Positions 1 through 64,000 of a stretch of DNA of 64,000 nt are shown one piece after another. A model generated the notes under the pieces. It was not told the origin of the DNA. It saw nothing but the letters and a program-made list of their open reading frames with translations, and searched no databases. How positions within the stretch are numbered: position 1 is the first letter of the stretch; each line of letters starts with the position of its first letter. Source of the stretch: Rhizobium sp. NFR03 (lineage in GTDB: Bacteria; Pseudomonadota; Alphaproteobacteria; Rhizobiales; Rhizobiaceae); assembly GCF_900111275.1 (NCBI RefSeq), contig NZ_FOGR01000004.1, positions 558,001 through 622,000 on the forward strand, read 5' to 3'. Made by a program: the position numbers and the translations under genes.

Positions 1-1620
1 GGGCATCTGTGTCGGATCGAGCAGGAAGATGATGTTGTCGAACACGGCCTGCCACTCTTCGGTCAGCCGGCCATTGTTGCGCTCGGTAATGTAGAGGTGA
101 ACCCCCCAGCCCTCGGCCTTCATGGTCCGTGCCATGTTCAGCACGACCTTCTCCACGCCGCCGAATTCGACCAGCGGAAGCAGGAAACCAATATTGCGGC
201 CGTGACGGCGGCTTGGCGGAAAGGTTGCCACCCCGCCCCAGCCCTTGCGTTCGATGTGATAGGCATCGACCCGGCGGAACAGCGTCTTGCGCCAGTTCCA
301 CGGGATCCGCCCCGCCTCGCGATAGGGCGAATTGCACAGCCGCTCCGCGGCAAGCAGCAGATCGAAGCCGACCTTGCGACCAAGCGTCTGCGTGCCCTTG
401 GCTGAAAGCGTCACCGACAGCTGCGCCAGGTCGGAGCCGCTGTGCATCACCAGCGTCTGCAGCCAGCCGAGATCGGTACGCGCCACATCGACGAGCGTGT
501 TGAATGGCATCATGATGAGATGCGCGTCCTGTACCGTCTCTACCCGCTCAGGGCGGATGCTGTAATCCTCGGCGTCTTCGCCGGGCAAGTTGCTGGCCTC
601 CACTCGCACAGCGCCGATCGGTGCCAAGCTGAGCTTCTCCTCCAGTGCCCAGAACAGCCAGGAGGCGATCCTTGCCTGCTGGAGAACCCGCAGAGATGCC
701 GCGGTGGTCACCGCCAGGAAGGCTGGCACCGAGGAACGGCCGGGCTCGATCAGCGCGGCCCAGAAGTCCGCAGGGAAATCCGTGACGTCAGCGGAAAGAT
801 CATGAGGATCGCTGGCATAGACGATGCGGTTCTCATCGGCCAGGTAGATCGCATAGCGTGGAAATTCGCGCTGCTCCTGCGCCCTTATCTCCTTCTCGGA
901 GAAGAAGGCGTTGTGCTTGCGTTGCATCGAATACCGGATCATCGCATCCACCTTGGTGGATTCCGCCAGCATACTCTCCGGTCTTTTGCGATAAAGAAAG
1001 CCGAAGTTTTCGAGATGCTTTCCCTTGAAGCCGTGTTCTAACGCGCTGATGAAGAAGTCCCAATCCTCGTAGCCCTGACGCATCGCCTCATCGAAGAACA
1101 CGCCGGCCTCGAACACGCGCCGGTGCAGGAGACTACCCGCCTCGCAAAGGTTCATGTTGCGCATGAGCAGAGGCGAAAAGTCACCGCCATAATCCCAACC
1201 TTCGCGCAGGCCGAACATATCGACATCGGGATAGACCCAGTCCACCCCTTCCCGCAGCAAGTAAGCCGAAGCGCGCTCCAGCGCATGCGGATGCAGGCGA
1301 TTGTCGGCATCGAGGAAATAGAAGAGCTCGATCTCCGGCCGCATCGCCAGGATGTGGCGAACGCCGAAATTGCGGGCAGAGCTGAGGCCGCCATTCCTCT
1401 TGCGAAGATAAAGGGTCGCCTCGGGATAGGCCGTGGCGTAGGTCGCGCATGTCTCGTGCGTGGATTCGAACGGGCAGCCGTCATTCACCAGGACGTGCAG
1501 AATCTCGTCTGCCAGCGTCTGTTGGCGGATACTCTCGATCGCTTCGATGACCAAGCCGGAGTGCCGGAAGATAGGCGTGATTATGGCGATCCGGCGCTTC
1601 AATGGAACGGAAGGCGACAT
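1..1620 (-). CDS. glycosyltransferase, GT2 plus GT4 domains (3' end outside window)
   Basis: The frame stays open from an ATG at 1620 to the left edge, giving 540 residues without a stop. Residues 1-230 look like a GT-A family 2 glycosyltransferase: an early IITPIF strand, a VLVNDG segment and an LDADN motif (D104-x-D106) that would bind metal and the nucleotide sugar. Near residue 474 a second Rossmann-like start appears (GRNIGFLLPLVEFGGVEKV), typical of GT4/GT-B enzymes, so this is probably a bifunctional or tandem transferase for an extracellular polysaccharide. The ATG lies one base after the TGA of the upstream gene, so translation is probably coupled. Substrate and linkage cannot be read from the sequence. 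The C-terminus is missing. Confidence 0.8.
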   Translation of the reverse strand, partial: MSPSVPLKRRIAIITPIFRHSGLVIEAIESIRQQTLADEILHVLVNDGCPFESTHETCATYATAYPEATLYLRKRNGGLSSARNFGVRHILAMRPEIELFYFLDADNRLHPHALERASAYLLREGVDWVYPDVDMFGLREGWDYGGDFSPLLMRNMNLCEAGSLLHRRVFEAGVFFDEAMRQGYEDWDFFISALEHGFKGKHLENFGFLYRKRPESMLAESTKVDAMIRYSMQRKHNAFFSEKEIRAQEQREFPRYAIYLADENRIVYASDPHDLSADVTDFPADFWAALIEPGRSSVPAFLAVTTAASLRVLQQARIASWLFWALEEKLSLAPIGAVRVEASNLPGEDAEDYSIRPERVETVQDAHLIMMPFNTLVDVARTDLGWLQTLVMHSGSDLAQLSVTLSAKGTQTLGRKVGFDLLLAAERLCNSPYREAGRIPWNWRKTLFRRVDAYHIERKGWGGVATFPPSRRHGRNIGFLLPLVEFGGVEKVVLNMARTMKAEGWGVHLYITERNNGRLTEEWQAVFDNIIFLLDPTQMP

Positions 1621-1621
1621 T

Positions 1622-3070
1622 TCAGGCGGCATCCGCGTCCCCCTTGGCATAGTCGAAGGTGATGTCGCTGAAATGGGCCCAGCAGAAGCGTGCGCGCTCG
1701 CCTTCCGGTAAGCGTGTCAGAAGATAGAGGTCTGCCGGCTCGGCCAGAGGTTCGGCCAGAAACAGGGTCACCATCGACGGCGTGCGGGCAGGCAGTACCA
1801 CCCAGTCGCTCTGATGCTCCAGATTGAGGCTCGGCAAGGTGATCTCGCCGCGCGTGGCCGGCGATCCCAGGCCGAGCCCATAGACCACGCGGCCCGCTTC
1901 CGGATGCATTGTCTCGACGCGGGCAGAGATGCGCACGACACCGGCTGGACAGGCGAGCGGCAGACATGCCTTGGTGGGTGACAATCCAACGGGATGGACC
2001 TGGATGCTCTTTTCCGTCTCATGGAAGAAGGTCATGGAGGGATCGTTCCGTGAATCGATGATGGTCATGTCGGCCTGCAGCGCCAGTGTGCTGCGCTCCA
2101 TGCCACTGCCGAGCAACCGCACGGCTTCGCTGGAATGGGCCAGGCGAAGGCCCGGCGAAGCCGTCCAGCGATTGAAGGCCAGGGTGCTGCCGATCCGCTC
2201 GCCATTGATGGCCGCTTGCCAGCGCTCGATCGGATGCGAGACCCCGAGGCCCAGATGCAGCCCCTCGTCGCCCGTCCAGCGGCCGGACAGGTGCAGCGAA
2301 CACGATTCGACGGGTAGGGCCCGGTCGAGTGCCAGGCGCAGCCAGCCTTCCGAGAGCGCGCGGCGCGCCACGGTCCAGCGACCGACGACTTCGTCACTTT
2401 CAAGAGCGCGCAGCTGAATATGCAGATCGCCTTCGCTCTTGGGAAGGCTGCGCAGGTAGATCGCGACATCGCACAGTCCCGCGGATTGATCCGGCAGAAG
2501 CTGTTCGAAGGTTTTGACCGAAAGGCTGTCTGCCGGATGGGAGAACCGGCTCGGGCCGACGGGCGTGGCAGCCCGCCGCTCGGCAAGGCGATTGTGCTGG
2601 ACCAGAACTTCCAGTGCGGCAAAGGACGCCGCCGTCGCTTCGTAATCGGCGCGCAGCGAGGCGGTGGAGCGCAGGAGATCGGCATTGGCGCGCGACAAAC
2701 GGCGCACGCAGGCGCCAATCCGGCCGAAAATGAATGGCGTAACCTGGTCGGGCGCGGTGAGTTGGGTGATGAGTGGCGCCGGTCCGCCGGTGCTTCCCGC
2801 CGGGCTGGCGTAATAGGCCTCGATCTGTTCGCGGATAGCCGGCGAACTGGTGATAATACTATCGAGGTCAACCGGAATTGTCGTCTCGTCGGAATTCGTC
2901 GCGTCGAGGCTGTCGATCGACAAGGCCACAAGCGTGCATTCATCGGACGTATGGGTCAGCGCGGCAGCCTGCACGTCCGGTTCCAGCGCAATCCATGCGA
3001 TCTTGACGGGAAGATGAGCCGACGGGCCCGAGCTATGCCTTGGGAGATGCTGAGAGGGGGCGTCCTGCAT
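1622..3070 (-). CDS. conserved protein of unknown function linked to glycosyltransferase
   Basis: A 482-residue protein starting at ATG 3070 and ending one base before the downstream glycosyltransferase start. I see no signal peptide, membrane segment or catalytic motif. The N-terminal third contains a predicted helical stretch rich in Arg and Ala (about residues 115-170). The rest looks beta-rich, with repeated short hydrophobic strands and many Trp and Leu, as in carbohydrate-binding or jelly-roll modules. It resembles rhizobial proteins of the DUF6212 type that sit beside glycosyltransferases, but this is from memory and uncertain. Tight coupling to the glycosyltransferase suggests a role in polysaccharide synthesis or decoration. 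No function is assigned. Confidence 0.7.
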   Translation of the reverse strand: MQDAPSQHLPRHSSGPSAHLPVKIAWIALEPDVQAAALTHTSDECTLVALSIDSLDATNSDETTIPVDLDSIITSSPAIREQIEAYYASPAGSTGGPAPLITQLTAPDQVTPFIFGRIGACVRRLSRANADLLRSTASLRADYEATAASFAALEVLVQHNRLAERRAATPVGPSRFSHPADSLSVKTFEQLLPDQSAGLCDVAIYLRSLPKSEGDLHIQLRALESDEVVGRWTVARRALSEGWLRLALDRALPVESCSLHLSGRWTGDEGLHLGLGVSHPIERWQAAINGERIGSTLAFNRWTASPGLRLAHSSEAVRLLGSGMERSTLALQADMTIIDSRNDPSMTFFHETEKSIQVHPVGLSPTKACLPLACPAGVVRISARVETMHPEAGRVVYGLGLGSPATRGEITLPSLNLEHQSDWVVLPARTPSMVTLFLAEPLAEPADLYLLTRLPEGERARFCWAHFSDITFDYAKGDADAA

Positions 3071-3599
3071 GAATGTGCCAAATATCCTGAATCGTGTTGC
3101 GACGAAAATGCATGTAAAGGCTTTTGCCGCCTTTTGGAAGCAAGAGCAACGGCAGGTTGGGGGTTCAGCAGAAATGCGTTATGGCGCGGTTTTCGCGCCA
3201 CACGCTGGCCCTTCGACTGCCCATCGCCAGCCTGCTGTGCAAAAGACGTTTCGCGGAGGGGCCTGCGCGTCCATTCACACAGTTACTCAATCTGCGCTGA
3301 GCCTTCGCGGTATGAGGCTGATGAAGACCATCTTGAGGAAGGCAAAGGCTTTGCGCGAGAGCTTCTCGAAGCCTTAGACTGGCCTGCAGTATCTCTCCCC
3401 CATGCGAAAGAGTTCCGAATGTGAATGCGGCCAAGCGTGCTGTCCATTTCCAAAGGTCGATGTAACGGAAGAATATGCTCTGGGCGGCAGCTCCTCAGGC
3501 ACGGAGGCCATGGCAGCCCATGCTAAGAACGGAAAACAGGCTGTAGGCAACTTCGCGCACGTCTTTCTCCCGCTGACGATCGCTACCGGTAGCTTCCGC
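3071..3599. other. intergenic region without an intact gene
   Basis: About 530 bases between the unknown-function gene and the terminator of the small secreted protein. No frame here has a convincing product. A possible transposase tail (3287-3373) is listed separately. A short palindrome TGGCGCG-N5-CGCGCCA lies at 3182-3200. The promoter for the 3070 gene is expected here but no clear -35/-10 pair stands out. Confidence 0.5.
3287..3373 (-). pseudogene. possible transposase C-terminal remnant
   Basis: Between two in-frame stops the minus strand reads 28 residues that include KLSRKAFAFLKMVFISL and end in a TGA. This pattern (RxEKLxRxxLAxLKxAxIxLxLR) is how many IS4/IS5-type DDE transposases end. 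Only the tail is left, with stops just upstream, so at most it is a dead fragment. The match is by eye and weak. No inverted repeats were found. Confidence 0.3.
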
Positions 3600-3637
3600 C
3601 AAAAAGAAAAAGCCGCCGCTCCTTGCGGAGCGGCGGC
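3599..3637 (-). terminator. rho-independent terminator of the small secreted protein gene
   Basis: A perfect 11-bp stem (GCCGCCGCTCC at 3612-3622 pairing with 3627-3637) with a TTGC/GCAA tetraloop is followed on the minus strand by a T-rich run, seen on the plus strand as AAAAAGAAAAA at 3601-3611. It sits 10 bases past the TAA at 3648. This is the cleanest intrinsic terminator in the window. Confidence 0.9.
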
Positions 3638-3647
3638 CATTAAGTGG

Positions 3648-3977
3648 TTAGCGAATAACCAGACGGAAGACTTCCGGTGCGTAGTAGTAACCGTCGGAGT
3701 GGCGACGGTAGCCGCGGCGGGCTTCGCGGTAGCCGCGGTGACCGCGCCAGTAGCCCCGACGCTCTTCGCGGCGTTCCATGCGGCGTTCGTGCCTGCGATC
3801 CTGGCGCTTCATCCAACGGGGGCGGTCGTCGCGATGACGATACTGAACATGCTGTGCGTCAGCGGTCAGCTGAACGGGCGCCGGCACGACCGGTGCGGCA
3901 GAGGCGGCTGAAAAGCTTGTGAGGCCCAGCACGACCGCAACAGCGGCAGCGCCGAAAACGTGAGTAAACTTGGTCAT
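3648..3977 (-). CDS. small secreted Arg/Tyr-rich protein
   Basis: A 109-residue protein. Residues 1-28 form a signal peptide (MTKF start, hydrophobic AAVAVVLGLTSFSAASA core, cleavage near Ala-Ala-Pro). The mature part is very basic, with repeated RxxRR, RGYR and HRGYREARRGYRR units and a YYY stretch near the end. It resembles the short, basic, Gly/Tyr/Arg-rich periplasmic proteins common in rhizobia (compare BA14K-like or GCG-type proteins), but lacks the cysteines of BA14K proteins. It is a single-gene unit with its own strong terminator. No function is known to me. Envelope binding through polyanions would fit the composition but is only inference. Confidence 0.75.
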   Translation of the reverse strand: MTKFTHVFGAAAVAVVLGLTSFSAASAAPVVPAPVQLTADAQHVQYRHRDDRPRWMKRQDRRHERRMERREERRGYWRGHRGYREARRGYRRHSDGYYYAPEVFRLVIR

Positions 3978-4045
3978 TGGGTCATCCTTGCTAAGTATGT
4001 CTTACTATTAGACACCGGGGGATGAACCTAGGGTGAATAGTCCGT

Positions 4046-6362
4046 TCATCCAGATGGGGCGGTGAATGGACGATGTGCAAACCGTATGGGCTCGAAGATC
4101 CGCACCGGCGGCGGGGTGTCGGTGAAGCGCTCGATCTCGACGCGGGTCAGCTGTCCGGTGCAGCCCTGCGCGAGTTGCGAGGTACCGATGTCGCGGGTGA
4201 GAATGTTGGGGTTGCCGTGGACGCATGTGGCGTTTTCGGCTTTTGGATCGTGCGGCTCGAACCAGGCGCCGGTGGCAAGCTGCATCACGCCGGGGCGCAG
4301 GGCCTCGCTGAGCACCGCGGCGGCAAGGCAGCTGCCACGGGCGTTGAAGAGGCGCACGACGTCGCCATCCGCAATGCCGCGCGCGGCGGCGTCTACAGGG
4401 TGGATGCGCAGGGCCTCGCGACCGCCGATCTTGGTTGCGCGACTGACGGCGCCGTAGTCGAGCTGGCTGTGCAGGCGCTGGTGCGGCTGGTTGCAGACGA
4501 GGTGCAGCGGGGCGGGGTCCGTGCCCGGGGCGTCGGCATGCGGCGGATACCACCGTGGATGGCCCTGGCAGTCCTCGTAGCCGAAGCTGTCGATGACATC
4601 GGAAAAGATCTCGATCCTGCCGGAGGGGGTGGCGAGGGGAAAGGCGTCCGGGTCTTCGCGAAAGGCGCGGGCGGGGCCTCCGGTGTCCGGTTTGAGCGGC
4701 AAAGCAAGCTCTCCACGGTCCCAGAACGTCTCGAAATCGGGCGCGTCGTGGCCACCGGCGGCAAGGGCCTTGCGGGTCGTCTCGTAGAGCACGGCGAGCC
4801 AGTCGCGGGCGCTGCGGTTCTCCGTGAAGGTCTCTCCTGTTCCGAGCAGGCGGGCGAGGCCGGAAAAGATGGCATAGTCGTCGCGCGCTTGCCCCACCGG
4901 CTCGATCAGCTGCTTCATGGCGATCATCAGAGGATCGCCCGAGGCCGCGCCGATATCGTCGCGTTCCAGCGTCGTCGTTGCCGGCAGCACGATATCGGCG
5001 TGCCGGGCCGAGGACGTCCAGGCCGTCTCGTGCACGATGATGGTCTCCGGCCGTCGAAACGCGGCGCAGCCGGTTGAGATCCTGATGATGGTGGAAGGGA
5101 TTGCCGCCCGCCCAATAGACGAGCCTGATATCCGGGTAGCGCCGCGCCTGCCCGTTATAGGCATAGGGTGCGCCCGGCTGGAGCAGCATGTCGGCGATGC
5201 GGGCGACGGGGATGAAATCCGCGACCGGGTTGCGGAACTGATCGAGCGTCGGCAGGGGAACAGCGAGATCGTGCTTGCCGGTATTGCCGAGCGCGCCGAG
5301 CGAATAGGAATAACCGCCGCCGTCCAGTCCCATCTGGCCCAGCATGGCGGCAAGCACGATGCCCATCCAGACCGGTTGCTCGCCATGGTCTGCCCGCTGC
5401 AACGAATGGCTGACGGTGACGAGCGTTCTCATCCGCGCCATGTCGCGCGCAAGCGTGCGGATCGTCTCCGGCTCGATGCCGCAGAGGGCCGAGGCCCATT
5501 CCGGGGTCTTCGGGATGCCGTCGGAGGCGCCGGTGAAATAGGCCTCGAAGCGATCGTAGCCCACGGTATAGCGATCGATGAATACACGGTCGTGCAGGCG
5601 CTCGGCGACGAGGACATGAGCGATGCCCAGCATCAGCGCGACGTCCGTTCCCGGCGTGATCGACAGCCATTCGCCGTTTGCTTCGGGGGGGAAATCGTCC
5701 CTCAGCGGGCTGACGAGGATGAAGCGGCAGCCGCGCGCGCTGGCACTGGCGATCCTGTCGCGCACGATATGCGCGCTGTTGCCGCCGCCATGCACATCCG
5801 CGTTCTTGATGGCCATGCCGCCGAAGGCGACGACCATCTGCGCGCTGCGGGCGATGGCGTCCCACGTAACGCTCTTGCGCTCCACATGATCATAGGGACC
5901 GAGCACATGCGGCATGATGACCATGGCGGCGCCCGAGCTGTAGGTGTTGACGGACCTGACATAGCCGCCGAGCGTGTTCAAAAACCGGTGGATCTGGCTC
6001 TGCGCGTGGTGGAAGCGCCCGGCGCTCGCCCAGCCATAGGACCCGCCGAACACCGCCTGCGGGCCGTGGGTGTCGTAGACCCTGCGAAGCTCGGTTGCGA
6101 CCAGCGACAGGGCCTCGTCCCATTCGACCTCCACGAAATCATCCGCGCCGCGCATCTCCGCCGAGCCGGGTCCATGCTCCAGCCAGCCGCGCCGCACGGC
6201 GGGGCGGCGGATGCGCATGGGGCTGTCGGCGCTGGCGGGCAGGTTTCCCAGAAGCGGCGAGGGATGCGGGTCGTTCGCATGCGGGCGGATGTCGAGCGTC
6301 CCGTCCTGAAACCGGCCGGAAAAGGCGCCCCAGTGGGAGCTGTGCGACTTGAACGGTGTCAT
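4046..6362 (-). pseudogene. bisC: biotin/TMAO sulfoxide reductase (BisC family), frameshifted
   Basis: Molybdopterin (bis-MGD) oxidoreductase of the DMSO reductase family, cytoplasmic BisC type, with no Tat signal. The N-terminal frame (6362 to about 5063) carries YGWASAGRFHHAQSQ and TYSSGAA, whose Ser142 would be the Mo ligand. The frame breaks after HHHQDLNRLRR. The C-terminal half continues in another frame from FRRPETIIVHE through ARHADIVLPATT to the TGA at 4046. Family spacing (NRLxxAFxxPET) implies loss of 2 bases in a CG run near 5060-5065. Total length matches the usual 770 or so residues. Its ATG overlaps the TGA of the flavoprotein gene (ATGA), so it belongs to the tau operon. Either a recent pseudogene or a sequencing error. 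Confidence 0.85.
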
Positions 6363-7810
6363 GCTCTCGTCTTCTCAACCGCTGACGGAAAGGCATCGTC
6401 GGGCAGGATCTTGCCGGGGTTCATGATGCCCTTCGGGTCGATGGCCGCCTTGATGACGCCCATGAGATCGACAGCGGACCCATGCTCGCGCCTGATATAG
6501 CCGATCTTTCCGGTGCCGACGCCATGCTCGCCGGTCGACGTGCCGCCGACGGCGATGGCGTGGTGGACCATGGCCTTGTTGATGGCGGCGACCTCGGCGA
6601 GTTCGCCAGTGTTGTCAGGATCGACGGCGAAGACGACGTGGTAATTGCCGTCGCCGACATGGCCGAGAATGGCGGCGGGAACGCTGCAATCTTTCAGCAA
6701 TTCACGTGTCATCAGGATGCAGCCGGCAAGCTCCGACACCGGCACGCAGACATCCGACGACCAGCCTTTCGCGTTCGGGCGCTGGGAGACGACGGCGTAG
6801 AAGGCGTTGTGCCGCGCCTTCCACAGGCGGTTGCGCTCTTCCGGTGTGCTGGCGAAGGCGAAATCCCGTCCGCCATTCTCCTCGACGATGGCGGCGACCA
6901 TCTCCACCTGCTCGGCCACACCCGCGGGCGAGCCATGAAACTCGAAGGCGAGCGTGTCCGCGACGTCGAGCGACAGGCTGGAATAGCGGTTGACGGCATC
7001 GATCAGGCCGCGATCCATCAGCTCCATGCGGGCGACGGGAATGCCGAGCTGCACCACGGAGATGGCGGCGGCGACCGCCTGCTCGACGCTCGGAAAGGAG
7101 CAGAGCGCGGCCGAAATCGTTTCCGGCACGCCGTAGAGCCGCAGCGTAACCTCGGTGATGATGCCGAGCGTGCCTTCCGACCCGACGAAAAGGCGGGTGA
7201 GATCGTAACCGGCCGAGGACTTTCGTGCCCTGCCGCCGGTCTGGATGATCTCGCCGCTCGGCAGCACCACGGTCAGCGACAGCACGTTCTCGCGCATGGT
7301 GCCGTAGCGCACCGCATTGGTGCCGGAGGCGCGGGTGGCGGCCATGCCGCCGAGCGAGGCATTGGCGCCGGGATCGATGGGAAAGAACAGGCCGGTGTCG
7401 CGCAGATGCGCGTTCAGCTGCTCGCGCGTCACGCCCGCCTCGACCGTGCAGTCGAGATCTGCCGCGCTGATCCGCAGGATCTTCGTCATGCGCGAGAGGT
7501 CGATGCTCACGCCGCCCTGCAGCGCCGTCAGATGACCTTCGAGCGAGGTGCCCGTGCCATAGGGAATGATGGGCACGCCGGCCGCAGCGCAGAGACGGAC
7601 GATATCGGCCACCTCCTGCGTCGTTTCCGCAAAGATCACGGCATCCGGAATGGCCGGCGTGTGATGGGACTCGCCACGACCGTGCTGCTCGCGCAGTGCG
7701 TGCGACGCCGAAAACCTTTCGCCGAACCGCGATGTCAGCTGGTCGAGAAGCATGTGCAAGGCTGCCTCCGAAACGAGCGACGACGGGGAAAGCGCGGGTG
7801 ATGACGACAT
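6359..7810 (-). CDS. FAD-linked oxidase, D-lactate/2-hydroxyacid dehydrogenase-like
   Basis: A 483-residue flavoprotein of the GlcD/Dld (VAO) family. The N-terminal FAD-binding domain shows PYGTGTSLEGHL (about residues 83-94) and LFVGSEGTLGIITE. The C-terminal substrate domain shows GHVGDGNYH and GEHGVGTGK, which usually hold metal and catalytic His residues. The likely reaction is oxidation of D-lactate or a related 2-hydroxyacid with electrons passed to cytochrome c or quinone. The ATG at 7810 has GGAG six bases upstream. A longer frame to 7948 runs through the isomerase remnant and is not believed. It lies in the tau operon and overlaps bisC by 4 bases. A sulfonated hydroxyacid (for example a sulfolactate) as substrate is only an inference from context. 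Confidence 0.85.
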   Translation of the reverse strand: MSSSPALSPSSLVSEAALHMLLDQLTSRFGERFSASHALREQHGRGESHHTPAIPDAVIFAETTQEVADIVRLCAAAGVPIIPYGTGTSLEGHLTALQGGVSIDLSRMTKILRISAADLDCTVEAGVTREQLNAHLRDTGLFFPIDPGANASLGGMAATRASGTNAVRYGTMRENVLSLTVVLPSGEIIQTGGRARKSSAGYDLTRLFVGSEGTLGIITEVTLRLYGVPETISAALCSFPSVEQAVAAAISVVQLGIPVARMELMDRGLIDAVNRYSSLSLDVADTLAFEFHGSPAGVAEQVEMVAAIVEENGGRDFAFASTPEERNRLWKARHNAFYAVVSQRPNAKGWSSDVCVPVSELAGCILMTRELLKDCSVPAAILGHVGDGNYHVVFAVDPDNTGELAEVAAINKAMVHHAIAVGGTSTGEHGVGTGKIGYIRREHGSAVDLMGVIKAAIDPKGIMNPGKILPDDAFPSAVEKTRA

Positions 7811-7830
7811 GGGATGCTCCGGACTTCGTT

Positions 7831-7953
7831 TCAGGCGATCGGCGTTTCGCCATTCAGGTAGCGTTCGAGAAAGGGCAGGCTGTTCTGGCCCCAGTAAAGC
7901 TCGTTCTCGAAGCGATAGGTCGGCAGGCCGAAGATGCCGGCCGCACAAGTCTT
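7831..7953 (-). pseudogene. 3' remnant of DsbA-family isomerase (2-hydroxychromene-2-carboxylate isomerase type)
   Basis: About 40 in-frame residues ending in a TGA at 7831 read GIFGLPTYRFENELYWGQ and then PFLERYL. This is the standard C-terminus of 2-hydroxychromene-2-carboxylate isomerase/GST-kappa proteins (G-V-x-G-V-P-T-x-x-x-x-x-x-x-W-G-Q-D-R). The roughly 160 upstream residues are absent: the match stops about 45 bases after the end of tauC. It is a truncated leftover wedged between tauC and the flavoprotein gene. Confidence 0.75.
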
Positions 7954-7997
7954 GCTTGAAGAGGACGGTCTACCCCGTGCGGGGGGATGGTGCCGCT

Positions 7998-8879
7998 TCA
8001 GGTACGGCCCTTCCATGGCACGAGTGCGGCTTCCAGAAGCCGGATGGCCGCTGCGGAGGCGAAGGCGCAGGCGGCGATGATGAAGATGCCGACGAAGACC
8101 ACATCCGTCGCCAGAAACTGTGCGGCGGACATGATCATGAAGCCGATGCCGCGCGTGGAGGCGATCAGCTCGGCAGCGACCAGCGTGCCCCAGCCGATGC
8201 CGAGCGCAATTCGCACCCCGGTGAGGATTTCCGGCAGCGCCGAGGGAAAGACGATGTCGGTAAAGAGCTGGAAGCGGCTCGCCCCCAGCGATCTGGCCGC
8301 ATTGATGCGCTCGATCGGCAGCGCCCGCACGCCGGCCTGCGCCGACAGGCAGATGGGCGCGAACATGGCGAGCGTCAGCAGCGTGATCTTCGACGTTTCG
8401 CCGATACCGAGCCAGATGATCATCAACGGCAGGTAGGAAAGCGGCGGCAAGGGCCAGTAGAATTCGATCGGCGTGTCGAGCACGCCCTTGGCGACGCGAT
8501 TGACGCCCATCAACAGGCCGATGGGAATCGCCAGGCTGATGGCGATGGCGGCGGCGGTGAGGATGCGGAACAGGCTGGCGAACAGGTGCTCGCCGAGCGA
8601 AGCGCCGGCATAGCCATCGCGGTAGATGTTGGCGAACTGCGTCACGACCTCGGCCGGTGCCGGCAGGAATAGCGGCGAAACGAGGCTGAACCACGATGCT
8701 GCCCACCATGCCGACAGGATGACCACGGCGGCGACAAGGCTGATGGCGGCCGTCGGGCGGCCCACAATGCCGAAGCTCGTCATTTCCACCGTGCGGACCG
8801 GGCGGGGGAGGGGTTGCGACAGGGTGTGCGTGTGGAGCTGGTCCGGGCGGAGGACGATATCTTGCGCAATCTCGCTCAT
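7998..8879 (-). CDS. tauC: taurine/sulfonate ABC transporter permease
   Basis: A 293-residue inner-membrane permease of the SsuC/TauC (BPD_transp_1) family, with about six hydrophobic segments starting near residue 45 ([20 protein letters not shown]). It carries the EAA-type loop [24 protein letters not shown], seen in parts near residues 200-225, which contacts TauB. The ATG at 8879 overlaps the TGA of tauB (ATGA). A much longer upstream frame lies inside tauB and is a shadow. The role is uptake of taurine or another sulfonate or nitrile-like organosulfur compound. Exact ligand within the TauABC/SsuABC group is uncertain, but all three subunits look TauABC-like. Confidence 0.9.
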
Positions 8880-9667
8880 GCGGCGTCTCTTCTCACAGTG
8901 TCCGTGGCGTGCAGCATGGCGCGGATTTCCTCGCGCAGCTCCGTGAATTCCGGTGCGGTCTTGACCGCACGGGCGTCGCCGTTTTCCGCGAACCGGCGCA
9001 TGAAGGGCGGATTGAACCGCCCGACGATGCGGCCGGGGCGCGGCGACATGACGAGCACCTGCGTGCCGAGGAACAGCGCTTCCTCGATGGAATGGGTGAT
9101 GAAGAAGATGCGCTTGCCCGTGCGCTTCCACACGGAGACCAGCAATTCCTGCATCTGCTCGCGCGTCAGGCTGTCGAGCGCGCCGAACGGCTCGTCCATC
9201 AGCAGGACCTCGGGCTCGGTGGCGAGCGCACGGACGATGCCGACGCGCTGGCGCATGCCGCCTGAGAGCTCATAGGGGTAGGCGGCCGCGAAATCGGCAA
9301 GGCCGACGAGGCGCAGCAGTTCCTCGACACGGTCCCGCCGCTCGGGCTTTGGCACTCGTGCGAATGTCAGGCCGAGGCCGACATTGTCGGCAATCGTCTT
9401 CCAGGGCAGCAGCGTATCCTTCTGGAAGACGACGCCACGGTCGGCACCCGGGCCTGAGACAGGCTTGCCGTTGAGTGTGATCGTGCCGTCCGACAACGGC
9501 AGGAAGCCGGCAATGGCATTCAGAATGGTGGACTTGCCGCATCCCGAGGCGCCGAGCGCCACGACGAAGCCGCTGTCGGGAATGTCGAACGACACCCTGT
9601 CCAGCGCCTGAACGGTACGGCCGTCGCGCGTTGCGAAATAGACGCTGGCCTGATCGACGTTAAGCAT
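8876..9667 (-). CDS. tauB: taurine/sulfonate ABC transporter ATP-binding protein
   Basis: A 263-residue ABC ATPase of the nitrate/sulfonate/taurine class. Visible motifs are Walker [10 protein letters not shown] (residues 39-47), a Q-loop FQKDTLLPW, the signature LSGGMRQRV, Walker [13 protein letters not shown] and the switch His in [14 protein letters not shown]. It powers import through TauC. It overlaps tauC by 4 bases and follows tauA after about 64 bases, so the order tauA-tauB-tauC is the usual one. Confidence 0.93.
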
Positions 9668-9731
9668 AGGATGATCTCATGCATGCGACGCCAGCGCGGA
9701 AAGCGCCGGCGTCTTTTATGGGAGAAAGCGA

Positions 9732-10763
9732 TCAATTGCTGGCGCTGGCCAGAGCGTCCGGTGTGACGAAGGCCGCATAGCTCGGAAGCACCTGCGAGAC
9801 CTTGCCCTGATCTTTCAGGAACCGGGCCGTATCCTTGAGGATTTTGGCTGCACCCGATGCCTCGCCGCCGCCGAGCCAGGCGGCCGATGCCTGCACGTCC
9901 GGCGTGAGAAGATTGAGGTTCTTCAGCGCTGCCGCATGCTGCTCCGCCGTGCCGCCGAGGATCCTGGCGAGCGCCTTGGCGTTCTCGCTTTCAGGACCCC
10001 AGGCGGCCTTGTCGGTAGCAAACGAGGCGTAATACCTGCTGATGACGGCCGCATAGTCGCGCAGGAATTTCGGGTTTTCGCTTGCAAAGCCCGAGGCCGC
10101 GACCCAGGCGGAGAAGGTGGGCGCGCCGCGCGCCGCCACGTCCTTCGAGGTGATCAGCACCTTGCCGTTCTTCTTCAGCTCGGTCAGCGCCGGATCCCAG
10201 ACGAAGCCGCCATCGATATCGCCGCGCGCGTAGCTTGCCACGATTTCGGGCTGCGGAATGGCAAAGACCTCAACGTCCTTTTCGGACAGGCCCAGCGACC
10301 TGATGAGCGCGAGCAGCTGGTAATGATCCGTCGAGACCGGTGCGGCCGCGAGCTTCTTGCCCTTGAGATCATCCAGGCTTTCGATGCCGGAGCCGTTGCG
10401 CACGACGAGCGCCTCGTCGGTGCCGGAAATGCTGGAAAGGTAGAACGCCTTCACATCGAGCCCGCGCGAGGTGGCCGCCGCAAACGGGCTGGAGCCGACA
10501 TAGCCGACCTGCACATCGCCCGAGGCGATGGCCGCAAAGATTTCCGCCCCGGAATTGAACTTGCGGAAGTTGATCTCGGTGCCGGTCGCCTTGGCGAAGT
10601 CGCCATTGGCAATCGCGACCGAGGAGGGCAGCGCGTCCGTCTGGTATCCCACGACCACCTTGTTATCCGCGGCTGCGGCGATGGAGACGAGCGACAGGCT
10701 GGCCAGACCGGCAACGGCCGCCGCCAGCAGTGATGTCGCCCCAAGGAATGATGTCAGTGTCAT
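9732..10763 (-). CDS. tauA: taurine/sulfonate ABC transporter substrate-binding protein
   Basis: A 343-residue periplasmic binding protein of the SsuA/TauA (NMT1-like) family. Residues 1-32 form a signal peptide rich in Ala/Leu/Ser ending SIAAAA. The mature protein begins DNKVVVGYQTDALPSS and contains NGDFAKATGTEINFRKFNSG split over the ligand lobe, typical of TauA. The ATG at 10763 is preceded by GGAGGGGG. A longer frame to 10847 lacks a signal-like start. It is the first gene of a (-) operon tauA-tauB-tauC-flavoprotein-bisC, whose promoter lies in the 395-bp region shared with divergent fdhA. Confidence 0.92.
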   Translation of the reverse strand: MTLTSFLGATSLLAAAVAGLASLSLVSIAAAADNKVVVGYQTDALPSSVAIANGDFAKATGTEINFRKFNSGAEIFAAIASGDVQVGYVGSSPFAAATSRGLDVKAFYLSSISGTDEALVVRNGSGIESLDDLKGKKLAAAPVSTDHYQLLALIRSLGLSEKDVEVFAIPQPEIVASYARGDIDGGFVWDPALTELKKNGKVLITSKDVAARGAPTFSAWVAASGFASENPKFLRDYAAVISRYYASFATDKAAWGPESENAKALARILGGTAEQHAAALKNLNLLTPDVQASAAWLGGGEASGAAKILKDTARFLKDQGKVSQVLPSYAAFVTPDALASASN

Positions 10764-11158
10764 ATGTGCCCCCTCCACGCGGAAGACCTCTTCCGCGTCT
10801 CTCGTCAGGCCTTCAGGATGCGTGAGTGCGGGGAACTTCGACAGCAATAATCTACCAATTTACTCGAGTAATGGGCAAGGACGTGCTCTGTTTGTGAGCG
10901 CAAACGAGGCCCATGCCCGCCTCGCACGATGTCGCCACGCAGAGGAAGCATGTCGCTTCTTCGAGCGCGCAAACGGGTCGCGCGTGGTCTTCTCTCTCCT
11001 GTCCATGGAGGTGCCGCGGAGGAGCGGCAGGGCGTGAGGAAGGCTTCATGCCGCCATGGAAGGCTAGCCTTGCGCGGATGCGAACGACGGCGCTCGACCT
11101 GAACGAGGGCCTGCGGGCGCAACCGGCGGCGGCACAACACAGCTGGAGGAGCCAAGAC
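10764..11158. promoter_or_regulatory. divergent tauA/fdhA intergenic region with a 12-bp palindrome
   Basis: This 395-bp stretch holds no believable gene and must contain both outward promoters. A perfect palindrome TTACTCGAGTAA lies at 10860-10871, about 97 bases upstream of tauA, and is a candidate operator for an unknown regulator. Ribosome-binding sites at both ends (GGAGGGGG for tauA, GGAGGAG for fdhA) are strong. Confidence 0.45.
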
Positions 11159-12349
11159 ATGAGCAAGAACAGAGGCGTGGTTTACCTGAAGCCCGGCAAG
11201 GTCGAGGTGCGCGACATCGACGATCCGAAGCTTGAGGCGCCGGACGGCCGCCGCATCGAGCACGGGGTGATCCTTAAGGTCATCTCCACCAATATCTGCG
11301 GTTCCGACCAGCACATGGTGCGCGGCCGGACCACGGCCCTGCCGGGCCTCGTGCTCGGCCACGAGATCACCGGCGAGGTGATCGAGAAAGGCATAGACGT
11401 CGAGATGCTGGAGGTCGGCGACATCGTCTCCGTGCCCTTCAACGTCGCCTGCGGCCGCTGCCGCTGCTGCAAGTCGCAGGACACCGGCGTGTGCCTGACG
11501 GTCAACCCGTCGCGCGCCGGCGGCGCCTACGGCTATGTCGATATGGGCGGCTGGATCGGCGGGCAGGCGCGCTACGTCACCATTCCCTATGCCGACTTCA
11601 ACCTGTTGAAGTTCCCCGACCGCGACCGGGCCATGTCGAAGATCCGCGATCTCACCATGCTCTCCGACATTCTGCCCACGGGCTTTCATGGCGCGGTAAA
11701 GGCAGGCGTCGGCGTCGGGTCCACCGTCTATGTCGCGGGCGCCGGCCCGGTCGGCCTTGCCGCCGCTGCCTCCGCCCGCATCCTGGGTGCGGCCGTCGTC
11801 ATGATCGGCGATTTCAATAAGGAGCGCCTGGCGCATTCCGCAAAGGTCGGCTTCGAGCCGGTAGACCTCTCCAAAAGCGACCGGCTGGGCGACCTGATCG
11901 CGCAGGTGATCGGCACGGACGAGGTGGACAGCGCCATCGACGCCGTTGGCTTCGAGGCCCGCGGCCATGCCGGCGGCGAGCAGCCGGCGATCGTCCTCAA
12001 CCAGATGATGGAGATCACCCGCGCCGCCGGCTCGATCGGCATTCCCGGCCTCTACGTGACCGAAGACCCCGGCGCCGTAGACGATGCCGCCCGTCGCGGT
12101 AGCCTCTCGCTCCGCTTCGGCCTCGGCTGGGCCAAGGCCCAATCCTTCCACACCGGCCAGACGCCGGTGCTGAAGTACAACCGCCAGCTCATGCAAGCCA
12201 TCCTCCACGACCGCCTGCCGATCGCCGACATCGTCAACGCAAAGATCATCCCGCTGGATGATGCGGCGCAAGGGTATGAGAGCTTTGATCAGGGGGCGGC
12301 GACGAAGTATGTGCTGGACCCGCATGGGAGCCTTGGGGCTGTGGCGTAA
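11159..12349 (+). CDS. fdhA: glutathione-independent formaldehyde dehydrogenase
   Basis: A 396-residue zinc-dependent medium-chain dehydrogenase. It oxidises formaldehyde to formate with tightly bound NAD and can dismutate aldehydes, as in Pseudomonas putida FdhA (399 residues). The catalytic zinc ligand is Cys47 in NICGSDQH, followed by GHEITGEV. A Cys-rich structural-zinc lobe reads CGRCRCCKSQDTGVC. The NAD fold is at GAGPVGLAAAASA. The ATG at 11159 follows GGAGGAG. An extra 82 upstream codons in the open frame are unrelated to the family and are ignored. It is monocistronic and divergent from tauA. It could detoxify formaldehyde released from C1 or N-methyl compounds. Link with the formamidase operon is speculative. 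Confidence 0.93.
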   Translation: MSKNRGVVYLKPGKVEVRDIDDPKLEAPDGRRIEHGVILKVISTNICGSDQHMVRGRTTALPGLVLGHEITGEVIEKGIDVEMLEVGDIVSVPFNVACGRCRCCKSQDTGVCLTVNPSRAGGAYGYVDMGGWIGGQARYVTIPYADFNLLKFPDRDRAMSKIRDLTMLSDILPTGFHGAVKAGVGVGSTVYVAGAGPVGLAAAASARILGAAVVMIGDFNKERLAHSAKVGFEPVDLSKSDRLGDLIAQVIGTDEVDSAIDAVGFEARGHAGGEQPAIVLNQMMEITRAAGSIGIPGLYVTEDPGAVDDAARRGSLSLRFGLGWAKAQSFHTGQTPVLKYNRQLMQAILHDRLPIADIVNAKIIPLDDAAQGYESFDQGAATKYVLDPHGSLGAVA

Positions 12350-13122
12350 GCAGGGCGAGCGCAAAGGTCGCAGTGGTTTTTACGTCGTTTGGCGTTTCGT
12401 AACGGAGACCATTGCGGCCTCTTGGCCGGCTTCCTGCGAGGCTTGAGTATTCACGTGCGGCCGTCGTCGATCAACCCGTCGCCCTCTGGCAAAAAAACCT
12501 GCCGCGTTCCTTCAGCCCCAAAAGATGAGCAAGGTCGATCCGCAGGTCTGGCTTACCTGGACCCCGAGCGGATAGCCGGCGGCTGACGGCCACTACGGAG
12601 AACAGCCGGGCAAGGTCGGTGATGACGACGAAGCCGGTTTCGCGGCGGACAAAGCCGCTGATGTAGTCGGAGCGCCAGCGTACCCGATGTCGGGCGCCGG
12701 CTTGATGCTGTCGCGCCGGAAGGGTGTCACCTCGAACACCGTGTCGGCGACCAGCCCCAGCGCGAGGTCCTTTTCGCTCAAGGGAGTCATAGGTCCTATA
12801 CCTGGCGTATGAGCACGCAGCCCTGCATCACCTCGCCAGCTTTCAGCCACGAGCGGCGAATGCGCGATTTCTTGCTGGACGCAAGGAAGACCATTTACTG
12901 GATCCCTCACCGACGCGGCGCGACGATGAGAGCCGCTTGCGTGAGGCAAGCTCCGGAAATGAGGATGCACTATCCTGAATTGCTGAGGAATTTCACTGAA
13001 TTCGGTTGGGTCAAGGATCGTTGCGGCGGATGCCGGCGGCATCCGCTACGTTTTTTGGCGAAACGGTCGAACGAACCAGCGGATATCTCAGCCGTGATTG
13101 ATGTCGCTCAACCGCCCGGCCG
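12350..13122. other. gene-poor region with decayed DNA
   Basis: A 773-bp stretch between fdhA and the inositol-phosphatase gene. The only recognisable content is the broken cheW piece at 12590-12790. Open frames on both strands at 12593-13234 lack family resemblance and ribosome-binding sites. No terminator hairpin is evident for either convergent neighbour. Confidence 0.5.
12590..12790 (-). pseudogene. cheW C-terminal remnant, frameshifted
   Basis: On the minus strand, EKDLALGLVADTVFEVTPF and then RRDSIKPAPDIG are followed, after a frame change near 12682, by VRWRSDYISGFVRRETGF and VVITDLARLFS. Together these read as the last 65 or so residues of a CheW-type chemotaxis coupling protein (family pattern: LALxVDAVxEV ... 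RxxYIxGxxRxxGxFVxLxDLxRLF). The N-terminal half is missing, although GCVLIRQV in another frame just upstream may be a further scrap. It is a dead fragment. Confidence 0.65.
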
Positions 13123-13899
13123 TCAGCTTTGCTTCATCTCCGGCCATAGAACAGCCGTGGCGTCCAGCAGTTGCGTCGTTCCCACTGCGATCCAGGGGAT
13201 ATCGCTGCCAAGACGCGTGCCGATGCGCACCTGAAGGCCCGCTTCGCGGGCAAGGACGGCACCTCCGGCGATGTCCCACATGGTGGTGATCTTCTGGAGG
13301 TGTCCGTCGAAGATGCCGCGGGCGGCAAAGACCAGCGAGACCGATGTCGTGTGCAGCGCCTCGACCACCCAGCCGGCTTGCCGAAGACCGGTATGCAGTG
13401 CGCCGATCTCGACAATGTCGTCGTGTGCACTGTCGCCGAGCGAGACGACGCGGACGTCTCCCAGAGGCGCGCTGCGGGCAAGCGCTGCGCCGTTTCGCCT
13501 GAGCCCCGTGCCATCGGCCGCGCTATAGACCTCGCCGAAGACGGGAAGGGCGACCACGCCGAGATCCGGCCGGCCATCGGTGACATGGCCGAGCGAGATG
13601 CCCCAGAGCGGCGAGCCGCGCAGGAAGTTCGAGGTGCCGTCGATCGGGTCGATGATCCAATAGGCATCGCCGCCGACGCCGCCAAGCTCCTCGCCGACGA
13701 TCGTTTCGCCCGGAAACGCAGCATCGAGCCGCTGGCGGATCAGGGTCTCGATACTGGTATCGGCTTCCGAGACGAAGTCCTGAAAGCCCTTTTCCCGCGT
13801 GGAAATCGCGTCGCGTGCGGCAAAGAAGACGAGCGCCTCGTGCATGGCTTCTTCGACGATGGCGGTCGCCTTCGACAGACGATCCTGCGCCTGCGTCAT
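13123..13899 (-). CDS. inositol monophosphatase family protein
   Basis: A 258-residue Mg-dependent phosphatase of the IMPase/HisN/CysQ fold. The metal site is complete: GEELGG (Glu70-Glu71), DPIDGTSNF (Asp84, Asp87) and WDIAGG (Asp209). It hydrolyses a phosphomonoester, such as inositol phosphate, histidinol phosphate or PAP. Its ATG overlaps the TGA of the glycerophosphodiesterase gene (ATGA), and it is the last gene of the ABC operon running from 18964. That context suggests it removes phosphate from the product the diesterase makes from an imported ligand. This is inference, since family members differ widely in substrate. Confidence 0.88.
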   Translation of the reverse strand: MTQAQDRLSKATAIVEEAMHEALVFFAARDAISTREKGFQDFVSEADTSIETLIRQRLDAAFPGETIVGEELGGVGGDAYWIIDPIDGTSNFLRGSPLWGISLGHVTDGRPDLGVVALPVFGEVYSAADGTGLRRNGAALARSAPLGDVRVVSLGDSAHDDIVEIGALHTGLRQAGWVVEALHTTSVSLVFAARGIFDGHLQKITTMWDIAGGAVLAREAGLQVRIGTRLGSDIPWIAVGTTQLLDATAVLWPEMKQS

Positions 13900-14786
13900 G
13901 CTGCATCCCCCTCGTTGCGGGTCGCTGCCACCCAGGCCCGGAAAGCCGCGATCTCGTCTGTCTGGATTGCCCCGACACCCGCCTGTTTCAGCCGGGTCCA
14001 GACCGCATGCGGATCATCGAGCGCTCTGGTGTCGTTCAAATCGAGGCAGTGGGAGACATCGAGCGTGTTGATCCAGACGCGGACGTTCTGACGTTCGAGT
14101 TCTTCGCGCGCCGCAGCGACGTCGTCGAGATCGTCGAACTTCACCTCGATCATCGGCGCCCGAAATGCCGCGATGCGGCGAAGGTCTTCGGCGAAGCGAT
14201 CCTTGCGGACCCGGAACATCGGCATATGCGGAATGCGGCCGAACCAGTCGGCGTTGACAAGCGGGAAAGCCGCGGCATCCACGTCGATATCGGTCTTGAC
14301 GAGGACCTGTGCCTCGACGCCGAGCCGAAGCACGGTGTCCACGACGCTGGGGAAATCGCGCTCGAACTTCGTGTCGATGTTGACGGCGATGCGGCCGCGT
14401 GCCGCTTCGAGGATCTCCTCCAGCGTCGGCACGCATTCCTGCGTGACAGCGGCGTCCACCCCGCCGGCACCGGCTTTCAGCCGGGCTTTGCGAACGGTGT
14501 CGAAGGGGAGGTTCGACACGACGCCTGTGCCGGTGGTCGTGCGGTCGAGCGTCTTGTCGTGGATGACGACGAGATGTCCGTCGATGGTCGCCTGTGTGTC
14601 GATCTCGACCATCTCGACGCCGTGGGCGATGGCCGCCTCGATGGAGGCGATCGAATTTTCTGCCGTGTTCTTCCAGAAGCCGCGATGGGCAATGGTGAGA
14701 ATGGCGGCATTGTCGCGAGAGGCCATGGCAAGGACGTCGGGTGTGTGTGACGTCGCGGTGGCAAGGCTGCTTGGGGACGTGGGCAT
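13896..14786 (-). CDS. glycerophosphodiester phosphodiesterase (GDPD/UgpQ family)
   Basis: A 296-residue TIM-barrel diesterase. Catalytic features are IAHRGFW (His34, Arg35), AENS (Glu43), VEIDTQATIDGHLVVIHD (Glu61, Asp63, His76) and the TxGxG element DRTTTGTG. It cleaves glycerophosphodiesters to glycerol-3-phosphate and an alcohol, or inositol phosphate in some variants. No signal peptide is seen, so it acts in the cytosol after import. It lies 36 bases after the permease gene and overlaps the IMPase gene. The start at 14786 has only a weak ribosome-binding site; a start at 14726 is possible, and the catalytic HRG would still be included. Confidence 0.9.
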   Translation of the reverse strand: MPTSPSSLATATSHTPDVLAMASRDNAAILTIAHRGFWKNTAENSIASIEAAIAHGVEMVEIDTQATIDGHLVVIHDKTLDRTTTGTGVVSNLPFDTVRKARLKAGAGGVDAAVTQECVPTLEEILEAARGRIAVNIDTKFERDFPSVVDTVLRLGVEAQVLVKTDIDVDAAAFPLVNADWFGRIPHMPMFRVRKDRFAEDLRRIAAFRAPMIEVKFDDLDDVAAAREELERQNVRVWINTLDVSHCLDLNDTRALDDPHAVWTRLKQAGVGAIQTDEIAAFRAWVAATRNEGDAA

Positions 14787-14822
14787 GAGATCTTGCTTTC
14801 GGTTCGGGTTGGCGTGTGGACG

Positions 14823-15692
14823 TCAGATCTTGCCCATACCGGCTGCCATGAGGTCATCGCGAAGGACACGGCCGGCGATGACGAAGACGATGAGAGCGGG
14901 CAGGAGCAGGAGGAAGGAGACGATGGAGGCAAGCGGCAACTGCATCGAATAGGGGTCCAGATACATGTAGAGCTTGATCGGCAGCGTCTCGACGACAGGA
15001 GCGCCGACGATGAACGACTTGTCGAACTCCTCGAAGCTTCCGACGAAGGACATGAGGCCGCCGGCAAGAAGTCCGGGCACGGCGAGCGGCAGAACGATAT
15101 GCCTGACGATGCCGAGCGTGTTGGCGCCGAGCGAACGGGCGGCGTGGATCAGGTCGTCGGGTATCGTCTCCAAGGCGGCCGTCATCAACCGGATCATGAG
15201 CGGCAGCGTGCCGACGATCTGGACGAGGATGACGCCGGCCACCGAATAGGCAAGTCCGAGCGCCAGGAACACCTGCCCGATGCCGACGGCAACGACGATG
15301 CCGGGGATGATGATCGGCGCGAGGATAAAGATCTCCACCGCGCGTTTCAGCCGGAAGGGGAAGCGCGCCATGGCCCAGGCGGTGGGCAGGGCAATGACGG
15401 CTGTGGCGAAGGTGACGACGATGGCGATGAGGATGCTGTTGAGGGCCGCCCGCAGAAGGCCGTCATCGCCCAGCACGCCGGCCCAGCGGGCGGTGGTGTA
15501 GCTCTGCGGCAGCACATGGGGCGGCGGCCAGCCGTCGGCGATGCTCCAGAGAAACATCAGGCCGAGCGGCAAGGCGATGGCCAGGAACAGCGAGACATAG
15601 AGGCCGATCGCGACGGGAAGGCGGTCTTCCCGTGTGAACCGGCGTTTGCGCGGCGATGTCAGTCCGGTTGCAGGATAGGCAATAGATGTCAT
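14823..15692 (-). CDS. ABC transporter permease (PotC/ThiP type)
   Basis: A 289-residue inner-membrane permease with about six transmembrane helices (for example IAIVVTFATAVIALPTAWAM near residue 95). The ATPase-contact loop reads AARSLGANTLGIVRHIVLP. Its ATG at 15692 overlaps the TGA of the partner permease (ATGA). Longer upstream frame is a shadow of that partner. It is the second permease of the spermidine/iron/aminoethylphosphonate-type importer encoded at 13123-18964. Confidence 0.88.
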   Translation of the reverse strand: MTSIAYPATGLTSPRKRRFTREDRLPVAIGLYVSLFLAIALPLGLMFLWSIADGWPPPHVLPQSYTTARWAGVLGDDGLLRAALNSILIAIVVTFATAVIALPTAWAMARFPFRLKRAVEIFILAPIIIPGIVVAVGIGQVFLALGLAYSVAGVILVQIVGTLPLMIRLMTAALETIPDDLIHAARSLGANTLGIVRHIVLPLAVPGLLAGGLMSFVGSFEEFDKSFIVGAPVVETLPIKLYMYLDPYSMQLPLASIVSFLLLLPALIVFVIAGRVLRDDLMAAGMGKI

Positions 15693-16545
15693 CGGGCATC
15701 TCCGCGTCCATGCGCATCGCCGATGCGCGATGTCAGGCTGTAGTAGGCGACAAGAACGGCCACGGCGAAGGCGCTCAGCACCATGCCCATGGCAAAGACC
15801 TGGGGAAACCGGCCCTGGTTGAATTCTGCGACCATCAACACCGAGAGCGGACGTGCCGTCGGCGGGCCGACGATATCCGGGATGGCGTAGGAGCCCATGG
15901 AGCCGATGAAGGTGAGGAGCACGGCTGCTGTAATGCCGGGCATGGCGAGCGGCACTTCGACGCGCAAGAAGGTGGTAAGGCGTGACGCGCCGAGCGTGCG
16001 GCTGGCGGACCGGATGTCCTCCGGGATCGCGGCAAACGCGCTGGTGATGATGAGCGTCATGAACGGGATCTGCTTCCAGACGCTGGCGAGAATGACGCCG
16101 ACGCCCCAGTCGTCCCGCACGAGCTTCGGCAGGCCGAACCCGAGCGGCGCGACTGCCCGGTCGATGAAGCCGCCGCGCTCGAAGACCACGATGATCATCA
16201 GGCCGACGATGATACCGGGCACTGCGAGCGGCAGCTTGTAGAGACCGCTGAAGAGCTTGCGCCCCGGGAAGTGGCGGCGGATGGCAAGCGACAACGGCAC
16301 GGACACCAGGAGCGATACGATAACGGGCGCGACCCCGTAATAGATGGAGGTGCCGAGGCCCCGCAGCATGGAGGGCCGCGTGAAGATGCGAATGTACCAG
16401 GTGAGCGTGAAGCTGCCGTCCTCCAGGCGCAGGCTGCCGATGAAGGCGGCGGCCAGCGGGCCACCGAAGAACAGGAGGAGGTAACCGACCCCGGGCGCCA
16501 GAAGCAGCGGCAGGAGCAGGCGCCGGTCGCGCAGGCTGGCCGGCA

Positions 16546-16549
<4 letters not shown>
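15689..16549 (-). CDS. ABC transporter permease (PotB type)
   Basis: A 286-residue membrane protein with a hydrophobic start (LLLPLLLAPGVGYLLLFFGG) and five further helices. The EAA-like loop reads ASRTLGASRLTTFLRVEVP. It pairs with the downstream PotC-like permease as a heterodimeric channel. It overlaps the ATPase gene by 4 bases at its start and the second permease by 4 bases at its end. Confidence 0.88.
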
Positions 16550-17640
<1,091 letters not shown>

Positions 17641-17734
17641 GGCGGTTTCCTGATCGATCGGAGGATGGTCGTGCCGCTTCGGCGCCACCGCGATGCGGCG
17701 GCACGTGCCACCGCATCGAAGTCTATTAAGCTGG

Positions 17735-18964
17735 CTACTGGTTGATCACTTTTTCATCCAGCGCCTCTGACAGGGCCGTCGCCATGTCCCAGAAGGCGGT
17801 GACACTGAGGCGGGGATAGACGCTGGACGGCAGCATGTGGACCTGCGTCTCCGCCGGCACCTGATCGGTGCTCACATCCGTGCGCGGTGAGCGCGAGGCC
17901 TTGTTTTCGAGTTTCCAGAGCTGGAAATCCTTGCTCATGGCCATATCGATGAGGAGGAGCGCCGAGGCGACGTGGGTGGCATTGGCCGGTACGAACATGG
18001 CGTCGCCGGAGCCGACCTGGCCCTTTTCCAGCAGCGTCAGACGGATCGTGTCCGGCACCTGCTTCGTGCCGAGAAAGGTCATCACCTGATCTTCCCAGAC
18101 GGTGCCCATGGCAAGCTGGCGATTGTTGATGAGGTTCAGCGTATCGGCATTGCCGTTCGTCAGTTCGGCGACCGCGAGCAGACGGCGATAATAGTCCCAG
18201 ACCGGATCGAGGCACTCGGAGTCCATGGCCCATGTCTCGGCTTCATCGAGCGTCTGGTTCGTGTCGGTCAGCTTGGCCTTGCAGTCGCCCGTGAGCAGAT
18301 CGAGCGCCAGGGAATAGAGGAACCCGCTGCCCGAACCGCCCTTGGCAGGCGACGTGACGCCGAGGCGCTTGGGGTTCTTTTCCGCCCAGGCAAGCAGGTC
18401 CTGAAAGCTCTTGGGAACCTCCGCCGGCGTTACCGTCGCGCTGTCATAGCCAATGGCGGTCTGGTTGAGATGCACGAGCGGAAAGCTGCCGCCATGCGGC
18501 TTGCCGAATACGGTATCGCTCAGAACCGGATCGTAATGGTCCATGTTCGGCAGGATCTTCGTCAGCGCGATCTTGCCGACGACGCCCTTCGACGACAGCA
18601 GCGGATAACCGCCGCCGCCGGCAAAATAGACATCGACGGGGGAATCCTGTCCGGCGGACTGTACGGCGATCAGCTGCTGGTTCGCCTGGTCGCCCTTGAC
18701 GTCGGAATAGCTGACCTTGATGCCGTATTTCGCCTCGAAGCGGCGGATCAATTCCTGCCATGTGTCGCCGAAGCTGCCGGCGAAATTGTACATCGTCACT
18801 GAACCTTCCGCCTTGGCCGCGGGGACGACGACCTCGTAGAAATTGTCGCGCGTGACCGAGGAGAGATCGAAGGTCAGGTTCTTCATATTGCTCTCGGCCG
18901 CAAGGCAGGGTGCGGTGGAGGCCGTCAACGTGACGATGGTGGCTGCGAGAATGGTTCTGAACAT
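17735..18964 (-). CDS. ABC transporter substrate-binding protein (family 1, PotD/Fbp-like)
   Basis: A 409-residue periplasmic binding protein with a signal peptide (residues 1-23, ending CLAAE). The mature part starts MKNLTFDLSSVTRDNFYEVV and shows GSVTMYNFAGSFGDTW and EAKYGIKVSYSDVKGDQ, as in extracellular solute-binding proteins for polyamines, Fe3+ or phosphonates. It is the first gene of the operon SBP-ATPase-permease-permease-diesterase-phosphatase, with GGAG before its ATG. The downstream enzymes suggest a phosphodiester ligand such as glycerophosphoinositol. The upstream operator and ROK regulator fit a polyol-type inducer. The ligand remains unproven. Confidence 0.88.
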   Translation of the reverse strand: MFRTILAATIVTLTASTAPCLAAESNMKNLTFDLSSVTRDNFYEVVVPAAKAEGSVTMYNFAGSFGDTWQELIRRFEAKYGIKVSYSDVKGDQANQQLIAVQSAGQDSPVDVYFAGGGGYPLLSSKGVVGKIALTKILPNMDHYDPVLSDTVFGKPHGGSFPLVHLNQTAIGYDSATVTPAEVPKSFQDLLAWAEKNPKRLGVTSPAKGGSGSGFLYSLALDLLTGDCKAKLTDTNQTLDEAETWAMDSECLDPVWDYYRRLLAVAELTNGNADTLNLINNRQLAMGTVWEDQVMTFLGTKQVPDTIRLTLLEKGQVGSGDAMFVPANATHVASALLLIDMAMSKDFQLWKLENKASRSPRTDVSTDQVPAETQVHMLPSSVYPRLSVTAFWDMATALSEALDEKVINQ

Positions 18965-19037
18965 GGATGCTCCCTGGAAATCTGGCGACCGGCGCAGACG
19001 GCGAACGTCCGTCGGCGATATGCGCGTTTCGATGAAG

Positions 19038-19070
19038 CATAAATACTACACACTAAGTGTAATATTTATG
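19038..19070. promoter_or_regulatory. operator-like inverted repeat between SBP and ROK genes
   Basis: Two 14-bp arms, CATAAATACTACAC (19038-19051) and GTGTAATATTTATG (19057-19070), are separated by 5 bases and pair with one mismatch. The AT-rich flanks and central spacer resemble NagC/Mlc/XylR-type ROK operators. The site lies 73 bases upstream of the SBP start and 108 bases upstream of the ROK start, suited to controlling both. Confidence 0.7.
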
Positions 19071-19178
19071 ACGGATTTGTAAAATGTGGGATCAGCGGTC
19101 CGGCATCGTTGTCGGGACGGGTCGCGCACGGTATCCAAGGCCACGGCGTCGGAGCGATTACAGGCGGGAGATTGCAGC

Positions 19179-20318
19179 ATGCCAGCGGAACGGGACGCGC
19201 TTTCGCAGGCGCCGCTTGCCAGCGATAACGAGCGCATGATCCTCGATATCATCCGCCGTCATGGCACGATGGCGCGATCGACGATCACCAGCCACACGAA
19301 CCTCACGCAGCAGTCGGTTCACCGCCTGGTGGAGGGGCTTGTCGCACGCGGGCTGTTGCGCACGGGGGCGCCTGTCGGGGGAACACGCGGCCAGCCCAGC
19401 CCGACCATCGAGCTTGCGCGCGATGGAGCAAGCGCCATCGGCCTGTCCATCAACACGGACTCGGTCATTCTCTGCATCACCGACCTTTCCTGCGATGTGA
19501 TCGTGGAGGAGCGGCTGGATCTTCAACCGGGCAATCGGGAAGAGACGCTGCGCGCCATCGCCATCAGGCTCGATGCGCTGCTGGCGGAGCATGGGATATG
19601 CAAGGACACGATCGCCGGCTTCGGCTTTTCCATGTCGGGCTTCTTCGTGTCGGAGCATCGCGCCTTCAACGCGCCGGAGTCGCTCTCCGACTGGTCGCTC
19701 AGGAATCTTCGGCCAGAGCTCGAGCACACCTTCCGACTGCCCGTCTGGCTGGAGAACAATGCGACGACGGGCGCGATCGGCGAGAGCATGCGCGGCGTCG
19801 GCCTCTGGTGCCGGACGTTTGCGTTTCTCTCCTTCAACTACGGCTTCGGTGGCGGACTGATTCTCGACGGCAAGCCGTTCCACGGCTTCCACGGCAATGC
19901 AGGCGAGTTCAGCGGCATCTATGTGCCGGGAGAATCCGAACGGCGGCCGGCGCTGCAATATCTTCTGGCATGCCTGCAGGAAAACGGCATCGACATCGAC
20001 AGCATCGATGCCCTGCGACGGGATTTCGACCCTGCATGGCCGGGCGTCGAGGACTGGCTGGCCGAGACCATGCCGCAGGTGGACCGGCTGGTCGCAACGC
20101 TCGTCGCCGTTCTCGACCCGCAGGCCATCGTCTTCGGCGGACAGTTGCCGACGGAACTCGGACGGATGATGATCGAACGGGTACACCTTCCCTCGCAGCG
20201 GGTGCACCGCTATGGCGTCGGGCCGAAGGAGGCGCGGCTCGTGCTCAGCGAGACCCGCGGAGACGCCGCCGCCATCGGTGCGGCGCTCCTGCCTTTGAAG
20301 ATGCGGTATTTTACCTGA
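19179..20318 (+). CDS. ROK family transcriptional regulator
   Basis: A 379-residue protein. Residues 15-65 form a MarR-like winged helix (DNERMILDIIRRHGTMARST then TQQSVHRLVEGLVARGLL). The rest is a ROK/sugar-kinase-like fold with GFGFSMSGFF, NNATTGAIGE and FNYGFGGGLI. The usual zinc-binding Cys cluster (CxCGxxGC) is not seen. A shorter start at 19179 with GGGAG upstream is preferred over the open frame to 19086. It is divergent from the phosphodiester-type ABC operon and most likely represses it through the palindrome at 19038-19070 until a sugar or polyol phosphate binds. It converges with atzF, with only 24 bases between stops. Confidence 0.85.
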   Translation: MPAERDALSQAPLASDNERMILDIIRRHGTMARSTITSHTNLTQQSVHRLVEGLVARGLLRTGAPVGGTRGQPSPTIELARDGASAIGLSINTDSVILCITDLSCDVIVEERLDLQPGNREETLRAIAIRLDALLAEHGICKDTIAGFGFSMSGFFVSEHRAFNAPESLSDWSLRNLRPELEHTFRLPVWLENNATTGAIGESMRGVGLWCRTFAFLSFNYGFGGGLILDGKPFHGFHGNAGEFSGIYVPGESERRPALQYLLACLQENGIDIDSIDALRRDFDPAWPGVEDWLAETMPQVDRLVATLVAVLDPQAIVFGGQLPTELGRMMIERVHLPSQRVHRYGVGPKEARLVLSETRGDAAAIGAALLPLKMRYFT

Positions 20319-20342
20319 TGCCTCCTGCCCCCGCAGGGAATG

Positions 20343-22157
20343 TCAGGCTTTTGCGCAATAGCCGCGCCATCCGCCATAGGCACTGATATCGGCAGCGCCG
20401 GCCGCGATCGCGACCGGCTCGCAGAGGAAGCCCTTGGCGAATGTGCCGTCGGAAAGGGCAATCGTGCCGATGCCCAAGGGGGTCGGTATCGCGGCGACGA
20501 AGCGGCCGAAGGCTGCAGGCGTCAGCCGCCAGACCTCGACCTCGATCTCCGCGCCCTGTCCTTCGGCAACCCGCACCATGCCCGGCTTCGGCGGCACCGT
20601 GCCGGCGAGCGCATAGAGCCGGTAGGCGTCGGATGTGCGGGCCGTGCGGGAGAATTGCCCGTCGAGATCGACAAGCTGATGGCTCAGCGGCATGCCGGAG
20701 AGATGCGCGCCGACGACGACGAGGTCGATCAGGCTGTCGTCGGACGTATCCGGTTCATGGGCGACGGGTGCAGGTTGCGGCCAGCCGGTTGCGCCGAGCG
20801 TGAGGCCGCTTGCGGTGTGAAGCGCCTGCCCGAGCGTTGCGAGCAGCCCGTCCTTGCCGGCGGGGGCAAGCAGAGTGACGCTTGCCGGAAGGCCATCCTG
20901 CCGCGTCGTCGTGGGCACTGAAAGACCGCACATGTCGAGCAGGTTGACGAAGTTCGTATAGGTCCCGAGCCGCGAATTCTCGCGGATCGGCTCGGCCTCA
21001 AGCTCGGCAACCGTATAGTGGCGCGGGGCGGTCGGCACGCAGAAGAGATCGACCGAGGCGATGACGGGCGCGAGCCTCTTCTTCAGCGACTGAAGGGCAT
21101 AGAGGCCGTTGAAGGCATCGGCTGCCGTTAGTACCTTCGCGCCGCCATAGATCTTGCGCGTCACGGGATGGAACACGTCTTCCCGCGCATCGAAGAAGGC
21201 CTTCACCGCGGCATAGCGCTCGGCCACCCACGCGCCTTCGTAGAGAAGGTCCGCCACGTCGTAGAAAGGGCCGAAGGGGATTTCCACCAGTCTGTGGCCG
21301 AACCCTTTGAGCGTTGTCAGCGCCTGCGCATAGGCTGCTTCCATCTCCGTATCGCCAAAGAATTTCAGATCGGCGCTTGCGGGAACGCCGATGGTCAGCA
21401 CGGGCGGCGCGAGACGGGAACCGGTGGGCAAGACGCGGGAATAGGCGTCCGCAGGGTCCGGCCGGGCCGCGACCGAGAACACCGTCCAGGCATCCTCGAC
21501 CGTCAGCGCGAAGATGGAGACGCAATCGAGCGTCCGGCAGGCGGGGATGACGCCCGTCGTGGAAAGAGCGCCGAGGCTCGGCTTCAGGCCGACGATATTG
21601 TTGAGCCCGGCGGGAATGCGACCCGAGCCCGCCGTATCGGTGCCAAGCGCGAAGGAGACAATGCCCTGCGCCGTTGCGACCGCCGAACCGGACGAGGAGC
21701 CGCCCGGCACGAGTGCGGGGTCGATGGCGTTTTTCGGGATCGGATAGGGCGAGCGGACACCGACGAGGCCGGTGGCGAACTGGTCGAGATTGGTCTTGCC
21801 GATGACGAGGGCACCGGCTTCCCTCAGGAGGCGCACGACCTCCGCGTCTTTTTCCGGCGTATACGCATAATCCGGGCAGGCGGCCGTGGTCGGCATGCCC
21901 GCAACGTCGATATTGTCCTTCACGGCAAAGGGAATGCCGAACAGCTTGCGTGCTGGATTGTAAGGGCCGAGGCGCTGCGCCTCTGCCAGCACATCCTGGC
22001 GGTCCGCAAGATGAAGAAAGATGCCGGGATCATCGACATCCCCGATCCGGGCGAACACGCGCTCCACGATGTCGGAAACGCTGCCGCCATTGCGATAGAA
22101 AACCGAGAGCGATGCAATGTCGAAAGCCGGGAGACCGGACGAGGGAATGCCGGTCAT
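20343..22157 (-). CDS. atzF: allophanate hydrolase
   Basis: A 604-residue amidase-signature enzyme, the size of AtzF (605). It converts allophanate to two ammonia and two CO2. The Ser-cisSer-Lys triad is intact: Lys80 in FAVKDNIDV, Ser154 in PGGSSSGSAVA and nucleophile Ser178 in GTDTAGSGRIPA, with the 98 and 24 residue spacings of the family. The C-terminal region (from about residue 440) is the AtzF-type extra domain. There is no biotin carboxylase partner nearby, so this is the stand-alone route and not urea amidolyase. The ATG overlaps the TGA of the cupin gene. It is the last gene of the cyanurate/biuret operon. Confidence 0.93.
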   Translation of the reverse strand: MTGIPSSGLPAFDIASLSVFYRNGGSVSDIVERVFARIGDVDDPGIFLHLADRQDVLAEAQRLGPYNPARKLFGIPFAVKDNIDVAGMPTTAACPDYAYTPEKDAEVVRLLREAGALVIGKTNLDQFATGLVGVRSPYPIPKNAIDPALVPGGSSSGSAVATAQGIVSFALGTDTAGSGRIPAGLNNIVGLKPSLGALSTTGVIPACRTLDCVSIFALTVEDAWTVFSVAARPDPADAYSRVLPTGSRLAPPVLTIGVPASADLKFFGDTEMEAAYAQALTTLKGFGHRLVEIPFGPFYDVADLLYEGAWVAERYAAVKAFFDAREDVFHPVTRKIYGGAKVLTAADAFNGLYALQSLKKRLAPVIASVDLFCVPTAPRHYTVAELEAEPIRENSRLGTYTNFVNLLDMCGLSVPTTTRQDGLPASVTLLAPAGKDGLLATLGQALHTASGLTLGATGWPQPAPVAHEPDTSDDSLIDLVVVGAHLSGMPLSHQLVDLDGQFSRTARTSDAYRLYALAGTVPPKPGMVRVAEGQGAEIEVEVWRLTPAAFGRFVAAIPTPLGIGTIALSDGTFAKGFLCEPVAIAAGAADISAYGGWRGYCAKA

Positions 22158-22522
22158 GCCAGGTCCTCCGCAAGGATGGTGACGGGCCGGTCCCACTGGA
22201 TCAGCACGACGCATCCCGGTTTGCTCCAGACGGAATGTTCGGTGCCGATCGCGTTCACGATATAGCTGCCTTCGGCGTAGTCGCCCGTCTCGTCCGACTG
22301 CACGCCATCAAGGACGAAGATAGTTTCAAGGCCTTCATGCCGGTGGTGCGGCACGGATGCGCCGGGCTCGTATTTAAGGAGCGCCACGCCCGGCTGGTCG
22401 CCTTCGAAGCGCTTGATCCAGTGGATCGTCACGCCCTGCCGGAAAGCTTCGAATGGCAGGTCCTTCCAGCCTCCCGACGTCGAGAAGTCGCGGGTTGTTT
22501 CATGCCGGGTTGTTTGGGGCAT
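22154..22522 (-). CDS. cupin-domain protein
   Basis: A 122-residue single-domain cupin. Motif 1 reads GASVPHHRHEGLETIFVLDG, which contains the metal-binding H-x-H-x4-E pattern (HHRHEGLE). Motif 2 ends in NAIGTEHSVWS with a third His. It resembles ChrR-like anti-sigma-factor cupins and small metal cupins. It overlaps the hydrolase gene at its start by 23 bases and atzF at its end by 4 bases, so it is made together with them. A catalytic role (for example decarboxylation or assistance with carboxybiuret) or a metal/sensor role are both possible. No function is assigned. Confidence 0.85.
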   Translation of the reverse strand: MPQTTRHETTRDFSTSGGWKDLPFEAFRQGVTIHWIKRFEGDQPGVALLKYEPGASVPHHRHEGLETIFVLDGVQSDETGDYAEGSYIVNAIGTEHSVWSKPGCVVLIQWDRPVTILAEDLA

Positions 22523-23183
22523 CTGGCAGTCCTTTCAGAATATCGTCGATATGCGCCGTCCAGCCGACAATCGCGCCCTGGGCGCGGATCATGGCGATGG
22601 CGGCGGCCTTGAATTCGGGGAAATAGCTCTCGGTCGCCTCCTCGCAGAGCAGGCATTCATAGCCGCGATCATTGGCCTCCCGCATGGTCGTCTGCACGCA
22701 GACCTCCGTGGTAACGCCGGCAAAGACGAGCTGGGTGATGCCCTTTTCCTTGAGGATTTCGCCGAGCCGGGTCGCGTAGAAAGCGCCTTTGCCGGGCTTT
22801 TCGATCACGATTTCACCATCGACCGGTGCGAGTTCGGGCAGGATGGCGGTGCCGGCTTCTCCAACGATCAGAACGCGTCCCATCGGTCCTTCGTCACCGA
22901 TCCGAAGGGCCGGGTTTCCACGGTCGCGCTTGGCAGGCGGGAGGTCGGACAGGTCGGGCCGGTGGCACTCCATGGTATGAATGACGGGAAGGCTCGCAGC
23001 GCGAAAGCCCTCGATCAGCCGCTTCACATCGGGCACGATCCGGCCGATGCGGTAGACGTCGTTGCCGAGGCTCGCGCCGAAGCCGCCGGGCTCGGCGAAA
23101 TCGCGCTGCATGTCGATGACGACGAGCGCCATCTCGTGGGTGCGCGCCGGAAAGGCGAAGGGTTCTGCCGGGATATCCGCCAT
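22500..23183 (-). CDS. isochorismatase-fold cysteine hydrolase, possible triuret hydrolase
   Basis: A 227-residue cysteine hydrolase homologous to biuret hydrolase at 25850-26551. The triad is complete: Asp24 in VVIDMQRDF, Lys129 in EKPGKGAFYAT and Cys162 in [20 protein letters not shown]. It differs from BiuH around the active-site lid: no [11 protein letters not shown] segment, and the [10 protein letters not shown] region reads EATESYFPEF. A second paralogue beside BiuH and AtzF could be triuret hydrolase (TrtA type), which feeds carboxybiuret into the same pathway, or act on ureidomalonate or another ureide. The ATG overlaps the TAA of the ABC ATPase gene (TAATG). Family assignment is firm; substrate is a guess. 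Confidence 0.85.
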   Translation of the reverse strand: MADIPAEPFAFPARTHEMALVVIDMQRDFAEPGGFGASLGNDVYRIGRIVPDVKRLIEGFRAASLPVIHTMECHRPDLSDLPPAKRDRGNPALRIGDEGPMGRVLIVGEAGTAILPELAPVDGEIVIEKPGKGAFYATRLGEILKEKGITQLVFAGVTTEVCVQTTMREANDRGYECLLCEEATESYFPEFKAAAIAMIRAQGAIVGWTAHIDDILKGLPDAPNNPA

Positions 23184-24748
23184 TAGTGATGCCCCGCCAT
23201 ATGCGCCCCGATCACCCCGATATCGGCTCCGCGCGCCGTCGTCTCGTAGACAAGCTTTCCTTCCGAGATGACGATGATGCGATCCGACAGTTCGAGAAGC
23301 TCGTCGAGATCCTCCGACAACAGCAGCACTGCCGTGCCGGCATTGCGCGCCTTCATGATGCGGGCGCGGATTTCGGCGACCGCCGAGAAGTCGAGCCCGA
23401 AACAGGGGTTGGAGACGATGAGCAGATCGACATCGCCCGTGAGTTCCCGGGCGAGCACGGCGCGCTGCACATTGCCGCCCGACAGCGCGGCGATGGGGGA
23501 GGAGGAAGACGCGGTCTTCACCTTGAAGTCGGAAATGAGCGCGGTCGCGCGCGCCTTCATGGCCGCCTTCGAAAGCCAGATCGCTCTCCCGCCGTCCGGC
23601 TTCAGGTCGAAGGTGCGGAAGGACAGGTTTTCGCTGACCGTCATGCGCGGTGCGCAGGCGTTCTGCAGCGGTTCTTCCGGGATGAAGCGGACATTGTTCC
23701 TGCGGGTTTCCGCACGCGTCGCGCCATAGGCTGCGCCGTTGACCTCAATGGTGCCGGCAGAGGTGGCGCGCTGGCCGGCCAGGATCTCGGTCACCTCCTT
23801 CTGCCCGTTGCCGGAGATACCGGCGATGCCGACGATCTCGCCTGCGCGCACGCAGAGGTCGTCGATCTCGATGGTCTTCAGCCCGGAGCGATCCGGCGCT
23901 TTCACACGGGAGAGTTTCAGCACCGTATCGGCCGTTTCCTTCACGGGTGCGCGGCTGTCGAGTTCGGCGAGCTTCACATCGCCGATCATCAAGGCGGCCA
24001 TGTCGGCGGTGGAGAGATCGCCGATCCTGCCGGCGCCGACGAGCTTGCCGCGTCTGAGGATGGAAACGGCGTCGGCGAACTTGGTGATTTCGTGGAACTT
24101 GTGGGAAATCATGAGCACGGTCAGCCCGCCGCTTTCCGTGAGACTGCGCACAAGACCCAGCATCTCGTCGGCCTCTGCCGGCGTCAGCACCGAGGTCGGC
24201 TCGTCGAGGATCAGGAAGGAGCGGCCGAGATAGAGCTGCTTGACGATTTCGAGCTTCTGTTTCTCACCGGCTGCCAGTTCGCGCACCGGCCGGTCGAGCG
24301 GGATGTGGAACGGCATGCGCTCCATGAAGCGTGCAAGGTCCTTGCGTTCCTTAGGCCAGTTGATCACGGCGGGCACTTCGGCACGGCTGATGACGAGGTT
24401 TTCGGCTCCGGTCAGCGAGGGAACCAGGGTGAAGTGCTGGTAGACCATGCCGAGCCCTGATGACGCGGCATCGCGCGGCGAGGCGACCGACACCTCACGG
24501 TCATCGACCAGAAGCGAGCCCGATGTCGCGTGATAGAAACCCATGATGCACTTGACGAGGGTCGATTTGCCGGCGCCGTTTTCGCCGAGCAGCGCATGGA
24601 ACGAGCCGGCGGGCACGCGGATCGACACGTCGTCCAGCGCCGTGAAGCTGCCGAAGCGCATCGTCATGCCGATGGTCTCGATGCCGGCTGCCGCCTTGCC
24701 GGTAACCGCGCCCGTTTCCAGACCTCTGCTATCGCGAACGATCTGCAT
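23183..24748 (-). CDS. ABC transporter ATP-binding protein, two ABC domains (BMP/nucleoside type)
   Basis: A 521-residue fused ATPase of the RbsA/NupA/YufO class. Domain 1 has Walker A GENGAGKST (55-63), a degenerate signature ELAAGEKQKLEI and ILDEPTSVLTP. Domain 2 has the degenerate P-loop GISGNGQKE and the canonical signature LSGGNVQRAVLARE, with a Walker B region (LLIVSNPCFGLD) where the usual Glu-Pro is replaced by Asn-Pro-Cys. Mixed catalytic and non-catalytic sites are usual in this class. It powers import by the two permeases at 27630-29686. The gene is separated from them by four enzyme genes. The start at 24748 lies one base after the atzD stop. Confidence 0.9.
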   Translation of the reverse strand: MQIVRDSRGLETGAVTGKAAAGIETIGMTMRFGSFTALDDVSIRVPAGSFHALLGENGAGKSTLVKCIMGFYHATSGSLLVDDREVSVASPRDAASSGLGMVYQHFTLVPSLTGAENLVISRAEVPAVINWPKERKDLARFMERMPFHIPLDRPVRELAAGEKQKLEIVKQLYLGRSFLILDEPTSVLTPAEADEMLGLVRSLTESGGLTVLMISHKFHEITKFADAVSILRRGKLVGAGRIGDLSTADMAALMIGDVKLAELDSRAPVKETADTVLKLSRVKAPDRSGLKTIEIDDLCVRAGEIVGIAGISGNGQKEVTEILAGQRATSAGTIEVNGAAYGATRAETRRNNVRFIPEEPLQNACAPRMTVSENLSFRTFDLKPDGGRAIWLSKAAMKARATALISDFKVKTASSSSPIAALSGGNVQRAVLARELTGDVDLLIVSNPCFGLDFSAVAEIRARIMKARNAGTAVLLLSEDLDELLELSDRIIVISEGKLVYETTARGADIGVIGAHMAGHH

Positions 24749-24749
24749 G

Positions 24750-25850
24750 TCAGCTCTCCTGTTCCAAAACGGTTTCGCGCTCCACGATAATGGCGACCGG
24801 TCCGCCGCCCGGTGGACCCTGATGCTCCGCGCCGCCCGAAACATAGAGGTCGGTCATACCGAAGACGCCGGCGAGAACGCCGCCGACGAAGGCGCGGGCA
24901 TGGCGGGTGCCGGCGATGTCGGAATCGTCCAGCATGGTGTGACGCTGGCCCCCGACCATGCCGGACGGGTCCGGTTCGGCCTTGGCGAGGACGGCCGCGA
25001 GCCGCGCCGTATCCGGCAGCCGGGCCCGCGCCGCGCGCACGGACGCCGTGTCGATGGCGTTCGCCATGACGGCGTGGTCGATCGCCAGCGGCCCGCGCCA
25101 CGCCTTGCTCATGCCGAGCACGATGATTTCGTGATCCGTGAGCTCGACGCCGGCCGAGGTGGAGGCGCAGCGGGAAAAGAGATCGAGCCGTGAGCCGATG
25201 ACATCGTCGGTCATGTCGCTCGCGTCGATCTCGCCAAGCGCCACCGCCACGCCGAGGGCAGAGGCGCCGCGGGAGAGCCCCATGGATTTCAGCGTGTCGC
25301 GCGTGGCCACCGTCTCACCCGACATTTCGGCTTCTGCGATGCGGGCAAGCGTCAGCAGCGGGCACTTGATCTGGACGAAATGCACATCCTTGGGATCGTC
25401 GACCCCGGCGTCTGCCATGGCGGCCCGAACGCCTTCAGCGACCATAAGTACCTGTTCGCGACGACCGAGATGATGGAAGGGGAGGTGCGGCGTGCGCGTC
25501 GCGCCGATGGCGAGCGCGGCCTCGCCTGACGTGTCGGCGGTCTCTTTCGCATCTTCCCGCGCGAAAACCGTCCAGTGCGGCGATAGCGCGCCTTCCGTGC
25601 CACCGGACATGACGAGGCAGGGTGCCTTGACGTGATGCCGTGCAAACAGCGCCTCGAAACTCGCGGTGGCATATCCGCGGGTGAAATCGTTGACGCAGCC
25701 ATTGCCCTCGGTCTTGCCCAGAATGGCAACGACCGCCTCAGGCTTCAGCCCTGCGGCAAAGAGCGCTTCCACGCCCGATACATCGGCGGGGCCGCTCGCC
25801 GGCACCCGCCAGACGGAGGCTCGGGGCATGTCACGGTGTGCGGGGGGCAT
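24750..25850 (-). CDS. atzD: cyanuric acid amidohydrolase (AtzD/barbiturase family)
   Basis: A 366-residue ring-opening amidohydrolase with the threefold repeat of the family. Three Ser-Lys pairs are visible: Lys46 (LGKTEGNG) with Ser82 (MSGGTEG), Lys162 (QIKCPLLT) with Ser232 (ASTSAGVEL), and Lys290 (LAKAEPDPSG) with Ser338 (YVSGGAEHQGPPGGG). It opens cyanuric acid to carboxybiuret, which loses CO2 to give biuret. Barbiturase is the main alternative, but adjacent biuH and atzF make cyanuric acid the better call. The start at 25850 overlaps the TGA of biuH (TGATG). An alternative start at 25829 lacks a ribosome-binding site. Confidence 0.9.
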   Translation of the reverse strand: MPPAHRDMPRASVWRVPASGPADVSGVEALFAAGLKPEAVVAILGKTEGNGCVNDFTRGYATASFEALFARHHVKAPCLVMSGGTEGALSPHWTVFAREDAKETADTSGEAALAIGATRTPHLPFHHLGRREQVLMVAEGVRAAMADAGVDDPKDVHFVQIKCPLLTLARIAEAEMSGETVATRDTLKSMGLSRGASALGVAVALGEIDASDMTDDVIGSRLDLFSRCASTSAGVELTDHEIIVLGMSKAWRGPLAIDHAVMANAIDTASVRAARARLPDTARLAAVLAKAEPDPSGMVGGQRHTMLDDSDIAGTRHARAFVGGVLAGVFGMTDLYVSGGAEHQGPPGGGPVAIIVERETVLEQES

Positions 25851-26551
25851 CAGGGCAGGGCCTCGATCAACGCTTGCGACTTCGAGACCGCGCCGAAGAC
25901 GCCGCCCTGCATCTTGACCATCTTGATGGCCGCGAGGTGGTTGCCGTAGTCGGTCGCGCCGCAGCAATCCTCCAGCATGACGCACTCGAAGCCGCGATCG
26001 TTCGCCTCGCGCATGGTGGTGGAGACGCAGACATCGGTGGTGATGCCGGTGAGGATGAGGTTTTCGATGCGCTTCTGGTTGAGGATCAGCTCCAGATCGG
26101 TCGCGCAGAACGAGCCCTTGCCCGGCTTGTCGATGATGGTCTCGCCGGCGATCGGATAGAGTTCGGGAATGATGTCCCAGCCGGGCTCGCCGCGCGTGAG
26201 GATGCGCCCGCAGGGGCCGGCGTCGCCGATACCCGCGCCGATGCGCTGCGACCGCCAGCGCTTGTTGGCCGGCAGGTCGGCAAGATCCGGGCGGTGCCCC
26301 TCGCGGGTGTGGATGATGTGGTAGCCCTTGGCGCGCATCGCTGCGAGTACCGCGCCGATGGGCTTGATCGGCGCCTGAACCAGCGCGAGATCATAACCCA
26401 TATGATCGACATAGCCGCCTTTGCCGCAGAAATCCGTCTGCATGTCGATGATGACGAGCGCCGTATTGTCGGGCCGCAGCTTGCCGTTATAGGGCCAGGG
26501 ATAAGGATCGGCGGTGATGTAGTGTCCGGCGGTTTCGGTCATCGCATCCAT
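25850..26551 (-). CDS. biuH: biuret hydrolase
   Basis: A 233-residue isochorismatase-superfamily cysteine hydrolase. The residues known from rhizobial BiuH fall at the same numbers: Asp36 (VIIDMQTDF), Lys142 (IDKPGKGSF) and Cys175 (TTDVCVST). The lid segments [11 protein letters not shown] and [12 protein letters not shown] are also as I remember from the Rhizobium enzyme. It hydrolyses biuret to allophanate and ammonia. AGGAGAGA precedes the ATG at 26551. It follows amiF by 11 bases and overlaps atzD by one base. AtzE, AtzG and AtzH, which bypass biuret in Pseudomonas ADP, are absent from the window, so the biuret route is the one encoded. Confidence 0.95.
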
Positions 26552-26562
26552 GATCGTCTCTC

Positions 26563-27579
26563 CTATTCCGCAGCTTGGCTGGCGCTCTCGCCATATTTCC
26601 GGGTGGGTTTTTCAAAGCCGCAGGGCGTGCCGTCGGTCACCTTGACCGCGTCTTCCCAGGGCAGCCGGTAGGTGCCGGCGATGAGGTCGTGCATGTAGCT
26701 GTAGGGCGCATCGCCCGCCCCGCCGGCGACCGCGACATAGCCGCGATGGCCGAGCTGGTAGATGTTGTTCTCCACGCCCCAGCCGAGCCGCGCCTCGCGC
26801 ACCAGATCCGGCCGGACCTCCGCCGTGATGATCTCGTTGACGCGTCCCGACGTGCCGTGCGCGATGATCGTGCCGTCGAAATTGCAGATCATGCCTTCGC
26901 CCATGCTGTCGAACGTGCCGTCCGAGCCGCACATGCAGACGCTCGCCGTCACCATGAGATTGCAGAAGGCGTTCGACTGGTTGGTGAAGCGCCAGGATTC
27001 GCGGATCGGCGCGGTGTAGCCGGCCGTGCGGATCATGATCTCGGCGCCCTTGTAGGCGCATTCGCGCGCCATCTCCGGGAACATGCCGTCGTGGCAGATG
27101 ATGAGCGAGAGCTTGGCACCCTTCGGCCCGTCGATGACGGGTATGCCGAGATCCCCCGGCTCCCATGGCTCGACAGGCACCCAGGGGTGCATCTTGCGGT
27201 AATAGAGCTTCAGGTCACCCTGATCGTCGATCACGATGCCGGAATTGTAGGGCATGCCGCCGGGATTGTGTTCCATGATCGAGAAGCAGCCCCAGATCGC
27301 GTTCTCCTTGCAGGCCGCCTTGAAGGCTGCGACTTCGGGTCCGTCGAGGTCGCACATGATCTCGAGATTGATGTCCATGGAGAGGCCATGCAGGGCATAT
27401 TCCGGGAAGACGACGAGGTCCATGCCGGGCTGGTTGCGGCGCGCTTTGGCAACGAGGTCGACAATCACCTGCGTCTGGCGCGCAAGATCGGCTTTCGTCA
27501 CGGTCAGCGGCAGTTGCAGCTGTACGAGACCGATGCCGACGCCGTGTTCGGATATGTTGAGACCACCCAGACCGTTCAT
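26563..27579 (-). CDS. amiF: formamidase
   Basis: A 338-residue nitrilase-superfamily amidase. Glu60 ([10 protein letters not shown]), Lys129 ([10 protein letters not shown]) and Cys162 ([11 protein letters not shown]) form the catalytic set. The N-terminus [17 protein letters not shown] and the block [19 protein letters not shown] are characteristic of AmiF, which splits formamide to formate and ammonia, and not of the longer-chain aliphatic amidase AmiE. The ATG at 27579 has GGAGC upstream. It lies between the permease and biuH genes, within the cyanurate operon. Since no formamide is made in the cyanuric acid pathway, it either handles another nitrogen source taken up together or has a shifted substrate. 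Confidence 0.93.
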
Positions 27580-27629
27580 GTGGAAGCTCCTTCGTATGTC
27601 GTTTTGCGCATGCGCATTTTTGCAGTTCG

Positions 27630-28556
27630 TTATTTCGTCAGGGAAAGCTCGCCCGGTGCACCGGAGAGCGCGCGGTGGGGGGAGGATGTGGCGATGAGGA
27701 TGGCAAGCGTCAGCACGTAGGGCGCCGCATAGAAGAGGTAGTAGCCCTGCGTGACGCCCACCGACTGGAGCGCCGGCCCGAGTGCGCCGGTGCCGCCGAA
27801 GAGGAGGGCGGCGAGGAAGCAGTTGATCGGGTTCCAGCGGGCGAAAATGACGAGCGCGACCGCCATGAGGCCCTGACCCGACGAGATGCCCTCGTTCCAC
27901 GAGCCGGGATAGTAGAGCGAGAGATAGGCCCCGCCGACCGCCGCGAGCGCGCCGCCGAGCGCGGTGGCGAGAAGCCGGACGCGGTCCGGGTTGATGCCCA
28001 TCGCGCGGGCCGCATCGGTGGAATCGCCGACGACGCGCAGGATGAGGCCGGGGCGCGTGTTGCGGAACGCCCAATAGAGAAAGAGTGCAAGAAGAAAGCC
28101 GACGAAGAACAGCACGTTGATGTTCAGCGCCGCCTGCACCTGCGGGTAGGATGACCAGTTGCCGAGCGGAATGGAGGGCAGCTTCGGCGCTGATGGCTGG
28201 ATGAAGGGCTTGCCAAGGAAGAAGGCAAAGCCCAGCCCGAACTGCATCATGGCAATGCCGATCGCGATGTCGTTGACCCGGGGAAAACGGCAGATGAAGC
28301 CGTGGATGAGCCCGAAGACCGCGCCTGCTCCCATGGCCGCGAGCACGCCGAGCCAGGGCGAGCCCGTGAGCACCGCCACGGCATAGGCCGTCATCGCGCC
28401 GAAGACGAGCGTGCCTTCGAGCCCGAGATTGATGCGTCCGGAGCGCTCCGTGATGGCCTCGCCGAGCGAGACGAAGATGAAGGGCGTGGAGACGCGGATG
28501 GCGCCGGCGATGATGGCAAGGGGCACGCCCCAAAGGCCGATATCCGTCTCGCTCAT
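27630..28556 (-). CDS. ABC transporter permease (BMP/nucleoside type, YufQ-like)
   Basis: A 308-residue inner-membrane permease of the BPD_transp_2 family with about eight hydrophobic segments. Family features are ERSGRINLGLEGTLVFGAM near the N-terminus and the internal AARAMGINPDRVRLLATALGG loop, cited here in parts. Its ATG at 28556 overlaps the TGA of the partner permease gene (ATGA). It transports the ligand delivered by the BMP-type binding protein at 29729, probably cyanuric acid, biuret or a related ureide. Confidence 0.88.
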   Translation of the reverse strand: MSETDIGLWGVPLAIIAGAIRVSTPFIFVSLGEAITERSGRINLGLEGTLVFGAMTAYAVAVLTGSPWLGVLAAMGAGAVFGLIHGFICRFPRVNDIAIGIAMMQFGLGFAFFLGKPFIQPSAPKLPSIPLGNWSSYPQVQAALNINVLFFVGFLLALFLYWAFRNTRPGLILRVVGDSTDAARAMGINPDRVRLLATALGGALAAVGGAYLSLYYPGSWNEGISSGQGLMAVALVIFARWNPINCFLAALLFGGTGALGPALQSVGVTQGYYLFYAAPYVLTLAILIATSSPHRALSGAPGELSLTK

Positions 28557-29686
28557 GCGCGGGTTCCTTTCCACACATCGGGATTGAAGACCTTGAAGCG
28601 GCCGTAGAAGGTTTCGCAGAAGAGGATGACGATGAAGAGCGTGCCTTGCAGGGCGACGACCGTGGCATCGGGCAGTCCCATCCGCCGCTGGATCAGCCCG
28701 CCGGATGCCTCCAGCCCGCCGAGCAGGATAGCGATGGGGATGATGGCCAGCGGATTGTGGCGTGCGAGGAAGGCGACGAGGATGCCGGTGTAGCCATAGC
28801 CGGCGGCAAGCGAGGCATTGGCGCTACCCTGCACGGCGGCGACCTCCAGCATTCCGGCGAGCCCCGCGAAGCTGCCGGCGATGGCCGTGAACCCGACGAT
28901 GAGCCGACCGACCGGCAGGCCCTGAATCTGCGCCGCGCGGACATTTCCCCCCGCCATGCGGGCGGCAAAGCCGAAGCGTGTCGCCTCGATGAGGACGTAG
29001 GAGAGGATGCAGGCGATGATGGCGATGACAAGGCCCCAATGGACGTCCATGCCGGGGATGGCGCCGATCATGTATTCGGGCGGCAGAGGCAGGGTGGAGG
29101 GCTTGTTGAGGCTGGCGGGATCGCGCAGCGGTCCTTCGACGAGCTGGTTCATCAGCGCGATGGCGATATAGGAGAGCAGCAGCGACGAGATCGTCTCGTT
29201 GACGCCGCGATAGTGACGCAGGAAGCCGACCGCGCCGATCCAGACGCCCCCGACGACCATGGACGCGAGCGCCATCGCGACGAGCGTCGGATAGGGCGGC
29301 AGAAGGCCGGTGAGCGGCGTGGCAATGGCCGCCGCAGCAACGCCACCGAGCACCAGCGCGCCCTCGCCGCCGATAATGACGAGGCCGAGACGTGCCGGCA
29401 GCGCCACGCAAAGGGCGGTGAGGAGAAGGGGAGCGGCCCGCGACAGGCTGTTCTGGATAGAGAACCAGCTGCCGAAGCCGCCGGTATACATGATCTGGAA
29501 GAGCGCAAGCGGCGACTTGCCGATCGCGAGAATGAAGATCGAGAAGAGCGCCAGACCGGTGACGATCGCTGCAAGGCCGATGACGACGGGCTCCGCCCGC
29601 CGCGCCAGCCATTCGAGCGCCGGGCGGAAGGACGCGGCACCCCCGGAGCCTGCCAACAGCGCAGGATTGTTCGCTTCGACGGTCAT
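28553..29686 (-). CDS. ABC transporter permease (BMP/nucleoside type, YufP-like)
   Basis: A 377-residue permease of the BPD_transp_2 family with an N-terminal tail of about 35 residues before the first helix (VVIGLAAIVTGLALFSIFIL). Typical features are ALPARLGLVIIGGEGALVLGG and the loop ARMAGGNVRAAQIQGLPVGR, given in parts. It forms the channel with the 27630-28556 product. It follows the binding-protein gene by 42 bases. Confidence 0.88.
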   Translation of the reverse strand: MTVEANNPALLAGSGGAASFRPALEWLARRAEPVVIGLAAIVTGLALFSIFILAIGKSPLALFQIMYTGGFGSWFSIQNSLSRAAPLLLTALCVALPARLGLVIIGGEGALVLGGVAAAAIATPLTGLLPPYPTLVAMALASMVVGGVWIGAVGFLRHYRGVNETISSLLLSYIAIALMNQLVEGPLRDPASLNKPSTLPLPPEYMIGAIPGMDVHWGLVIAIIACILSYVLIEATRFGFAARMAGGNVRAAQIQGLPVGRLIVGFTAIAGSFAGLAGMLEVAAVQGSANASLAAGYGYTGILVAFLARHNPLAIIPIAILLGGLEASGGLIQRRMGLPDATVVALQGTLFIVILFCETFYGRFKVFNPDVWKGTRA

Positions 29687-29728
29687 GACGCGTTTCCCTT
29701 TGCTTGGGTTGGCCAGTGGCAGGGGATA

Positions 29729-30862
29729 TCAGGAGGTGGAGCCGACCACGCCCTCGACGAGATAGGCCATGCTTTCCAGATCGATCGCGTCCTCGGCATA
29801 GGCCTTGTCGGCGGCGATCACCGCATTGCCCTTGTTGTCCTTCAGGGGGCCCTTGAATACGGAAAGCTTGCCCGTCATCGCTTCGGCATGGGCTGCCTCG
29901 AAAGCCTTGCGGCCTGCCTCCGGAACACCGGGGCCGAGCGGGCTCATCTTGACGAAGCCATCCTTCAGACCGCCGCGCACGAAGTTTCCAAGCTTCTCGC
30001 CGGCCTGGGCCTTCTGGATGAAGTCGGTGTAGACATTGCCCCAGGCCCATTCGGCGCCCGTCAGATACTTCTCGGGCGCCAGAGGGCTCTGGTTGGCATG
30101 ATAGCCGCAGACGAAAGCGCCCCGACCAGCCGCCGTCTCGACCACGACCTTGGGGCTGTCGACATGGCAGGTGATGACGTCGACGCCTTGGTCCACCAGC
30201 GCATTGGTGGCTTCCGCTTCCTTGATGGCAAGCGACCATTCGCCGGTGAAGATGACCTGGCAGGTGATCGCGGGATCCACCGAGCGGGCGCCCAGCAGGA
30301 ACGCGTTGACGTTTTGCAGCACCTGCGGGATCGGCTTGGCGGCCACGAAGCCGATCTTCTTCGACTTGGAGGCATGCCCGGCGGCGATGCCGTTCAGGTA
30401 CTGGCCCTGATGGATATAGCCGAAATAGGATCCGGTGTTGGCGGGATGCTTGCCCTCCTGCCAAAGGCCACCGCAGTGGCGGAACTGGGTATCGGGATAT
30501 TTGGCCGCCATCGCCAGCATGTGGGGATCGAAGTATCCGAAGGAGGTCGGGAAGATCAGCGCGGCGCCATCGAGGTTGATCATCGACTCCATCGTCTTCT
30601 GGACATCGACTGTCTCGGGTACGTTTTCTTCCTCGACCAGCGTAATGCCCGGCATGGCCTTGATGACGGCCGCACCTTCGGCATGCGCCTGGTTGTAGCC
30701 GTAGTCATCCTTGGGGCCGACATAGATGAAGCCGACGGTCAGCGCTTCCTGCGCGAAGGCGGCTGACCCCATCAGGCCCGGCACGGCGCTTGCCGCAAGG
30801 CCGGCGGCGGAGGCCTGGAGAAAATGGCGGCGGTTCATGGAAAAGCGGTTGGTCATCATCAT
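29729..30862 (-). CDS. BMP-family ABC substrate-binding protein, Tat-exported
   Basis: A 377-residue periplasmic binding protein of the basic membrane protein (PnrA/Med) family. The signal has a twin-arginine motif NRRHFLQAS, followed by a hydrophobic stretch ending GSAAFA. The mature part begins QEALTVGFIYVGPKDDYGYN, the classic BMP opening, and contains FGYFDPHMLAMAAKYPD. Three ATG codons lie in a row at 30862, 30859 and 30856 after GGGGAAC. Spacing favours 30856, but 30862 is given. No lipobox Cys is seen. It is the first gene of the cyanurate/biuret operon. BMP proteins usually bind nucleosides or purines, and a cyanurate-like ring or ureide is a plausible mimic. Confidence 0.88.
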   Translation of the reverse strand: MMMTNRFSMNRRHFLQASAAGLAASAVPGLMGSAAFAQEALTVGFIYVGPKDDYGYNQAHAEGAAVIKAMPGITLVEEENVPETVDVQKTMESMINLDGAALIFPTSFGYFDPHMLAMAAKYPDTQFRHCGGLWQEGKHPANTGSYFGYIHQGQYLNGIAAGHASKSKKIGFVAAKPIPQVLQNVNAFLLGARSVDPAITCQVIFTGEWSLAIKEAEATNALVDQGVDVITCHVDSPKVVVETAAGRGAFVCGYHANQSPLAPEKYLTGAEWAWGNVYTDFIQKAQAGEKLGNFVRGGLKDGFVKMSPLGPGVPEAGRKAFEAAHAEAMTGKLSVFKGPLKDNKGNAVIAADKAYAEDAIDLESMAYLVEGVVGSTS

Positions 30863-30905
30863 GTTCCCCGTGCGGCGCTGGGCCGATGGCTGTTGGACAT
30901 AAAAG

Positions 30906-31158
30906 TGTATGCAATGACCGTGCCACCCGGTAACCATCTGTAAACATTAGACCCCGTTATGGGATCGCAACAGGACTGCGGAAAGTGCATGCAGTTTTAA
31001 AATGATTTGCCTATTTTTACGGCTCTGCGAGCCTTTCAGGCTGTTCCATGTGCGCGTTACCGGGGTCAGTTCATGAAAACCGACGCAACTGTCATGTTTT
31101 CAATGTCTTAAACAGACGATTGACATGGCCGCGCCGGACCGTCATCTGTATGCAGTGA
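30906..31158. promoter_or_regulatory. divergent promoter region with repeated TGYATGCA motif
   Basis: The 318-bp region between the BMP gene and the GntR gene holds TGTATGCAATGA at 30906-30917, TGCATGCA (perfect palindrome) at 30986-30993 and TGTATGCAGTGA at 31147-31158. The outer copies lie 44 bases from the BMP start and 23 bases from the GntR start. FCD-type GntR regulators bind such short TGTATGCA-like sites, so these are likely operators for the 31181 product. Promoter boxes were not resolved with confidence, although TTGACA occurs at about 31120. Confidence 0.6.
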
Positions 31159-31180
31159 TGAGAATGGCATTGAGACGAAC

Positions 31181-32047
31181 GTGACGCAGGCAAAACGGAA
31201 GACCGTCACACGCACCGGAACGACCGTCGAGCAGATGGTGCGCGCGATCGCCGATATGATCGTGACCGGCATGATGGTGCCCGGGGAGCGGCTGGACGAG
31301 CTGTCTCTGGCGACACGCTTCGATGTCTCGCGAACGCCGGTGCGGGAAGCCCTGCGGGAACTCGGCGCCATGGGGCTGGTCGGCCGCGAGCCGAACCGCA
31401 GCGCGATCGTGACGACTGTGGAGGAGGCCCATCTTCATGCGATGTTCGAGGCGATGGCGGAACTCGAAGGGATCTGCGCCCGGCTTTCCGCAGCGCGCAT
31501 GACGGCAGACGAGCGGCATGCCCTCGAACACGAGCACCGCACCTCGATGCAGCTCGTGCGTTCGGGCGTGCCCGAGGACTATGCCGCCTATAATACCGAG
31601 TTTCACAACCGGCTCTACCGCGGCGCTCATAACGACCACCTTTTCGAACTGGCGACGCAGACCCGCGCAAGGCTTGCACCGTTTCGCCGCGCGCAGTTCC
31701 GTCTTTCGGGCCGGTTGTCGAAATCCTACGAGGAACATGACCGCATCGTCACCGCCATCCTGCGGGCCGACACGACCGCTGCCGGAAAGGCAGCCTTTGA
31801 TCATGTCTCGATCGTCAGCGATGCCAGTATCGTATTCGCCGCGACACGCGGCGAACACCGAGAGAGATGCTTCGAGCGATTACGCCAGGCCGTCGATCAC
31901 CAGCCCGGAGAGGCTCGCCTTGGCGCGGCTCTTCAACTCGGCGACGCGGGCGGTGACGGCATTGACGTCGGTGAGGATCGTGCCCTTTTCCAGCATCAGG
32001 ACGCCGACGCTGCACCGCATCAGAGGATAGGCCTGCTCGACACCTGA
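31181..32047 (+). CDS. GntR family transcriptional regulator (FCD subfamily)
   Basis: A 288-residue regulator starting at GTG 31181. An in-frame ATG is not available nearby. Residues 12-75 form a winged helix (VPGERLDELSLATRFDVSRT and PVREALRELGAMGLV). Residues 85-215 form the FCD all-helical ligand domain with metal-type His positions (FHNRLYRGAHN, HDRIVTAI). Known FCD proteins end soon after a segment like VSIVSDASIVFAATRG, but here the frame runs on for about 56 residues over the 3' end of the convergent gene. It probably controls the cyanurate/biuret operon and itself. The extended tail looks like a lost stop codon and may be non-functional. Confidence 0.87.
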   Translation: MTQAKRKTVTRTGTTVEQMVRAIADMIVTGMMVPGERLDELSLATRFDVSRTPVREALRELGAMGLVGREPNRSAIVTTVEEAHLHAMFEAMAELEGICARLSAARMTADERHALEHEHRTSMQLVRSGVPEDYAAYNTEFHNRLYRGAHNDHLFELATQTRARLAPFRRAQFRLSGRLSKSYEEHDRIVTAILRADTTAAGKAAFDHVSIVSDASIVFAATRGEHRERCFERLRQAVDHQPGEARLGAALQLGDAGGDGIDVGEDRALFQHQDADAAPHQRIGLLDT

Positions 32048-33673
32048 GCGGCCGTACCCCATGATGAAGCCACGCTTGCGATCGTCGTCCGAGTAGAGCT
32101 CCTCCACCCCGCTTTTGAAGGCGCCGAGCAGCCGCGTCAGCATGTCGTCCACCTTGCTCTCCGGCAGGTCCGACAGGCCGACGAAGAAGTCGTCGCCTCC
32201 GACATGGCCGATGAAATCGCCGTCGCCGATGAAGTGGCGGCGCAGAAGCGCCGAAAACAGCGTGATGGCGGCGTCGCCACGATGAAAGCCGTACTGGTCG
32301 TTGAACGGTTTGAAATTATCGAAGTCGCAATAGCAGAAGAAGCGGGTGTGGTCGCCGTCGAGCATGGATTCGTGAACATGGTCGCGGATGGCGCGGTTGC
32401 CGGGCAGGCCGCTCAAGGGGTTCTGGTCGCGCGCGAATTTCAGTTGCTTCTCGCTGATGATGCGCAGCAGAGAGGCAGAAGACAGGATGCCGGCATAGCG
32501 CATGTTCTCGGTCAGGATCAGGCAATCGCTGCCGTTCGCGCCGGTGAAGATGTCGAGCATCTCATGGGCCGGCATATTCACATCGGCAACCGGTGCCGGC
32601 GTGACGAAGCTGGAGATGCGGCGCTGGTAGACCCGGTTTTGCAGGAGATCGCGCCCGAACGGGTGGTAGATCATCTCCTTCAGGTGATATTCGTGAATGA
32701 CGCCCCGGGGTTCGTCATTGGCGTTCAGCACCGGAAAGAAGGCCTGCTGGGGCGAGGTCCGGAAAAGCTCGAAGATCGTTTCGAGCTTTGCGCTTTCCTG
32801 CACGGTCGGGAGATGCTCGACCTGCCGGCGGATCAGCACGCTGTCGGCCGAGGCGGTCCGCCGCTTGGTATCGTCGGCCTGCGCGAGGTGCGGATAGCTG
32901 ACCTTCAGATCCGCATGGCAGACGGTCGGCATGGCCACGAAATAGCCCTGCAGCAAATCGCAGCCGAGATCGCGGCAGACGTGAAACTCCGCCTCGGTCT
33001 CCACGCCTTCGGCGATGACGCGCGCGCCGAGCTTGTGCGCCATCGTCACGATGTGCCGGACCAGTTGCCGGTTTCGCGGAAGGCTTTCGATGTGGGACAC
33101 GAAGTGACGGTCGATCTTGACGTAATCGACGTCCGCATTGGACAGGAGCTTCAGGCCGCTGAAGCCGACGCCGAAATCGTCGATCGCCAGCTTGAAGCCG
33201 TGCTGCCGCAACCGGTCGAGAAGCGTGTCGAACGCGGCGATCGTCTCGTTGTCGTGTCGCTCGGACAGTTCGAAGCAGATGCTGGAAGGCGGGATGCCGA
33301 CGCGCTTGAGATGGGCATCGAGCCGGTGGAGGATCGCCTCGTCATCCGCGCCGACCAGCCGCGTATCGAAATTGACGAAGAGGGTGCGCTGCTCGAAGCC
33401 CGGCAGCGCGGCGAACGCCGCAAGCGCCCGGCTGATGACCATGTGCTCCAGGGCCAGAAGCTCGCCATTCTCATGCGCCCGGTCGAGAAGCGCCAGCGGC
33501 GAGCCGAAGCCAAGCCGGTCGAAGCCGCGCATCAGGGACTCGTAACCGAAGCAAGTCCCGGTCGTCGCCTCGACGATCGGCTGCAAGGCGGTCTCGACGA
33601 CGAGCTTGGACAGGGTCACGATCTGGTCGCGGCCGAGATGACGGGGCGAAAACGTTTCGAGAAGGGCACTCAC
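31880..33673 (-). CDS. cyclic-di-GMP protein with EAL-CBS-GGDEF order
   Basis: About 597 residues from GTG 33673, which has GGAGACC upstream; a TTG at 33694 is the alternative. The N-terminal EAL domain keeps the phosphodiesterase residues: Glu45 (YESLMR), Asn100 (FVNFD), Glu134 (ELSER), Asp164-Asp165 (DDFGVGFSG), Lys185, Glu221 (EGVET) and Gln241. A CBS-like pair spans about 275-410. The C-terminal GGDEF domain has GGDDF (491-495) in place of GG[DE]EF. No membrane segments are seen, so it is cytosolic. EAL first and GGDEF last reverses the usual order. It overlaps the convergent GntR frame by 168 bases at the 3' end. Confidence 0.9.
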   Translation of the reverse strand: MSALLETFSPRHLGRDQIVTLSKLVVETALQPIVEATTGTCFGYESLMRGFDRLGFGSPLALLDRAHENGELLALEHMVISRALAAFAALPGFEQRTLFVNFDTRLVGADDEAILHRLDAHLKRVGIPPSSICFELSERHDNETIAAFDTLLDRLRQHGFKLAIDDFGVGFSGLKLLSNADVDYVKIDRHFVSHIESLPRNRQLVRHIVTMAHKLGARVIAEGVETEAEFHVCRDLGCDLLQGYFVAMPTVCHADLKVSYPHLAQADDTKRRTASADSVLIRRQVEHLPTVQESAKLETIFELFRTSPQQAFFPVLNANDEPRGVIHEYHLKEMIYHPFGRDLLQNRVYQRRISSFVTPAPVADVNMPAHEMLDIFTGANGSDCLILTENMRYAGILSSASLLRIISEKQLKFARDQNPLSGLPGNRAIRDHVHESMLDGDHTRFFCYCDFDNFKPFNDQYGFHRGDAAITLFSALLRRHFIGDGDFIGHVGGDDFFVGLSDLPESKVDDMLTRLLGAFKSGVEELYSDDDRKRGFIMGYGRSGVEQAYPLMRCSVGVLMLEKGTILTDVNAVTARVAELKSRAKASLSGLVIDGLA

Positions 33674-33801
33674 CGGCGGTCTCCAGGACGACAACTGTGC
33701 CGACCATCGCAGGGGAGTTTAAACGTTTGGTTTGCGCAGAATGACAGTTTTATGAAGAAGCATGGCACGTTACATGATCTCGGGACGGGGCCACGCAGAT
33801 G

Positions 33802-34602
33802 TCACGGCCCGGCACAGGGCCCGGCGCGCGCCGTCCGCGTCTCGCCGACCTCGGCCGCATAGGCGCGAAAGCCGTTCTCGTCGAGCTGGATGATGCGATA
33901 GCAGGGGTTGCCGGCGGTCCAGAACGGATCGGGCGCGTCGATATCGGTGACGAATTTGTGGGAACAGGCCTGACCGGAGCTATAGGCGATGCCCGTCGCG
34001 CTGGTGCCTGCCAGAGGCACATGGATGTGCCCGAAGACGATGTGACGAATGCCGGCGGGGTGGGTTGCGAGCCGTTGCAGCAGAAGGCCATCATCATGCA
34101 TCTCGATATTCTCGAAATGCGCGATGCCCGAGTGAACCGGGGGATGATGCACAAAGACGGTGACCGGCTTTTCGCCGGCGTTGCCAAGAGCGTCATCCAG
34201 CCAGGCGAGGCGCTGGGTGTCGTATATACCGCCGATGATGCCGGCCCCGTGGCTGTCGAGAAAGAGCAGGCGGCCGAACGGCGTATCGAGATGGGACTGG
34301 ATGAACCCGTTCTCATCGCGCGGCTGTTCCGGGAAGGCGGCGGTGAAAGCCGGGCGCGCATCGTGATTGCCGAGCAGCAGCCGGATGTCGCAGGTGAAGG
34401 GAGAGAGGATCTCGCGCAAAAGCGCATAGGCCTCTGGATCGCCGTCGTTGCAGAGATCGCCGGTGATGACGAGCAGGTGTGGATCCCCATGCTTCTCCAG
34501 AATATCGGCGACGGCAGCTCTCAGATGGACCTCGGGATCGACGCCGTGAACGGTCGCGCCCGGAGGCAGCAGATGCGTGTCGGTCAGCTGGATGATTTTC
34601 AT
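33802..34602 (-). CDS. metallophosphoesterase, GpdQ/CpdA-like phosphodiesterase
   Basis: A 266-residue calcineurin-like class III phosphodiesterase. Binuclear metal ligands are Asp8 and His10 (LTDTHLLPPG), Asp49 (ITGDLCNDG), Asn79 and His80 (LLGNHD), His152-His153 (VHHPPVH) and GHIH (192, 194). GpdQ from Enterobacter cleaves glycerophosphodiesters and CpdA cleaves cAMP; both share this layout. Being the last gene of an Ugp-like importer operon favours glycerophosphodiesters. It follows the binding-protein gene by 85 bases, with a strong hairpin between. Confidence 0.85.
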   Translation of the reverse strand: MKIIQLTDTHLLPPGATVHGVDPEVHLRAAVADILEKHGDPHLLVITGDLCNDGDPEAYALLREILSPFTCDIRLLLGNHDARPAFTAAFPEQPRDENGFIQSHLDTPFGRLLFLDSHGAGIIGGIYDTQRLAWLDDALGNAGEKPVTVFVHHPPVHSGIAHFENIEMHDDGLLLQRLATHPAGIRHIVFGHIHVPLAGTSATGIAYSSGQACSHKFVTDIDAPDPFWTAGNPCYRIIQLDENGFRAYAAEVGETRTARAGPCAGP

Positions 34603-34629
34603 GGGTCAAGCGCCTTGTCGGGAAAGGGA

Positions 34630-34659
34630 ACGGCTGCGGAGGCAGGGCTCCGCAGCCGT
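34630..34659 (-). terminator. stem-loop between binding-protein and phosphodiesterase genes
   Basis: A perfect 12-bp stem (ACGGCTGCGGAG at 34630-34641 with 34648-34659) and a 6-base loop lie 28 bases past the SBP stop. There is no T-run after it on the minus strand (TTCCCTTTCCC), so it is more likely an mRNA-stabilising or attenuating element than a full terminator. Confidence 0.65.
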
Positions 34660-34687
34660 CGGTGTTTCAAGCTGGCAGCGTGCCGGA

Positions 34688-35983
34688 TCAGTTCATCAGG
34701 CCGTTGGTCTGCGCGACGATCTGGCTGAGGCCTTCCTCAGGCGTGACCTCGCCCCGCATGACGGTGCCGATGATGTCACGCTGGGTGCGCCAGATCCGCA
34801 CCGAGTCGCCGCCGGGATAGCCGGCCCAGGGAAGCGACCGCTCGGCCTGCAGCGAGGCCGTCTTGATGTTCGGGTTCTCGGTGTAATACGGCGCGAGATA
34901 GTCCGGGCCGGTCGCCAGCTTGTTCGTCGGCAGGTAGCCGGTGATGCGCACGATGAGGTTCTGCGCTTCGGGACCGGTGATCCACTTCAGGTACTTCCAG
35001 GCGGCATCCTGCCGGGCCTTGTCCTGCGTCAGAATGACGGCGGAGTTGCCGCCCGTGGGCACGCCGCCCTTTTCCGCATTGTCGAGCGGGAAGGTCGCGG
35101 TCTTCAGCTCGAAGCGATCGCCGACCAGCCCCTGGATCGTCTGCACATGGGCGGGCGTCGAGAAGATGAAGCCGGTGAGGCCCGCGCCGAACTGCTGGCG
35201 CGACTGGTCCCAGTCGAGCAGCGTCTGGCCGCCATCGGTGACGAAGCGGCGTGCGAGTTTCAGCGCATTGAGGCCGATCTCGTTGTCGAAGGCAACCGTC
35301 TTGGTGGCGGGATCGACCAGATGTCCGCCCTGCTGGAAGATCAGCGACTGCCAGAGCCAGTCGTCCGGCCAGCCGTTGATGTCGTAGCCCATGCCGGCGA
35401 TCTTCGGGTCGAGTGCGTGGATCTTGGCAGCCAGCGCAATGATGTCCTCGAAGGTCTTCGGCATGTTGTCGGGATCGCCACCGGCTTTGCGCACCAGTTC
35501 GGCATTCACATACATGATCGGCGAGGATGCGTTGACCGGCAGGCCGTACTGCTTGCCGTCCACCTGCCCGAGCGCCGACATCTTCGGGCTGTAGTTCTTC
35601 TCGAGGAAGGCCGCGCCGCCTTCGGCCTCGATGAAGGGACCGAGATCCGTGATCTGGTTGCGCGGCGCCAGCGTGTGCACCAGTTCGCCGGTCAGATTGT
35701 AGCCGGAGAAATAGACGTCGGGCAGGTTGCCGGTAACGGCTGCGCGCAGCACCTGCTGCTGACCTTCATTGTAGCCGGAAGCGGGCGCGAGAAAATTGAT
35801 CTTGATCGTCGGGTTGTTCTTCATGAACGTATCGGCCAGCGGCTGATGGAATTTTGTAAAGCCGGGCAGGTTGTAAAGCACGTTCAGCGTGATCTCGTCG
35901 CTGGCGGAAGCGGCCGTGCTGAGGCCGGCCATGGCAAGGCCAAAGACGAGGCCGCGGATGGCGGTGCGTCGGGTCAGGGTCAT
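34688..35983 (-). CDS. ABC transporter substrate-binding protein (UgpB-like)
   Basis: A 431-residue family-1 extracellular solute-binding protein. Its signal peptide has a twin-arginine-like start (LTRRTAIRGLVFGLA) and cleavage near ASASDE. The mature region contains PDVYFSGYN, ASSPIMYVNAELVRKAG and GMGYDINGWPDDWLWQSL, typical of glycerol-3-phosphate/sugar binders. It lies after the two permease genes, where the ATPase gene comes first. GGAGAC precedes its ATG. Together with the phosphodiesterase this suggests a glycerophosphodiester or sugar-phosphate ligand. Confidence 0.88.
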   Translation of the reverse strand: MTLTRRTAIRGLVFGLAMAGLSTAASASDEITLNVLYNLPGFTKFHQPLADTFMKNNPTIKINFLAPASGYNEGQQQVLRAAVTGNLPDVYFSGYNLTGELVHTLAPRNQITDLGPFIEAEGGAAFLEKNYSPKMSALGQVDGKQYGLPVNASSPIMYVNAELVRKAGGDPDNMPKTFEDIIALAAKIHALDPKIAGMGYDINGWPDDWLWQSLIFQQGGHLVDPATKTVAFDNEIGLNALKLARRFVTDGGQTLLDWDQSRQQFGAGLTGFIFSTPAHVQTIQGLVGDRFELKTATFPLDNAEKGGVPTGGNSAVILTQDKARQDAAWKYLKWITGPEAQNLIVRITGYLPTNKLATGPDYLAPYYTENPNIKTASLQAERSLPWAGYPGGDSVRIWRTQRDIIGTVMRGEVTPEEGLSQIVAQTNGLMN

Positions 35984-36060
35984 CGAAGTCTCCTTGGGGA
36001 CGTGCGGTATCGGGAGGTTTGGGAGGTCGGGTTAAGGCAGGAGGGGCGGTTCGGGCGGCG

Positions 36061-36882
36061 TCACTTGACGCCGGTCATGGTGATGCCCGCGATGAAGTGC
36101 CGCCGTACGAGAAGGAAGCAGATCAGCATGGGGGCGGTGATGAGCGTGGCGCCGGCCATCAGCGCGCCGTAGTTGGCGCCGGTCTCGACATCGGAGAAGA
36201 ACAGCATGCCGAGCGGCGGCGGCGCGAGGTTGGTGTCGGACACGACGATCATCGGCCAGTAGAGATCGTTCCAGTGCGCGACGAGGGAGAAGACCGTGAA
36301 GGCGGCGAGCGACGGCAGCGAGCCGCGCAGGACGAGACGCCAGCAGATCTCCAGTTCCGAGAAGCCGTCGAGCCGTGCCGCCTCGATGATCTCGTTCGGA
36401 TAGCTGCGGAAGGACTGGTGGAAGAGGAAAATGGCGAAGACCGAGAGAAAGAACGGCGCCATCATCGCGAAATAGGTGTTGAGCAGCTCGGCCTTGGCAA
36501 GCCCGACGAAGAGCGGCAGCGCCAGCGCCTGGATGGGCACGCAGAGGGCCGCGATGACCAGCGACAGAAGCAGCCGGCGGCCCGGAAAGCGCAGCTTGGC
36601 CAGAGCATAGGCGGCGGGAACAGCGGTGAGCACCTGCACGATGAGAATGCCGAGACAGACGATCACGCCGTTCAGCATGAACCGGCCCATCGGAACCTGA
36701 CCGGCAGCGCGCGCGTAATTCTCGACGGCGTCGAACGTTTTGGGGATCGGCCAGAGAGAGACGTCGAAGATCTCGGCCGGCGAGCGGATGGAGGTCAGCA
36801 CCATCCAGTAGAAGGGCAGCAGCATGAAGACGGCGCCCAGCGCCAGAACGGCATGCGGGGTGAATTTGCGCAGAGCGGTCAT
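36061..36882 (-). CDS. ABC transporter permease (UgpE/MalG type)
   Basis: A 273-residue membrane protein with six helices; the first is AVLALGAVFMLLPFYWMVLT. The EAA loop reads EAARLDGFSELEICWRLVLRG. The start at 36882 overlaps the TGA of the preceding permease by one base (TGATG). The longer frame to 37884 is an antisense-frame shadow of that permease. It forms the channel with the 36882-37811 product. Confidence 0.88.
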   Translation of the reverse strand: MTALRKFTPHAVLALGAVFMLLPFYWMVLTSIRSPAEIFDVSLWPIPKTFDAVENYARAAGQVPMGRFMLNGVIVCLGILIVQVLTAVPAAYALAKLRFPGRRLLLSLVIAALCVPIQALALPLFVGLAKAELLNTYFAMMAPFFLSVFAIFLFHQSFRSYPNEIIEAARLDGFSELEICWRLVLRGSLPSLAAFTVFSLVAHWNDLYWPMIVVSDTNLAPPPLGMLFFSDVETGANYGALMAGATLITAPMLICFLLVRRHFIAGITMTGVK

Positions 36883-37811
36883 CAATAATGCACCTTCCGG
36901 TCGAGATGCAGCGTCTGCCCGATGGACAGCACGAGCACGATGGCAAGGAAGATGAGGGTGAGGGCTGCCGCATAGCCGGTGTTGGAATATTCGAAGCCTT
37001 CGAGATAGAGATCGAACAGCAGCGTCTCCGAGCCGGACCGGCCCTTGGTCAGCACCGCCACCGTCTCGAACACCTTGAAGGCGGATATCGAGGTGGTCAC
37101 GATGACGAACATCGTCGTCGGCCCGAGCATCGGCCATGTCACGGTGAGGAAACGGTCGAGCGAACTCCTGGCGCCGTCCAGCCGTGCTGCTTCGTAAAGG
37201 TCCTTCGAAATGGCGGTAAGGCCCGCCAGGAAGAGAACCATGTTGAAGCCGAGCACCTGCCAGATGCCGATGAGCGCCATGGTCGGGATGAGCAGCGACG
37301 GGTTCGACAGAAAGCTCACGGGCTCGAAGCCAAGCCACGTGATGGCAGCGTTTACAGGCCCGAGCGACGGGTGCAGCAGGAACTGCCAGACGGTTGCCAT
37401 GGCCACCAGCGTTGCGGTGACCGGCAGGAAATAGGCGACCTCCCAGAAAGCCCGGCTGCGCTTCGTTCCGTGGACGAGAAGTGCGACGCCAAGCGCGAGA
37501 AAAACGCCGAAGGGAATGACGAGGGCGGCATAGAGCACGGTGTTGGACAGCGCGCGCAGGAACACCGGATCGTGGAACGCCTTGGTGAAGTTCTCCACCC
37601 CGACGAAGCGGATCGACAGGGCGCCGAGCTGATAGTCCGTGACGGAGAACACGGCGAGCAGCAGCATGGGCAGGATGTAGATCGCCAGCAACAGGAATAC
37701 GGCCGGTGCCGAGAACATCAGGCCGTTGCGCATCATGCGGCGTTCGCCGCTGCTGGACGAGGTGACGCCGGGTTTGACCGGCAATGACAGATCTGTAGGG
37801 ACGGCCGTCAT
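36882..37811 (-). CDS. ABC transporter permease (UgpA/MalF type)
   Basis: A 309-residue permease with a short cytosolic N-terminus and six helices beginning GLMFSAPAVFLLLAIYILPM. The EAA loop reads EAARLDGARSSLDRFLTVTWP. Its ATG overlaps the TGA of the ATPase gene (ATGA), and its stop overlaps the next permease start. Second gene of the Ugp-like operon. Confidence 0.88.
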   Translation of the reverse strand: MTAVPTDLSLPVKPGVTSSSSGERRMMRNGLMFSAPAVFLLLAIYILPMLLLAVFSVTDYQLGALSIRFVGVENFTKAFHDPVFLRALSNTVLYAALVIPFGVFLALGVALLVHGTKRSRAFWEVAYFLPVTATLVAMATVWQFLLHPSLGPVNAAITWLGFEPVSFLSNPSLLIPTMALIGIWQVLGFNMVLFLAGLTAISKDLYEAARLDGARSSLDRFLTVTWPMLGPTTMFVIVTTSISAFKVFETVAVLTKGRSGSETLLFDLYLEGFEYSNTGYAAALTLIFLAIVLVLSIGQTLHLDRKVHY

Positions 37812-38968
37812 GCCAGCACCCGCTCGCGTAGAGTGAGCGGCCGGCGCAGCTCGTCGGCGCCGAAGAGATGCGCACGCTCCGCATGGAAGCCGAGATGGAC
37901 GGTGCCCTCCGATACGACGCCCGGCTTTGCCGTTGCGGTCTGGCGCACGGTCAGGCGCACCGCGGGATCGGCAAGGAGCTGGCAGGTCATGAAGCGATCG
38001 GCGCCATGGGTTTCGCTGCGCAGAACCTTCACGGCCAAACCTTCATGCGAGGGACGGCCTTCGCCGGCAAGAAAGAGGTCTTCCGAACGCAGGCCGAGCG
38101 TGGCCGGGCCTGTCTCGCCCGTGGTGCGAAGGCCGAGCGCCTGCCCGAATGCGGAAATCTCGCCCGCGCTATCGACGTCGACCGGCAGCAGATTGATCGA
38201 CGGCGAGCCGATGAAGCGCGCGACCGTCAGCGTCGCGGGCTGGCGATAGAGTTCATCCGGCGTGCCCAGCTGCTCGATGCGCCCTTCCGACATCAGGGCG
38301 ATGCGATCCGACATGGTCAGCGCCTCGATCTGGTCATGCGTGACATAGACGAAGGTCGCGCCGAGGCGGCGATGCAGCGAGACGAGTTCCTCGCGCATAT
38401 GGGCGCGCAGCTTGGCATCGAGGTTGGACAGGGGCTCGTCCATGAGAAAGGCTGCCGGCGAGCGTACGAGGGCGCGGGCAAGGGCCACGCGCTGGCGCTG
38501 ACCACCGGAGAGCTGCGACGGCTTGCGATCGAGAAGATGGTCGATCTGCAGCATTCCAGCGGCCCGCTCGACATCCTCTGTGATGGCTTTTCTGACCTTC
38601 GACGTCCCGAACAGACCGCCGACCAACGGCAGCCGCGCCGACATGGGCAGGCGGCGCATGCGCAGCGGCGTGGCGATATTCTCCCGTACGCTCATATGCG
38701 GGTAGAGCGCGTAGGACTGGAACACCATGGCAAGGTTTCGATCGCTCGGATCGACATTCGTCACGTCAGCGCCGCCGATCGCGACCGCGCCCTGATCCGG
38801 GTTTTCGAGGCCCGCGATAATCCGGAGCAGCGTGGACTTGCCGCACCCGGACATACCGACCAGCGACAGAAATTCGCCCGGACGGATGGAGAGATCGATG
38901 CCCTTGAGGACCTCGTCCGACCCGAACCGTTTTCTGATGTGGCGAAGATCGATAGCTTTCGACGGCAT
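37808..38968 (-). CDS. ABC transporter ATP-binding protein (UgpC/MalK type)
   Basis: A 386-residue ATPase with Walker A GMSGCGKST, Q-loop FQSYALYPHM, signature LSGGQRQRVALARA, Walker B FLMDEPLSNLDAKLR and VYVTHDQIEALTM. A small insertion (PMSARLPLVGGLFG) lies before the signature. The C-terminal TOBE/OB domain covers roughly residues 235-386. The start at 38968 has GGAGCG upstream; an extension to 39025 is not needed. It is the first gene of the operon ATPase-permease-permease-SBP-phosphodiesterase, an unusual order for Ugp systems. Confidence 0.9.
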   Translation of the reverse strand: MPSKAIDLRHIRKRFGSDEVLKGIDLSIRPGEFLSLVGMSGCGKSTLLRIIAGLENPDQGAVAIGGADVTNVDPSDRNLAMVFQSYALYPHMSVRENIATPLRMRRLPMSARLPLVGGLFGTSKVRKAITEDVERAAGMLQIDHLLDRKPSQLSGGQRQRVALARALVRSPAAFLMDEPLSNLDAKLRAHMREELVSLHRRLGATFVYVTHDQIEALTMSDRIALMSEGRIEQLGTPDELYRQPATLTVARFIGSPSINLLPVDVDSAGEISAFGQALGLRTTGETGPATLGLRSEDLFLAGEGRPSHEGLAVKVLRSETHGADRFMTCQLLADPAVRLTVRQTATAKPGVVSEGTVHLGFHAERAHLFGADELRRPLTLRERVLA

Positions 38969-39373
38969 GATGCGCTCCTGTTCCAGGGCGCGTATGGCGC
39001 GTCGATATGACAGGCGGACAACCATTTGACGAAAGATTGATGACGGGCCGGTTCAGAGCCTGTGAGGCGCATATTGGTCAGAGCCTTGCCACCCCTGGCC
39101 GGTTTTCCGTCTGCCTATCCTGTGCTTCCTGACCTTGCGCAGACCCTGCCGATATGGCGAGGAGCGACACACTCGTGAAGGCAGTCCCGGTCCACCAACG
39201 CGGCCCCCAACGGATACAAGGCCTCGCCCGGAAGGGGGGTCCACGTCTCGCGGGACCGCCTCATCCTCGACCATTTGAGGTGCGCACGGTGGCGCCATCG
39301 TGAAGGGTTTGCCGATAAGGCGGCTATATTCTTAAAAACCTGATCGCAGCCAGCCGGAAAGAGGTGGCAGTGT
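38969..39373. other. intergenic region upstream of the Ugp-like operon
   Basis: About 405 bases between the ATPase start and the end of the AraC-type regulator gene. No recognisable protein or RNA was seen. The operon promoter must be here. No palindrome of note was found. Confidence 0.4.
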
Positions 39374-40246
39374 TCAGGCCCGACCGGAAACGCTCTGCCG
39401 AAAAGTTGATGGCGTGGTGCCGGTCGTCGCTTTGAATACCCGGGTCAGATGGCTCTGGTTGCTGAAGCCGCAGGCTGAAGCGATCCGGGCAATGGGCTCG
39501 GCGCCGGCCAGTAACGTCTTGGCGCGATCAAGACGCCGGTGCAGGACCCAACCGTGTGGCGAGACACCGCAACTGATGCGAAACATACGCTGCAGGTGGA
39601 ATTCGCTGAGGCCGGCGATGGCGGCGAGATCCGGCAAGGTGATCTGCGCGTCGAGATGTGCCTCGATATAGTCGGTTATCCTGCGGCGCACAGCGGGGGC
39701 CAGGCCGCTCTTGATCGAGATGGCCCGGTTTCCCCCATAACGGGGATCGCCAAACAGGCCGGAAAGCACGGTTGCGATGGCCTCGTCGGCAAGCAGCGTA
39801 TCCCCGGACCGCGTGGCATGTGCGACCTCACGTAACGCCACGGCGAGTGCCGGCGCGTTGTCGAAAGTCGTTTCGGGCACCACCATCAGGCGGCAGTCGC
39901 GATCGAAAACTTCGGTAAAGACCCGGCGCATCTCCTGATCCGGCACATAGAGGTGGACGAAGGTGAAGTCGTCGGTGATCTCCCATTCGGAAGAGGCGCC
40001 CTGCGGCATGATACAGAGTGCACCCGGCCAACCATTGCTGTTGCCCTGATCGATACGGCGGGTGCCGGAGCCGCCTTTGAGATACAGGCTGAATGTGTGG
40101 CCGTCCGGCTGCTCGTAGCGCATCCGGTCATGGGCGTTGCGCCAGATCGCCGCCGATCGTCCGAAGCCGAGAGTCAGCGCGTCTGTAACCTGCGCGCAGG
40201 GCGAGGCCGAGAGAAAGCTGAAGACGGACGGGTTGTCGGCAGTCAT
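39374..40246 (-). CDS. AraC family transcriptional regulator
   Basis: A 290-residue regulator. The C-terminal 100 residues carry two helix-turn-helix motifs (LPDLAAIAGLSEFHLQRMF and IARIASACGFSNQSHLTRVF), with the usual FKATTGTTPSTFRQ ending. The N-terminal half is a cupin-like sensor domain (GGSGTRRIDQG, PGALCIMPQGASSEW), as in proteins that respond to small aromatic or amine ligands. It is divergent from the EamA transporter gene at 40406, with 159 bases between, and so probably controls it. Confidence 0.88.
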   Translation of the reverse strand: MTADNPSVFSFLSASPCAQVTDALTLGFGRSAAIWRNAHDRMRYEQPDGHTFSLYLKGGSGTRRIDQGNSNGWPGALCIMPQGASSEWEITDDFTFVHLYVPDQEMRRVFTEVFDRDCRLMVVPETTFDNAPALAVALREVAHATRSGDTLLADEAIATVLSGLFGDPRYGGNRAISIKSGLAPAVRRRITDYIEAHLDAQITLPDLAAIAGLSEFHLQRMFRISCGVSPHGWVLHRRLDRAKTLLAGAEPIARIASACGFSNQSHLTRVFKATTGTTPSTFRQSVSGRA

Positions 40247-40405
40247 GGAGGATCTCTTGCGAAACGAGCCTCATTCTATCGCGGAGTTCAGTGCATGCCA
40301 GCATAGAGGTGGCCTCTGTTGCTGCTCGACGCCATTTCACCGCAAGAATCTGCAATCAGCGCCGCCGTTTTCCTCGTATCCATCTGCCCTTACAGCGAGG
40401 ACGTC

Positions 40406-41317
40406 ATGGCCAATATCATTCTGTTCGTTTCAACCGTCGTGATATGGGGCACCACCTGGATCGCGATTGCCATGCAGGTCGGGCCGGTGCCCGTGCTGGT
40501 TTCCGTGTTCTACCGTTTCGCCACGGCCGCCCTCATCTTCCTCGTCGTGCTTGGCGTGCTGGGCAAGCTTAGGATTCCCGCGGCCCGGCATCAGCCGTTC
40601 ATTTTCATGCAGGCGCTCTGCCTGTTCAGCTGCAACTTCATCTGCTTCTACAACGCGGCCAGCTATGTGCCATCGGGGCTGATCTCCGTCATCTTCTCGC
40701 TGGCGACGATTTATAACGCCATCAATGCTCGGCTGTTCTTCGGCGACCGGATTACAGCGCGCACCGTGGTGGCGGCGGTCCTTGGCGCCTCCGGGCTGCT
40801 CCTGCTGTTCGGCCCGGATATCCTCGTTCATTTCAATGTCGATACCTGGAAGGGCGTAGGCCTGTCGGCGCTCGGAACGCTGTTCTTCTCTCTGGGCAAC
40901 ATGGTCTCCCGCCGCAACAGCGCCGAGGGGATCGCACCCGCCACCGCCAATGCCTGGGGCATGACATATGGCTCCCTGTTTCTTCTGGTCCTCATCACCA
41001 TGACCGGCACGCCGGTCATAGCGCCGCCCGACACACAGTATCTGATGGCGATGCTCTATCTCGCCGCGGTCGGCTCGGTTATCGGCTTCACCACGTATCT
41101 GATGCTGGTCTCGCGCATCGGCTCGTCGCGAGCCGCCTATACGACGGTGCTCTTCCCGGTCGTCGCCCTGTCGCTCTCGACCCTCTACGAGGGCTATCAC
41201 TGGACGCCACTTGCGATCGTCGGACTTGTGCTGACACTTGCCGGCAATGTCGTGATCTTCGCGCGCCCGATGACGCGGTCGGTCGCACCAGCCCCCGAGA
41301 CCGCGTCATCGCACTGA
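40406..41317 (+). CDS. EamA/DMT family transporter
   Basis: A 303-residue inner-membrane protein with ten predicted helices in two EamA repeats (residues about 5-135 and 150-285). The first repeat opens with VVIWGTTWIAI and YRFATAALIF, typical of drug/metabolite exporters. The start at 40406 follows GCGAGGAC; the frame from 40319 lacks support. Such proteins export amino acids, nucleosides or toxic metabolites, and the substrate is unknown. It is paired with the divergent AraC-type regulator. Confidence 0.88.
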   Translation: MANIILFVSTVVIWGTTWIAIAMQVGPVPVLVSVFYRFATAALIFLVVLGVLGKLRIPAARHQPFIFMQALCLFSCNFICFYNAASYVPSGLISVIFSLATIYNAINARLFFGDRITARTVVAAVLGASGLLLLFGPDILVHFNVDTWKGVGLSALGTLFFSLGNMVSRRNSAEGIAPATANAWGMTYGSLFLLVLITMTGTPVIAPPDTQYLMAMLYLAAVGSVIGFTTYLMLVSRIGSSRAAYTTVLFPVVALSLSTLYEGYHWTPLAIVGLVLTLAGNVVIFARPMTRSVAPAPETASSH

Positions 41318-41361
41318 AATCAACCGCTCGATTGCTCTTGATCTTAGCCTTCGTATCGAAC

Positions 41362-42039
41362 TCATGCTTGCGCGGTCGCGAGGGATAGAAGCGTCTCTCG
41401 CTCCCGTCGCGATCCCGCCATGCGGGCCTTGGCGGCGGCGAGCACGGAGGACGAGGCGGTTTCCGGAAGGCCCGAGCCGAAGGGAGGTTCCGGCGCGTAT
41501 TCGAGCGAGAGCTGGATCGTTTCGGCTTCCTCTCGGCCCATGAGTTCCGCGATGACGGCAAGGCCGAAGTCGATCCCCGAGGTGACGCCACCCGCCGTGA
41601 TGAGCGATCCGTCTCGGACGACCCGCTCCTTGACGGGCACCGCCCCGAAGCTTTCGAGGAAATCATGCGCGTTCCAGTGCGTAGTGGCTCGACGACCCTC
41701 AAGAAGACCGGCACGACCGAGGACGAGAGATCCGGTGCAGACCGACGTGACGTAGCGCGCCTTGGCGGCTTTCTCCCGGATGAAAGTCAACGTCTCGTCG
41801 TCGGAGAGGAGCGCGTTGACGCCCGCGCCGCCGGGCACGCAAAGGACATCGAAATCCGGCGCGTCGGCAAAGCGCATGTCGGGCTGCAGCCAGAGACCGG
41901 TCGAGGCTCTCACCGGTTCGAGATTCTTCCAGACGAGATGGACCCTGGCGTCACTAGCGGAGGCAAAGACTTCGTAAGGACCGGTCAGGTCCAGCTGCTG
42001 GACAGCGGGAAAGCAGAGAATTCCAAAGTGTAGCGTCAT
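41362..42039 (-). CDS. inhA: isonitrile hydratase (DJ-1/PfpI family)
   Basis: A 225-residue protein that closely follows Pseudomonas InhA. Conserved parts are FPAVQQLDLTGPYEV, YVTSVCTGSLVLG with nucleophile Cys101, Asp17 in LDLTG, TTHWNAHDFL and EYAPEPPFGSG. InhA hydrates isonitriles to N-substituted formamides. The ATG at 42039 is chosen; longer frame to 42099 overlaps the divergent promoter. It is divergent from a GlxA-type regulator 74 bases away. The formamide products and the formamidase at 26563 make a loose metabolic connection, noted as inference. Confidence 0.88.
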   Translation of the reverse strand: MTLHFGILCFPAVQQLDLTGPYEVFASASDARVHLVWKNLEPVRASTGLWLQPDMRFADAPDFDVLCVPGGAGVNALLSDDETLTFIREKAAKARYVTSVCTGSLVLGRAGLLEGRRATTHWNAHDFLESFGAVPVKERVVRDGSLITAGGVTSGIDFGLAVIAELMGREEAETIQLSLEYAPEPPFGSGLPETASSSVLAAAKARMAGSRRERETLLSLATAQA

Positions 42040-42082
42040 GAGCCCATTCCCTTGTTGACGGATTGACCATACCGCAGCATGA

Positions 42083-42100
42083 ATTGGCCTTTGCGCCAAT
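42083..42100. promoter_or_regulatory. inverted repeat in the inhA/GlxA-type promoter gap
   Basis: ATTGGC (42083-42088) and GCCAAT (42095-42100) form a perfect inverted repeat with a 6-base spacer, in the 74-bp gap between two divergent starts. It is a good candidate operator for the 42114 regulator. Confidence 0.5.
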
Positions 42101-42113
42101 CATCGCTCGTTTC

Positions 42114-43076
42114 ATGCCAATTGATCTACCCCATCGCATCGAGATCCTCGCTTTCGAGAACGCCCAGATTCTGGATATCACGGGGCCGGCGCAGGTGTTC
42201 GCCACGGCCAACGATCTCTCACCGGCCGGGACGCCCAAGCCCTATGTGATCGACATCGTCTCGACGGACGTGGAGGTGGTGACGAGCTCCGGCATCGTTC
42301 TGCGATCCACCAGGCTTGCCGGCGAGGTGGCCGGGGGAACGCTGATCGTCTCCGGCGGCTATGGCGTGAACGCCGCCTGCCGCGACGCCGGCCTTCTCGA
42401 CTGGATCCGGCGACGTGCGGCGATCGCATCGCGCACCGCTTCGGTGTGCAGCGGTGCATTTCTGCTTGCCGAGGCCGGCCTTCTCGATGGCCGCCGTGCC
42501 GTGACGCACTGGGGGCGATGCGCCGAATTCACCGCCCGCTTTCCTGCGGTTCACCTCGATCCCGATCCGATTTTCATCCGGGACGGACCAATCTGGACGT
42601 CGGCCGGGGTGACGGCGGGCATTGATCTGGCGTTGGCGATGGTGGAGGCCGACATGGGCCGACCGCTGGCGCTGGCCATCGCGCGCCAGCTCGTCGTGTT
42701 CCTCAAACGGCCGGGCGGCCAGGCGCAGTTCAGCGCGGCGCTCGCGCTTCAGGAAACGGACGACACCTTCGAGCCGTTGCATGGCTGGATCGCCGACCAT
42801 CTCGACCGCGATCTGTCGCTCGCCGTGTTGGCGGATCGGGCTGGCATGAGCCTGCGCTCCTTCTCGCGCCGCTACCGCCAGAGCACGGGGCGTACCCCGG
42901 CCGACAGCGTGGAAGCCATCCGCTTCGAAAGCGCGCGCCAGCTTCTGGAGGACGGTGCCAGCGTGACGCGAACAGCCGCGCGCTGCGGGTTCGGATCCAC
43001 CGAGACCATGCGACGCGTCTTCCTCCAGCGACTTGGTGTCGGCCCGGCGGCGTATCGTAGCCGGTTTCACGGGTAA
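42114..43076 (+). CDS. GlxA-type AraC regulator with DJ-1/PfpI domain
   Basis: A 320-residue regulator. Residues 5-170 form a DJ-1/PfpI-like domain (AFENAQILDITGPAQVFATA and ASVCSGAFLLAEAGLLDGRR), which keeps the elbow Cys. Residues 215-318 form an AraC DNA-binding domain (LAVLADRAGMSLRSFSRRY and TRTAARCGFGSTETMRRVF). The start at ATG 42114 lacks a clear ribosome-binding site; a TTG at 42063 is the alternative. It is divergent from inhA, whose product shares the same N-terminal fold, so it likely senses a related small molecule and activates inhA. Confidence 0.88.
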   Translation: MPIDLPHRIEILAFENAQILDITGPAQVFATANDLSPAGTPKPYVIDIVSTDVEVVTSSGIVLRSTRLAGEVAGGTLIVSGGYGVNAACRDAGLLDWIRRRAAIASRTASVCSGAFLLAEAGLLDGRRAVTHWGRCAEFTARFPAVHLDPDPIFIRDGPIWTSAGVTAGIDLALAMVEADMGRPLALAIARQLVVFLKRPGGQAQFSAALALQETDDTFEPLHGWIADHLDRDLSLAVLADRAGMSLRSFSRRYRQSTGRTPADSVEAIRFESARQLLEDGASVTRTAARCGFGSTETMRRVFLQRLGVGPAAYRSRFHG

Positions 43077-43289
43077 CGCAGTCGTGAGGCAAAAGTCCAG
43101 TATTTCGACGTTATACCTTCACACACATCGTGATCCTGCGTGGATCATGGGGCAGCGCTGTCGCTGACGGCCGTGCCGCTGTGTCCGGCACACGCAGTGA
43201 CGGCAACGAGGGATTAGCTATCCGCAGACCCTCCCCGTTAATGCCCAAAATTTAGCCTCAATAGAGGCTTGCATAAAGACTGGACAACT

Positions 43290-43312
43290 TAGTGGACATG
43301 ATCCACTATTTT
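43290..43312. promoter_or_regulatory. operator-like palindrome upstream of the 43371 operon
   Basis: TAGTGGA (43290-43296) and TCCACTA (43302-43308) form a perfect inverted repeat with spacer CATGA. The right half extends to TGATCCACTATTT, which recurs exactly at 45181-45193 upstream of the MarR gene. It sits 60-80 bases before the first ATG, after TTGCATAAAGACTGGACAACT, in a promoter-like place. Confidence 0.65.
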
Positions 43313-43370
43313 GATGCCGGGTGGAGACGGCTGGCCAGAGCGAACAGAGTTTTAAGAACAAGGGGAACGT

Positions 43371-45017
43371 ATGTCGCAGCCCTTAACGCCTTCGGGCGTC
43401 GTCCTGTCCGTGCGCAATCTGACCGTGGCGTTACCGCCCGGTATGGAGCGCACCCATGCCGTCCAGAATGTCTCCTTCGATCTTCACGCAGGTGAGATCC
43501 TGTGCATCATCGGCGAGTCCGGATCCGGAAAATCCGTCACCGCCAACACGATCATGGGGCTGCTGCCGCCCTCGATCAAAGTGACGGGCGGCGAAATTCA
43601 CTTCAAGGATATGGATATCCTCGCGGTATCGGAAGACAGGATCCGGCCGTTAAGGGGGCAGGCGGTCTCGATCATCTTTCAGGATCCGCTCTCTGCGCTC
43701 AATCCACTGATGACAGTCGGCGATCAGATCTGCGAGGTTCTGGAAGCGCATGGGCAGGGAACGGCGCAAAGCCGCAAGGCCAAGGTTCTGGATCTCCTGG
43801 AGGAGGTGGGCCTGCCGGACCCGCTGCTCATGCGGCTGCAATATCCCTTCCGCCTGTCCGGCGGCCAGCGACAGCGTGTGATGATCGCCATGGCCTTGGC
43901 ACTCGATCCCGATGTCCTGATCGCCGACGAACCCACAACCGCACTCGACGTAACGACACAAGCGCAGATCCTCGATCTTATCCGGCGAATCCAGAAGCGG
44001 AAGAACATGAGCGTCATGTTCATCACCCACGACTTCGGTGTGGTCGCTGAAATCGCCGACCGGGTCGTGGTCATGGAAAAGGGTCATATGGTCGAGCAGG
44101 GCCGCGCCGATCAGGTGCTCGTCCGCCCGGCTCATCCCTATACGCAGCGCCTCGTCGCTGCCGTTCCGCGTATGCGTGGAACCGAAGACAGGATATCCAG
44201 GGAAACGCCGCTCGTTCTGGAAGTCGAGAACCTCGAGAAGGAGTATCGCAGTTCGGGTTCGTTCTTCGGCAAGCCGCGCGTCGTCAAGGCCATCAACGGC
44301 GTCAGCTTCACGCTGCGCAAGGGGCAGACACTCGGCGTCGTCGGCGAAAGCGGTTCGGGAAAATCCACACTTGGGCGGATCCTTCTGAAGTTGCTGGAGC
44401 CGGACGGCGGTGTGATCCGCTTCGACGGGCGTGACATTGCGGGCATGACCCAGGAAAGCTTCCGGCCGCTTCGCCCCTACATCCAGATGATTTTCCAGGA
44501 CCCTTTCGCCTCCCTCAATCCCCGCCACACGATCGGCAGGATCCTCACGGTCGGACCGGTCGCCCACGGATCTGCTGTGCATGAGGCTCGAAACAAGGCA
44601 ATGAGCCTCCTGAAGCGTGTCGGTCTGGACGAGCAGGCGTATGATCGCTTTCCGCATGAATTTTCCGGCGGGCAGCGGCAGCGCGTCGGTATCGCCCGCG
44701 CGCTGATGTTCGATCCCGTCGTTCTCGTGGCCGACGAGGCAGTCTCCGCGCTGGATGTTTCCATTCAGGCGCAAATCCTCGAACTTCTGGCCCGCATTCA
44801 GACAGAGATGAAAGTCGCAATGGTGTTCATCACCCATGATCTGCGGGTGGCCAGCCAGATCTGCGACGACGTGCTGGTGATGCATAAGGGGTCCGTGGTC
44901 GAGCAAGGTCCACCCTCGCGGATCTTCCGCTCGCCGTCGCACGACTACACGCGCAAACTCGTTGCAGCCATTCCAGGAGCGGACTGGGAGCCTGACATGG
45001 TCGCTACCGGCAACTGA
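43371..45017 (+). CDS. dipeptide/oligopeptide-type ABC ATPase, two fused domains
   Basis: A 548-residue fusion of DppD-like and DppF-like ATPases. Domain 1 has Walker A GESGSGKS (48-55), [14 protein letters not shown] and [13 protein letters not shown]. Domain 2 (from about residue 285) has [23 protein letters not shown] and [13 protein letters not shown], and ends with the oligopeptide-family tail (YTRKLVAAIPG). AGGGGAA precedes the ATG. It serves the permeases and binding protein at 47971-51635 in the same direction, although the MarR gene and two enzyme genes intervene. Ligand: peptide, opine, or another amino compound. Confidence 0.92.
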   Translation: MSQPLTPSGVVLSVRNLTVALPPGMERTHAVQNVSFDLHAGEILCIIGESGSGKSVTANTIMGLLPPSIKVTGGEIHFKDMDILAVSEDRIRPLRGQAVSIIFQDPLSALNPLMTVGDQICEVLEAHGQGTAQSRKAKVLDLLEEVGLPDPLLMRLQYPFRLSGGQRQRVMIAMALALDPDVLIADEPTTALDVTTQAQILDLIRRIQKRKNMSVMFITHDFGVVAEIADRVVVMEKGHMVEQGRADQVLVRPAHPYTQRLVAAVPRMRGTEDRISRETPLVLEVENLEKEYRSSGSFFGKPRVVKAINGVSFTLRKGQTLGVVGESGSGKSTLGRILLKLLEPDGGVIRFDGRDIAGMTQESFRPLRPYIQMIFQDPFASLNPRHTIGRILTVGPVAHGSAVHEARNKAMSLLKRVGLDEQAYDRFPHEFSGGQRQRVGIARALMFDPVVLVADEAVSALDVSIQAQILELLARIQTEMKVAMVFITHDLRVASQICDDVLVMHKGSVVEQGPPSRIFRSPSHDYTRKLVAAIPGADWEPDMVATGN

Positions 45018-45170
45018 CCATGCGCTAGACGCGCAGATGTCCGCTGCGGTCGCATACCGCGTGACGATGGAGAGCACGATCAACGTCGATCCTCAGCGGT
45101 TCGACAGTGTACATTCACGTCTTATCAAGTAGCTGAAAACGTTTGAATTTTTTAGATTTTCGAGAGGAAT

Positions 45171-45193
45171 TTAGTTGCATTGATCCACTATTT
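45171..45193. promoter_or_regulatory. operator-like site upstream of the MarR gene
   Basis: TTAGTTGCATTGATCCACTA (45171-45190) matches the 43289-43308 site at 16 of 20 positions, with the right half TGATCCACTATTT (45181-45193) identical. The left half-site is degenerate here. It lies about 120 bases before the MarR start, inside the 291-bp gap 45018-45308, which otherwise holds no gene. This suggests the MarR protein binds both places. Confidence 0.6.
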
Positions 45194-45308
45194 GTCCTTT
45201 CATGTTGTGACAGGTTTGCAATACGACATGGACGGAAGACAGGAACCGGTGGCGCGTTAACAACGCGTCAGCCAACGCACATCTTTTGCCCATTCGAACG
45301 GAACTCGC

Positions 45309-45794
45309 ATGCACAAGCCATCGACCAAACCGCCGACCACACCGGAGGAAATCAATCTCGATGTGCTCGAGAACACCCTGAGTTTCTACATTCGCACGCT
45401 CAACCTCGCCGTATCACGCGACCTCGATGCCTGTCTCGACGGTCTGGATGTCGCCAAGGGAACAGGAAAGATCACCACATTGCTGCTGGTCGACGATTAT
45501 CCGGGCATCCGCCCATCCGTGATTGCCCATCTGACCATGCGGGACCGCTCGGCCATGGGCCGGGTCATCGACCAGATGGTGGCGCATGACCTGATCCGCC
45601 GTGAGGTTTCGCAAGAGGACAGCCGCGCGCAGGAACTCTATATCACCGAAGCCGGCTCCGCGCTCGCCGTCCGCATCCGCGAACTCGTGCCGAAACAGTC
45701 GCAGGATTTCTTCAGCTTCATGCCCGAAGACGAACAGCGGCAACTCATGGATATTCTCCGCCGCGCCTACAGGCGCATCGTGGGGTTGGCATGA
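45309..45794 (+). CDS. MarR family transcriptional regulator
   Basis: A 161-residue winged-helix protein: LDVLENTLSFYIRTLNLAVS helix, recognition region PSVIAHLTMRDRSAMGRVID, then the wing RREVSQEDSRAQELYITEAG. It has the helical dimer tail ending RAYRRIVGLA. The TGA overlaps the ATG of the SDR gene (ATGA). Together with operator-like sites at 43290 and 45171 it is likely the local repressor of this importer and catabolic cluster. Confidence 0.88.
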   Translation: MHKPSTKPPTTPEEINLDVLENTLSFYIRTLNLAVSRDLDACLDGLDVAKGTGKITTLLLVDDYPGIRPSVIAHLTMRDRSAMGRVIDQMVAHDLIRREVSQEDSRAQELYITEAGSALAVRIRELVPKQSQDFFSFMPEDEQRQLMDILRRAYRRIVGLA

Positions 45795-46504
45795 GCGTTC
45801 ATCAGATCAAGCGCGTCGCCCTCATCTCCGGCGCCAGCCGGGGAATCGGCAATCATGTGGCGGCAGAGCTTCTGCGTCAGGGCTGGACGGTGTCGCTCGG
45901 CATGCGCAAACCCGTTATGCCGACCTGGGCGGTCGGACATGAAGATGCCGTTCAGCTCGTTGCCTATGATGCAGACGACACACAGGCCGAGCAGCGCTGG
46001 GTTAACGAGGCCCTGCAACGCTTCGGTCGCATCGATGCCATCGTTGCCAACGCCGGTATCATGATCCCCAAGACGGTGATCGAGGCGGACGACGAGGATA
46101 TCGACGCGATGTTCTCGGTTAACGTCAAGGCGCCAAGACGGCTGGCGAAAGCGGCCTGGGACGCGCTCTGCGCCACCGGCTGCGGCCGCTTCATCATTCT
46201 CGCGTCGCTGTCCGGCAAGCGGGTAAAGTCGGCTGCGGCCGGCAGCTACTCGCTCTCGAAGTTTGCCGCCGTCGCCCTGTCGCACGCCATCCGGCAGGCG
46301 GGTTTCGACAAGGGTGTGCGCGCGACCGCCGTGTGCCCCGGTTTTGTCGCAACCGATATGGCAGCTGCGCTCACCGACCGGCCGGCCGATCAGTTGACCC
46401 AGCCAGCCGATCTCGCCTGCATCATCGCCATGCTGATCTCTCTTCCGAACGAGGCGTCTGTCGCCGAGTTCGCCGTCAATTGCCAGCTTGAGGAGTTTTT
46501 CTGA
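45791..46504 (+). CDS. short-chain dehydrogenase/reductase
   Basis: A 237-residue classical SDR. The NAD(P) motif is GASRGIG (14-20), then NAGIM, the catalytic Ser in ILASLSGKR and Tyr-x3-Lys in GSYSLSKFA. It oxidises or reduces an alcohol/ketone in the cytosol. It overlaps the MarR gene by 4 bases and abuts the flavoprotein start (46505), so it is tightly co-translated. Substrate unknown; a product released by the DAO-type enzymes is plausible. Confidence 0.9.
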   Translation: MSVHQIKRVALISGASRGIGNHVAAELLRQGWTVSLGMRKPVMPTWAVGHEDAVQLVAYDADDTQAEQRWVNEALQRFGRIDAIVANAGIMIPKTVIEADDEDIDAMFSVNVKAPRRLAKAAWDALCATGCGRFIILASLSGKRVKSAAAGSYSLSKFAAVALSHAIRQAGFDKGVRATAVCPGFVATDMAAALTDRPADQLTQPADLACIIAMLISLPNEASVAEFAVNCQLEEFF

Positions 46505-47836
46505 ATGCCCGGTCCTTATGTCGTTCCTGTCCACGGCGATGCCGATCTGCCCAAGGAGGTGGATGTCGTTGTCATTGGGGGCGGGATCATCGGAACGTCG
46601 ACGGCGCTTGAACTCGCCGAGAGCGGCCTTCGTGTCGCGTTGTGCGAGAAGGGTGGGATCGGTCATGAACAATCCAGCCGCAACTGGGGCTGGGTGCGGA
46701 TTTCCCGTCGCGATCCGCGAGAAGTCCCGCTAATGGCGGAAAGCCTGCGGATCTGGGCGGATCTGAACCGCCGCACCGGCAGGGAGACTGGCTTCAAGCG
46801 CTCCGGGATCGTTTTCACCTGCGCCGACGAAAAGCAGTTCGACGAGCACGAGCGGTGGAACCGTAATCTGGAAGGCTACCAGATCGAATCTCATATGCTG
46901 AGCGCGGCAGAGTTCAACGCGAAATATCCCGGCAACACGATGAAAATCGCCGGTGCGCTCTACACGGCGGGCGATTGCCGGGCCGAGCCGCAGAAGGCCG
47001 CGCCCGCGATTGCCGAGGCGGCGCGGGACAAGGGCGCGCATATCCTCACGGAGTGCGCGGTGCGGGGCCTGCAGATGTCCGGCGGCCGCGTCTCCGGAGT
47101 CGTCACCGAGCGTGGCGAAATCGGCTGTACGTCGGTGGTACTGGCCGGCGGCGCGTGGTCTAGTCTGTTTTGTGGCAATCATGGCCTGGATCTGCCGCAA
47201 CTGAAGGTGCTGAATTCGGTGCTTCGCACCAAACCGCTTGCGGGCGGACCGGAGGAAGCCATCTGGGCCAGTGGCTTTGCCCTGCGCAAGCGCGCGGATG
47301 GCGGCTATACCATCGCCGACGGCTCGCAGAATGTCGTCGATATCGTTCCCTCCTCTTTCCGCTATGCCAAAAATTTCATGCCGGCGCTGTCCTATGAATG
47401 GCGCTCGCTGCGCTTCCGACTGGGCGGACGCTTCTTCGACGAGGCGCGCATTCCGCGCCGCTGGGCGCTCGATGAGGCATCGCCTTTCGAATACAATCGG
47501 GTCCTCGACCCGGTTCCATCCAAGGCCATGGTCAATGGCGCGCTGGCGCGGCTGGCAAAGGCGTTCCCTGTTTTTCAGAAGGCGGAGATCGCCCAGAGCT
47601 GGGGCGGGATGATCGACGTGACCCCGGATGCCGTTCCGGTGATCGATGCCATCGACGCCATTCCGGGCTTCCATATCGCCACCGGGTTTTCCGGCCACGG
47701 GTTCGGGATCGGACCGGCGGCGGGCCGACTGACGGCGGACATCGTGACCGGTCGCACCCCGATCGTCGATCGCCGTGATTTCCGGTTCAGCCGTTTCAGC
47801 GACGGCTCGAAGATCAAACTGGTCAGCGGCTTTTAG
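46505..47836 (+). CDS. FAD-dependent oxidoreductase, DAO/DadA family (first copy)
   Basis: A 443-residue flavoprotein with the dinucleotide motif VVIGGGIIGTSTALE (Gly25, 27, 30) and the family SSRNWGWVR block. The C-terminal GFSGHGFGIGPAAGRLTADIV closes the FAD site. Members oxidise amino acids, N-methylated amines, sarcosine-like compounds or opines, giving an imine that hydrolyses to a keto product and an amine. The ATG immediately follows the SDR stop. A GC-rich stem-loop lies just after the stop. Confidence 0.9.
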   Translation: MPGPYVVPVHGDADLPKEVDVVVIGGGIIGTSTALELAESGLRVALCEKGGIGHEQSSRNWGWVRISRRDPREVPLMAESLRIWADLNRRTGRETGFKRSGIVFTCADEKQFDEHERWNRNLEGYQIESHMLSAAEFNAKYPGNTMKIAGALYTAGDCRAEPQKAAPAIAEAARDKGAHILTECAVRGLQMSGGRVSGVVTERGEIGCTSVVLAGGAWSSLFCGNHGLDLPQLKVLNSVLRTKPLAGGPEEAIWASGFALRKRADGGYTIADGSQNVVDIVPSSFRYAKNFMPALSYEWRSLRFRLGGRFFDEARIPRRWALDEASPFEYNRVLDPVPSKAMVNGALARLAKAFPVFQKAEIAQSWGGMIDVTPDAVPVIDAIDAIPGFHIATGFSGHGFGIGPAAGRLTADIVTGRTPIVDRRDFRFSRFSDGSKIKLVSGF

Positions 47837-47843
47837 GAAAGAT

Positions 47844-47865
47844 CGGCCGGCGGGGAGACCGGCCG
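47844..47865 (+). terminator. intercistronic stem-loop before the binding-protein gene
   Basis: CGGCCGG (47844-47850) pairs with CCGGCCG (47859-47865) around an 8-base loop, 8 bases past the flavoprotein stop. No long T-run follows (GCCGTTGAAAAA), so partial termination or mRNA stabilisation is more likely than full termination. Confidence 0.5.
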
Positions 47866-47970
47866 GCCGTTGAAAAAGCATCTGGCGGCCAATGGCTGTC
47901 GGCGGCCAACCGCCCGGAGAGGCGGACGAACCGATTATCCTTTTCAATCATCGGATCAAGGGGAACTGAT

Positions 47971-49635
47971 ATGTCCAAACAGACCAAGCCTTTCATGAAC
48001 ACGACACGCCGTCAGGCGCTCGGACTTTTGGCAGTTGGCGCCTCAGGCGTCGCTTTCTCGGGCCTTGCCGGCTTCAGCCGTGCGATGGCGCAGCAGACAA
48101 AGGCGCTGAAGGGTCAACTGACCGTCGGCTTTTCACAGGAACCGACCGTCTTCAATCCGCACATGCCGCATATCGAAGTGGATGAAGGTATTCATTTCAG
48201 TATCTTCGATCCGCTTTTTTACGTCGACGAGACCGGAAAGTTCATCGCGGCCTTGGCAGCCGAGGTTCCCACAGTCGAGAATGGCGGCATTTCCGCTGAT
48301 GGCCTGTCTTGGAAGGTCAAGCTGCGCGAGAACGTCAAGTGGCATGACGGCACGCCGTTCACCGCCGAGGACGTCAAGTTCACGCTTGAACTTCTTGTCG
48401 ATCCAAATTTCCGCTCCTGGAGAAAAACCGGCCATGAGTTCGTTCGCGATCTGACAGTGGTCTCGCCGACCGAGATCACCTGGAAGATGGCAGAGCCGTT
48501 TGCGCCCTATCTATCGATCCTCGCCTCGACCTTCATCACGCCGAAGCATGCGCTGGGCGCGGAAGCCGATCGCAACACAGCGCCGTTCAACAATGCGCCT
48601 GTCGGGACCGGTCCGTTCAAGTGGAAAGAGCGGATCGCCGGAGATTATGTCCTACTGGACGCCAATGCCGATTATTTCGGCGAGGGTCCGCATGTCGAGC
48701 GGCTGATCTACAAATACGTGCCCGACCTGAATGTCCTCTACACGCAGTTCAAGACGGGCGACATCGACGTCGTCGGTCTGCAATGGATCACGCCGGACCA
48801 CTATGACGAGGCGAAGACTCTCGAAGGCAAGGTGATCAACGTCGTGCCGGGTTCGACGATCGAATCTTTCACTTTCAACATGGAACGGCCGCAGTTCAAG
48901 GACGCCGCCGTTCGTGAAGCGCTCTATCACGCGATCGACAAGCAATCGATCATCGAAGCGCTCTATTACGGTCTGCCGACGCCGACCGAGAGCTACGTCC
49001 CGCAGCAATCCTTCTACTACAATCCCGATCTTCCCAAACACGAATATTCGGTCGAAAAGGCGACGAAGCTGCTCGACGATGCCGGCTGGGCCCCAGGTGC
49101 CGACGGCATTCGCGCCAAGGATGGCGTCAAGCTGTCCTTCACCTGCTCGACGACGGCCGGCAACCATATTCGCGAGCAAGTGCAGCAGTTCATGCAGCAA
49201 TCCTTCAAGGATATCGGTGTCGAGATGACGATCTCCAACCTGCCGCCGGCCGTCATGTGGGGCGACTACTGGATGCTGTCGAAATTCGACACGGTGATCG
49301 TCGGCCTCGACTTCCTGACCGGCCCGGATCCGGACACGTCCGATTTCTTCCGCTCGACATCGAGCGCCGCGAAGGGTGGGGCAGGGCAGAATAACTGGCA
49401 GTTCGTCAATACCGAGGTCGACGAGCTCCTCGCCAAGGGCGGCAGCATATTTGTGCCGGAAGAACGCAAGGCCGTGTACCTGAAGATCCAGGAGGTCATG
49501 CGCAAGGAATTACCGTTCCTGCCTCTCTTCCAGTACGCCACGGTACGGGGCCACAAGCAGGGCATTGAAAACGTCACGCCGAACATCAACACGCGCATCG
49601 ACACGTGGAATGTCGGCGCCTGGCATCTGGCGTAA
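47971..49635 (+). CDS. ABC transporter substrate-binding protein (family 5, Dpp/Opp type), Tat signal
   Basis: A 554-residue family-5 solute-binding protein. The leader has Arg13-Arg14 in TTRRQALGLLAVG, ending AMAQQ. The mature part shows GFSQEPTVFNPHMPH, the SBP_bac_5 block WHDGTPFTAEDVKFTLE and VREALYHAIDKQSIIEALYYG. Family members bind peptides, opines, nickel or glycosides. AGGGGAA precedes the ATG. It is followed by the two permease genes. A Tat signal on such proteins is common in rhizobia. Confidence 0.92.
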   Translation: MSKQTKPFMNTTRRQALGLLAVGASGVAFSGLAGFSRAMAQQTKALKGQLTVGFSQEPTVFNPHMPHIEVDEGIHFSIFDPLFYVDETGKFIAALAAEVPTVENGGISADGLSWKVKLRENVKWHDGTPFTAEDVKFTLELLVDPNFRSWRKTGHEFVRDLTVVSPTEITWKMAEPFAPYLSILASTFITPKHALGAEADRNTAPFNNAPVGTGPFKWKERIAGDYVLLDANADYFGEGPHVERLIYKYVPDLNVLYTQFKTGDIDVVGLQWITPDHYDEAKTLEGKVINVVPGSTIESFTFNMERPQFKDAAVREALYHAIDKQSIIEALYYGLPTPTESYVPQQSFYYNPDLPKHEYSVEKATKLLDDAGWAPGADGIRAKDGVKLSFTCSTTAGNHIREQVQQFMQQSFKDIGVEMTISNLPPAVMWGDYWMLSKFDTVIVGLDFLTGPDPDTSDFFRSTSSAAKGGAGQNNWQFVNTEVDELLAKGGSIFVPEERKAVYLKIQEVMRKELPFLPLFQYATVRGHKQGIENVTPNINTRIDTWNVGAWHLA

Positions 49636-49754
49636 GCCGGGCGGGCGCCAAGCGCCCAAGTCTCCCGAGGTGCCGGGCCATATCGTTCCGGCACCTCGAT
49701 AGCCTTTTGCCACTCACCGCTGCCGCGCCTGTCGGCACGATCCGGAGTCTGTCG

Positions 49755-50705
49755 ATGCTGTATTATCTGCTTCATCGCGTGTGGCAGAGCCTCGTGCTGC
49801 TGCTGCTCGTCTCGATCATCGGATTCGCGATCCTCAACCTTGCGCCCGGCGGCCCCCTGTCGCAGTTCGCGCTGACGCCCGGCATGACCCGCGAGGCGCT
49901 CGACCGAATCGCGCACCAGATGGGTCTCGATCGTCCACTCCCGATCCAGTATCTCGAATGGGCATGGCGTCTTGTGCAAGGTGACTGGGGGAAATCCTAC
50001 CGCGACCAGCGCCCGGTTCTCGACATCATATCGGGGCATTTGTTCGCGACGTTGCTTCTGATGGTTTCCTCGACCATCGTCTCGATCCTGATCGGAACGT
50101 GGATCGGCATCAAGGGCGCGACGAAGCGCTACTCGATCTTCGATTATTCAGCCACGATCGGCGCTATGGTGGCCCTGTCGATCCCCACCTTCTGGTTTGG
50201 TCTGGTCGCCATCTATGTCTTTGCCCTGAGGCTGAAATGGCTCCCCGCCGGCAACATGTACACGATCGGCGACCAGTCATTCTATGACTATGCCATCCAT
50301 CTGGTGATGCCGAGCCTCGTGCTGGCCCTGGTCAACATCGCAGTGTGGAGCCGCTACATGCGGACCGCTACGCTTGACGTGATCAACCAGGACTTCGTGC
50401 GAACCGCGCGCGCCAAGGGGCTGACAGCGCGTCGGGTGTTGATGAAGCATGTGGTTGGCAATGCCCTGCTGCCGATGATTACCCTTGCCGGCCTGCAACT
50501 TCCGACCATTCTCGGCGGCGCACTGGTCACCGAGACGGTGTTCACCTGGCCGGGGATGGGCCGGTTGTTCCTCGATAGCCTCGGCTATCACGACTATCCG
50601 GTGGTGATGGGGCTGTTGATGTTCTCCGCCATTCTCGTGCTGCTCGGGAGCCTGCTCGCCGACCTGATGGTCGCCATCGTCGATCCCCGGATCCGACTGG
50701 GGTAG
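49755..50705 (+). CDS. ABC transporter permease (DppB type)
   Basis: A 316-residue permease. The N-terminal helix is followed by the DppB-family LAPGGPLSQFALTPGMTREA and MGLDRPLPIQYLEW blocks. The loop reads VRTARAKGLTARRVLMKHVV, and the last cytoplasmic motif VAIVDPRIRLG ends the protein. The ATG at 49755 has CGGAG upstream; the open frame to 49605 has no support. Confidence 0.9.
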   Translation: MLYYLLHRVWQSLVLLLLVSIIGFAILNLAPGGPLSQFALTPGMTREALDRIAHQMGLDRPLPIQYLEWAWRLVQGDWGKSYRDQRPVLDIISGHLFATLLLMVSSTIVSILIGTWIGIKGATKRYSIFDYSATIGAMVALSIPTFWFGLVAIYVFALRLKWLPAGNMYTIGDQSFYDYAIHLVMPSLVLALVNIAVWSRYMRTATLDVINQDFVRTARAKGLTARRVLMKHVVGNALLPMITLAGLQLPTILGGALVTETVFTWPGMGRLFLDSLGYHDYPVVMGLLMFSAILVLLGSLLADLMVAIVDPRIRLG

Positions 50706-50747
50706 GGCGGCAACGCCCCGATGCTGCCACCCACGCAAGGAGAGATC

Positions 50748-51635
50748 ATGTCCGCAACGCTTCGCCCCACCAACACCGCCGCCGGCTCCCGCTGGTGGGA
50801 AAACCGCACGCTTCGCCGCTTCGCACGCCACAGACTGGCGGTGCTGGGCCTTATCATGATCAGCATCATGATCTTCGCCTGCGTGGTGGGACCGCATCTG
50901 CTGCCCTATGACGAACTCTACATCGACCTGCGCGCCCGATTTGCGCCCCCGCTGACCGGCTACCACATCTTCGGCACGGACCCGCTCGGCCGCGACATCG
51001 CCGCCCGCCTCTTCAATGCCGGCCGGATCTCCTTGCTCGTCGGCTTTTTCGCCATGGTGCTGTCGACTGCAATCGGCACGGTCATCGGCGTTGTTGCCGG
51101 CTATTACGGAGGGCGCGTCGGCGCTGTGCTCATGCGGTTCGTCGACGCCTTCCTGTCCTTTCCCAGCATCTTTCTCCTTCTGGCGCTCGCCGCCTTCGTC
51201 AAGCCAAGCCCCTTTATGATCACGCTGATCATCGCCGTCACCAGCTGGATGGAGATCGCCCGTCTCGTGGAAGCCGAAGTCCGTTCGCTGCGCGAGCGTG
51301 ACTTCGTGCTGGCCGCGCGCATGCTCGGCCTGCCGAACGGATGGATCATGTTCCGGGAATTGCTGCCGAACGCCATCGGTCCGATCATCGTCGCAGCCAC
51401 CCTGACCGTCGCCCGCGCCATTCTGCTGGAGGCCTATATCAGCTTCCTCGGCTATGGCATTCAACCGCCGCTTCCCAGTTGGGGCAATATGCTGAACGGG
51501 GCTCAGCAATATCTCGACAAGGCGCCCTGGCTTGCCATCGTGCCCGGCGTCGCCATAACCCTTGCGGTGACCAGCTTCAACTTTCTCGGCGATGGCCTGC
51601 GCGATGCGCTGGACGCCCGCAGCGATCTGAACTGA
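50748..51635 (+). CDS. ABC transporter permease (DppC type)
   Basis: A 295-residue permease with the DppC-family features FGTDPLGRDIAARLFNAGRIS, cited in part, and AARMLGLPNGWIMFRELLPN. It has six helices and ends NFLGDGLRDALDARSDLN, the usual tail. AAGGAGA lies before ATG 50748. It is the partner of the 49755 permease and precedes the second flavoprotein gene by 12 bases. Confidence 0.9.
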   Translation: MSATLRPTNTAAGSRWWENRTLRRFARHRLAVLGLIMISIMIFACVVGPHLLPYDELYIDLRARFAPPLTGYHIFGTDPLGRDIAARLFNAGRISLLVGFFAMVLSTAIGTVIGVVAGYYGGRVGAVLMRFVDAFLSFPSIFLLLALAAFVKPSPFMITLIIAVTSWMEIARLVEAEVRSLRERDFVLAARMLGLPNGWIMFRELLPNAIGPIIVAATLTVARAILLEAYISFLGYGIQPPLPSWGNMLNGAQQYLDKAPWLAIVPGVAITLAVTSFNFLGDGLRDALDARSDLN

Positions 51636-51647
51636 GGGCATCGCGTC

Positions 51648-52973
51648 ATGACAGCGTTCTCGCCGTTCGACACGACGCTATGGTATGCCACCGCGACATC
51701 TGCTCCCGGCACAGAACCCCTCGTCGGCCGGGTCAAGGCCGATGTCTGCATCGTCGGCGCCGGCTATTGCGGCCTGACGACCGCGCTGGAGTTGGCCAGA
51801 TCCGGCGTGAAGGTTGTCGTTCTGGAACGCGAGGAAGCCGGCTTTGGCGGTTCCGGGCGCAATGCAGGCCACTGTACGCCGACTTTCACCCATTACAGCC
51901 TGCCTGAGCTGAGGCGGATGCTGGGTGAGCCGTGGGCCGAACGGCTGATTGCCCGGCAGACGCGCGCCAACGATCGCGTCTCTGCCATGATCCGCGATTA
52001 CCAGATCGACTGCGAATGGGTACAGAACGGCTATGTGATGGGCGCGCCCTACAAAGGCGCGCTCGACGATATCAAGCGCAAGGTCGAAAGCTACAATGCG
52101 GTGGGTGCGAAAACCCGGCTGCTCGATCGCAATGACGTCGCGGCGATCACCGGTAGTCCGCGTTTCCACGGCGGCTGGCTGCACGAGGAGGCCGGGCATC
52201 TCAATCCACTGGGTTATGCGCGCGGTCTTGCCCGAGCGGTCATCCAGGAAGGTGGCGAGATTTTCACAAGGTCGGCTGCCATCGACTGCGCGCGGGAGGG
52301 GGCAGGCGGCTGGGTGGTCAAAACTGCGACTGGCGAGGTCATCGCCGACAAGGTCATCTTCACCACGGGCGCCTACACGGTCGGCGGTTGGCCGAAACTC
52401 GACAGGACCTTCAAGATCCAGCGCGTCTTCGTGGCCGCCACGCAGGTTCTATCGGACGAAACGCGCCGGACCGTCCTGCCGCACAACACCACCATTCATG
52501 ACGGGCGCGGCGACATCTATGTCTATAAGTACAATGCCGAAGGACGGATCGTCGCATCCATGTTTCCGATGGGCCGTCGAGGCCGCGACATGGACTATAC
52601 CCGTCGGGTCATGAGCGAGCGGCTGAAATGGCTGCATCCTCAATTGGAAGAGGACATCCGCTGGGATTATTTCTGGTTCGGCGAACTGGACATGCAGGTC
52701 CGAACGGTTCCTCGCTTTTATGATCTTGCTCCCGGCGTCGTCGCGCTGACCGGCCTGTCCGGCCGCGGGGTGCCGACCGGCTCCATGCTTGGGTCCATCC
52801 TGTCGGAATGGGCTCTGGGCAAGCCGGACAACGAACTGGCCTTGCGGCTCGAGCCGTTGAAGGCAGCACCCTTCTACATGGGCTTCGGGCCAGCACTGAC
52901 GCTGCGTTATTACCGGCTGCGCGACAATCTCATCACCAGACTTTCGGGCGCAGCGCTGCCGCCGCACGCATGA
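51648..52973 (+). CDS. FAD-dependent oxidoreductase, DAO/PuuB-like (second copy)
   Basis: A 441-residue flavoprotein. FAD motif CIVGAGYCGLTTALE (Gly37, 39, 42), then GGSGRNAGHCTPTF, which resembles gamma-glutamylputrescine oxidase PuuB and OrdL proteins. A FGELDMQVRTVPRFY region and a late GLSGRGVPTGSMLG close the FAD site. It is distinct from the 46505 enzyme, with low similarity by eye. Two DAO-family enzymes with one importer suggest stepwise oxidation of an amine or N-substituted amino acid. Substrate unknown. Confidence 0.9.
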   Translation: MTAFSPFDTTLWYATATSAPGTEPLVGRVKADVCIVGAGYCGLTTALELARSGVKVVVLEREEAGFGGSGRNAGHCTPTFTHYSLPELRRMLGEPWAERLIARQTRANDRVSAMIRDYQIDCEWVQNGYVMGAPYKGALDDIKRKVESYNAVGAKTRLLDRNDVAAITGSPRFHGGWLHEEAGHLNPLGYARGLARAVIQEGGEIFTRSAAIDCAREGAGGWVVKTATGEVIADKVIFTTGAYTVGGWPKLDRTFKIQRVFVAATQVLSDETRRTVLPHNTTIHDGRGDIYVYKYNAEGRIVASMFPMGRRGRDMDYTRRVMSERLKWLHPQLEEDIRWDYFWFGELDMQVRTVPRFYDLAPGVVALTGLSGRGVPTGSMLGSILSEWALGKPDNELALRLEPLKAAPFYMGFGPALTLRYYRLRDNLITRLSGAALPPHA

Positions 52974-53213
52974 ACCCGTTTCACGAACGAAACACGACAT
53001 CAGCCAAGCCTTCGGCGCATACGGGTCACCCCATCGCCGCCATTCCAAGGGGCGCGGATAAGATCCTGCGCCCGCGCGCGGGGTTAAGGACCACGGCGTC
53101 CGCTGTCCAACGGAGAGAAGCAGAGCCCTGGATGGCTCCTGTTCATCCATAGTGACAGTCCTTCAGGCCATGCTATCATTGTCGTCATCGGCAAATGCCG
53201 ATCTGGAGGTGTG

Positions 53214-53423
53214 ATGGCTATGAATTCCCTGAAAGGCCCTGCATCCTATTTTCCATCTATCGAGGCGAAATACGGTCGCCCGATCGAGGAGTGGAAAGAC
53301 CTCATCCGCGGTCAAAACGGAATGAAGCATATGGAGCTGGTCAAATGGCTCAAGGAGGATCATGGAATGGGACATGGTCATGCCAACGCGCTTGTCGCCG
53401 ATACGCTTCGCGACGGACGATAG
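53214..53423 (+). CDS. DUF4287 domain protein
   Basis: A 69-residue protein with the DUF4287 pattern: YFPSIEAKYGRPIEEW, then HMELVKWLKEDHGMGHGHAN and ALVADTL. The family is common in rhizobia and actinobacteria, sometimes with a DUF5655 domain, and has no settled function. GGAGG lies just upstream; ATG 53214 or 53220 are both possible (GTG 53211 is in frame). A short perfect hairpin ATCGGCA-AA-TGCCGAT (53187-53202) lies directly before the ribosome-binding site and could mask it. Confidence 0.85.
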   Translation: MAMNSLKGPASYFPSIEAKYGRPIEEWKDLIRGQNGMKHMELVKWLKEDHGMGHGHANALVADTLRDGR

Positions 53424-53602
53424 GGGCGTAAGCCGGGACCTACAGGCTCACGGGCGTGCGGCTTGCATCGGAGGAACGTCCTCGGCGCACAATGCCCGGC
53501 CCCTTGTCCTGCCTTGGATTTACATTGCACAACCGGGCGGTTTAAGCAGGATAGTGCGGACCCGCGATAGCGCCGGGTCGGGCAGGATCCGGGCGGGCTG
53601 TA

Positions 53603-54070
53603 TTGGACTATCTTCTCCTCAAATATCTGCATGTCCTCGGCGCGATCGTTCTTCTGGGGACGGGAACGGGCATCGCGTTCTTCATGCTGATGGCCCACCG
53701 CTCCGGAGATGCCGGATTTGTGGCGAAGACGGCGGGCGTGGTGGTCGTGGCGGATATGGTCTTTACCGCGAGCGCCGTGATCGTCCAGCCGATCACCGGT
53801 TATCTCCTGGCGGATCTGATGGACGTTCCCCTGTGGGAAGGCTGGCTCGGGGTGGCGCTCCTGCTCTACGGGGTAGCCGGCGCCTTCTGGTTGCCCGTTG
53901 TCTGGATACAGGCGCGCATGCGTGACCTCGCGCTGGAGTCCGCCCGTGCGGGAACAGCGCTTTCCCCGGGCTATCACCGTTTTTACCGGATCTGGTTTCT
54001 GTTCGGCTTTCCGGGCTTCGGCTCCGTGATGGCCATCCTCTGGCTCATGATTGCAAAGCCCGGACTATGA
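53603..54070 (+). CDS. DUF2269-family membrane protein
   Basis: A 155-residue membrane protein with four hydrophobic segments. It begins MDYLLLKYLHVLGAIVLLG and continues TGTGIAFFMLMAHRSGD, as in DUF2269 proteins. This makes the TTG at 53603 the likely start, since no ATG fits the family N-terminus. Its TGA overlaps the next gene (ATGA). The DUF2269, NAD-binding/DoxX and DCC genes occur together in many proteobacteria; function not known. Confidence 0.85.
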   Translation: MDYLLLKYLHVLGAIVLLGTGTGIAFFMLMAHRSGDAGFVAKTAGVVVVADMVFTASAVIVQPITGYLLADLMDVPLWEGWLGVALLLYGVAGAFWLPVVWIQARMRDLALESARAGTALSPGYHRFYRIWFLFGFPGFGSVMAILWLMIAKPGL

Positions 54071-55434
54071 CCCAGCTACCCCGTCCCCCTATTGTCGCCG
54101 TTCTCGGCGCCTCCGGTCTGATCGGTGAGGCGATCTGCGGATACCTTCTGGCGCAAGGCCATACGGTCGTGCCCGTCGCCCGCCGTTTCACGCCCGTGCA
54201 AAGTGCCGCCTGGGACGGTCTGGCCGTTCAGATGCCTCTCGTCGATGCGGAAAGACCGGCCTTGCAGGCGGCGATCTCAAAAATGCGGGCCGACGTCATC
54301 GTCAACTGTATCGGTGCGCTTCAGGATGCGCCGGGCTCGCCGGCCGCGCGGGCCAACCGGGATTTCGTTGCCACGCTCGTTGACATCCTGCGGGACGAGA
54401 CCGGCGAAGACAACAGAGACGGGCAGCCGGGCCGCGATCCCCGGCTTCTCGTTCACGTCTCGATCCCCGGCGATGGACGGGACGATCTGACGGATTTCAG
54501 CCGGGAAAAGCGGGCGGCGGAAGCGACCATCGCGGGGTCCGGCCTGCCCTTTATCATCCTGCACCCGGGCTTTGTTCACGCAGAGGCAGCCTTCGGCGGT
54601 AGCGCCCTGATGCGCGCCCTGGCGGTTCTCCCGTTCGATCTGCCGGAGGCGGTGAGCCGCCGGCCCTTCGCCGTGACGGATGCTCGCGATATCGGCCGCA
54701 CCGTGGAGGTCGTTCTTGGGGAGTGGACAACAGGCCGGCGCGCGTGGCAGGCACACTGGGACATCATGGAAGCGGAGGCTTCGACGGTCGGTAGCGTGCT
54801 CGCGGGGCTGGCGCGCCGCCTTGCCGGGCCGAAACGACGGATTCGGGTGCCGGGCTGGATGCTCACGACAGCAAGCCGGGCCGGCGACCTGGTCTCCCGG
54901 CTCGGGTGGCGTCCTCCCGTCCGCTCGACGGCGCTTGTGGAGATGGCGCGCGGCGTCACCGGCGATCCCGCACCGTGGCGCCATGAAACAGGCCTCGAGC
55001 CGCTCTCGGGGCCTCGCACGCTCGCGATGACGGCCGCGACCGTGCAGGAGCGCTGGTTTGCCCGCCTTTACCTGCTCAAGGCGATGATCATCGGCGTTCT
55101 CGTGGTATTCTGGGTCGTCTCCGGCGGCATCGCCCTGACGGTCGCTTTCGATGCGGCGACGCGTATCCTCACGGATCACGGCTTTGCCGAACCGTTGGCA
55201 AAGGCGATCACGATCGTCACCAGCCTGATGGACATCTCCATCGGTCTTGCGATCCTCCATCGCCGAACATGCCGCATCGGCCTCCTCGCAGGCATCGGGC
55301 TCTCCCTCTTTTACATGGTCTCCGCCGCCCTGATCACCCCCGATATGTGGATCGAACCCCTTGGCGCCCTCGTCAAGACAGGCCCGTCGATCATCCTGAT
55401 GATGGTCGGGCTGGCTGTGCTCGAAGAGCGGTAG
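54067..55434 (+). CDS. NAD(P)-binding protein fused to DoxX-like membrane domain
   Basis: A 455-residue two-part protein. Residues 8-300 are an atypical SDR/NmrA-like NAD(P)-binding domain with GASGLIG (14-20), NCIGALQD and the segment HPGFVHAEAAFGGSALMR. Residues about 335-450 contain four helices of a DoxX-like/DUF4281-type region (AMIIGVLVVFWVVSGGIAL). It overlaps the DUF2269 gene by 4 bases. The fusion is known in this family group; a membrane-linked redox task is inferred only. Confidence 0.83.
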   Translation: MTQLPRPPIVAVLGASGLIGEAICGYLLAQGHTVVPVARRFTPVQSAAWDGLAVQMPLVDAERPALQAAISKMRADVIVNCIGALQDAPGSPAARANRDFVATLVDILRDETGEDNRDGQPGRDPRLLVHVSIPGDGRDDLTDFSREKRAAEATIAGSGLPFIILHPGFVHAEAAFGGSALMRALAVLPFDLPEAVSRRPFAVTDARDIGRTVEVVLGEWTTGRRAWQAHWDIMEAEASTVGSVLAGLARRLAGPKRRIRVPGWMLTTASRAGDLVSRLGWRPPVRSTALVEMARGVTGDPAPWRHETGLEPLSGPRTLAMTAATVQERWFARLYLLKAMIIGVLVVFWVVSGGIALTVAFDAATRILTDHGFAEPLAKAITIVTSLMDISIGLAILHRRTCRIGLLAGIGLSLFYMVSAALITPDMWIEPLGALVKTGPSIILMMVGLAVLEER

Positions 55435-55529
55435 CACGTCTTGCGGCAGGCAAAGCGGTTCACAGGGTGGGCCGTTCATATGACGGCAGGCACTTCTCAG
55501 CGGCCGCCGACATCGGCTATACATGTGAC

Positions 55530-55955
55530 ATGATACCGACGCCTGATTTAGCGATACCTTCCACCGGTCCCATCATCCTGTTCGATGCGGAATGCGTCCT
55601 GTGTTCGGCGAATGCGCAGTTCGTTCTGGAACGAGACCGCAAGGCCGTGTTCCGGTTGGCTTCCATGCAGAGCGAGATCGGAAAATCCCTGTATCGCAGG
55701 CACGGAATGGATCCGGCGGATCCCGCAAGCCTGCTTGTCGTGGATGGAGACCGGATGCGGCGGGACAGCGACGCCGTCCTCAGCATTTACGAGACGCTCG
55801 GCTTTCCCTGGTCTGTCGTCCGGGCGTTCCGGATCGTCCCTGCCGCCTTGCGCGATCCCGTCTACCGCTTCGTCGCGCGTCATCGCTACCGCGTCTTCGG
55901 CCGGCGCGACACGTGCTGGGTAGCCCCGAAACACTACAGGGACCGGATTCTCTGA
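55530..55955 (+). CDS. DCC family thiol-disulfide oxidoreductase-like protein (DUF393)
   Basis: A 141-residue thioredoxin-like DCC protein. It shows ILFDAECVLCSANAQFVLER, where Asp-x-x-Cys-x-x-Cys is kept but the usual Gly-Asp/Val is replaced by Ala-Glu. Later parts (SLLVVDGDRMRRDSDAVL and YRFVARHRYRVFGRRDTCW) follow the family. The start ATG at 55530 has no good ribosome-binding site, so the true start is not certain. It lies downstream of the DUF2269/DoxX pair in the same direction. Confidence 0.82.
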   Translation: MIPTPDLAIPSTGPIILFDAECVLCSANAQFVLERDRKAVFRLASMQSEIGKSLYRRHGMDPADPASLLVVDGDRMRRDSDAVLSIYETLGFPWSVVRAFRIVPAALRDPVYRFVARHRYRVFGRRDTCWVAPKHYRDRIL

Positions 55956-56022
55956 AGCCAGGCGGGATCGGGGCCACCCGGATACCGTGCGGGCGACGCG
56001 ATCTTATCGCGGACCCTGCCTG

Positions 56023-57873
56023 CTATTCGTCCTCCGGTATGAAGCCGGCCGTCTGACGTTTCCAAAGACGGGCAAACAGGCCGTCCTGCCTTATCAATTC
56101 CTCGGGCCTGCCTTCCTCCACGATGCGGCCCTGATCGAGAACGACGATCCGGTCCATCATGGCGATGGTCGAGAGGCGATGTGCGATGGCGATGACCGTC
56201 TTTCCAGCCATGACCCGTTCAAGCTTTTCCTGGATCGCGGCCTCCGATTCACTGTCGAGGGCGGAGGTCGCCTCGTCGAGCACCAGGATCGGCGCGTCCT
56301 TCAGCAACACCCGGGCGATGGCGACACGTTGCCGTTGACCGCCCGAGAGCTTGATACCGCGGTCGCCGACGAAGGCCTCGTAACCTTTCCGGCCTTCACC
56401 GTCCGAAAGGTCGCCGATGAAGCCATCGGCGCGCGCTGTCCTGGCCGCTTCCTCGATCTCCTGCCGCGTCGCCTCTGGACGGCCATAGCGGATGTTATCG
56501 CCAACCGACCGGTGCAGCAGCGCTACATCCTGCGCGATCACGCCGATGTTGCGGCGAAGGCTGCCTTGTGTGATGTCGCGGATGTCTTGCCCGTCGATCA
56601 GGATCGCTCCTTTCTGGATGTCGTAAAAGCGCAGCAGAAGACTGACAAGCGTCGTCTTGCCCGCGCCCGAAAGCCCGACGAGGCCGACCTTTTCGCCGGG
56701 GCGGATGGTCAGGGAAAGATCGGTGAAAACAGGCTTGCCGGACTTGTAGGCGAAACCGACGTCCTGAAACCTTATCCCGCCATGATCGACGACGAGCGCG
56801 CCCGCGCCCGGCCGATCGAGGATGGTGGGCGGCGTGGTCATCACCGGCATCGCATCCTTGATCGTCCCGACGGCCTGAAAGATCTGCTGGCCCATTTGCA
56901 GGAAAACGAAGATCTGCGTGGACAGACGCTGCAGGATGTACACCGCGCCCACGAACTGGCCGATAGAGAGGAACCCCTTGATCAGGCCGGAAAATCCGAT
57001 CGTCAGCATGCTCAGCCACAGCGCCGTGTTGAGGATCACCACGACCAGTTCGGAAGTGCGGTAGATGCGTTGTTCGCTCTGCTGCGTCTGCACGGACGTC
57101 TGGATGGTGCGGCGGATGGTGCCTGCCTCGCTGTCCTCGGCGGCAAACTGCTTGATCATCTGCATATTGGTGTAGAGATCGGTGATGGCACCGGCAACCA
57201 AGCTACGCTGCCTTGCCGTTCGGCGGGAACGCTCGGCAAAGGTGGGAACCGTTCTGACGGCGTATGCGACGTTGAGCGCAATCCAGATGACAACCGGCAG
57301 GGCGAGTTGCCAGGACAGAGCGCCGAGCAGGATCACCGAACCCACCATCTGCAACAGGAAGCGCGGGACGGTCTGGAAGGCGGCGATGATCTGTTGCTGG
57401 ACGGCGGAGGATACCTGCTGGAGCCGCGAGGCGACCTGTCCGGCAAACAGCTCATGAAAGAAGGCGAGATCCTGCCGCTCCACGGCTTTATGGCCCTGCC
57501 ACTGGATCGCCGCCGGCATGCCGATGCCAAGCGTATGGGACTGAAGAGTGTTGAGCAGGAATGAAGCGATCGGCATTGCGGGGAAGATCAGGAGACCGAG
57601 AACGGTCAGGAGTGGCCATTCATTCGCCAGAAAGGCGGACGCACCGTGTTGCGTCACACCATCCACGATGACCGACAACCCCCAGACGATCGACAAATTG
57701 ATCCCTTCCATTGCCATCGCAGACAATGCCAGAAGAAGAAGGACACCGCGGAACATCGAGATGAAGTGAAGAAGGACCGCAAATGGTCCCGTGGAGGGCA
57801 GGGGGCGGTAGGGAATGTCCAGTGGGCGGATCAGCGTCTCGAACGGACGGTAGATCTTGTCTGCAATCGACAT
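56023..57873 (-). CDS. ABC exporter, fused membrane and ATPase domains (MsbA/MDR type)
   Basis: A 616-residue half-transporter. Residues 30-340 form a six-helix type I exporter domain. The ATPase domain shows Walker A GLSGAGKTT, Q-loop VIAQDVALLH, signature LSGGQRQRVAIARV, Walker B ILVLDEATSALDSES and the His switch in AIAHRLSTIAMMD. The protein would act as a homodimer in the inner membrane and export lipids, drugs or peptides. It is monocistronic, convergent with the DCC gene and divergent from the chemoreceptor. Substrate unknown. Confidence 0.9.
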   Translation of the reverse strand: MSIADKIYRPFETLIRPLDIPYRPLPSTGPFAVLLHFISMFRGVLLLLALSAMAMEGINLSIVWGLSVIVDGVTQHGASAFLANEWPLLTVLGLLIFPAMPIASFLLNTLQSHTLGIGMPAAIQWQGHKAVERQDLAFFHELFAGQVASRLQQVSSAVQQQIIAAFQTVPRFLLQMVGSVILLGALSWQLALPVVIWIALNVAYAVRTVPTFAERSRRTARQRSLVAGAITDLYTNMQMIKQFAAEDSEAGTIRRTIQTSVQTQQSEQRIYRTSELVVVILNTALWLSMLTIGFSGLIKGFLSIGQFVGAVYILQRLSTQIFVFLQMGQQIFQAVGTIKDAMPVMTTPPTILDRPGAGALVVDHGGIRFQDVGFAYKSGKPVFTDLSLTIRPGEKVGLVGLSGAGKTTLVSLLLRFYDIQKGAILIDGQDIRDITQGSLRRNIGVIAQDVALLHRSVGDNIRYGRPEATRQEIEEAARTARADGFIGDLSDGEGRKGYEAFVGDRGIKLSGGQRQRVAIARVLLKDAPILVLDEATSALDSESEAAIQEKLERVMAGKTVIAIAHRLSTIAMMDRIVVLDQGRIVEEGRPEELIRQDGLFARLWKRQTAGFIPEDE

Positions 57874-58248
57874 GGCTTGCTCCGCTTCGTTGAGAAAATC
57901 CGCGCTCGGCTTCCCGGCCTGTCTACCCTGAATTGCAATCGTTACCGGAACATGATGGGCCTTCAGGCGATGTGCAACGGCACGTCCGTCTTGCGCGATA
58001 CCGGATGTTGCGAACTCGCCACCATCTTACCGCCGATGCTTGCAGCTTTCGGCGTGCAGCATCCGGCAATGATACATTAAGATTTAATTGTTAGACATAT
58101 GCTGACGACGGATGGGGGCCGACCAGGCGAGCGGGCTGAAGGATCATTTCAGGTCGGAGCTCGACCGGACTCCGCCGAGGCTTCACACATTCTTTTTCCG
58201 GTGCCGCGTGTGGTCTCGCGGCGTGCAACTCCTCAGGTGAGATCCGAC
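57874..58248. other. intergenic region between exporter and chemoreceptor genes
   Basis: A 375-bp divergent region with no gene that I accept. An AT-rich stretch (ATACATTAAGATTTAATTG, about 58073-58091) probably belongs to the chemoreceptor promoter. An imperfect hairpin with arms around GATGCTTGCAGC and GTGCAGCATC lies at about 58032-58066. Confidence 0.4.
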
Positions 58249-60174
58249 ATGCCCCATCCAAACATCAAACTGGCGATGACCGCGATCTTCGGCGTCATCG
58301 GCCTCGTCATCGTGATGTTGTCCTGGCTGACGCTGGGCGGCCTTCAATCCTTGAATTCGCGCACGATCGACGTTGCCGACAACTGGCTGCCGAAGACTGC
58401 GGCCTCTGGACGGATCCAGACCGCGCTGAACGACCTGCGCGTCGCCTACGCGCAACATCTCGTCGAGGTCAACATTCATCGGATGAAGGACTCGCTTGCC
58501 CTTGCGCGCGAGAAGGAAGCCGCTCTACGGGCCTCGCTCTCGGCCTACGACGCGATGATCTCGACCGATCGCGAACGGCAGATCTTTGCCGCCATCCCGC
58601 CGGCCGTTGCAGACTACATCCAACACGGCAGCTACATGCTGGACATGTCCGGCGACGGCGCGAAGGATCTCGGCGGCTATCTCTTCGGACACGGCATGCG
58701 CGACACTGCGAGCATTGTCGAAACCGCGACGGCAGCTCTCGTCGCCTATGACTCCCAAGGCGCGGCCGACTCGAAGGCCGAAAGCGGCATGACCTACGAC
58801 TCCGTCATGTCAAAGATTTTTGGCGCGGCGCTGTTCGTCGGCTTCGTCCTTGTCGCGGCGGCCTTCTACGTGCTGCGCGGCATTGCCCGGCCGGTCGAGG
58901 TCATCACCCAGTCCATGACCCATCTTGCGGGTGGTGACACGTCGGTGGCCATTCCTTACACGAGCCGCCCCGACGAAATCGGTCAGATGGCAGGCGCGGT
59001 CGAAATCTTCCGTCAGGCGGCGATCGCCAACAAGCGTCTGGAAGAGGAAGCGGATGCCGCTCGTGTTCAGGGCGAGGCAGATCGTATCCGTCTGACAGCA
59101 GAGGCGGAAGCTGCAGCCCAGCTTCGCCTCCAGGAAGCGACCGCAGGTCTTGCCGCAGGTCTGCGCCGTCTGGCATCCGGCGATCTCAGCTTCCAGCTCA
59201 ACGATGCCTTTGCTCCCGATTTCGACGCTCTTCGTCACGATCTGAACGGTGCCGTCTCGCAGCTTGCGGAGACCCTGCGTTCGGTTGCAGAGGCAACCGC
59301 GCAGATTGACAACGGCTCCCGTGAGATCAGCCAGAGCAGCGACGATTTGTCCAAGCGGACGGAGCAGCAGGCGGCGTCGCTTGAGGAGACTGCAGCCGCC
59401 CTCGACCAGATCACGGCGAACGTCTCCAACTCCTCCAAGCGCGCCGACGAGGCCCGCTCGGTTGCCGTGCAGGCGAATGCCAGTGCCGTCCAGTCCGGCA
59501 AGGTCGTGGCGAACGCCGTCGATGCCATGCAGAAGATCGAGCAGTCTGCGAACCAGGTCTCCAACATTATCGGCGTCATCGACGAGATCGCCTTCCAGAC
59601 CAACCTTCTCGCGCTGAACGCAGGCGTCGAGGCGGCACGCGCCGGAGATGCCGGCAAGGGTTTTGCCGTCGTCGCCCAGGAAGTGCGCGAACTGGCGCAG
59701 CGTTCCGCTAAAGCGGCCAAGGAAATCAAGGAGTTGATCCGCAACTCATCCGTCGAGGTGCAGAGTGGCGTGAAGCTGGTGAGCGAAACGGGTGACGCCC
59801 TTCGCACGATCGAAGGCTACGTCGTGACGATCAACCAGCACATGGATGCAATCGCCACATCGGCGCGCGAACAGTCCGTCGGTCTTGCCGAGGTCAACAC
59901 GGCCGTCAACCAGATGGACCAGGTGACGCAGCAGAACGCGGCCATGGTGGAAGAAAGCAATGCCGCAAGCGCGGCACTGGTCTCGGAGGCCGAACGCCTT
60001 CGCGATCTGGTCGGGCAGTTCCAGGTGGGACATGCCTTGCGACAGACAGCAGCCGTCATGGCGGCAGGCTCCACGCATCGTCCTGTAGCGTCGCCTGCGC
60101 GCAAGATCGCTGGAAAAGTGGCAAGAGCTTTCTCCGGAAACGCTGCCGTCAAGGAAAGCTGGGAGGAGTTCTAA
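58249..60174 (+). CDS. methyl-accepting chemotaxis protein
   Basis: A 641-residue chemoreceptor. TM1 is at about 8-29 and TM2 at 190-209, enclosing a helical four-helix-bundle sensor domain of 160 residues. A HAMP domain follows (RGIARPVEVITQSMTHLAGG). The signalling hairpin tip reads EIAFQTNLLALNAGVEAAR and then AGKGFAVVAQEVRELAQRSA. The last five residues are SWEEF, similar to the NWETF-type tether for CheR/CheB. The ATG at 58249 (AGGTGAG upstream) is preferred over 58099. It is monocistronic, with a hairpin downstream. Ligand unknown. Confidence 0.92.
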   Translation: MPHPNIKLAMTAIFGVIGLVIVMLSWLTLGGLQSLNSRTIDVADNWLPKTAASGRIQTALNDLRVAYAQHLVEVNIHRMKDSLALAREKEAALRASLSAYDAMISTDRERQIFAAIPPAVADYIQHGSYMLDMSGDGAKDLGGYLFGHGMRDTASIVETATAALVAYDSQGAADSKAESGMTYDSVMSKIFGAALFVGFVLVAAAFYVLRGIARPVEVITQSMTHLAGGDTSVAIPYTSRPDEIGQMAGAVEIFRQAAIANKRLEEEADAARVQGEADRIRLTAEAEAAAQLRLQEATAGLAAGLRRLASGDLSFQLNDAFAPDFDALRHDLNGAVSQLAETLRSVAEATAQIDNGSREISQSSDDLSKRTEQQAASLEETAAALDQITANVSNSSKRADEARSVAVQANASAVQSGKVVANAVDAMQKIEQSANQVSNIIGVIDEIAFQTNLLALNAGVEAARAGDAGKGFAVVAQEVRELAQRSAKAAKEIKELIRNSSVEVQSGVKLVSETGDALRTIEGYVVTINQHMDAIATSAREQSVGLAEVNTAVNQMDQVTQQNAAMVEESNAASAALVSEAERLRDLVGQFQVGHALRQTAAVMAAGSTHRPVASPARKIAGKVARAFSGNAAVKESWEEF

Positions 60175-60248
60175 GGAGCTTGAATGCCGAGGTGAAGCGT
60201 CAGAGACAATCGCGTCTCGCCTGCACCCTCGGAAAATCTTCGCGCGCA

Positions 60249-60281
60249 CCGCCCCATCCGTACATCAAGCGGATGGGGCGG
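60249..60281 (+). terminator. stem-loop downstream of the chemoreceptor gene
   Basis: A perfect 12-bp stem CCGCCCCATCCG (60249-60260) with 60270-60281, loop of 9 bases, 75 bases after the stop. No T-run follows, so it may be a factor-dependent or weak terminator. Confidence 0.55.
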
Positions 60282-60302
60282 CAACGCCGATCCCTACGCC
60301 CC

Positions 60303-60561
60303 TCAGGACGTTCCCGGCTTGATGACCTTCGCGTCATGGGGATCCCGATCATCGATCTGGCCAACACGCCCGGCATGCGCAGCACGGACCCGGCATGCGC
60401 AGCGCCATCGCGGTGGGTCTTCCGGCCGAGGGATGCCCGACATCCGCCACAGCGCATGGGACAATCCCGCTCAAGACCCGGCGGTCACCCACACGCGGCT
60501 TGCCTCGCACATCTGTCGGTAAAAGCGGCTGTATTCGCTCCCGCTGCGCATCGGAAACCAA
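60303..60561 (-). pseudogene. IS5-type transposase N-terminal remnant
   Basis: From ATG 60561 the minus strand reads VSDAQRERIQPLLPTDVRG and then GDRRVLSGIV, which is the typical N-terminus of IS5/IS427-group transposases (LSDAQWxRIxPLLPxxxRG ... DRRVxSGIxxALRxG). After GIV the frame shifts: HALWRMSGIPRPEDPP continues in another frame to the TGA at 60303. The catalytic DDE portion is absent and no terminal repeats were found. A dead fragment in the 474-bp gap between chemoreceptor and gsiA-like gene, which otherwise holds only the hairpin. Confidence 0.65.
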
Positions 60562-60648
60562 AAGAAATCAGACATGCAACCGGCTCCTTGCTCAGGCGAG
60601 TGGATCACGTCGAAGTGCGCAAGGAAACCTCATTATTGGGTTCGGATC

Positions 60649-62460
60649 CTAGTCGCACTGAACCAGATGACCTGGGGAAACCTCGATGTAGTTGCGCTTG
60701 GGCGCTTGATAGCCGATAGGTCTGTAGGGGCTTTTCAGCTCGTCGGTGTTCGTCAACCGCTTCATCTGGCGGCGAGTCGGGTCGAGAATAGGGACTGCAG
60801 CCATCAATTTGCGGGTGTACGCGTGCTGCGGGTTCTCGAAGATCGCTTCGCGCGGCCCGATCTCGACGATTTCACCCAGATACATGACGGCGACGCGGTG
60901 GCTCATGCGCTCCACGACGGCCATGTCGTGGCTGATGAAGAGGTACGCGAGACCCATCTCCTCCTGAAGGTCGAGTAGGAGGTTGCAGACCTGAACCTTG
61001 ATGGAGACATCGAGCGCCGAAACAGCCTCGTCGGCCACGATCACCTTCGGCTTCAAAGACAGAGCGCGGGCAATCGCGATGCGCTGGCGCTGGCCACCGG
61101 AGAATTCGTGCGGATACCGGTCCATCGCCTCCGCGCCAAGCCCGACGCGGGCGAGCAGGTCGGCTGTCATCGCTCGGGCCGCTGCCTTCGTACCAAGTTG
61201 GTGCGCAAGAAAGGGCTCGGCAACCGTCTCGCCGACGCTCATGCGCGGGTTGAGCGAGGCGTAAGGATCCTGGAAAATCATCTGCGCGCTCAGGCGCATG
61301 CGTCGCAGGTCTGCCGGGGGCAGAGCGCGCACGTCGTAGCCGTCAAGCTGGATCGTGCCGGCCGTCGGTTCGACGAGACGGATGACGGAACGGCCGGTGG
61401 TCGACTTGCCGCAGCCGGATTCACCGACGATCGCCAGGGTTTCGCCGGCGCGAAGATCGAAGGAAACGTTTTCCACCGCGTGAATTGCGCCCGTCTGCCG
61501 ACTAAAAAAACCCGAGCGAATGGGAAAGCGCGTCGTCAGGTTCCTCACGCTGAGGATAGGGGAGCCGGCGGGGCCGATTGCGGAGGAAAGCGGCCTGCCT
61601 TCGGCCGCAATTCCGCTCGCGGCATCGACAACCGAAAAACGGCGCGGCGCAGCCTCTCCGTTCATCGAGCCGAGCCGCGGGACGCTCGCCAGAAGCGCCC
61701 TTGTGTATGGCTGCTTCCCGCTCTGGAAGATCGTGCCCGTCGGCCCTTCTTCCACCACCTCGCCACGGAACATCACCAGCGTCCGGTCGGCAATCTCGGC
61801 CACCACGCCCATGTCGTGCGTGATGAAGAGAACGGACATGCCTTCCTCGTCCTGAAGCGTCTTGATGAGATCGAGGATTTCACCCTGAATGGTCACGTCG
61901 AGCGCCGTTGTCGGCTCGTCGGCAATCAGCAGCTTTGGGCGCGAGGCCAGCGCCATGGCGATCATTACGCGCTGGCGCATGCCGCCGGAAAACTCGTGAG
62001 GATAGGCGTGAAACCGCGCAGCCGCGTTGGGGATCCGAACTTTCTCCAGCGTGCGAACAGTCTCGGCGCGGGCAGCGGCCTTGTCCATGCCGCGATGACG
62101 GATCAAGACCTCGGAGATCTGCCGGCCGATGGTGAAGACGGGGTTGAGCGATGTCATCGGCTCCTGGAAGATCATGGCGATCTCGTTGCCGCGAACGTCG
62201 CGCATCTCCCGTTCCGGGATCGTCAGCAGGTCGCGCCCGCCCATGATGGCCGTGCCTTCCGTGCGGCTTGCGCCCTCCTGCAGCAGCCGCATCAGCGCGA
62301 GCGATGTCACGCTCTTGCCGGAGCCGGATTCTCCGACGATGGCGACCGTTTCACAAGGCGCGATGTCGAAGGAGACATTGCGCACGACGGACTTCCAGCC
62401 ACCGCGATCCGGAAAGGCGACACCGAGATCACGGACGGAAAGGATGGGCTCGCTGGTCAC
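60649..62460 (-). CDS. gsiA: glutathione/dipeptide-type ABC ATPase, two fused domains
   Basis: A 603-residue fusion ATPase with GsiA-like length and layout. Domain 1 has GESGSGKS (43-50), [14 protein letters not shown] and [13 protein letters not shown]. Domain 2 has [23 protein letters not shown] and [14 protein letters not shown]. The tail ends in [22 protein letters not shown], in the style of GsiA/DppF proteins. The GTG at 62460 with AAAGGAG eight bases upstream is preferred over the ATG at 62490, which would overlap ggt. It lies 13 bases after ggt, which supports import of glutathione or gamma-glutamyl peptides. Binding protein and permeases are not in the window. Confidence 0.85.
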
Positions 62461-62473
62461 GGATGAGGCTCCT

Positions 62474-64000
62474 TTATCGACCAATGGCATAGGCCTGCAT
62501 GAGCCGTGGCGTCGCCGCCGCGCGCAAGAGGCCGGAAGGATCGCGCTGGGCGGCCGTCAGCCGGCCGATGCTCCAGGGGTCGGACACCGTCAGGCGGTGT
62601 CCGCGCCGCTCCAGCTCTGCAAGCGTCGCATCGCCGAAGGACCGCTCGATCGTAAGGTTGCCCGGCTCCCGGGTGCGTGGATGGAACGACCCCGGAAAAT
62701 GCGTCGTGTGGAAGAGTGGCTGATCAATCGTCGCCTGCAGGTCGCCGCCGTGATGAACATAGCGCAGGAAAAAGGAGAGCTGCCATTGATCCTGCTGGTC
62801 GCCGCCTGGGGTGCCGAACGCAATGCGACGACCATCCTCGTGAAGGGCGATCGATGGCGTCAGCGTCGTACGCGGGCGCTTGCCCGGCGCAAGCGAGGTC
62901 GGCAGGTCGGGCGTCATCCAGAACATCTGAGCACGGCTGTTCAGGCAGAAACCGAGCTTGGGAATGATCGGCGACGATTGCAGCCATCCGCCGGAGGGCG
63001 TGGCCGAAACCATGTTGCCCCAGCGGTCGATGACATCGATATGCACGGTGTCGCCGCGCTTTTCGGAGAGGTGCGACATGGTCGGCTCATAGACAGCACC
63101 CGCCGTCATGCCCTCGGCGTTCAGCATGGCCATCGTGCGGTCGTGCAGCGTCTCGAAACCGGGAAGACGCCCGGCATCGAGGTCGAGGGATGCCATGTCC
63201 ATGCGGATCTTGCGCCGCCGCTCGTCGTTGTAGGCGTCAGACAGCAGTGTCTCGATCGGGATGTCGGAGTAAGCAGGGTCGCCATAATAGACGTCGCGGT
63301 CGGCAAAGGCGAGCTTCATGGCCTCGGTGACGACATGGACGAAATCCGGACCATTGGCATCCATGGCGGCGAGATCGAAACCCTTCAGCAGCGCCAGCGA
63401 CTGGAGAAGCACCGGCCCTTGCCCCCACGGTCCCGTCTTTGCCACCTGCCAGCCGTGGTAGTCATAGGTCTGCGGGGCCTCGACATGGGCCGACCAGCCG
63501 GCAAGGTCTTCGCCGGAGAGAACGCCCCGGTGGCGCGCGCCGCTGCCGTCCATAACCTCGGCATCGCGCAGGTAATCCACGATGGCTTCGGCCACGAAGC
63601 CGCGATAGAAGGCGTTGCGCGCTGCCTCGATGCCTGGCTCCCGCCCGCCGGCAGCCTCCGCCTCGACGACGATCCGCCCCCAGGTTTCGGCCAGCACGGG
63701 ATTGCGGAACAGGGACAGCGGCGCGGGCGCCGCCCCGCCCGGCATCCAGGTCTCGTAGGATGTCGGCCATTCCGTCTCGAAGAAGCCGGCCAGGCCTTCG
63801 ATCGTCGCGGAAACGCGCGCAAGCGTCGGATGCCCCTCGGCGGCGTAGAAGATCGCGGGTTCCAGCACCTCGCGGACGGTCATCGTGCCGTAGTCCCGCA
63901 GCATCAGCATCCAGCCGTCGAAGGAGCCGGGAATGACGGTTGCCAGCAGGCCGTTGCCGGGGATGATCGAGAGCCCTTCGCCGCGATAATGCTCGAGCGT
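62474..64000 (-). CDS. ggt: gamma-glutamyltransferase family protein (5' end outside window)
   Basis: The last 508 residues of an Ntn-hydrolase, still open at the right edge. Conserved parts are [29 protein letters not shown], the tested substrate pocket [11 protein letters not shown] and [13 protein letters not shown]. The autocleavage and catalytic Thr is expected in [18 protein letters not shown]. It transfers or hydrolyses gamma-glutamyl groups from glutathione-like compounds, in the periplasm or the cytosol; the signal-peptide region is not visible. The gene is followed directly by the GsiA-like ATPase. Confidence 0.88.

Follow-up and report, generated by a model that had tools for sequence, protein, structure and literature searches.

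Known Systems for Biuret, Triuret and Cyanuric Acid

Strain 3841 of Rhizobium johnstonii (leguminosarum bv. viciae) is the source of the characterised and solved biuret hydrolase BiuH, 6AZO (PMC5806882), and excerpts of the triuret paper describe in this strain an operon with TrtA, BiuH and AtzF (PMC7948467). In the same source, the triuret operon of Herbaspirillum sp. BH-1 also combines TrtA and BiuH with AtzF. Pseudomonas sp. ADP carries atzDGEHF and atzRSTUVW, which include AtzD, AtzF and a neighbouring BMP-type ABC importer. Structures of the BMP protein of this importer, AtzT, exist with guanine and with 2-hydroxyatrazine, and the protein has a KD of 360 nM for ammeline and 2.2 uM for 2-hydroxyatrazine (excerpts of PMC6834077). 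In nitrifiers, bmpA-nupABC is collocated with trtA, biuH and atzF and is labelled a nucleoside transporter (PMC12625717).

The locus described here lies in a window of 64,000 nucleotides from Rhizobium sp. NFR03 and resembles all of these systems. It unites TrtA, BiuH and AtzF, as in BH-1; AtzD, AtzF and a BMP-type importer, as in Pseudomonas sp. ADP; and such an importer with triuret and biuret genes, as in the nitrifiers. The operon is already largely known from the model strain 3841, and the presence of a BMP importer beside triazine genes is known too. We take the BMP protein in the Pseudomonas sp. ADP stretch to be AtzT; it shares 37% identity with that of the window, and no isochorismatase is annotated in the part of that stretch that was seen. 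Unlike Pseudomonas sp. ADP, which uses AtzEG and AtzH, the window genome has no AtzH-like (PF11533) match and no AtzE over the cut-off, its best AtzE-family match reaching 362 bits against 461.

Organization of the Operon

Ten genes, all on the (-) strand, are tightly packed from 30862 to 20343, in the following order:

29729..30862, (-) strand: bmp, P0010, BMP/PnrA-type substrate-binding protein of 377 aa with a twin-arginine signal (Pfam Bmp, TAT_signal)
28553..29686, (-) strand: permease 1, P0009 (BPD_transp_2)
27630..28574, (-) strand: permease 2, P0008, GTG start (BPD_transp_2)
26563..27579, (-) strand: amiF, predicted formamidase, P0007 (NCBIfam formamidase; residues)
25850..26551, (-) strand: biuH, predicted biuret hydrolase, P0006 (NCBIfam; identity to solved BiuH; residues)
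24750..25850, (-) strand: atzD, predicted cyanuric acid hydrolase, P0005 (NCBIfam; residues)
23183..24748, (-) strand: ABC ATPase with two nucleotide-binding domains, P0004 (Pfam)
22500..23183, (-) strand: trtA, triuret hydrolase-like isochorismatase, P0003 (best match 6xix; residues)
22154..22522, (-) strand: cupin, ChrR-like metal cupin, P0002 (Pfam Cupin_7)
20343..22157, (-) strand: atzF, predicted allophanate hydrolase comprising an amidase domain and a C-terminal domain, P0001 (NCBIfam, Pfam)

The earlier note on this DNA had described ten (-) genes with overlaps or short gaps, and this is borne out by the nine junctions, which lie between -23 and +50 bp (in gene order +42, -22, +50, +11, -1, +1, -1, -23 and -4 bp). 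The atzF start, at 22157, is within a longer ORF. The Bmp domain, the two permeases and the double ATPase make up a BMP/PnrA-type ABC importer according to Pfam.

The comparison of gene order with other rhizobia, which the earlier note had proposed, reveals the same order on plasmid pRL10 of strain 3841 (NC_008381.1, RL_RS29140-RL_RS29185). This region runs from gntR and bmp to the cupin gene and includes atzD and the formamidase gene, as in the window. However, no atzF adjoins it in the stretch seen, whereas atzF is the tenth gene of the window operon and is placed in the 3841 operon by the triuret paper (excerpts of PMC7948467). A plasmid of Rhizobium tumorigenes carries all ten genes. Among the 80 closest loci from named genomes, 78 have bmp, both permeases, biuH, the ATPase gene, trtA and the cupin gene in common, so that chance assembly is no serious alternative.

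Enzymes of the Pathway

Active-site residues are kept in all five hydrolases. AmiF (574 bits against the NCBIfam formamidase cut-off of 406) has Glu60, Lys129 and Cys162, and AtzF (TIGR02713, 809 bits against 511, with an AH_C domain) has Lys80, Ser154 and Ser178; we take these to be the catalytic triads of their families. AtzD matches the equivalog NF052395 (532 bits, cut-off 360) and has the Ser-Lys dyads Lys46-Ser82, Lys162-Ser232 and Lys290-Ser338, Ser232 being assigned from the alignment and the pairings following PMC4051656 (excerpts). P0006 is identified by its sequence as a biuret hydrolase. It exceeds the cut-off of the equivalog NF050097 (424 bits against 370), is identical to the solved and assayed BiuH of strain 3841 at 211 of 233 residues (91%), and possesses the triad Asp36, Lys142 and Cys175 together with the substrate contacts Lys145 and Gln215, reference residues being those of PMC5806882 (excerpts). 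The active sites previously announced as intact in AtzD, BiuH, AmiF and AtzF were found to be so, in BiuH and AtzF at the positions given.

The gene at 22500-23183 is TrtA-like and predicted to encode a triuret hydrolase. The best match of its product is the solved TrtA 6xix (E 3.2e-80), with 126 of 213 aligned residues identical (59%), and Asp24, Lys129, Cys162 and Gln202 are all present (reference numbers from excerpts of PMC7948467). A second BiuH was ruled out for P0003, given its 235 bits, under the cut-off of 370, with the BiuH model and its best solved match to TrtA. Families and residues thus support the earlier note in placing a complete predicted cyanuric acid to ammonia enzyme set and an ABC importer in one operon; this set stands as far as it was given, but the triuret hydrolase had been overlooked.

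Altogether, the operon likely scavenges nitrogen from oxidised, urea-like compounds, with a BMP-type ABC importer that would take up biuret and probably triuret; uptake of cyanuric acid by this importer is possible, with less support. By analogy with relatives, for which the reactions of BiuH, TrtA, AtzD and AtzF are established in the literature, TrtA would convert triuret to carboxybiuret and ammonia, and AtzD would convert cyanuric acid to carboxybiuret. Carboxybiuret would yield biuret and CO2, perhaps aided by the cupin, BiuH would convert biuret to allophanate and ammonia, and AtzF would release ammonia and CO2 from allophanate. The formamidase has no role assigned to it in this pathway, which was counted against the reading.

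The Cupin and the Carboxybiuret Step

P0002 is a single Cupin_7 domain in 122 aa. It contains G(X)5HXH(X)3E(X)6G and a later His, presumably the metal cupin motif, and each of Gly54, His60, His62, Glu66, Gly73 and His96 is found in 92 of 92 cupins, many of which are close copies.

Among 57 trtA loci, 22 have the cupin only, 29 have AtzH/AtzE relatives only, 6 have neither and none has both. In the same way, the 45 genera with trtA loci divide into 16, 23, 6 and 0. Both kinds occur in 2 of 29 families, at different loci. In the seven importer-bearing loci outside the class of the window (L175, L187-L192), a cupin gene is found in 0/7 and an AtzH-like gene in 6/7. The exclusion gives a Fisher p of 1.2e-7 on plain counts; the tree-corrected test, with 4 independent pairs on starred branches and a median p of 0.5, is not significant. 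Since cupin and AtzH/AtzE never co-occur at these loci, the cupin may be a carboxybiuret decarboxylase. An enzyme for this step, TrtB, has reportedly been characterised as a carboxybiuret decarboxylase in Herbaspirillum sp. BH-1.

A competing explanation, whose probability we place just short of evenly balanced, is that the cupin is a sensor or regulator, like the cupin domain of ChrR, and that carboxybiuret decarboxylates unaided. The best sequence and fold matches of P0002 are indeed ChrR proteins (3o14); the fold search with its structure model (pLDDT 88.5) returned cupins of many kinds, namely ChrR, dioxygenases, KdgF and a predicted oxalate decarboxylase. The conversion to biuret in strain 3841 is published as solvent-driven (PMC6219798) and the half-life of carboxybiuret in vitro is about 20 min (PMC7948467), according to excerpts of both papers; the six trtA loci lacking both cupin and AtzH/AtzE point in the same direction. 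However, no separate sigma-binding domain was found by Pfam in P0002, and the invariant metal ligands and the lack of overlap with AtzH/AtzE across the 57 trtA loci argue for an enzyme. No link of a cupin to a biuret, triuret or cyanuric acid pathway was found among open-licence PMC papers, and the word cupin is absent from the main text of the nitrifier paper (PMC12625717).

The Importer and Its Ligand

The importer follows BiuH, not AtzD. It is present at 51 of 55 BiuH loci and absent from four. Conversely, biuH occurs in 20 of 22 BMP-led loci of the class, the other two (L280, L295) running into a contig end, and in none of 17 loci taken for comparison, which surround BMPs of lower identity and include five from the window genome (one of the 17, L300, gave no BMP match). 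These comparison loci include a TrtA-like gene (57%) at L311 and isochorismatases of 32-33% at L301 and L302. Some loci, e.g., L274 and L275, have biuH with neither trtA nor atzD in the stretch read. This co-occurrence could reflect shared ancestry or co-transfer.

By contrast, atzD, which lies between biuH and the ATPase gene, appears as an optional cassette. The window and 32 of the 80 closest loci from named genomes have it within the operon; in the other 48, one of them a short contig, it was not found. With in-operon copies defined as those within 300 bp of biuH, 39 of the 41 AtzDs in loci with biuH are in-operon, the exceptions being L175 and L187. On the BMP tree, the 17 atzD carriers require 16 changes, but repeated gain was rejected, as the AtzD tree joins all 28 non-redundant in-operon copies into one set together with a single stand-alone copy (SH-aLRT 100). 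This single set fits one entry of atzD followed by losses or transfer.

P0010 has a Pfam Bmp domain (132 bits, cut-off 24.1), and its closest solved structure is AtzT 6pi5 (E 3.1e-62). The NCBIfam B6-transporter BMP model matches it weakly (61 bits against a cut-off of 400) and names no ligand. In the BMP tree, a branch separates the operon BMPs from AtzT and from 3s99, a purine binder of Brucella (SH-aLRT 99, and 100 with three long-branch rows left out). The pocket of P0010 maps to Tyr56, Ser107, Phe108, Gln154, Gln180, Asn184, Trp209, His233 and Asp235. Gln180 stands where AtzT has Glu165, a residue that contacts guanine (excerpts of PMC6834077). This position is Gln, Thr, Ser or Ile in all 79 non-redundant operon BMPs and never Glu, whereas 17 of the 20 other BMPs, like both references (AtzT and 3s99), have Glu here. 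The loss is not unique to BiuH-linked BMPs, since those of L301 and L302 also carry Gln. Because the importer tracks BiuH and the operon BMPs group apart and lack the AtzT Glu, biuret and triuret are the likelier ligands on sequence grounds. Among open-licence PMC papers none was found giving a BMP protein either ligand.

That the system instead imports cyanuric acid, a triazine, with biuret and triuret only entering downstream, is improbable. It would agree with the atzD gene within the operon and with the affinities of the homologue AtzT for ammeline and 2-hydroxyatrazine. Furthermore, the aromatic pair and the Ser97/Phe98 contacts of AtzT are kept (Tyr56, Trp209, Ser107 and Phe108), so the pocket could still take a planar ring, for instance cyanuric acid or a purine. 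However, in the wider genome sample, atzD was found in seven of 73 BMP loci, beside biuH in five, and not found in the other 66. No bmp was found at 19 AtzD loci read outside BiuH-type operons, and close relatives that have or lack atzD show no difference at the nine pocket positions. Two observations run counter to this: distant ABC genes (31-37%) occur near two stand-alone AtzD loci (L225, L231), and another stand-alone atzD (L227, genome G093) is 8.2 kb away from the trtA end of a BMP-BiuH operon separate from it. The earlier note had considered a triazine ring or biuret as ligand: the tracking of biuH favours biuret, and the AtzD loci lacking bmp argue against the triazine ring. Its view that triazine binding would be a new ligand class among BMP proteins does not hold, as AtzT already binds 2-hydroxyatrazine (excerpts of PMC6834077).

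Still more improbable is an ordinary purine or nucleoside importer placed in the operon by chance and supplying purine breakdown products. 3s99 and AtzT do hold purines (excerpts of PMC6834077), the nitrifier system bears a nucleoside label, and a purine context is not remote, since in six loci (L178-L181, L183, L185) only a few kb separate the BiuH operon from a second BMP importer of lower identity that has the purine-type Glu; but the operon BMPs group apart from both purine binders and lack the guanine-contacting Glu, and none of the ten operon genes was identified as a purine gene by Pfam and NCBIfam.

Regulation

Upstream of bmp, a divergent gene and three operator-like sites were found:

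31181..32047, (+) strand: gntR, divergent GntR/FCD-family regulator, P0011 (Pfam GntR, FCD)
30906..30914, (-) strand: operator-like site TTGCATACA upstream of bmp (conserved TGCATACA)
30986..30993, unstranded: operator-like site TGCATGCA, mid intergenic (conserved TGCATGCA)
31147..31154, (-) strand: operator-like site TGCATACA adjoining the gntR start (conserved TGCATACA)

The divergent gntR adjoins bmp in 79 of the 80 closest loci from named genomes, and P0011 is the likely regulator of the operon. In the window, the region between gntR and bmp spans 318 bp. Of 87 non-redundant stretches between these two genes, 80 contain exact TGCATACA and 47 contain TGCATGCA. In the whole genome ATTGCATACACTT occurs once, at the 30906..30914 site. 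The GntR protein probably controls the operon through the repeated TTGCATACA-like sites. The promoter scan returned no sigma-70-like site, where shuffles gave 1.9; the terminator scan returned 11, compared with 6.5.

Biological Significance

The find itself is ordinary, since the operon and its enzymes are already known. A bolder proposal joins two claims: that BiuH-linked BMPs are a distinct clade of linear-ureide (biuret, triuret) importers without the purine Glu, and that AtzH/AtzEG are replaced by a carboxybiuret decarboxylase not recognised as such, the Rhizobium-type cupin. Taken together they are tentative and rather doubtful. If true, an enzyme whose fold is unrelated to that of AtzH would drive a step held to be spontaneous in strain 3841.

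Biuret and triuret originate in urea fertiliser and in the oxidation of uric acid. An importer labelled as a nucleoside transporter gains another likely ligand, biuret or triuret, and the cupin becomes a candidate for a step of the pathway for which the model rhizobium lacks an enzyme. As the BMP-BiuH pairing is seen in 33 family codes among the genomes sampled, assaying a single strain would bear on the annotation of many others.

Operon Organization and Enzymes

Read from 30862 to 20343, the minus strand carries ten consecutive genes whose junctions span −23 to +50 bp. According to Pfam and NCBIfam, they encode a BMP-type binding protein with a twin-arginine signal and two permeases (genes 1–3), a formamidase, a biuret hydrolase (BiuH), a cyanuric acid hydrolase (AtzD) and a double ABC ATPase (genes 4–7), then a second isochorismatase, a ChrR-like cupin and an allophanate hydrolase (AtzF; genes 8–10). 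The tight gene run and intact hydrolase active sites described in an earlier note are thus borne out by coordinates, family assignments and a residue check by sequence, in which all active-site residues of the five hydrolases are kept. Its gene set also holds, except that a triuret hydrolase-like gene was overlooked. The catalytic triads of AmiF and AtzF are those usual for their families; residue roles for the hydrolase active sites were otherwise taken from the available parts of PMC5806882, PMC7948467 and PMC4051656.

Two enzyme genes of the operon
22500-23183, minus strand: trtA-like gene, triuret hydrolase-like isochorismatase
26563-27579, minus strand: amiF, formamidase

The product of 22500-23183 is TrtA-like, a predicted triuret hydrolase: its best solved match is TrtA (6xix, E 3.2e-80), with 59% identity (126/213) and the four key residues present. 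As a BiuH, it scores 235, far under the cut-off of 370. The formamidase accompanies 40/79 non-redundant operon BMPs; to our knowledge, none of the established pathways for triuret, biuret or cyanuric acid releases formamide.

Precedents and Relatives

The operon is already known, since it is present in the model strain Rhizobium johnstonii 3841. Gene order in other rhizobia, a comparison raised in the earlier note, proves conserved: pRL10 of 3841 has the identical order from gntR to the cupin, including atzD and the formamidase, and a Rhizobium tumorigenes plasmid carries all ten genes. The crystallised BiuH came from 3841 (PMC5806882, in the part available); it shares 91% identity (211/233) with that of the window. 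Operons with TrtA, BiuH and AtzF are stated for 3841 and Herbaspirillum BH-1 in the accessible text of PMC7948467. That of PMC6219798 gives the 3841 pathway as AtzD, solvent-driven carboxybiuret conversion, then BiuH, and adds that an operon had not been demonstrated.

Among the best 80 BMP relatives from named genomes, out of at least 592 matching stretches (570 of 592 encode a relative), mostly Rhizobiaceae and hence close copies, 78 have bmp, both permeases, biuH, ATPase, trtA and cupin together, and 79 a divergent gntR. The exceptions are a short contig (L066) and a Zavarzinia locus (L076) with bmp, permeases, biuH and ATPase only. In the same 80, atzD occurs in 32 and amiF in 45. An Enterobacter plasmid (NZ_CP008898.1, L314:7188-16811) bears an operon of the same kind, flanked by IS1 elements and lacking atzD and cupin; its annotated genes are atzF, bmp, two permeases, formamidase, two isochorismatases, ATPase and gntR. 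BMP genes at the same 59% identity are also present on plasmids of Citrobacter and Klebsiella.

Regulation and Neighbouring Genes

A divergent GntR/FCD regulator gene lies upstream, with TTGCATACA-like sites in the DNA between gntR and bmp.

Sites in the gntR-bmp intergenic stretch
30906-30914: TTGCATACA-like site
30986-30993: TGCATGCA
31147-31154: TTGCATACA-like site

Exact TGCATACA is found in 80/87 non-redundant gntR-bmp intergenic stretches, often in two or three copies, and the single occurrence of ATTGCATACACTT in the whole genome is in this stretch. With one mismatch, TTGCATACA is not enriched in the whole window (6 vs 4.6 expected), so that conservation and place, not count, support the sites. 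The gntR ORF (31181-32047) is 867 bp long vs 675 bp in 3841, and at the 3' end it shares 168 bp with a convergent EAL/GGDEF gene (31880-33694). On the plus strand, a ROK-family gene (19086-20318) converges on the operon and stops just past the end of atzF; outside the operon, 4008-7948 holds neighbouring genes for a molybdopterin oxidoreductase and an FAD-linked oxidase, both in the same orientation.

Linkage of the Importer

By gene neighbourhood in three less biased samples, the importer goes with BiuH rather than with AtzD. Around the 55 strong BiuH matches (E < 1e-100; 398 phylum and 199 order genomes, window genome left out), bmp, two permeases and ATPase are present in 51, the others being L193, L194, L201 and L202. 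A search of 385 class genomes gave AtzD matches in 22, at 29 places; of the 28 places not in the window genome, 20 are covered by the 19 loci that were read (L225-L243), the remainder being a 3.5 kb stretch (L090) and seven places with short flanks only. None of these 19 has bmp, and in 18 of them importer genes, trtA and biuH are all missing at a threshold of 45% identity; the nineteenth, L227, shows the trtA/ATPase end of a distinct BMP-BiuH operon 8.2 kb away from its atzD. Starting from the BMP (289 class genomes; 22 loci at 57% identity or more, the window's own left out), biuH is found in 20, the other two ending at a contig edge. It is absent from all 17 comparison loci around lower-identity BMP matches; the window genome supplied five of these, among them one without a BMP match (L300). 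Pooled from the BiuH-led and BMP-led samples, 73 BMP loci, 51 of them selected via BiuH, contain biuH in 71, trtA in 57 and atzD in 7.

AtzD itself is a cassette. All 28 in-operon AtzDs of the non-redundant set form a single group together with one stand-alone copy (SH-aLRT 100), the loci that carry atzD are spread across the BMP tree (16 changes for 17 carriers), and 39/41 atzD genes in loci with biuH lie within 300 bp of it. The simplest reading is a single entry into the operon, then losses or transfer. The window operon is a biuret/triuret operon plus an added cyanuric acid cassette; the cyanuric acid framing of the earlier note is secondary.

Ligand of the BMP Protein

The earlier proposal of a triazine ligand as a new class for BMP proteins is weakened by AtzT from Pseudomonas sp. 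ADP. In AtzT, guanine is contacted by Ser97, the Phe98 backbone, Glu165, Asn218 and Asn220 and sits between Tyr45 and Trp194 (PMC6834077, in the part available). The aligned residues of the operon BMP (P0010) are Ser107, Phe108, Gln180, His233, Asp235, Tyr56 and Trp209. His233/Asp235 are common to the adenine-bound Brucella 3s99 and so do not separate BMP groups. Of 79 operon BMPs non-redundant at 90%, 60 have Gln, 11 Thr, 7 Ser and 1 Ile at the Glu165 position, vs 17 with Glu, 2 with Gln and 1 with Leu among 20 others; both references, AtzT and 3s99, have Glu. Among close relatives, the pocket letters do not change with the presence of atzD. A quick tree with long branches, as its output warned, separates the 79 operon BMPs from AtzT and 3s99 by a branch with an SH-aLRT value of 99; the value is 100 without the three longest rows (L296, L298, L299), AtzT and L312 still being long.

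From this grouping, the pocket change and its sameness with or without atzD, we infer a ligand other than a purine, common to all operon forms. The most constant enzyme is that for biuret (biuH in 71/73 BMP loci, the other two cut by contig ends), and triuret is likely also a ligand. We therefore favour, with good though not full confidence, a biuret/triuret operon whose BMP importer takes up biuret and probably triuret. That it is an ordinary purine or nucleoside importer seems improbable given this pocket; this alternative gains slightly, at the expense of the biuret/triuret reading and of the ureide-importer and cupin reading below, from six purine-type BMP importers near BiuH operons. These second importers (L178-L181, L183, L185; 33-34% identity) lie a few kb beyond the operon and have the purine-type Glu. 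The distant BMP importers (39-40%) of L301 and L302, which neighbour an isochorismatase of 32-33% identity, carry Gln at the Glu165 position in a pocket otherwise different; they are possibly another ureide importer.

The Cupin and Carboxybiuret

Carboxybiuret, with a half-life of about 20 min, is the product of both TrtA and AtzD (PMC7948467, in the part available). In operons of the Rhizobium type, trtA is followed by a 122-residue cupin in place of AtzH/AtzE, and 29 of the 35 trtA loci without cupin encode, within the DNA read, an AtzH-like protein (PF11533, NCBIfam HpxZ), an AtzE-family amidase or both. On a Pseudomonas luteola plasmid, hpxZ directly follows an isochorismatase gene in the trtA position. 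Over the 57 trtA loci, 22 have the cupin only, 29 AtzH/AtzE only, 6 neither and none both (cut-offs 45% for cupin, 40% for AtzH-like and 45% for AtzE-like proteins, leaving out amidase matches of about 29%); this exclusion is not significant in a tree-corrected test of low power. The cupin is absent from all 16 BMP loci without trtA, two of which are cut by contig ends, and the window genome has neither an AtzH-like match nor an AtzE over the cut-off. His60, His62, Glu66 and His96 are kept in 92/92 cupins, many of them close copies, and in 35/35 of a more varied set; the predicted structure is a cupin barrel (pLDDT 88.5), closest to ChrR.

The cupin is thus a candidate carboxybiuret decarboxylase. 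Taken jointly, a BMP clade importing linear ureides and a cupin decarboxylating carboxybiuret in replacement of AtzH/AtzEG make a tentative proposal, to which we give rather less than even weight. The role of the cupin would be already known as well if the carboxybiuret decarboxylase TrtB turns out to be this protein; interest centres on the cupin and on the proposed ureide ligand of the BMP group.
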